A DNA stretch of 23,656 nt from a virus: positions 1 through 23,656 of IMG/VR virus record IMGVR_UViG_3300025759_000707; one strand, written 5' to 3'. The notes beneath the pieces were generated by a model. That model was not told the DNA's origin, did not search any database, and worked only from the letters and a program-made list of their open reading frames with translations. Below, in pieces: positions 1 through 23,656 of this stretch (positions within the stretch are counted from its first letter, which is position 1; each line of letters opens with the position of its first letter). The translations under genes and the position numbers were made by a program.

Positions 1-1
1 C

Positions 2-127
2 AATGTCCTTAGCCGCTTGTCGGATCGTGATGAGTGGGAAGGGTATGTCCGTTGGTATTACAACATGGTTTGCAAAGAACCTAACCGTAATGCAATTTTG
101 TGCGGGATTCGATTCTCGGGCATGTAG
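2..127 (+). CDS. C-terminal fragment of an upstream gene, product not established
   Basis: The frame starting at base 2 is open from the window edge to TAG at 125-127 and encodes 41 residues, ending in ILCGIRFSGM. The fragment is rich in aromatic and charged residues (DEWEGYVRWYYNMV). The start lies outside the window. It sits directly before a GC-rich hairpin and upstream of the portal gene. In tailed phages that position is often held by a terminase or capsid gene. The aromatic, Asn-rich ending is loosely reminiscent of some capsid proteins, but this is only an impression and I assign no function. Confidence 0.55.
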   Translation, partial: NVLSRLSDRDEWEGYVRWYYNMVCKEPNRNAILCGIRFSGM

Positions 128-136
128 GTCTTTCAA

Positions 137-166
137 GTCCCCCACCCCCTTAGGGGGGTGGGGGAC
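137..166 (+). terminator. GC-rich 13-bp hairpin before the structural unit (terminator or 5' processing/stability element)
   Basis: Bases 137-149 pair perfectly with 154-166 and leave the loop TTAG. The stem reads C5-A-C5 against G5-T-G5, closed by GT/AC. No U-run follows, so it is not a classic intrinsic terminator on the + strand. The Shine-Dalgarno of the next gene (AAGGAGA) begins two bases after the stem. That placement would also suit a 5' stability or RNase-processing hairpin. The minus-strand loop reads CTAA, as in the hairpin that closes the unit at 23588-23618. Confidence 0.6.
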
Positions 167-178
167 GAAGGAGAGAAG

Positions 179-550
179 ATGAGAGAATCTGCGTACAATC
201 CAAATGATGGTGCATCCGTCATCACAAGGCATCCCAAAAAGAAAAAAGAAGTAAACGCTGGCGGGGTAATAGCTGGCGGTGCATCTGGCGCTTTGGCTGG
301 AGCGGAAATGGGATCTGCCCTAGGTCCTTGGGGCACGGCTGGCGGTGCTGTTCTTGGTGGGATTCTTGGTGCTTATACAGGCTCACAAAGCAAAGGCGAT
401 GTAAGTCAGGTTGCAAACGCAAAGCAAAGTTTTGATAAAAACTCGTTGCGAATGGCCGCAGCAGCAAAGAAAGCTAAAAAGCTTAAAGACGCTAAGGGTT
501 CAGCAGACGGCTTCTTAAAGGCTGGCGAATATATTATGAAGGCTACATGA
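179..550 (+). CDS. small glycine-zipper membrane-type protein preceding the portal
   Basis: 123 residues. ATG 179 is chosen because AAGGAGA (169-175) lies just upstream; a GTG at 158 in the same frame falls inside the hairpin stem and has no ribosome site. After a basic stretch (about residues 18-24, KKKK) comes a Gly/Ala-rich hydrophobic segment at about residues 27-69, with GxxxG-like spacing (GGVIAGGASGALAGAEMG, then GGAVLGGILGAYTG). A lysine- and alanine-rich tail follows. Glycine zippers pack membrane helices in pore- or envelope-inserting proteins. A role as a small virion or membrane-inserting protein is inference. It overlaps the portal by ATGA (547-550), so the two are probably translationally coupled. 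I know no named family for it. Confidence 0.75.
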   Translation: MRESAYNPNDGASVITRHPKKKKEVNAGGVIAGGASGALAGAEMGSALGPWGTAGGAVLGGILGAYTGSQSKGDVSQVANAKQSFDKNSLRMAAAAKKAKKLKDAKGSADGFLKAGEYIMKAT

Positions 551-2514
551 AAAAATCAGGCGTTGTATTGATCTCTGAGAATATTATTCCTCAGGATAAA
601 AGTGTAGAACTACCAAAGCCCGGTACGCTTCAATCTCAGTTAACTGAGTTTACAACGCAAAGGCAAAGGTTCACCCGCACATGGGATATGTGCAGTTTAT
701 TTTTGCAAGGCAACCAGCACATTCGCTGGGACAAAAATCTTAAAAACTTTGTGAATGCGCCAACCGACCGAAGGCGCACTCGAGCAACGTTTAATCTTAT
801 TATTAATATCTATCGTAACTTATTAGCGAGGCTGAGCATTGCTTATCCTTCTATGGTTGTGATGCCTTCAAGCCCATCGACTGAAGACATCATGAAGTCA
901 GAGGCTTCCGAAACCTTTCTTCGTTACTACTGGCACACAGAAGACATGCGAAGCGTACTGACTACGCTTATTGAGTGGCTTTTGATCTGCGGAAACGCTG
1001 GCCTGCACACCTTTTATGATCCGGAAGACGACAAGATTCACACCCGTGTTGTTAGTCCGTATGATCTTTTCTTTGAGCCAGGCGCTACCAAGGTGGCAGA
1101 GTCTCGATTTGTTGCTGTGCGGCATATCGTTCATCGAGATGACTTAATGAAAGCTTACCCTGATAAAGCTGAGATCATTAAGAAGTCCGGCGAAAAACCC
1201 CAGCGCACTTTCCGAACCTACTTCCAAGCAGCAAGTGGCACAGATTCTAATGAGCTTAAAAACCGCCTCGAGGTTTTTGAGGTTTACATGAAAACCGGTG
1301 AAATGGGGATGCTCCTAGGAACAAACTGGTTATACAAATCAAAATGGCCAGTAGGAAAAAGTCCGGTTGAAGTTATTCAGTACACAAAAATGCCTGGTCG
1401 TCTTTATGGCATGGGAATGATTGAGCCGCTTCTCGAGCTTCAGACAATGTACAACCGGGGAAGAGGCCAGGTTATCCAGAACGCTGAGCTTATGGGCAAC
1501 CCAAAATGGCTAGTTCCTAAGTCCTCAGGAATTGCAAAGGATGCGCTTGCTGATTCTCGACCTGGTGAAAAGGTTGTATACAACTCTAACTCTGGACCCC
1601 CTCCTCAGCAGGTTCCTGCTGCTCCTTTGCCTTCTTATATACTCGACAACATCCGACAGCTTTCATCTGAAATGCATGATGTTGCCGGCGTACATAGTAC
1701 AAGCCTTGGTAAGCGAGCTATTGGTATCGAGTCCGGCGCTGCTATCGAGTCACTCACCAATCGGGATTCTCAGCAGCTCCTGGTAACGCAGCACAATATT
1801 GAAGAGGCTACCAAGGATGTTGCGCTGTGCATCCTGGAAATGGCTCGCAAGTTTTACACTGAAGATCGAATGATTCGGATGATGGATAACACGGGTCGTA
1901 TTATTCATAAGGTTTTAAATAGCACTGATCTTTGCAACGATGCTGAAATCTACCTCGAGTCCGGATCAATGTTCCGAGATGAAAAGAAAGATCGAGACCA
2001 GCGCGTGCTTGAGATGGTTAAGATTGGCCTTCTTGGGAAAGAAGAAGCGCTTCGTGCTTTGGATTATCGCACCAATAATGCTCGTGTTACTAAGCGCATG
2101 GCAGGCTTTAGCCATGCTCATGATATGCTTAATGCAATCAAGGCTGGTCGTGAGATTGAGATCATGCCGACCGATGATCTTAAGGCGTTCCAAGAAGTAT
2201 TTGAAAGCTACATGCGTACTGAGCCCTACTACAGGCTCCCAGATGAAACACAGGATTATATTCGAGATGTGCTTGTTGCTGTCGCAACCTTTGGTCAGGA
2301 AGATGAAGACTTTATAAGGCAAGAGATGGAGCGCACTGTGTTTCCGAAGATGCCTCAGAAGCCACAGGATGCTGCGAGCATGATGGCTAGTGTCTCTAGT
2401 CCTGGAGCAGCGGCTCAGATGGCCGACCAGTTTAGCAGCTTAGACCAGCGAAGGGCTGTCGCTGACGATGCTAAGCCTGTTCTTTCTGGCGCTGCAAAAA
2501 TGGGAGGTGTCTAA
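547..2514 (+). CDS. portal (head-tail connector) protein
   Basis: 655 residues. The portal forms the dodecameric vertex ring through which DNA is packaged and ejected. Family-like features are the N-terminal helical region with RATFNLIINIYRNL (about residues 80-93), the wing-like section with SPYDLFFEPGA (about 170-180), GMIEPLLELQTMYNR (about 298-312), and a stretch typical of podoviral portals at about 378-411 (DVAGVHSTSLGKRA, then ESGAAIESL). The length lies between T7 gp8 (536) and P22 gp1 (725). The C-terminus is Ala/Ser/Gln-rich, a low-complexity tail like the barrel extensions of some podoviral portals. ATG overlaps the preceding stop (ATGA) and GAAGG at 538-542 serves as ribosome site. 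The match is to the family in general; I cannot place it in a specific phage genus. Confidence 0.88.
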   Translation: MKKSGVVLISENIIPQDKSVELPKPGTLQSQLTEFTTQRQRFTRTWDMCSLFLQGNQHIRWDKNLKNFVNAPTDRRRTRATFNLIINIYRNLLARLSIAYPSMVVMPSSPSTEDIMKSEASETFLRYYWHTEDMRSVLTTLIEWLLICGNAGLHTFYDPEDDKIHTRVVSPYDLFFEPGATKVAESRFVAVRHIVHRDDLMKAYPDKAEIIKKSGEKPQRTFRTYFQAASGTDSNELKNRLEVFEVYMKTGEMGMLLGTNWLYKSKWPVGKSPVEVIQYTKMPGRLYGMGMIEPLLELQTMYNRGRGQVIQNAELMGNPKWLVPKSSGIAKDALADSRPGEKVVYNSNSGPPPQQVPAAPLPSYILDNIRQLSSEMHDVAGVHSTSLGKRAIGIESGAAIESLTNRDSQQLLVTQHNIEEATKDVALCILEMARKFYTEDRMIRMMDNTGRIIHKVLNSTDLCNDAEIYLESGSMFRDEKKDRDQRVLEMVKIGLLGKEEALRALDYRTNNARVTKRMAGFSHAHDMLNAIKAGREIEIMPTDDLKAFQEVFESYMRTEPYYRLPDETQDYIRDVLVAVATFGQEDEDFIRQEMERTVFPKMPQKPQDAASMMASVSSPGAAAQMADQFSSLDQRRAVADDAKPVLSGAAKMGGV

Positions 2515-3173
2515 TGACTCCGGCAAATGTAGCTTCAATGTTTCGGTCTTATATGGATGAAGCTGATACAACCTTTATCACTGAGGCTCAGGTTGAGTTG
2601 TATCTGGACCAGGCATACAATGACTTTCGTCAAGCTGTTTGCAACATTGATCCTTTTATTCTTTCTGTCGAGCATCGGCTTGAAGCTACTGGGTCTAAGA
2701 TTAGTCTAACGGTTCCAACTGGAACTCCGGCGGCTACACTCTGCGGCGAAACCGCAGATGCGGGAAAGAAGCTTGAACGGCTTTTGCGCGTTGCAAGGAT
2801 TAACAACACTAGTGAAAACGAAGTGCTTCGTTATCTTACTGCTGCACCCTCAGAAAGAAGCATCCCGCTTGGCGGCTACACCTTTACGAACAACACATTA
2901 ATTATTGGCGGAACTTATACTGATGCTTTTAGACTTGAGTATGTTCCCTATCATAATGTCACTTTCACTGGCGGTGTTCCTAGTTCTTATCTTGACGACC
3001 TTGATGGATTCCATGACATGATCCCTCTTTATGCGTACTTAAGGTACGCAGTAAGAGATGCTGCTGATTTGCCACAGGTAAATCAGGAGCTAGCCCGCAA
3101 GCTAGGAAACCTTGAGACTTATCTTCAGCAGGGCAGGAGCCACGAAGGTTCCCAGTATGTAAACTATTTCTAG
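2514..3173 (+). CDS. head-to-tail adaptor-like protein
   Basis: 219 residues, starting at an ATG that shares its A with the portal stop (TAATG), behind a strong GGGAGGTG ribosome site at about 2502-2509. The N-terminal 50 residues are helical with a typical adaptor-like opening (ITEAQVELYLDQAYNDFR). A strand-rich middle follows, then a helical C-terminus (LVRYAV-type helix, VNQELARKLGNLETYLQQG). Size, helix-strand-helix pattern and position between portal and nozzle match adaptor (gp11/gp4-type) proteins that sit under the portal ring in short-tailed phages. That assignment rests on context plus pattern, not a diagnostic motif. Confidence 0.65.
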   Translation: MTPANVASMFRSYMDEADTTFITEAQVELYLDQAYNDFRQAVCNIDPFILSVEHRLEATGSKISLTVPTGTPAATLCGETADAGKKLERLLRVARINNTSENEVLRYLTAAPSERSIPLGGYTFTNNTLIIGGTYTDAFRLEYVPYHNVTFTGGVPSSYLDDLDGFHDMIPLYAYLRYAVRDAADLPQVNQELARKLGNLETYLQQGRSHEGSQYVNYF

Positions 3174-3188
3174 GTCTGGATTGAACAA

Positions 3189-5978
3189 ATGGCTGCACCG
3201 GGAAATGAAATTGAATTACTTTCTGGCGGAACACAACAAGACGACAATCGTCGAATCGGCTGGGCCCAGAACCTATGGAACATTAGCGGAACCGTCTCTG
3301 TGCGCCCTGGCTGGGGCCAGGTCGCAGAACTAGACACGACCCTTGGCCTGGACATCAAAGCAATCAGCACGGGCGTTAAATTCGCTCCTACTGATTTTGG
3401 CTACACTAAGTTGCTGGGCTGCGAGTATATTAAAACCAGCTTTGGCCACGAGCAAATTGTCTCTGTCTTTTTGGCTAGGTGTAATTCTGGCAATACTTTT
3501 GGCGAAAACAAAGCTTTTAGGTGGGATCATTATTTAGTCGCAAGAATTTTTGACCTTACGACAAGGCGGCACTGGGAAGAGATTTTCCATCGGCACACAT
3601 CTGAGCAAGCACTTTCTGCTCAGTCACTAATTGCTGAGCCGGCTTTTGGAGTAGTTTCTCCGTCTACCCCGAGCACATGGAACGGCTGCTATGAGTCAAG
3701 CTATGATGTAGACAACACGAGCTTTATCTCGGGCCAAGAAGATAACGAGTGGTTTTTTCAGGTTTACCAGGACAACCTTTATTTTGGCGCTCCATCTCAG
3801 GGCGTCTACATGTACCAGCCTGTAGACTTTAAAAGCGTACGCTATCAGCAAATTGAAACTTCAGAAGAGTTTGATTGGTCGCGCGGCTACTCTGAAAGCC
3901 CGTTAATTAAACGATTAAATTTTTCACCTGGAATTTTTCAGGATGGTTTTGTTTACGCAGAAAACAGCGGGCTAACTAATGTTAAGTCTTCTGCTGTTTT
4001 TCGTGACAGGCTTGCTTACGCTACTGACCATCAGATTTTCTTTTCTGACCCAGGGCGTCCTGCTAATGTTATTGGGATTAACTTTATCCAATGTCCTTCG
4101 GCTAATAAAATTACAGCACTCGGAGAGTTAAGAGGTAACTTATTAATTTTCACAGAAAGAGAAACGTATCTCTATGTCCCGTCTGAAGGCACGATTATAT
4201 CAAGGGGCCGCCCCCCTATTGCTGTTAGTACCAACATTGGATGCGTAGGGCCTTCAGCTATAACTACAGCCTCTAGCAAGCTGGTCTGGGTTTCTAATTC
4301 AGGTGTCCATTCAACTTCTGATGGGACAACTATCTCCAACATTGGAGAGCCTATTGAAAGCTTCTGGGATGGCAGCGGTCTAATGACCAACCCAATGACA
4401 AGCTACTTTGAGACGGCTTCAAATGGCCACGTTGACATCTCTTCTGTTACGCCGCCCAGAACTCTTCTTCAGTTTTCCCCTGAAAATATAACGCTTTGTT
4501 ACAGTCAAAACAAAAAAGCACTTATAATGAATGCCCCTCACCTTAACGGGGCTTGGTGCTTTACGCAGGGTATGTGGTCCTGGTGGACTTATGAAAGCAT
4601 AGTAAATGAAACGGGCGCAGGCCCAATGGTTGATACAACTCAAAACTTAATTAACCCTTGGGTTATAGCTTCAGATGATGACTTCTTTACTGTTTGCGGA
4701 GTCAACAAAGACACAATGACAAATGATGCCATCTTGTATTTAGATGGTAACGCTACCGGTCTAGCTGCAAGCGCACAGGGTTCTAATTTTGTCATAACAA
4801 AATTAGGACACGGTGGTGGTCTTGATCGTTCATGCATGAATGAAGATCAAAGGCTTGGGTCTTCTAAGTATGTAGCTGTTAGCAAAGGCGGGCTGCCATT
4901 GCTTTCACGCTTCTATTTCAGGCCTTTAGAAATCGAAGAGTCTGCAACGGGATCTGTTTATTGGTGCCCTATTGAACTTGTTCCTCAGACGCCCTCGGCA
5001 ACGTGGAGCGGAAACATTGTTGCTTACAACTTAACTTTTAAGTTTGATAACACCGTTTGGAGTTGCAACTCTAACGCTGTTACGGGTCTTATTACCCCTC
5101 GAGTTCCCGCCGAAAGAACTAAAAGCGCATCAGGTTTTACCCTGGTAGCAGAAACTGATGCCGGTGGTGCTGCTACTCCTGGCGGTGGTTTTATTACGGT
5201 GTCCTGGGTTGGCGCTGGTATCCCAGCCTTAACCTACGTTAATCAGCCAAGTCTTAATCTTACACCAAGGCACTCAAACCCTTTAATTGATTTGCCCTTT
5301 ACGCCGCTAACAACAACCAAAACCCAAGCAGGGCTTGGCTTAAGGATGCAGACAAGCACCGTTAATGATGACGCTGGGAATGCAGATACTAATCTCGCTG
5401 CGCTTGGCTGGTGTGGAATGGTTGTAGGTACAGATAACAAGCATACAAATAATGCTAAGGTCCAAGCCGTAGACTGGGCATACAAAAGCAAAGAGGTCAT
5501 GCAGCCTGGTATGCAAATGAGAGCTAGAGGTATTTATGCTCGAATGCAGAGTACGGGAATCGGCTCAACGCTAATCAAGCCAAACTGGATCTGGGGTCTT
5601 TATAACGTGCTGCTTGGCTCGGACAATAAAGACTACACAAGTCAGATCATTGATTATGCAAACGATATATCTAAGATTGAGAACAAGCTTACAGTCAGAA
5701 GCAGATTCCAAAATTCTACTGGCAACATTAAGCAGAGGTTCTTTGGTGTTAGTGCTGCTGATACTCCGAAGTGGGGAAGCACAGCTACGCCAACAGATGG
5801 TGATTACTTAATTGATGATCAACAGACTGATACAATTGCTATTTCAGATAGCGTTAAAGGCGAAACGATTAGCTATATGGTCTTTGGCTTTATCCGAAAT
5901 AGAGCATCGTCTCTTTCTATTGAAAGCCTTCTCGGTGTCTTCCGTCGAGCAGGCGGCAGGCGAAGGACGGGTCGATGA
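3189..5978 (+). CDS. large tail nozzle / stabilisation-like protein (beta-propeller type)
   Basis: 929 residues. The opening (IELLSGGTQQDDNRRIGWAQ, then VRPGWGQV near residue 38) and the segment at about 265-390 are characteristic. That segment contains FRDRLAYATDHQIFFSDPGR, then LRGNLLIFTERETYLYV, then STNIGCVGPSAI and LVWVSNSGVHST. These strand-rich blades resemble nozzle and tail-stabilisation proteins of short-tailed phages, which form the tail tube end below the adaptor. The second half (about residues 480-900) is also strand-rich and may carry extra decoration domains. The protein ends in a basic tail (RRAGGRRRTGR). A 15-base gap separates it from the adaptor gene, and ATG 3189 has only a weak ribosome site. 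It overlaps the next gene by ATGA. Confidence 0.7.
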   Translation: MAAPGNEIELLSGGTQQDDNRRIGWAQNLWNISGTVSVRPGWGQVAELDTTLGLDIKAISTGVKFAPTDFGYTKLLGCEYIKTSFGHEQIVSVFLARCNSGNTFGENKAFRWDHYLVARIFDLTTRRHWEEIFHRHTSEQALSAQSLIAEPAFGVVSPSTPSTWNGCYESSYDVDNTSFISGQEDNEWFFQVYQDNLYFGAPSQGVYMYQPVDFKSVRYQQIETSEEFDWSRGYSESPLIKRLNFSPGIFQDGFVYAENSGLTNVKSSAVFRDRLAYATDHQIFFSDPGRPANVIGINFIQCPSANKITALGELRGNLLIFTERETYLYVPSEGTIISRGRPPIAVSTNIGCVGPSAITTASSKLVWVSNSGVHSTSDGTTISNIGEPIESFWDGSGLMTNPMTSYFETASNGHVDISSVTPPRTLLQFSPENITLCYSQNKKALIMNAPHLNGAWCFTQGMWSWWTYESIVNETGAGPMVDTTQNLINPWVIASDDDFFTVCGVNKDTMTNDAILYLDGNATGLAASAQGSNFVITKLGHGGGLDRSCMNEDQRLGSSKYVAVSKGGLPLLSRFYFRPLEIEESATGSVYWCPIELVPQTPSATWSGNIVAYNLTFKFDNTVWSCNSNAVTGLITPRVPAERTKSASGFTLVAETDAGGAATPGGGFITVSWVGAGIPALTYVNQPSLNLTPRHSNPLIDLPFTPLTTTKTQAGLGLRMQTSTVNDDAGNADTNLAALGWCGMVVGTDNKHTNNAKVQAVDWAYKSKEVMQPGMQMRARGIYARMQSTGIGSTLIKPNWIWGLYNVLLGSDNKDYTSQIIDYANDISKIENKLTVRSRFQNSTGNIKQRFFGVSAADTPKWGSTATPTDGDYLIDDQQTDTIAISDSVKGETISYMVFGFIRNRASSLSIESLLGVFRRAGGRRRTGR

Positions 5979-6634
5979 GTAACGCATCCTTTCGCCCAAC
6001 AGAAAAAGATAAAAGCTCTCTGCTTCAGCTTGGAACTGAAGCTGTTGATAATTTTATTGGGGACATTTTTTCATCAGATGTAAAAGTCAGAATACCACCG
6101 GGAACAATGGTAGAAGAGCACTCTCCTTCCGCTAACAGTTTTATACTGGGAAGAGGTACTCATCATGGTTTTAAACTTAGCAAGCCTCATACTCTTATTA
6201 ATGGAGAAACGGGCGCAATTGTAGACAGGCTTGCAACTGTTCGTAATCACGCAGTGATAAGCAATATTCATTTCAAGCAAACTGGCGACCCTTCAAATAA
6301 AGACTTCTTATTGCGGCTTGTGCCCCATGAAGGGGCAACAGCCGCAAAGCCTATCCGAGTTCTTTTCCGTCAGTGTGTATTTGAAAAATTGTATGATGCT
6401 TCTACTGGTGTAGGTGCGACCAACACAAAAGCATTTGTTGTTGCTAACAAGTTTTCTAGGGCTGTTTTTACTGGCTGCGTGTTTCGCTCAAACAGATCTG
6501 ATGGCGTAATGAATGGTGCAGGTACTGTTGTGCAAAGCCTTAACGCAGCAGCAACAGATGTCTATGTGACTTCTGGGGTAAATTTAACTACACATAATCA
6601 TAACAATGTTACGATTGTTGGACCGGAAATCTAA
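5975..6634 (+). CDS. probable tail-associated protein with beta-helix-like pattern
   Basis: 219 residues, beginning in an ATGA overlap with the nozzle gene; GAAGGA at about 5962-5967 is the ribosome site. After a short helical N-terminus (about 1-30) the chain becomes a regular series of short strands with Asn, Gly and His turns. Examples are RNHAVISNIHFKQTGD, RVLFRQCVFEKL and AVFTGCVFRSNRSDGV. The repeated 'V.F..C.F' pattern is what right-handed beta-helix (pectate-lyase-like) phage spikes show. No catalytic residues can be assigned. A small tail spike or capping protein is the best guess. A strong hairpin lies inside the gene at 6311-6347. Confidence 0.55.
   Translation: MSNASFRPTEKDKSSLLQLGTEAVDNFIGDIFSSDVKVRIPPGTMVEEHSPSANSFILGRGTHHGFKLSKPHTLINGETGAIVDRLATVRNHAVISNIHFKQTGDPSNKDFLLRLVPHEGATAAKPIRVLFRQCVFEKLYDASTGVGATNTKAFVVANKFSRAVFTGCVFRSNRSDGVMNGAGTVVQSLNAAATDVYVTSGVNLTTHNHNNVTIVGPEI
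6311..6347 (+). promoter_or_regulatory. strong intragenic hairpin with ATGAA loop
   Basis: TTGCGGCT (6311-6318) pairs with AGCCGCAA (6340-6347), and TGCCCC (6321-6326) with GGGGCA (6332-6337), separated by a 2x2 internal loop. The loop is ATGAA. It lies inside the beta-helix-like gene; role unknown. Confidence 0.45.
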
Positions 6635-7569
6635 TGTCTCTTCGCCATTTTACTTCTGAACAGTTTGCCGAAGGCACAACAATCGATGGAGATCGTTTAG
6701 AGAAAGCGCTTCAGGATCTAGAAGACTGGAGCAACAACATTGAAGACAGCCAGTTTATGAATCGCTGGCTTCAGTCTCAATATGTTTTAAAGTACTTGCC
6801 TCAAACAACGGGTGCGGCTGGCACCCTAGATACTAAAACTGGTTTGACTGGAAACTATAGGCACGCACCTTTTCTCCCTGTTTACAATTGGCCTGATGAT
6901 GAAAACCCTTTTCGGTTTAAGGGCAACAAGCTTTGGTGGCAAACAGATGGGTATGTGTTTCCAACAAAGAACTTTGTTTCAGGTGTAGTTCCTGCTGTTC
7001 CTGATGTTATTTATAATAATCAATGCGCGTGGACAGCAGGCATTGCTATCGGTGAAGACCCAGTAATTATTGATGCTGTTGATTTAGTTATGCTGACTTA
7101 CGCTGATACCATTGGTGACAATGACTATGTTACAGATTGGAAGTATGACTCTGCTTCGTCAGCCTATAATGGATCAGCACCTTCGTATTCTAATGACATT
7201 CATTTGCAGATTACAGCAGACAATCCTTTCCTGCCTAATCTCCAGGTTAAGAACACTGTAGTTTTTCATAAGTACCAGTCTATTGCCGAAGCTTCTTTGT
7301 TTGCTTTGCAGGCAATTAACTTTGCTTCTATTACCGACATGAATCCAAAACTAAACAGCCATAGTCAAGGTTGGATGAATCCAACTCATGAGCATTCTCT
7401 TTCTATGAATCTTCATGATTTAAATATTCCTATTCCTCCTTATACCAGGCTTAGGTTTTCTTTGATTCTTCCTATTGAAGCAGGGGCTGAGCCCTGGGGT
7501 TTAACTCCCTGGACAAATGCAATCCCTACTATGACGCTGACACTGCTTGAGAGAACCGTAGATGGCTAA
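6634..7569 (+). CDS. unrecognised virion-type protein (311 aa)
   Basis: I do not recognise this gene. ATG shares its A with the preceding TAA (TAATG). The N-terminus is helical and acidic (about residues 15-45, LEKALQDLEDWSNNIED). The remainder is strand-rich with many Trp, Pro and Asn, including HSQGWMNPTHEHSLSMNLHD near residue 245 and PIPPYTRLRFSLILPI near 268. It has no signal peptide or membrane segment. Its composition and its place between tail genes suggest a virion component such as a fibre or tail-tip subunit. It overlaps the following gene by 8 bases, which suggests the two proteins are made together. Confidence 0.6.
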   Translation: MSLRHFTSEQFAEGTTIDGDRLEKALQDLEDWSNNIEDSQFMNRWLQSQYVLKYLPQTTGAAGTLDTKTGLTGNYRHAPFLPVYNWPDDENPFRFKGNKLWWQTDGYVFPTKNFVSGVVPAVPDVIYNNQCAWTAGIAIGEDPVIIDAVDLVMLTYADTIGDNDYVTDWKYDSASSAYNGSAPSYSNDIHLQITADNPFLPNLQVKNTVVFHKYQSIAEASLFALQAINFASITDMNPKLNSHSQGWMNPTHEHSLSMNLHDLNIPIPPYTRLRFSLILPIEAGAEPWGLTPWTNAIPTMTLTLLERTVDG

Positions 7570-9148
7570 GTTTAAAAGGCTAACAAGGGGTCTTAAGCTT
7601 CTTTTCTCTCATGTGTTTACGCCTATTTCTAGCGTGCTTCAGTTGCTAACTACTGATGGTGTCAATGCAGATGACTATGAAAAGGAATACGGAACCTTTA
7701 GGGTTAACATTAATATTCCTTATGTGAATAAGTTTACCAAGCTAAAAGACTCTGATCGCTACAGCACGATTACTGTTCCTTTTATCCTGCCTGCTTTTCA
7801 GGAAGTTTTTGATTCAGATAACTCTGAGATCAATGACTATGAACTCATTGAGGTTTCGATCAGCCACGATACTAGGGGCGAAGCAAGCCGGCTAAATGGC
7901 ATCAGAAAAGATAACACTGTTAACGAAGAAGGTACTCAAATCCACGGAGAAGGTAATGCTTACACTCTCCATCTAATGGAAAAAGAGTTAGACACAGCAA
8001 CCATTGATGGAACTGCCGCACAGAACGAAGTTTTTAAACTTCATGTCCCTGAAATAGCTTTGCTTGATACTTTCAATAGAGCAAACCCCTATGTGCAAAC
8101 AGGTATTTCTGCTCAGATTCGTCATGATAGATCTTATCTTATTGAGTTTGTTCCCGAGAAAAATGAGCAGCCATTTTTCTCTGTAACTGTTAGTCTTAAG
8201 CTTAAGCATAAGTTAACCTTTAGAGATATTGGATCTGACATCCAAAACATTCCTGCGCATAACGGGGCGTTTAATAACACAACTGTTACAGCGGTAACAC
8301 CTGCAAGCAATGCGGTTATATCTGCTGATAATGCTGCTGGTGTTAATACTAACATGGAAACAGTAGATGCAATTATTGATCGTGGTTTAGCTGGCGGATA
8401 CAACAGAGATGGAAGCAGGCGCTACAAACAAAACCTAAGGTCAGATGCTGGCTATGATGTAATTGCTGTTCCAATGTTTGGTAGCTGGTCTGTTGTTGAG
8501 CCTGCTTCAACAATTCCTATTGGCAGTAGCGCTTCTGAGGTAGCTGCTCTTGCTGGGGATTTGCCATGGTCTGCAAACGCTGTTGGTGGTCTTGATTCTA
8601 TGGATCGAGCAATTATCCCGCTTCAATATCCAATGACCATCCATCATGTGTTAATCGCAGTAAACTATACCAATCCTGATCGAACACTAGTGTCGGCAAG
8701 GCCAACTCAAGCAACGTTTAAAAACGAGGTAGGCGTCGGGCTTTTGCAGGGAATCAGAGCGGAAGACTTTGCGATTCAGCAAGTAGCCTACAATGAATGG
8801 CTACCTGCTGATTTGGTCCCCGCTAATCTAGTAGACCAATTTGCTTCAGGCGACAGCACGAAGCCGTCTACTACTTATCTTTGGGACGTGCTTCCTTGTC
8901 CGCTCGTTGGCACTGGAGGCAAAGGTTATAAAGCTCAAGGGCATCCTGTCTATGCTGCCAAGGGTCAAACGGGCACAACAGCAAGAAGCAATATTGCAGG
9001 CGGAGCACCCGCAACAGCGGGCTGTGAACAAGCACTAGATATTCGTTGGAAGATTTCAGATACTGGAAACCCAACAACGATCAATGGGTCTGTTGTTGGC
9101 TGGCCTGGTCATTGGGTTTATATCATTGGTAAGAAACATTTGATTTGA
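7562..9148 (+). CDS. unrecognised virion-type protein (528 aa)
   Basis: I do not recognise this family. ATG lies 8 bases inside the end of the previous gene. Residues 1-30 are basic and hydrophobic (FKRLTRGLKLLFSHVF), which could be an anchoring helix. The rest is strand-rich with Asn/Asp turns (YGTFRVNINIPYVNKF near 42, FFSVTVSLKLKHKL near 205). The C-terminal half (about 270-520) is Gly/Ala/Thr-rich and closes with VVGWPGHWVYIIGKKHLI. It is probably a tail-fibre or decoration protein working with the preceding 311-residue protein. A capsid role cannot be excluded, because no capsid gene is recognisable in the window. Confidence 0.6.
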   Translation: MAKFKRLTRGLKLLFSHVFTPISSVLQLLTTDGVNADDYEKEYGTFRVNINIPYVNKFTKLKDSDRYSTITVPFILPAFQEVFDSDNSEINDYELIEVSISHDTRGEASRLNGIRKDNTVNEEGTQIHGEGNAYTLHLMEKELDTATIDGTAAQNEVFKLHVPEIALLDTFNRANPYVQTGISAQIRHDRSYLIEFVPEKNEQPFFSVTVSLKLKHKLTFRDIGSDIQNIPAHNGAFNNTTVTAVTPASNAVISADNAAGVNTNMETVDAIIDRGLAGGYNRDGSRRYKQNLRSDAGYDVIAVPMFGSWSVVEPASTIPIGSSASEVAALAGDLPWSANAVGGLDSMDRAIIPLQYPMTIHHVLIAVNYTNPDRTLVSARPTQATFKNEVGVGLLQGIRAEDFAIQQVAYNEWLPADLVPANLVDQFASGDSTKPSTTYLWDVLPCPLVGTGGKGYKAQGHPVYAAKGQTGTTARSNIAGGAPATAGCEQALDIRWKISDTGNPTTINGSVVGWPGHWVYIIGKKHLI

Positions 9149-9156
9149 GGTGAATT

Positions 9157-9741
9157 ATGGCAACGATGGCAGACACAGCTTTCCAACGAAGATCAGCAGC
9201 AAGGAAACGCGGCAAAGCTGCAACCGAGGCTAGGGTTGGAGTAGCAGAAGATACGCTAGGTCGATTTGATGAGAGCGCTGAAGACCGGCAACGGAACATT
9301 AGATACGGTTCGGCCAGGGGGTTTGCAGCAGCAAACCCACAGGGCCGAATCGCTTCGGGCGGCGGGTTCATGGGCGCTGCTTCTCAGGCATCTCTTGACG
9401 CTGAAATGGCTGGAATTCGACAGCAGCAACAAGATGATCGAGAGCGCGCAGGCTTAGCCATGGGCGTTGTAGAGGCAGAGCAAAGCGCTGCTGAGTATGA
9501 TGCTCAATCAGGCAGCGATGAAGAGGATTACATCCAGGCTCTTGGTGACGCTGAAGATGCTATTGAGTTAGCTATTCGAGAAAACCGTGGCTGGGTAAAT
9601 GATAGTGAGTCAGCAATGGAAAGCGCTGTTCGAGCTGAGGCTGCAAAAATTAGAGGGCGGCACCCAGACGCTGCAAGAGAGCTTGAAAATAAATACCTTC
9701 GAGAAGGTGCTTCAGGCTACAAACAGATTCACAATAACTAG
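9157..9741 (+). CDS. small internal virion (ejection) protein, gp14-like by size and position
   Basis: 194 residues, against 196 for T7 gp14. ATG 9157 follows GAGGTGA (9147-9153). The N-terminus is Ala/Arg-rich and helical. A Gly/Ala segment at about residues 50-80 (ARGFAAANPQGRIASGGGFM) is followed by a long polar helix with QQQQ (near 90) and Ala/Glu heptads. This pattern is common in small podoviral ejection proteins that help build the channel across the envelope. It is first in a block of three genes of rising size (194, 704, 2835), as in T7 genes 14-15-16. The assignment is from order, length and composition. A strong hairpin lies within it at 9311-9347. Confidence 0.65.
   Translation: MATMADTAFQRRSAARKRGKAATEARVGVAEDTLGRFDESAEDRQRNIRYGSARGFAAANPQGRIASGGGFMGAASQASLDAEMAGIRQQQQDDRERAGLAMGVVEAEQSAAEYDAQSGSDEEDYIQALGDAEDAIELAIRENRGWVNDSESAMESAVRAEAAKIRGRHPDAARELENKYLREGASGYKQIHNN
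9311..9347 (+). promoter_or_regulatory. strong intragenic hairpin with AGCA loop
   Basis: GGGTTTGC (9319-9326) pairs with GCAAACCC (9331-9338) around loop AGCA. CGGCC (9311-9315) pairs with GGCCG (9343-9347) below a small internal loop. It lies about 155 bases into the gene for the 194-residue internal virion protein. Confidence 0.5.
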
Positions 9742-9750
9742 GATTAAACA

Positions 9751-11865
9751 ATGGCTAGGATTGTACCCGATTCAGTATTCCGTAGAGGCTCTCGTCAACG
9801 TGAATATAAGCGAGACGCTAAAAGCAGAACCCTGGATCAGTGGACATCTCCCGAGGGTGTAGCAACTGCCTGGAAGCTTACCGATAGTGTTGGCGGTGTA
9901 ATCAATGCTGCTGTCCAGGAAAAGAAGGGTCGCGATAAGATCCTCTCTGAGATGGATAGCACCGGGAAAATGATTCAGCTTAATCGCTTAGCAGAATCAC
10001 AAGGCACTCCTGAGAATGTATTAAAGTTACAGAATGCACTTGCTGAAGCTGGCTTTGACCTTCCTAAGTCTAGAAAACCTGATGGGTCTTTTGATGCTGC
10101 AATGGGTCCTGAAACAAGGGGCGCAATGGATCGATTTAAAGCCAGGCAAAAAGGCCGGCTTCGGATGGACCCCTCTCAGTTGTCTCAGTATGCAACTCTT
10201 CAGGATCGAGCCGGCGGTCGTCTCGATCGCCTTGTTAGTGGAGCGGGGAGCCTCGTCGGTCATGACGCTTCTGAGTTAGAATTTAAACGACAGCAAGCTG
10301 CGCAGTCTCGAGTTCAAGCATTACAAGATCAAGCACTAGCAGCTAACTCTGCTGCTCTTGGTTACGATATGGCTGCCGGAGCAGAGACAATGGCAGAACG
10401 AGAGGCGGCAACAAACATGTCGCTTAATGCTTTCGATAGGACGCGTGCTGCTACGTTAAGTGGCCAAGCTTCTAACCAGGGTCAGGCTGCTATCGCCCAA
10501 AACCTTCAGCGTTTATTCCCTGGTCGGGCGCCGCAAAAACGAGAGCCCCGCAAATACATGGGTCCTGGTCACAAAAAAGATAGAGTCAGAGAACCTCATC
10601 GTTTGTTCAATGCTGTTCATGGCGGCAAAACCAATCAAGGTCTTAATAGGATAGCATCACTTAAGCGAAACCCTAAGGATGCAAACTACGTTACACCACT
10701 AACCGCTGATGATGTAAGATCTACAAAGATTCCAGATGGCACGCTCGCTCTTACGCCAACAAAAGAACAAAAAGACAGAATGAAGCTGGGCGACGCAGCT
10801 AGAGTGGAAGTTCTGGGAGAGCTAATCAACGGCTACCAACAGTCAATGGCACTAGCAAAACACCCAATGCTTGATACAGCAATTAGGCTTATGGCTAAGT
10901 CGCAAAGAAACCTAACAATAGCACAGCAAAGATCTGCTTATGCTACTGTTGATGATGAGCTTTTCCGGGCTGCTGTGGGTGATCCCTTTGCAGCGTTGAT
11001 GGCTTCTGGTGCTCCTCCCGGAGCGATCCTTGAGCAGTTGAAAAATAATGCTTCTATGCTTGAATCCATGGAGTCTTATAATGACTCAAGTGTTCCCGCA
11101 CAGACTGTACTACCGGTTCAGGATGAGCCTGAAAAGATTGATCCTCTTGAGCCAGACCAAAAAGAATCAGGAATGCAGCAGGATCAAAAAGAACCCGCTA
11201 GTCTTGAAGACGAAGTAGCTAACGCTAAAGATTCACCCCTTAGTATTGGTGATCTTTTTAATAAGCTTAAAGACGCTGCATCAGCACCAACTGAACCAAC
11301 TGAAAAAGTTAAAGCTGTGCCGGCTGTGCCAGCTAAACCAAAAAGGGGAAGCGCTGAGCACGCTGCTGGCTTAAAACCTTATGACCGAGGCACAAGAAGC
11401 AAAAGACAGATCGAAGAAGATAAGAAGAAAAAAGCAGCCAGGAAAAAACGAAGAGCAAATCGAGGCCCATTGGTTCTTGAGGGCGACAACCAAACTAGAG
11501 AACAAAAACTAGAAGCTCAGAGCAGAAGGCTCGCAGCGCAAGGTCAACCTAAAGCAGGTAGCACCCGTGCTCGTGGTGTTGCTCCTGCTGAACAAGAGCG
11601 TGCTAGTGGTTCAGCAGCCGAGCGCAAAGCTCGGACTGCTGAAGCAAACAAATCAAGCAAAGCTGTTAACCGCAGAAAAGAAGTAGCTAAACAAGTTAGA
11701 TCTTTAATGGGCAGACTTCCTAAGACAACCTTTAATCCTAGAACAAAAGCAGGCCGAGGAAAGATTAGAGAATTTAAAGTCTGGGCAACAAAGACTTTAA
11801 TGGCAAACGACAACGCAGAAACATTTAAGAAAGTTAAAACCGCTGCCAGCAAAGGACAGTTCTAA
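9751..11865 (+). CDS. internal virion (ejection) protein with a peptidoglycan-binding-like segment, gp15-like by position
   Basis: 704 residues (T7 gp15 is 747). ATG 9751 lies behind TAGGATT (9739-9745). Residues about 88-132 resemble the PG_binding_1 three-helix fold: LQNALAEAGFDLP, then DGSFDAAMGPETRGAMDRFK, matching the family pattern LQ..L...G....DG.FG..T..A...FQ. Residues about 165-260 are a Gln/Ala-rich helical region. From about 455 onward the protein is charged and low-complexity, with Pro/Thr/Lys-rich linkers and a very basic patch near 550-575 (KKKKAARKKRRANRG). Peptidoglycan binding would suit a protein that crosses the cell wall during DNA entry; that role is inference. It abuts the next gene with TAA-ATG. 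Confidence 0.7.
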   Translation: MARIVPDSVFRRGSRQREYKRDAKSRTLDQWTSPEGVATAWKLTDSVGGVINAAVQEKKGRDKILSEMDSTGKMIQLNRLAESQGTPENVLKLQNALAEAGFDLPKSRKPDGSFDAAMGPETRGAMDRFKARQKGRLRMDPSQLSQYATLQDRAGGRLDRLVSGAGSLVGHDASELEFKRQQAAQSRVQALQDQALAANSAALGYDMAAGAETMAEREAATNMSLNAFDRTRAATLSGQASNQGQAAIAQNLQRLFPGRAPQKREPRKYMGPGHKKDRVREPHRLFNAVHGGKTNQGLNRIASLKRNPKDANYVTPLTADDVRSTKIPDGTLALTPTKEQKDRMKLGDAARVEVLGELINGYQQSMALAKHPMLDTAIRLMAKSQRNLTIAQQRSAYATVDDELFRAAVGDPFAALMASGAPPGAILEQLKNNASMLESMESYNDSSVPAQTVLPVQDEPEKIDPLEPDQKESGMQQDQKEPASLEDEVANAKDSPLSIGDLFNKLKDAASAPTEPTEKVKAVPAVPAKPKRGSAEHAAGLKPYDRGTRSKRQIEEDKKKKAARKKRRANRGPLVLEGDNQTREQKLEAQSRRLAAQGQPKAGSTRARGVAPAEQERASGSAAERKARTAEANKSSKAVNRRKEVAKQVRSLMGRLPKTTFNPRTKAGRGKIREFKVWATKTLMANDNAETFKKVKTAASKGQF

Positions 11866-14800
11866 ATGGGTTGGGGTGATCCAGGTGATCTAGAGCTTGA
11901 TGAAGATTCCTTTCGGACTACAAAGGCTATTGGCCGTGGCATACTTGCCGCTGGTGCATTTGCCGGAGCAGCCAATCCAATCTCGGGTCAAGCTGCTTAT
12001 GCGTACCGCCGAAACAAAAGAAAAAGAGCAAAGAACGAAGAAGTAGAGCGGATCAAAGAAAGCTTAAGGACTCACGCTGTTGAGGCTCAAGGAGATAAAT
12101 ATCTTCTCGATAACGGCTGGACCCAAGAAGACATTGCTAAGCTCAAGGTTGCTCGAGATGAGCACCTTGATAACATGCGCGTGCCCAGGACCGAGCGTGC
12201 CGCAAAGGCTGGCTACCCAGGAAGATTCAAAGAGCGGACACCTGAACGTAATCGTTTCATTAGCGGCTTTAATAATAACATTAAAATTTCTAATAAAGCT
12301 CGTGGCATCGGGGATTCAACCGATCTCAATCAGTACTCTTATGAGCCCCTTGTTGGGGATGCTGAAAACTCTAGGCCAAGTGACAACCCTTATTATGCTG
12401 CCTTGCTTGCAAACCGAGATGATGGGCAACCAGGGTTTTTTGAGCAGCAATTTTTAAACATAGAAGCAAATCAAGCAGGCCTAAGTGAAGAAGACCAGAA
12501 CCGATTAAAAAGCAGCTTAAGAAGCTACCGACAAGGCTACGTTGGTATTGCCGATCGCCATTCTGATTTTGAGTACAGCATGGAATCACCAATGGTGAGG
12601 AGTCATGTTGAGTTTGTAGAGGCTATTGAAGACATGAAGCTGCTTAATGAGCAGCGAGTTAGAGATGGCAAAGAGCCACTAGAGTTTGAAGATATTCTTT
12701 TTGGGCATGAAGCAGACATTTTAAGAGAAGGTATTCTTGCCGCAGCGATGGCTGCTATTGGCAAAGGAGAGCCTATTATTGATGCTCGGACTGGCGAGTC
12801 AATGGCCGAAGACTACCTTGGAACTGCTGAGTACTACGGAGAGTTGTTTGGTCTTCTGGGTACCGCCGGCATGGCTTCTGGTATGATCTCTGATCCAGGT
12901 GGTACAGCGCGATACAAACCCTCCATCCCTGCTTTGATTGCGCTTCCTCTTATGGTTAAATTTCTCGGTGGAAAGCTGGCTCCGGGGATAGCAGGCAGAA
13001 TTCAAACCCACATAGAAAAAGTGCCTGAAGGCAAGGTTGCTCGGTTCATTGCCCCGATAACTGATACCGCTAATAGAGCAGTAAAAATTATCCCTGAACC
13101 TGTAAGGGATCTTAATGCTAGGCTCCGCCCTAAAAGGCGGACGCCGGGCGGAGTAGAAAAAGGAGCTAAAGCTGTTGAGGATGCTTATGCAAAAGCAGGC
13201 AAGGAAGGCTTGCTCGAGCTTATTGAAAAGCCGTTGCCTGGTCAGGTTGTTAGCTACAAGAAGCGCGAAGCCTTAGGCAATGTCGCCATGTGGTACCTTA
13301 AGGGTAGCCTGCTTGGCATTCCTGAGATTGCAGGTATCCCGATAATTGGTCAGCTAAGGAATGCTCTTCGTGCTGTTCCTGGTTTAGAATCTAGAATCTT
13401 TAAGACGCTAGAAGAAAGCTTTTCAACCGAAGAGGGTTTTGCAAACAGGGAGCTTTTAGAAAAGGCAAGGGAAGCAGCAGAGAACCCTAAGCGAGTAGAC
13501 GAGTTGCTTGCTGGTTTAGTTGAGTCCGTTAAGGAAGAGTACGGAGTAGAGGTTAGCGATCCTCTTTCTGATGGAATGAGAGACGGCTCATCAAAACTTC
13601 CTGATGTTGTAGCAAAAGAAAAAGAAATATCAGGCGAAGTTGTTATTGGAAGTGATACATCTAGAGATGTTCAGGCACCTGATTTAATTCTTGATGTTGA
13701 TGAAGCTGCCGGTCCTGAGGCGCAAGCTGCTAAAGCTGCGCCTAAACCAAAAGCAAAACCAGACAGCAAAGAGTTTCAAGATCTAGAAGCTTCGTGGGAT
13801 AAGCCTAAGCAGCAAGCTGAAGAAGCTAAACCTGAAATCAAAGGCCCCTTAGCCGATCTAAACGATCGTATTGAAAATCTAAATCGTCAAATTGAAGAAG
13901 GCTTTCCGGTCAAAGAAGCTGAAAAAACTAAGCCTGAGACCCAACCCGTTAAGCCTAAGGACCCCACTCGTCGAGGCCAGGCTACAATTCCTACCTGGAA
14001 AGAACTTCAAGCAGCCAAAGAGCGCTACAGCAAAAGCCCGTCTAAGAAAAATAAAGACCTATTAGATAAAGCTACTAGAAAATGGGAGCGAGCAGGAAAG
14101 CCTGAGCCCAGAGCCGTAGTCGAAGACAGGGAAAAACTCCCAGAGCCAACAGACCTCGAGCAAGATTCTTATACAGTCGATATTGGTATTGGCAGTAAGG
14201 TAGAAGAAGTTGTTGTTGTTACGCCGGAACAGGCAGCTAGAGATGCTCGCATTGCTAATGCTGAGCTTAATGTTACTGGGATTAGAAAGGCTTATTCAAG
14301 CCTTGGTGACGAGATTCCTGCTGGTCTAATTGAAAGCATTAGAAGCTCAGATCTTGAGCCGTCTACAATTAGAGACTTAATTAAAACCGGGGAGCCTGAC
14401 CCCTTTGTTCGTGATGCTATCGCTGATGCAGTCATGTTTGAAAAAGAAGGCCAGGTTAATTCAGCGCAAATCAAGACCCTTAAGAGATTACAGAAAAGAT
14501 ATAAGAAACTTATCTTAAAGGGCGAGGGTATGGATACAGTCCTTCAATCACTCACCCCTAAGGGTGAGTTGATTGAAGGCTCTAAACTGTTCAAGCGAGT
14601 TAACCAGGACGAAGGCTTCCAAGGGAAGAGCGGAGCAGTACGCCGACCCCTTAAGAGCGATCAGATTAGGGAGCGTGACGCTGACCTGGAACCCGGTACA
14701 AGTGCCATGGTAATTGCTGAGCCTAAGTTTACTGGCTCAGGAAAAATTGCGGCAGGTGTTCCTGAGATGCAGGACACTCAGGGTAAAAGCAGAAAAGAAA

Positions 14801-17800
14801 TTCAAGAGAATAAAAAGGCTTATCAGTTTGAGCAAGAGCGGAAAGCTGGGCTTACAACAAACGATAAGGCGAGAGAAGCTTTTCAAAAGCTCCCCCTTAA
14901 ACAACGAGCCAACAAAAGAAAACAAGCCAGATCAGATCTACAAGCACTAAAGCCTGATGATCTTAAAAACATGGAAGAATCATCTATAGCAAAACCGCTT
15001 AAGGATTTGAGCCTTAAAGAGCTTAAAGAAGTTGTTAAGCAGCATGCGCCAGAGATTAATAATAAGCCCGGCAACGAAAGAAACTCAAAAGCAAAACTTG
15101 TTAGACTTTTAGGCCATAGCGGGCGAGCTGCCTATCTAGCTGCAACTGATATTGTTGCGGGGCAAAGAGCTACGGAATTTTGGCGGCTATTAAACCAAGC
15201 AAAAGAATCTGTTGCGAGCGTAAAAAGAGGGAACCTTAAATCTAGAAGAGTCTTACAGAATATCTTTAAAGAAACTGTTGGATCAGGATTGCCTAACTCT
15301 TTAGTTCAGGCTGTCTTAAATGAAATCCAACCTAGCATTGAACAAAGCCCGTTAAGAACGCAGGCCGGACAACCCTACCAAAGTCTTGGCTCGCATATTC
15401 CTGACTACCCCTTTCCTGATCTTGTTCAGGAAATTGAAGCAGGCAAAAGGGGTGTGGTAACAACCACGGCTGTTGCTGGCAAAGTGAGTCGCCCTCTTAA
15501 AATTAAAGTTAGAGATGAGATCGGAGCTATCTTTCAGAGCTACGAGTCAGCACTTTCAAAGCTTAGAAGCAAACCGGATGAGTACGCAGGAAAAGCAAAT
15601 GAAGTTTTAGAGCGCGTCCGTGATGAGCTTAAAGAATTAAAAGCTGATTTAGATGCTGCTACAAGAGGCGCTAAGGGTGTTGTTAGTGGAAACTTTACTC
15701 GAGGTTTAAACAAGTGGGTTAAGTCTTCTTACTTTGGCGAAGTTGAAGTGCTTAGAAGAAAGAGGGTTGAGAACTTCCAGAAAGATAATCCTAATATTAA
15801 TGTCCTTGATACTGATGGGACTCAGGCGGATGTCTTTAAGCAAATTATTGAAGAGGTTTCTGTTGGAGTACAGAAACTAGAAGACACAATTGCTTTAACT
15901 CCCAACACTCAACTTAACAAAATAGTTAGAGCCGTTTCCAGTGAAGCGTACGGAAAGCCTCAGAAGACTGTATCTCCTAAAGTTAAAGCTGTGCTTAAAG
16001 AACTTGGCCCAATGGATACAGTTGTTCCTTTTGAGAGGCTTGATGAAATAAGCAAAAGCCTAGATCAAAGAGATTTATCTGCTAATGAAATCTCAGCTCT
16101 TCGCCGAAACATTAATAACCGTCGAGCTATCTCTGCCCCTGATCAGCCAGTGCAAAATGCTGGAGCTACGGTGCCAGTCACTCCTGAGCAGATCCGTGAA
16201 GTCAGACAAACCAAACCTCTTAACAATGACGTTGAAGCAATTGAAGTTGGCAAGGACACTCCGAGCGAAACCGTTTCTCAATTCGTAGAAAAAGTTCGCG
16301 AGCCAGAGGTAAGAGACCTAGGTGCAGAGTTTGCTGCGCAAGTAAAAAGCGACAGGGTTGCACCTCCTCGTTTGCCTGAAGAGCTTAAGCCCAAGGCAGA
16401 TGAAGCACCTGAGTCTAAGCCAGCAGCTAAGCCCACTCTTGGTGAGGTCTTTAATTTCCTGGATGAAACAGAACCTACTGCTAAACCTGAGCCCACTGCT
16501 AAGCCTGAGCCTGCTGCTAAGGCAGAAGCCGAGGTTCCTGATTACGGTGGCAAAGAAGGCTTTAAACCTAAGGACAATGAATTAAAACCTGACCCACGCC
16601 CAGTCAGAGAAATGGTAATGGATACCACTGAGTGGGATGCTCACCATAAAAAATATTCTGATATTCAGGCAAGGCGCGAGCTAACAAAATCAGAGCAAGA
16701 CTTCTTTGATTCAGAGAACGCTCGCTTTAGCGATGAATACTGGGAAGGTATAGTCTCGGAGCCAGCACCCCCGCCTAAGACTCTTGTCGATGAACTTGTA
16801 GAACAAGGCGAAAGAGAACGAGCGGGACTTAAGGCTGAAGAAGCAGAGCTTGCTGATATGGTTCAGCGCTCTAAAGAAATGAAGGATGCTTCAATCCCTG
16901 AAAGGATTGAAGCAGGCCTTCCCCCTGTGCATCCTAAATTTAGTGGAGAACAGAAAGCTAAGACTCCGGAAAGTACCGAGAAGACAGGGCCAAAAAGAAC
17001 CCCGCTTCCGCAAGTTGTAATTGAGCCTCCGCCTATGACTCGCCGTATGTGGAGCGCAATCTCTCGTGTTGTAACAAAGTTTGAGGGCAAGAAAATTGGC
17101 TTAAGCGAGCGAGAAACATCTGCTTGGAAAGCTGGCATTTATGAGATCTTAAGCAACGGAAGATCCCTGCTCGCATCAGACGCAATGAGGTTTACTGTTC
17201 GCAATAAACTAGCAAATTTAATTGCTTTAAAATTGCCTGAAAGCTTTGGCGGAAAAGCTAATGCTAAAAACTTTGAAGCATTAAAGAGTGCCATAGATCA
17301 CTACCTTAATAAGTTTAAGGTTCCGTTTATTGGGTCTGACAACATTGCGTCTTGGATAGAAGGCGACGCAAAGAACACCCTATTATCAGAGGCAAGAATT
17401 CTTAGGCAGGTTCCAGGTAAGCTTAGGATCCTAGGAGACGCAGAGACAATCCTTGGTGAGTTCTCTGTTGATGAAGCAATCAAAGCTGCCATTGTAGATC
17501 TTGAGGGCTCTAAGGGGGCTATGGATGCTATAGCAATGGAAGCGCTAGAGCAGGTTAACACCAACGTTGCTGGCATTGCTAAGGGCAGATCAATTGGCCG
17601 ATCTATTATTAATGATCTAAACAGGCGCAACGTAGGAGAGACGCAGACAGGCACTCAGAACTTGAGCCGCCTTGCTCTTTCTCATCTTGTTGCTCGTGAA
17701 GCTGAGCCACTCGGCTTGCCTAATCGTGTGGTTAACCGAGAAGGTAAAACTGTTAAGGTTACACCTACAGAGCTTATTGATGGATCAGTAGAAAAGAATG

Positions 17801-20373
17801 TTGCGTCAGCTCAAGCTGATCCTCGATCCTTTATAGCGACAGTTGAAGAGGCTATTGGGCGCAAGCTTACGGACAAAGAAGTCACTGATTATGTCGGTAA
17901 GCAACCAGAAGACAGCAGCAAGTGGACGGTAAACTCAGACTCTGTTGTTGGGAGATGGCTGGAAAGTTTAAAGGAGTACAAAACGCTTGGAGAGCGGGAT
18001 AAAAAAGGAGTTAAATCAGGAGTCATGAGCATTCTTGATGACGCTTTGCCTGATGAAATTAAAAAAGCGCTCAAAGAAAAAGCGGAAACACAAGAGCAAA
18101 CAAACCCTGTTGAGTTCCAGGGCGACTTTCTTAACGATGTTTATGTGCATCCTGATTGGCACGGCAGAATGTCAGATCAAATTTGGTTTAAAGATGCAGC
18201 TGCTAAATACCAAGGCTCCTATATGGGTTGGTTATTTGGCAGGCAAAAGTCAGCCATCACTGTGATGCGCGCAAAAACAAACCTTGGAAACACAGGCGGT
18301 CATCTTATTAATATCGGACTAGCTACCGGGGAAAACCCTGCTGCTATTTCTTCTAGGTTTGCTGCTGCAATCTTTAATGTTTGGAAGTACCGCAAAAACC
18401 CCAAGGCTTTTGCTGAAAGCAATCCGCAACTTGGTCGAGCTATGTATCAAGCTAAGCGGCAACGACTTGTTAAGACAACTTTTTCTGAAGTAGAAATTGC
18501 TGGGCTTATTGAGCAAGGTTATTCGCCTGATCAAATTGTTGAGTTTGCGCAGAAGCTAGGTGTGCCACCAAAGGTAATCAAAGGCTGGCAAAAGTTCCTT
18601 GATCTTGTTCCTCGGAATCTTGAGCGAGGACGCAAGGCTCTTTATGCGTGGGAAGATTCATTCCCTAAAACGGCAGAGTTTACTCGGCACTTTATAGATC
18701 TAGATAATTACCTGGGCATGATTAAAGCAGGCAAAACAGTAGAAATTACTACCGGAAAAAACAGAGTTGTTACGCTAGTTAAAGAACCAGGACTGGCGGG
18801 AACTAGATCCAAATGGAGAAGAGGGAAGCAGCAACTTTCAGGCGCTCAGCTTGATGAGTTAATCTCGCAAGCAGCTAAGTATAAGACTGACTTTTTAATT
18901 CCAGATTATAATAAAGTTCCTCGTGCTATTCGCAATGCTAGATCTGGAGTTGGCATGCTTGGCCTTAACCCTCTTATGCAATTAGCTAGTCCCTTTATGA
19001 GCTTTGCTTACTTAATGCTTGACGCTCCAGGTAAGCCCGGAATCCTTGCTAACACACTGCTTGGAAACAGTTTAACTCCTATGTTTAAAACAAATGACAT
19101 GGGAGTTAATCTTACATGGGCTGCCTCTGAGCTTGGCAAAGGGGTTCGCAAAGCAATCATGACTCAGCAAGCAGCGCTGCAATACAGCAAGGAAAAAGAT
19201 TACTACCTTGCTGCTGGGAGGCGTGCCCTAAGGCACAGCCTCCAGCAGGGGCCAAACCCTCTTGGTCTTTTCAGGCCATCAGATACAGCGGGATGGATTA
19301 AGGCGTACGGAGTAAATAACTTTAATGCCATGTCTCAAAGTGAATTGTTCTGGAGCCAGCTTGCTTATGCTGCTGCGCTAGGAACAAGCGGGTTGCCTAA
19401 GTTTGTAGATAAAGGACTGCCTGTTAAGATCGGCCGTGGTTTAGACTCTGAGGTTAAAGAGATTGAGTATGAGCCTGGCTACTTAAACTCACTAAGTAGA
19501 TCCCATCGAACTATCTTGAAGCGATCATTAAGAATTAAACAGGAACTTATAATCACAGCAAAAGAAAAGAAAAAGGCACTGCGTGCAAAAGATCTATTTG
19601 CTCTTGGTTTTCTTAGTGGCTCTCCACTAGCAGAAATCTTTAACAGGTTTCAAAGCGGCAAAGCTTACGGACGAGATGTCGAAAGCCCTTACCTTACTTT
19701 GATGTTTGATCTTGGAGTAGCAACTTTGCCGATGGGCGTTGATACCGTTCAAGCAATTAAAACTTTGTCACCTAAGTATGGACTAATAGATGAGAAGAGT
19801 GAGTTCTCTGCTTATCGAAACATGATCAAACAGGAAGAAAGAAAGATCGGTAAAGACTTTAGTACCTGGCCTAGAGAGCAGCAGATTAAATTCATGACTG
19901 ATCACATGCTCGACGCTATGACTCAGATTTATTTCCGAGAAATAGAAATTAGTGACCCGGCTGTTATTGATCCTAACTCAAAAGAAAAAGCAAAAGACCC
20001 TCATTGGTTTAAAGATTTTTATGACGGGTTCGACACTTCTATTAACAGTTACTATAAGCACAAAATTAAAACGGCGAGCAGCCCAGCAGAAAGCCGCCTT
20101 GCTCAAGACGACCTTGATCATTTCATGAGAGAAATTGAGAACCACAAAAGAAAGAATCGATCTTTAATGTATAGCATGGGTCAGCTTATCAGTGGGAACA
20201 AAGGTTATATGCCTGATGTTAAAATCAAAGGTATGCCTGTCCAGCTAAGAGATCGAGAGTCAGTCATGAGCGAGGAGCTAGACTTGAAACAAAGTCGGAT
20301 TGACCTTAACAAGGAAGCGAGAAGACGAGCTGCTACTTTTGAACAGCGAGTACAAACAGAGAAGGAAAAATAA
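11866..20373 (+). CDS. giant internal virion / ejection protein (2835 aa), gp16-like by position
   Basis: The gene fills 8.5 kb without a stop and is about twice T7 gp16 (1318). ATG follows the previous TAA directly. Hydrophobic Gly/Ala-rich segments occur at about residues 22-45, 324-377 and 472-497, and near 2361-2388 (GVGMLGLNPLMQLASPFM). Residues about 1040-1083 look like a SAP/HeH-type nucleic-acid-binding motif (LKDLSLKELKEVVKQHAPEI, then KAKLVRLL). Pro/Lys/Glu-rich linkers span about 612-780 and 1492-1722. The region around 2110-2160 (GWLFGRQKSAITVMRAKTNL) loosely resembles LPD38-type domains of phage polyvalent proteins. I see no convincing lytic transglycosylase motif. A role as the largest DNA-ejection protein is inferred from gene order and segment types. 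Hairpins lie inside at 13123-13152, 14541-14579 and 19211-19248. Confidence 0.72.
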   Translation: MGWGDPGDLELDEDSFRTTKAIGRGILAAGAFAGAANPISGQAAYAYRRNKRKRAKNEEVERIKESLRTHAVEAQGDKYLLDNGWTQEDIAKLKVARDEHLDNMRVPRTERAAKAGYPGRFKERTPERNRFISGFNNNIKISNKARGIGDSTDLNQYSYEPLVGDAENSRPSDNPYYAALLANRDDGQPGFFEQQFLNIEANQAGLSEEDQNRLKSSLRSYRQGYVGIADRHSDFEYSMESPMVRSHVEFVEAIEDMKLLNEQRVRDGKEPLEFEDILFGHEADILREGILAAAMAAIGKGEPIIDARTGESMAEDYLGTAEYYGELFGLLGTAGMASGMISDPGGTARYKPSIPALIALPLMVKFLGGKLAPGIAGRIQTHIEKVPEGKVARFIAPITDTANRAVKIIPEPVRDLNARLRPKRRTPGGVEKGAKAVEDAYAKAGKEGLLELIEKPLPGQVVSYKKREALGNVAMWYLKGSLLGIPEIAGIPIIGQLRNALRAVPGLESRIFKTLEESFSTEEGFANRELLEKAREAAENPKRVDELLAGLVESVKEEYGVEVSDPLSDGMRDGSSKLPDVVAKEKEISGEVVIGSDTSRDVQAPDLILDVDEAAGPEAQAAKAAPKPKAKPDSKEFQDLEASWDKPKQQAEEAKPEIKGPLADLNDRIENLNRQIEEGFPVKEAEKTKPETQPVKPKDPTRRGQATIPTWKELQAAKERYSKSPSKKNKDLLDKATRKWERAGKPEPRAVVEDREKLPEPTDLEQDSYTVDIGIGSKVEEVVVVTPEQAARDARIANAELNVTGIRKAYSSLGDEIPAGLIESIRSSDLEPSTIRDLIKTGEPDPFVRDAIADAVMFEKEGQVNSAQIKTLKRLQKRYKKLILKGEGMDTVLQSLTPKGELIEGSKLFKRVNQDEGFQGKSGAVRRPLKSDQIRERDADLEPGTSAMVIAEPKFTGSGKIAAGVPEMQDTQGKSRKEIQENKKAYQFEQERKAGLTTNDKAREAFQKLPLKQRANKRKQARSDLQALKPDDLKNMEESSIAKPLKDLSLKELKEVVKQHAPEINNKPGNERNSKAKLVRLLGHSGRAAYLAATDIVAGQRATEFWRLLNQAKESVASVKRGNLKSRRVLQNIFKETVGSGLPNSLVQAVLNEIQPSIEQSPLRTQAGQPYQSLGSHIPDYPFPDLVQEIEAGKRGVVTTTAVAGKVSRPLKIKVRDEIGAIFQSYESALSKLRSKPDEYAGKANEVLERVRDELKELKADLDAATRGAKGVVSGNFTRGLNKWVKSSYFGEVEVLRRKRVENFQKDNPNINVLDTDGTQADVFKQIIEEVSVGVQKLEDTIALTPNTQLNKIVRAVSSEAYGKPQKTVSPKVKAVLKELGPMDTVVPFERLDEISKSLDQRDLSANEISALRRNINNRRAISAPDQPVQNAGATVPVTPEQIREVRQTKPLNNDVEAIEVGKDTPSETVSQFVEKVREPEVRDLGAEFAAQVKSDRVAPPRLPEELKPKADEAPESKPAAKPTLGEVFNFLDETEPTAKPEPTAKPEPAAKAEAEVPDYGGKEGFKPKDNELKPDPRPVREMVMDTTEWDAHHKKYSDIQARRELTKSEQDFFDSENARFSDEYWEGIVSEPAPPPKTLVDELVEQGERERAGLKAEEAELADMVQRSKEMKDASIPERIEAGLPPVHPKFSGEQKAKTPESTEKTGPKRTPLPQVVIEPPPMTRRMWSAISRVVTKFEGKKIGLSERETSAWKAGIYEILSNGRSLLASDAMRFTVRNKLANLIALKLPESFGGKANAKNFEALKSAIDHYLNKFKVPFIGSDNIASWIEGDAKNTLLSEARILRQVPGKLRILGDAETILGEFSVDEAIKAAIVDLEGSKGAMDAIAMEALEQVNTNVAGIAKGRSIGRSIINDLNRRNVGETQTGTQNLSRLALSHLVAREAEPLGLPNRVVNREGKTVKVTPTELIDGSVEKNVASAQADPRSFIATVEEAIGRKLTDKEVTDYVGKQPEDSSKWTVNSDSVVGRWLESLKEYKTLGERDKKGVKSGVMSILDDALPDEIKKALKEKAETQEQTNPVEFQGDFLNDVYVHPDWHGRMSDQIWFKDAAAKYQGSYMGWLFGRQKSAITVMRAKTNLGNTGGHLINIGLATGENPAAISSRFAAAIFNVWKYRKNPKAFAESNPQLGRAMYQAKRQRLVKTTFSEVEIAGLIEQGYSPDQIVEFAQKLGVPPKVIKGWQKFLDLVPRNLERGRKALYAWEDSFPKTAEFTRHFIDLDNYLGMIKAGKTVEITTGKNRVVTLVKEPGLAGTRSKWRRGKQQLSGAQLDELISQAAKYKTDFLIPDYNKVPRAIRNARSGVGMLGLNPLMQLASPFMSFAYLMLDAPGKPGILANTLLGNSLTPMFKTNDMGVNLTWAASELGKGVRKAIMTQQAALQYSKEKDYYLAAGRRALRHSLQQGPNPLGLFRPSDTAGWIKAYGVNNFNAMSQSELFWSQLAYAAALGTSGLPKFVDKGLPVKIGRGLDSEVKEIEYEPGYLNSLSRSHRTILKRSLRIKQELIITAKEKKKALRAKDLFALGFLSGSPLAEIFNRFQSGKAYGRDVESPYLTLMFDLGVATLPMGVDTVQAIKTLSPKYGLIDEKSEFSAYRNMIKQEERKIGKDFSTWPREQQIKFMTDHMLDAMTQIYFREIEISDPAVIDPNSKEKAKDPHWFKDFYDGFDTSINSYYKHKIKTASSPAESRLAQDDLDHFMREIENHKRKNRSLMYSMGQLISGNKGYMPDVKIKGMPVQLRDRESVMSEELDLKQSRIDLNKEARRRAATFEQRVQTEKEK
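14541..14579 (+). promoter_or_regulatory. strong intragenic hairpin with CTAA loop
   Basis: Bases 14541-14557 pair with 14562-14579 along 17 base pairs with one bulged T, leaving loop CTAA. It lies inside the giant ejection gene and encodes LQSLTPKGELIEG. A 17-bp near-perfect stem is well beyond what codon choice gives by chance. It has no U-run. It may pause ribosomes or polymerase, or be cleaved by RNase III. Confidence 0.6.
16474..16527 (+). repeat. three tandem 18-bp units encoding PTAKPE / PTAKPE / PAAKAE
   Basis: Three consecutive 18-base units (16474-16491, 16492-16509, 16510-16527) encode PTAKPE, PTAKPE and PAAKAE within the giant ejection protein. The first two differ by only a few third-position changes. 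The repeat sits in a Pro/Ala/Lys/Glu-rich linker (about residues 1490-1560) and probably forms a flexible or extended spacer between folded parts. Tandem units of this kind can change copy number between related phages. Confidence 0.8.
19211..19248 (+). promoter_or_regulatory. strong intragenic hairpin with CTAA loop
   Basis: Bases 19211-19227 pair with 19232-19248 along 16 base pairs with two single-base bulges; the loop is CTAA. It lies near the 3' end of the giant ejection gene, about 1.1 kb before the smaller downstream genes. Like the others it lacks a U-run. Confidence 0.55.
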
Positions 20374-20374
20374 A

Positions 20375-20494
20375 ATGGCTGAACTAATTAAGTATGTAGG
20401 ACCAGAGGGAACTCGTGTCGTGGTACAGATTCCCGATCCGGAACCCGTAAAGAAACCAGCTAAGAAAAAAGCTGCGCCCAAGAAGAAGAAGTAG
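20375..20494 (+). CDS. tiny lysine-rich protein (39 aa)
   Basis: ATG 20375 lies one base after the stop of the giant gene (TAA 20371-20373), with GAAGGA at 20361-20366 as ribosome site. The product opens with MAELIKYVGPEGTRVVVQIP, a small strand-rich motif, then turns into a Pro/Lys/Ala tail ending KKKAAPKKKK. Such tails bind nucleic acid or acidic surfaces without sequence preference. Its stop TAG (20492-20494) overlaps the next start as TAGTG, so it is part of the chain of coupled genes. Function unknown. The same frame extends upstream to an ATG at 20300 inside the giant gene, but the site at 20375 has the better ribosome signal and spacing. Confidence 0.65.
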   Translation: MAELIKYVGPEGTRVVVQIPDPEPVKKPAKKKAAPKKKK

Positions 20495-21186
20495 TGAACC
20501 CGTTTCTTATCAATCAGCGCCCTGTAAGTGATGCAGACATTTGGTTTTCTCGTCTTAGTGGTGAGGAATCTACTGCAACGTGGCACGACATTACAACCAA
20601 CGGGAACAATGGAACAGCAAACAACGCAGGTGCTTGTCTTGCTAACTATTATTTTCGAGGAGGCGGTGCCGGCTCAGATGATATGGTAAGCACAGCTTTT
20701 GCTGGCAATGTTATCAAGGCTGGTGAAGCTTTTACTTTGGATGGCTGGGTTACTCGTGATGCAGGCGAGCTTGGCCAGGTTACTCTTTGGGGTTGTCGAA
20801 GGACTGGCCCTAACGGCGGATGGGTTCACCGAGAGAACGCGGTTGGGGCTTCCGGGCCTTTAGACTTGGACATGTACAACCCCGCCTATTTTAGTTTGCA
20901 AGATGTCATCCCTGATATCCGAAGTGGTGAATGGCATCACATTGCTATGAGCTGGTCTCCTGACTTTACGCCGGGAACACACGGGTATTGCCGCCATTAT
21001 CATAATGGTATTCAAAGCGACGCACAGAGTGTGCAGAATTTTGCAGATGGTGACATCTTTGAAATAGCGGGAAGCACTTACAACCGATGGACTGGGTACA
21101 TTGATACGGTAAGAGTTTATCCTCGTGTCTTGAGCGCCGATGAAATACTTAAGAACTATCATGCCGGCAAGCCGGCGCATTTATAG
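20494..21186 (+). CDS. LamG / concanavalin-A-like lectin-domain protein (probable receptor-binding or decoration protein)
   Basis: 230 residues starting at GTG 20494, which shares its G with the preceding TAG. The sequence follows the LamG-type jelly-roll pattern: FTLDGWVTRDAG near 79 (family 'ftvs.Wv'), GEWHHIAMSWSPDF near 145 (family 'g.WhHvA.t.d'), YHNGIQ near 170 (the 'Y.nG' turn), and YNRWTGYIDTVRVYPRVLSA near 198. It closes with DEILKNYHAG, a typical end for this domain. Such domains bind glycans and occur in phage tail fibres and spikes. Position after the ejection block and before lysis genes fits a fibre-associated adhesin. There is no signal peptide. The domain call is firm by pattern; the virion role is inferred. 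Confidence 0.8.
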   Translation: MNPFLINQRPVSDADIWFSRLSGEESTATWHDITTNGNNGTANNAGACLANYYFRGGGAGSDDMVSTAFAGNVIKAGEAFTLDGWVTRDAGELGQVTLWGCRRTGPNGGWVHRENAVGASGPLDLDMYNPAYFSLQDVIPDIRSGEWHHIAMSWSPDFTPGTHGYCRHYHNGIQSDAQSVQNFADGDIFEIAGSTYNRWTGYIDTVRVYPRVLSADEILKNYHAGKPAHL

Positions 21187-21194
21187 GAAGAACG

Positions 21195-21530
21195 ATGAGC
21201 GTTAACTCACATCTTATTGCTAACAACCCAGTATGGACAGATGCTACTGTCGTCACTGATGTTGCTGCTGCTGGTGCATGGCCCGGTCCAGGTACCCCAG
21301 TTCCAAGCTTGGTTCCGATAATCCTTGCCAACGGACAGGTTGCAACTTCTGTTACTATTTCAAACACGGGGCCTGTTAATCTTTATGTTGGCTCTTTAAC
21401 GAATCACGGGATTCTGCTTCAGCCAGGTGCCGCTATTTCTCTTGCCCTTAGTTCTAGTGCTGCACCTTATGTCCATGACCTAACACCAGTAACTGGTACA
21501 GGTACATGGGCAGTCGTGGCCTACGAATGA
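21195..21530 (+). CDS. small strand-rich protein of unknown function (111 aa)
   Basis: ATG 21195 has a good ribosome site, AGGAAGA at 21185-21191. The product is rich in Val, Ala, Thr, Gly and Pro and predicts as beta-strands (ATSVTISNTGPVNLYVGSL near 50, ISLALSSSAAPYV near 81). This is the look of a small immunoglobulin-like or beta-sandwich decoration or fibre-tip protein. It has no membrane segment. Its stop forms an ATGA overlap with the endolysin gene. It may assist the neighbouring LamG-like protein, but there is no direct evidence. Confidence 0.65.
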   Translation: MSVNSHLIANNPVWTDATVVTDVAAAGAWPGPGTPVPSLVPIILANGQVATSVTISNTGPVNLYVGSLTNHGILLQPGAAISLALSSSAAPYVHDLTPVTGTGTWAVVAYE

Positions 21531-21910
21531 CACCCGGATGGCCTCCGAACTTCAGTCCGATCGAGTTCCGTTGCAAGTGCTGCGGGACCATTGGGAACGA
21601 GCATACCGCACGCCATCTGGCGTGGGAACTGCAACGTATCAGGGATCTAGTAGGCCCGCTGAAGATCAACAGTGCTTACCGATGCCCGAAGCACAACAAG
21701 AAGGTAGGCGGAGCATCGCAAAGCCTGCACCTTGAGAGCATGGCAGCAGACCTGGTTAGTGCAGAGGTCACGCCCGACAAGCTACAAGATACGATCCTTG
21801 GTTTGATGGAACACAATCGCATTCCCAATGGTGGGCTTGGAAGGTACAACTCCTTCACTCACTACGACATTAGATTAACCCCAGCACGCTGGGATCACCG
21901 GAGCAAGTAA
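21527..21910 (+). CDS. endolysin, peptidase M15-type (D-Ala-D-Ala carboxypeptidase-like)
   Basis: 127 residues when started at ATG 21527, which forms a perfect ATGA overlap with the previous stop; an in-frame ATG at 21506 would add seven residues and lies deep in the upstream gene. Residues 10-20 (SPIEFRCKCCG) form a Cys-rich opening often seen in M15-type phage peptidases. SAYRCPKHNKKVGGASQS leads into the zinc motif SLHLESMAADL. His68 and Asp75, with His112 of THYDIR, are the expected metal ligands. The enzyme would cleave peptide bonds in peptidoglycan cross-bridges. It has no signal peptide, so it would depend on a holin; the holin-like gene lies two genes downstream. GC-ending codons are more frequent here than in the virion genes. 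Confidence 0.88.
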   Translation: MTPGWPPNFSPIEFRCKCCGTIGNEHTARHLAWELQRIRDLVGPLKINSAYRCPKHNKKVGGASQSLHLESMAADLVSAEVTPDKLQDTILGLMEHNRIPNGGLGRYNSFTHYDIRLTPARWDHRSK

Positions 21911-21911
21911 G

Positions 21912-22202
21912 ATGAGGGACAAGAAGAAAAAGAATATTAGCTATCCAGAAGTCAGCAAAAAGCTCGGGCCTAAATACGGCAAGATGCATAAAGGAAACGA
22001 AGACTATAAAGAAAAAGAACTTGGAGCTAGAGGATACGCCGTCCCTGTTCCCGGTGTAAAGAAATCTGTTAATGATAAAGATAAAGCTGATGCTGTTAAG
22101 AAAAAGTTTAAGGTTTCAAAAGTAGAAGACCCAAAAATGGCTGCACGAAAAAAGTCAGCGGCAGTCCTTAGAAAAATGCAAGCAAGCAAAGGTAAAAAGT
22201 AA
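21912..22202 (+). CDS. small lysine-rich basic protein (96 aa)
   Basis: The gene begins one base after the endolysin stop (TAA-G-ATG). Nearly a third of residues are Lys. Features are the N-terminal KKKKNISYPEVSKKLG, a central turn GYAVPVPGVKK (near 41-51) and a basic C-terminal tail (AARKKSAAVLRKM). It has no membrane segment or Cys. The motif Y(A/G)(V/L)PVPG recurs in the gene at 22628. I recognise no function; a DNA- or virion-binding accessory protein is possible. Its stop overlaps the holin-like start as TAATG. Confidence 0.6.
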   Translation: MRDKKKKNISYPEVSKKLGPKYGKMHKGNEDYKEKELGARGYAVPVPGVKKSVNDKDKADAVKKKFKVSKVEDPKMAARKKSAAVLRKMQASKGKK

Positions 22203-22423
22203 TGGATAAGATGAAGAGTCGTAAGCTGTGGCTGTCTGTGTTGGCAGCCCTCCTCCCTGTGCTAGCTAAGCATTTCTTTCCTGACCTGCCGACCGAAGCT
22301 ATCGTTGCTTCAGTCATCGGCGCTGTGTCTGGCGTGCTCGGTATCAGCATGGAAGATGTAGCTAAGCAGAAGCGGGCTGCCCTGGAGGCAGCCGCTTCCA
22401 CTGCAAAAAAGCCCTCAGAATAA
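22202..22423 (+). CDS. two-TM holin-like protein (zero-frame product, 73 aa)
   Basis: 73 residues. The opening (MDKMKSRKLWLSVLAALLPV) and a second hydrophobic stretch at about 31-49 (TEAIVASVIGAVSGVLGI) give two membrane helices joined by a short loop (FFPDLP). A charged, Ala-rich tail follows (AKQKRAALEAAASTAKK). Size, topology and position after an endolysin fit a small holin, which would permeabilise the inner membrane. Similar 'KSRKxWL...LPxE' proteins are common in phages, often only annotated as holin-like. The end of the gene carries a perfect A AAA AAG slippery heptamer, so part of the product may continue in the -1 frame. Leucine codons here are mixed, including CTG and CTC. Confidence 0.75.
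   Translation: MDKMKSRKLWLSVLAALLPVLAKHFFPDLPTEAIVASVIGAVSGVLGISMEDVAKQKRAALEAAASTAKKPSE
22371..22396 (+). promoter_or_regulatory. hairpin 8 bases upstream of the slippery heptamer
   Basis: Bases 22371-22381 pair with 22387-22396: AGCGG with CCGCT, one bulged G, then CTGCC with GGCAG, around loop CTGGA. This gives 10 base pairs with a single bulge. The sequence GGAGG (22384-22388), which could act as an internal Shine-Dalgarno, is partly held in this stem. Its closeness to the slip site at 22405 makes it a candidate modulator of frameshifting. Confidence 0.45.
22405..22411 (+). promoter_or_regulatory. candidate -1 ribosomal frameshift site (A AAA AAG)
   Basis: The heptamer AAAAAAG is exactly in phase with the zero frame (GCA AAA AAG), the arrangement used in E. 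coli dnaX. A -1 slip re-reads it as AAA AAA GCC and enters a frame open to TAA at 22624-22626. The zero-frame stop TAA follows at 22421-22423. A possible upstream internal Shine-Dalgarno GGAGG is at 22384-22388, 16 bases away, which is further than the roughly 10 in dnaX. I found no obvious downstream stem-loop. Confidence 0.55.
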
Positions 22424-22626
22424 TACCCCCTGTTATACTACGTCCTGGCGATAGCGGCGGCCTTGATCTTTCTCTTAGTGGGAATCATCATCGGTGGGAT
22501 GCTGGTGCTGCTGTTAGACATACGCTCGGACGAGACTTCGACCTCACAGCGCAGCTATCAGCAGGCGCTGCCTGGGGAAAAGCCGCCGATTGGCAAGGCA
22601 CCGTAGGGATGAAGTGGAGATGGTAA
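22411..22626 (+). CDS. -1 frame extension of the holin-like gene (71 aa tail of a 141-aa fusion), no normal start codon
   Basis: After a -1 slip at 22405-22411 the frame runs for 71 codons and ends with TAA 22624-22626. The whole open stretch, from a stop at 22363, has no ATG, GTG or TTG until codon 66 of the tail, so it cannot be expressed by ordinary initiation. The tail has Pro/Gly-rich residues (IIPPVILRPGDSGGLDLSL) and then alternating strands (WDAGAAVRHTLGRDFDLTAQ, WQGTVGMKWRW) with an aromatic end, a pattern like an outer-membrane strand hairpin. The stop forms TAA-G-ATG with the next gene, as at two neighbouring junctions. A one-base sequencing error in the A6 run would also explain the arrangement. 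Function unknown. Confidence 0.5.
   Translation, partial: ALRIIPPVILRPGDSGGLDLSLSGNHHRWDAGAAVRHTLGRDFDLTAQLSAGAAWGKAADWQGTVGMKWRW
22424..22606 (+). other. open frame continuing past the holin-like stop, with a TM-like segment (doubtful)
   Basis: Directly after TAA 22421-22423 the same frame stays open to TAG 22604-22606. It encodes a strong membrane-like stretch (LAIAAALIFLLVGIIIGGML) and a polar tail ending KPPIGKAP. This would suit a small spanin-like or second lysis protein overlapping the -1 tail. No start codon with a ribosome site exists; CTG 22430, TTG, GTG and a late ATG are all poorly placed. The hydrophobicity may simply come from the T-rich third positions of the other frame. I list it because overlapping lysis genes are common in this position. 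Confidence 0.2.
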
Positions 22627-22627
22627 G

Positions 22628-22921
22628 ATGAGACGCTCACCTATGATGGGGTCCTATGGCTTGCCTGTACCCGGAAGATCATCTGGCACACGACCAAGGA
22701 AGAAGGTCCGCTTTACCAGGATGACAGCAGCCGCCCGGAAAGAAGCAGCAAAGAACAAAGCTAAACTAAAGAAGCTCGAGGAACGGTTCAGGAAACTTAA
22801 GATCTTAAATAAAGATCAAAAGATCCCAGCAAAGCCCAAGCCTAAGCAGACTAAAAAAGGTGTAGATAAAGATCTGCATGATGATGCTCGCCGTCGAAAC
22901 ACTAGCATCTGGAGAGGGTAA
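22628..22921 (+). CDS. small Arg/Lys-rich basic protein (97 aa)
   Basis: ATG 22628 lies one base after the preceding TAA, with GGAG at 22616-22619. The product starts MRRSPMMGSYGLPVPGRSSG, then becomes a long basic helix (MTAAARKEAAKNKAKLKKLE, near 32-51) and a Lys/Pro tail (PAKPKPKQTKKG). The GxYGLPVPG motif echoes GYAVPVPG in the gene at 21912, so the two may be distantly related or share a partner. There is no membrane segment. The role is unknown. It is followed by another TAA-G-ATG junction. Confidence 0.6.
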   Translation: MRRSPMMGSYGLPVPGRSSGTRPRKKVRFTRMTAAARKEAAKNKAKLKKLEERFRKLKILNKDQKIPAKPKPKQTKKGVDKDLHDDARRRNTSIWRG

Positions 22922-22922
22922 G

Positions 22923-23282
22923 ATGACTAAGCCTTACTCTAAAAGAACAAGGAACATTATCGAGTATGCCAAGGAGCAGACTGAGCAAGCTCGTAACCTA
23001 GATAGGTATGCGAACAATGCAAAAGCCAGAAAAAAAACTCTTCATAAAAGCATGATAAAGAAAGGCCCGGACGGACAGGATATTATACTGCCGGGCTACC
23101 ATGAAAAAGCTAACGAATGGAATGAAGAGTACGATACGCAAATGGAAATGAAGGACGCTCAAGAGTATGAGACTCCCTTTCCTATGAAGGCCTTGCTCGA
23201 AGCAGCCGTAAGAGAACACGGTATGCCAACTAAAAGTAAACAGGCTAAGCTTAGATCTAAAGCTGCCAAGGCAAAGCGATGA
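22923..23282 (+). CDS. small charged helical protein (119 aa)
   Basis: ATG 22923 is chosen over an in-frame ATG at 22878 because GGAGAGG (22911-22917) lies at proper spacing and the preceding gene ends at 22921. The sequence is mostly polar helix (RTRNIIEYAKEQTEQARNLD), with a central turn (KKGPDGQDIILPGYHEKANE near 48-67), an acidic middle and a basic tail (KLRSKAAKAKR). An A8 run at 23030-23037 is a possible slippage spot but leads quickly to a stop. No family recognised. It overlaps the next gene by ATGA. Confidence 0.6.
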   Translation: MTKPYSKRTRNIIEYAKEQTEQARNLDRYANNAKARKKTLHKSMIKKGPDGQDIILPGYHEKANEWNEEYDTQMEMKDAQEYETPFPMKALLEAAVREHGMPTKSKQAKLRSKAAKAKR

Positions 23283-23584
23283 GTGCTTCCCGCAGTCTTG
23301 CAGCTGCCCGTAACCTGATGAAGAGGCTAGGGCTAAAGGGGTTTAACATTCCTAAGCGCACACCTGACCACCCTAAGAAGTCACACGTCGTGCTGGCTAA
23401 AGAGGGCAGTAAGATTAAGCTTATTCGTTTTGGTGAGAAGGGTGCGAGCACAGCGGGCAAACCTAAGGCTGGTGAGTCTGATCGCATGAAGGCTAAGCGT
23501 AAGTCCTTCAAGGCTCGTCATGGTAAGAACATTGCTAAAGGAAAAATGTCTGCTGCTTACTGGGCTAACAAAGTTAAGTGGTAG
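23279..23584 (+). CDS. conserved phage protein of unknown function (DUF6321-like pattern)
   Basis: 101 residues, starting in an ATGA overlap. The order of motifs is one I associate with a conserved small protein in many aquatic phages: GLKGFNIPKRTPDHPKKSHV, then IKLIRFGEKGAS, then RKSFKARHGKNIAKGKMSAA, ending YWANKVKW. I believe it corresponds to DUF6321, but the number is from memory. The Arg/Lys/His-rich centre suggests nucleic-acid binding, though no function is established. It is the last gene before the closing hairpin. Confidence 0.75.
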   Translation: MSASRSLAAARNLMKRLGLKGFNIPKRTPDHPKKSHVVLAKEGSKIKLIRFGEKGASTAGKPKAGESDRMKAKRKSFKARHGKNIAKGKMSAAYWANKVKW

Positions 23585-23587
23585 ACA

Positions 23588-23618
23588 CACACCCTCCCCC
23601 CTAAGGGGGAGGGGTGTG
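23588..23618 (+). terminator. GC-rich hairpin closing the transcription unit
   Basis: Bases 23588-23600 pair with 23605-23618 in a 13-bp stem with one bulged G (23614) and loop CTAA. The design (C5, one A/T pair, more Cs) copies the hairpin at 137-166. It begins four bases after the stop of the last gene. There is no U-run after it, so termination may be factor-dependent, or it may protect the 3' end of the message. Confidence 0.65.
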
Positions 23619-23627
23619 GTACCTGGT

Positions 23628-23655
23628 TAACTGTTTTGGCGCTCTTCAACAGTTA
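23628..23655 (+). repeat. 8-bp inverted repeat with 12-base spacer at the window edge
   Basis: TAACTGTT (23628-23635) is repeated inverted as AACAGTTA (23648-23655). It follows the closing hairpin in otherwise featureless sequence. It could be an operator or the start of a further stem-loop; the window ends before this can be judged. Nothing else is visible in the last 38 bases. Confidence 0.35.
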
Positions 23656-23656
23656 C

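Follow-up and report, generated by a model that had tools for sequence, protein, structure and literature searches.

Codon-level constraint points to a selected RNA hairpin within a very large late gene of a tailed-phage type contig

A giant open reading frame (ORF) of a tailed-phage type contig carries, within its codons, a 17-pair hairpin whose stem is far beyond chance given the encoded protein and the codon usage of the gene, and constraint at the codon level points to a selected RNA structure in a late virion gene. The contig – hereafter the window – is a 23,656-base IMG/VR virus record that includes a P22/SU10-type portal gene (Pfam PF16510, 1.2e-28); unless stated otherwise, coordinates are those of the whole window and features are on its plus strand. 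That the hairpin (14541-14579) is a selected structure we consider very probable, and it is likely that it acts as RNA; that it does so by causing a pause is possible, and is put forward with some reserve. The reading we favor is a tentative one: a secondary structure selected within coding late mRNA, which would work as a roadblock; the ejection-type genes of this phage group would keep two or more elements of this kind.

The hairpin occupies codons 892-905 of an ORF of 2835 amino acids (11866-20373), with which it is in frame, and encodes LQSLTPKGELIEG plus partial codons. Size and gene order suggest that this giant ORF specifies a virion protein of the ejection type; family searches match it to no named ejection protein and name no function. 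A tblastn search of the giant protein, and of a 704-amino-acid protein encoded one gene upstream, against 50,697 phage records gave no match, while the portal found only matches of less than 60% identity, in 11 records: no annotated phage was found close to the window. Structure prediction for a 103-amino-acid segment was poor (pLDDT 54) and was set aside.

The preliminary description of this DNA reported a near-perfect 17-bp hairpin with a CTAA loop at 14541-14579, and coordinates, pairs and loop are confirmed exactly. The 5' arm (14541-14557, 17 nt) and the 3' arm (14562-14579, 18 nt) form 17 pairs, all Watson-Crick, arranged as a 10-pair lower stem and a 7-pair upper stem, between which one unpaired T (T14569) bulges from the 3' arm; a C-G pair closes the loop (14558-14561). 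The predicted folding energy is -26.5 kcal/mol for the hairpin alone and -29.9 kcal/mol in a 60-nt context, where it corresponds to a z score of -5.9 and where equal stability was found in none of 200 dinucleotide shuffles. Null models that retain the protein gave the same result. In synonymous shuffles of the whole gene (n = 300), in which the protein and the gene's codons were kept and codons were permuted among like residues, the best stem had 8-13 pairs as against the 17 of the real sequence, which bears out the earlier supposition that coding sequence rarely keeps such a stem by chance. The local stability of the hairpin was matched neither in 1000 synonymous shuffles nor in 20,000 recodings according to codon usage.

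A single relative was found, IMGVR_UViG_3300030329_004737 (22,059 bases), which has a homologous ORF of 3004 amino acids; over 2762 aligned codons the two giant ORFs are 56% identical in amino acids and 60% in nucleotides, so the relative is not a close one. Further relatives were sought in viral_contigs (with the hairpin segment, the whole protein, the segment alignment, the C-terminal alignment and a degenerate hairpin pattern as queries), genome_contigs, phages and plasmids, and the searches returned the same single relative or nothing usable (six phage matches had an E of 9). The hairpin of the relative (L007, 6548-6586, minus strand) lies at the aligned codons, shares 37 of 39 bases, and again has 17 pairs (-24.2 kcal/mol). 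It is also the best stem of the relative's giant gene, in which 100 synonymous shuffles produced at most 12 pairs. The two base differences from window to relative – on the 5' arm a C to A that replaces Leu with Ile, and on the 3' arm a G to A that is synonymous – shift the bulge, such that a C-G pair with T bulged becomes an A-U pair with A bulged and 17 pairs are present in both. As a candidate for compensatory change, this is a single bulge-shifting double difference in one relative.

Conservation at synonymous sites, which the preliminary description had named as a check, is evident in the one relative: its stem is not broken by synonymous changes, the outcome that would have counted against the earlier reading, and within the hairpin the same codon is used at 12 of 13 shared residues, compared to 17 of 50 in the rest of protein block 874-944 (Fisher P = 1.8e-4) and to 45% of the 1507 shared residues gene-wide (Fisher P = 4.9e-4). 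Allowing for codon-specific rates, the less favorable of two estimates is P = 2.4e-4. The tract of shared codons begins and stops with the boundaries of the hairpin. Of all 1495 runs of 13 shared residues in the gene, two have 12 identical codons (one of them elsewhere, at 19912), so codon identity taken alone is not unique, and the test is sound only because the stem fixed the place beforehand. Among the 27 local structures of -17 kcal/mol or lower in the giant gene, compared in gapless aligned windows only, that of the focal hairpin ranks first by the fraction of pairs retained in the relative (19 of 22, of which 17 are unchanged). The two other long inverted repeats of the window, at 4774 and 8150, keep the same pairs in neither L004 nor L005; at the 4774 repeat, L004 shows a different fold.

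A chance hairpin, preserved through a constrained peptide (LQSxTPKGELIEG) and codons that happen to coincide, could in principle produce the same pattern. The protein block around the hairpin is itself highly conserved, a single relative is available and some windows without a fold are equally conserved in their codons, all of which would suit this explanation; against it stand a codon P of about 2e-4, for a position that the stem had singled out beforehand, and a simulation of synonymous drift (the relative's codons being drawn from the gene's own substitution table), in which a stem of -24.2 kcal/mol or lower was kept in just 1 of 20,000 draws. We consider chance very improbable. Since only two sequences carry the region, conservation here means one pairwise comparison, without covariation statistics, and it is for this one sequence pair that selection on the hairpin itself, beyond selection on the protein, appears well supported.

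Ten genes of the window were aligned to those of the relative (6585 aligned codons) and scanned in 14-codon windows. The highest of 4298 windows, at 11608 (14 of 14 codons the same, P = 1.4e-5), falls on another hairpin, 11610-11643, in the 704-amino-acid gene one gene upstream of the giant gene. Its 14 pairs enclose a GCAAA loop, an unpaired A bulges from the 3' arm, and not a single letter differs in the relative, although protein identity there is just about 57%. Among the distinct places ranked by the scan, the focal hairpin comes fourth. The second and third places, 7688-7729 (13 of 13) and 2955-2996 (10 of 10), are codon-conserved stretches without a strong fold. We read both the focal hairpin and that at 11610 as selected elements in late mRNA, and both may serve as transient roadblocks to ribosome or RNA polymerase. 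The focal finding gains interest because a partner that is even better kept sits one gene upstream, and is limited because everything rests on one relative.

Hairpins of at least 11 pairs number six in the ten genes (4822, 11610, 12143, 14541, 16887 and 19217), whereas 40 synonymous shuffles contained none in 20 cases, one in 17, two in 2 and three in 1. Only those at 11610 and 14541 are kept in the relative. The hairpin at 19217-19243, which results from codon choice and is missing from the relative, has the build of the focal hairpin (11 pairs, a bulged A on the 3' side) and the same CTAA loop. That at 16887-16914 is a perfect 11-pair hairpin with the arms CTTCAATC/GATTGAAG in common with the focal hairpin, and is likewise not kept; a poorly aligning linker near this site contains, in the relative, a different hairpin that is rich in G+C. 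A spacing of about 2.35 kb between 12143, 14541, 16887 and 19217 (2398, 2346 and 2330) was dropped as a candidate pattern: it is not seen in the relative.

This surplus of hairpins bears on a different account, according to which the element is a specific site for an RNA-binding protein or for modification of the polymerase – RNA operators and nut/put-type elements are the systems to compare – with 11610, 14541 and 19217 as dispersed copies. In all three, one bulge on the 3' side separates the lower stem from the upper; two have the CTAA loop, and the six hairpins of the ten genes outnumber those of the shuffles; but the loops differ (CTAA, GCAAA) and no more than two of the six hairpins are kept in the relative, and we judge this account decidedly unlikely. 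Equally speculative, and of similarly low probability, is its extension to a single phage or host factor, RNA-binding or polymerase-associated, that would read dispersed bulged hairpins in the codons of ejection-type genes and so control elongation of the late message: were it true, it would amount to an RNA code laid over the protein genes of a double-stranded DNA phage.

The CTAA loop also occurs outside coding sequence. As the preliminary description had noted, the focal hairpin has its loop and closing C-G pair in common with an element at the right border: C(CTAA)G is present in the hairpin at 23586-23618, after the last ORF. An intergenic hairpin between the end of the capsid gene and the next gene (137-166) has CTAA on its complementary strand, and hairpins at the same place and of the same shape, with different sequence, are found in L004 and L006. 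The loops vary – the relative has CTTAA in its post-capsid hairpin, and L006 has CTAA within a longer loop – and since the loop is not constant across relatives, the common CTAA is no proof of a common reader. In folds of both the window (131-175) and L004, the outer flanks of the post-capsid hairpin (CTTTC...GAAGG) pair with the Shine-Dalgarno-like sequence of the next gene (GAAGGAG).

The post-capsid hairpin invites a comparison with mRNA processing. Phage hairpins processed by RNase III, of the T7 type, are long stems without a U-tract in late-type polycistronic messages, and in each of these respects the focal hairpin is alike; theirs, however, lie between genes, whereas the focal hairpin lies inside an ORF. 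On this explanation the stem would be cut by an RNase III-type double-strand RNase, or would block 3' exonucleases, and so divide the late transcript or set its stability, a function that may also belong to the intergenic hairpin that follows the capsid gene. The build of the focal hairpin, in which one 3' bulge divides the lower stem from the upper and a short A-rich loop closes the top, does resemble that of the post-capsid hairpin of L004 and L006, which lacks a U-tract and is kept there despite quite different sequence; but the likeness is one of general shape, and in the window the post-capsid hairpin is free of bulges. Moreover, a cut within an 8.5-kb ORF would destroy the message for the full protein, and a stem under translation would be mostly unfolded. 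A processing or stability element seems unlikely, although it is the least unlikely of the alternatives; we favor a transient roadblock, since the ORF around the element is translated and cleavage there would destroy the message.

Partial termination had been suggested earlier for this position; termination finds no support. The focal hairpin shares a G+C-rich upper stem and a short loop with intrinsic terminators but, unlike them, has no U-tract in either window or relative: the stem-loop is stable, and no run of U follows the stem (CTCTAAACTGTT, CTCCAAGCTTTT), which makes intrinsic (Rho-independent) termination unlikely. A scan for terminators across 9700-23656 did not include it. Other candidates were rejected as well. 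An internal translation start behind the Shine-Dalgarno-like GAAGG would lack a common start codon (CTG in the window, CTT in the relative), and a programmed frameshift or bypass is at odds with an ORF that is open through the stem in both sequences. Nor is the hairpin a widespread sequence motif: its core TCACCCCTAAGGGTGA matches nine stretches in viral_contigs, and the giant gene is encoded only by the one belonging to the relative already described; two others that were examined, L008 and L009, are unrelated.

Because all pairs are Watson-Crick, DNA would fold equally well, and with two sequences only, which give no distinction between strands, functions in RNA and in DNA are not separable. 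The element could be a palindromic site that serves as a cruciform, a single-strand hairpin or a dyad protein-binding site in replication, recombination or packaging. Against this stand an off-center and shifting bulge, which makes a poor double-strand dyad, the absence of a turn in GC skew at the focal hairpin, and the rarity of the core among viral_contigs together with the unrelatedness of the two examined examples; a DNA-level role strikes us as quite improbable.

Under the favored roadblock, the sense-strand RNA would fold either in the gap that separates RNA polymerase from the leading ribosome or in the space from one ribosome to the next. The folded stem would then be a transient obstacle, always met at one position of a very long message, and the slowing of elongation there could in turn tune the yield of the giant protein or its co-translational folding. 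Structure-induced ribosome pauses have a precedent in bacteria: in E. coli data (PMC4619774), the majority of structured stretches within coding sequence leave ribosomes unstalled, but at a subset stalling does occur (from 908 stretches, 87 positions lie above the 80th percentile). The pause sites of that study resemble the focal hairpin in being stable mid-ORF stems that need no change of frame; they differ in that the focal hairpin is known from sequence alone, and most such E. coli stems do not pause ribosomes (PMC4619774). If codons of very large phage virion genes do carry a second layer of control, it would be missed by recoding or by protein-only annotation, and the focal hairpin offers a simple test of whether pauses made by structure matter for giant proteins.

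Conserved RNA structures that overlap coding sequence are well known, best of all in RNA viruses. As with those, constraint on synonymous sites holds the stem of the focal hairpin within its ORF; here, by contrast, the setting is a late structural gene on a contig of the double-stranded DNA tailed-phage type, with two sequences only. A literature search, conducted by title and with most subscription papers outside its scope, found no such elements in phage virion genes.

A search of the window against Rfam gave no match at the gathering threshold, and a known Rfam family was rejected on these grounds. The sub-threshold matches include weak ones to CRISPR repeat families for the hairpins at 14541 and 16887, with their common arms, as might be expected of a CRISPR-repeat mimic (an RNA anti-CRISPR) inside the gene. 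The scores are far from threshold (19.8 against a gathering value of 45, and 19.7 against 37), and miRNA models score alike; furthermore, Racrs are small non-coding RNAs, and the candidates tested were chosen with a predicted promoter (PMC10651486). Such mimicry we find scarcely credible. Elsewhere in the window, 21506-21910 encodes a Peptidase M15 family protein (PF08291, 3.5e-19), a probable lysis enzyme.
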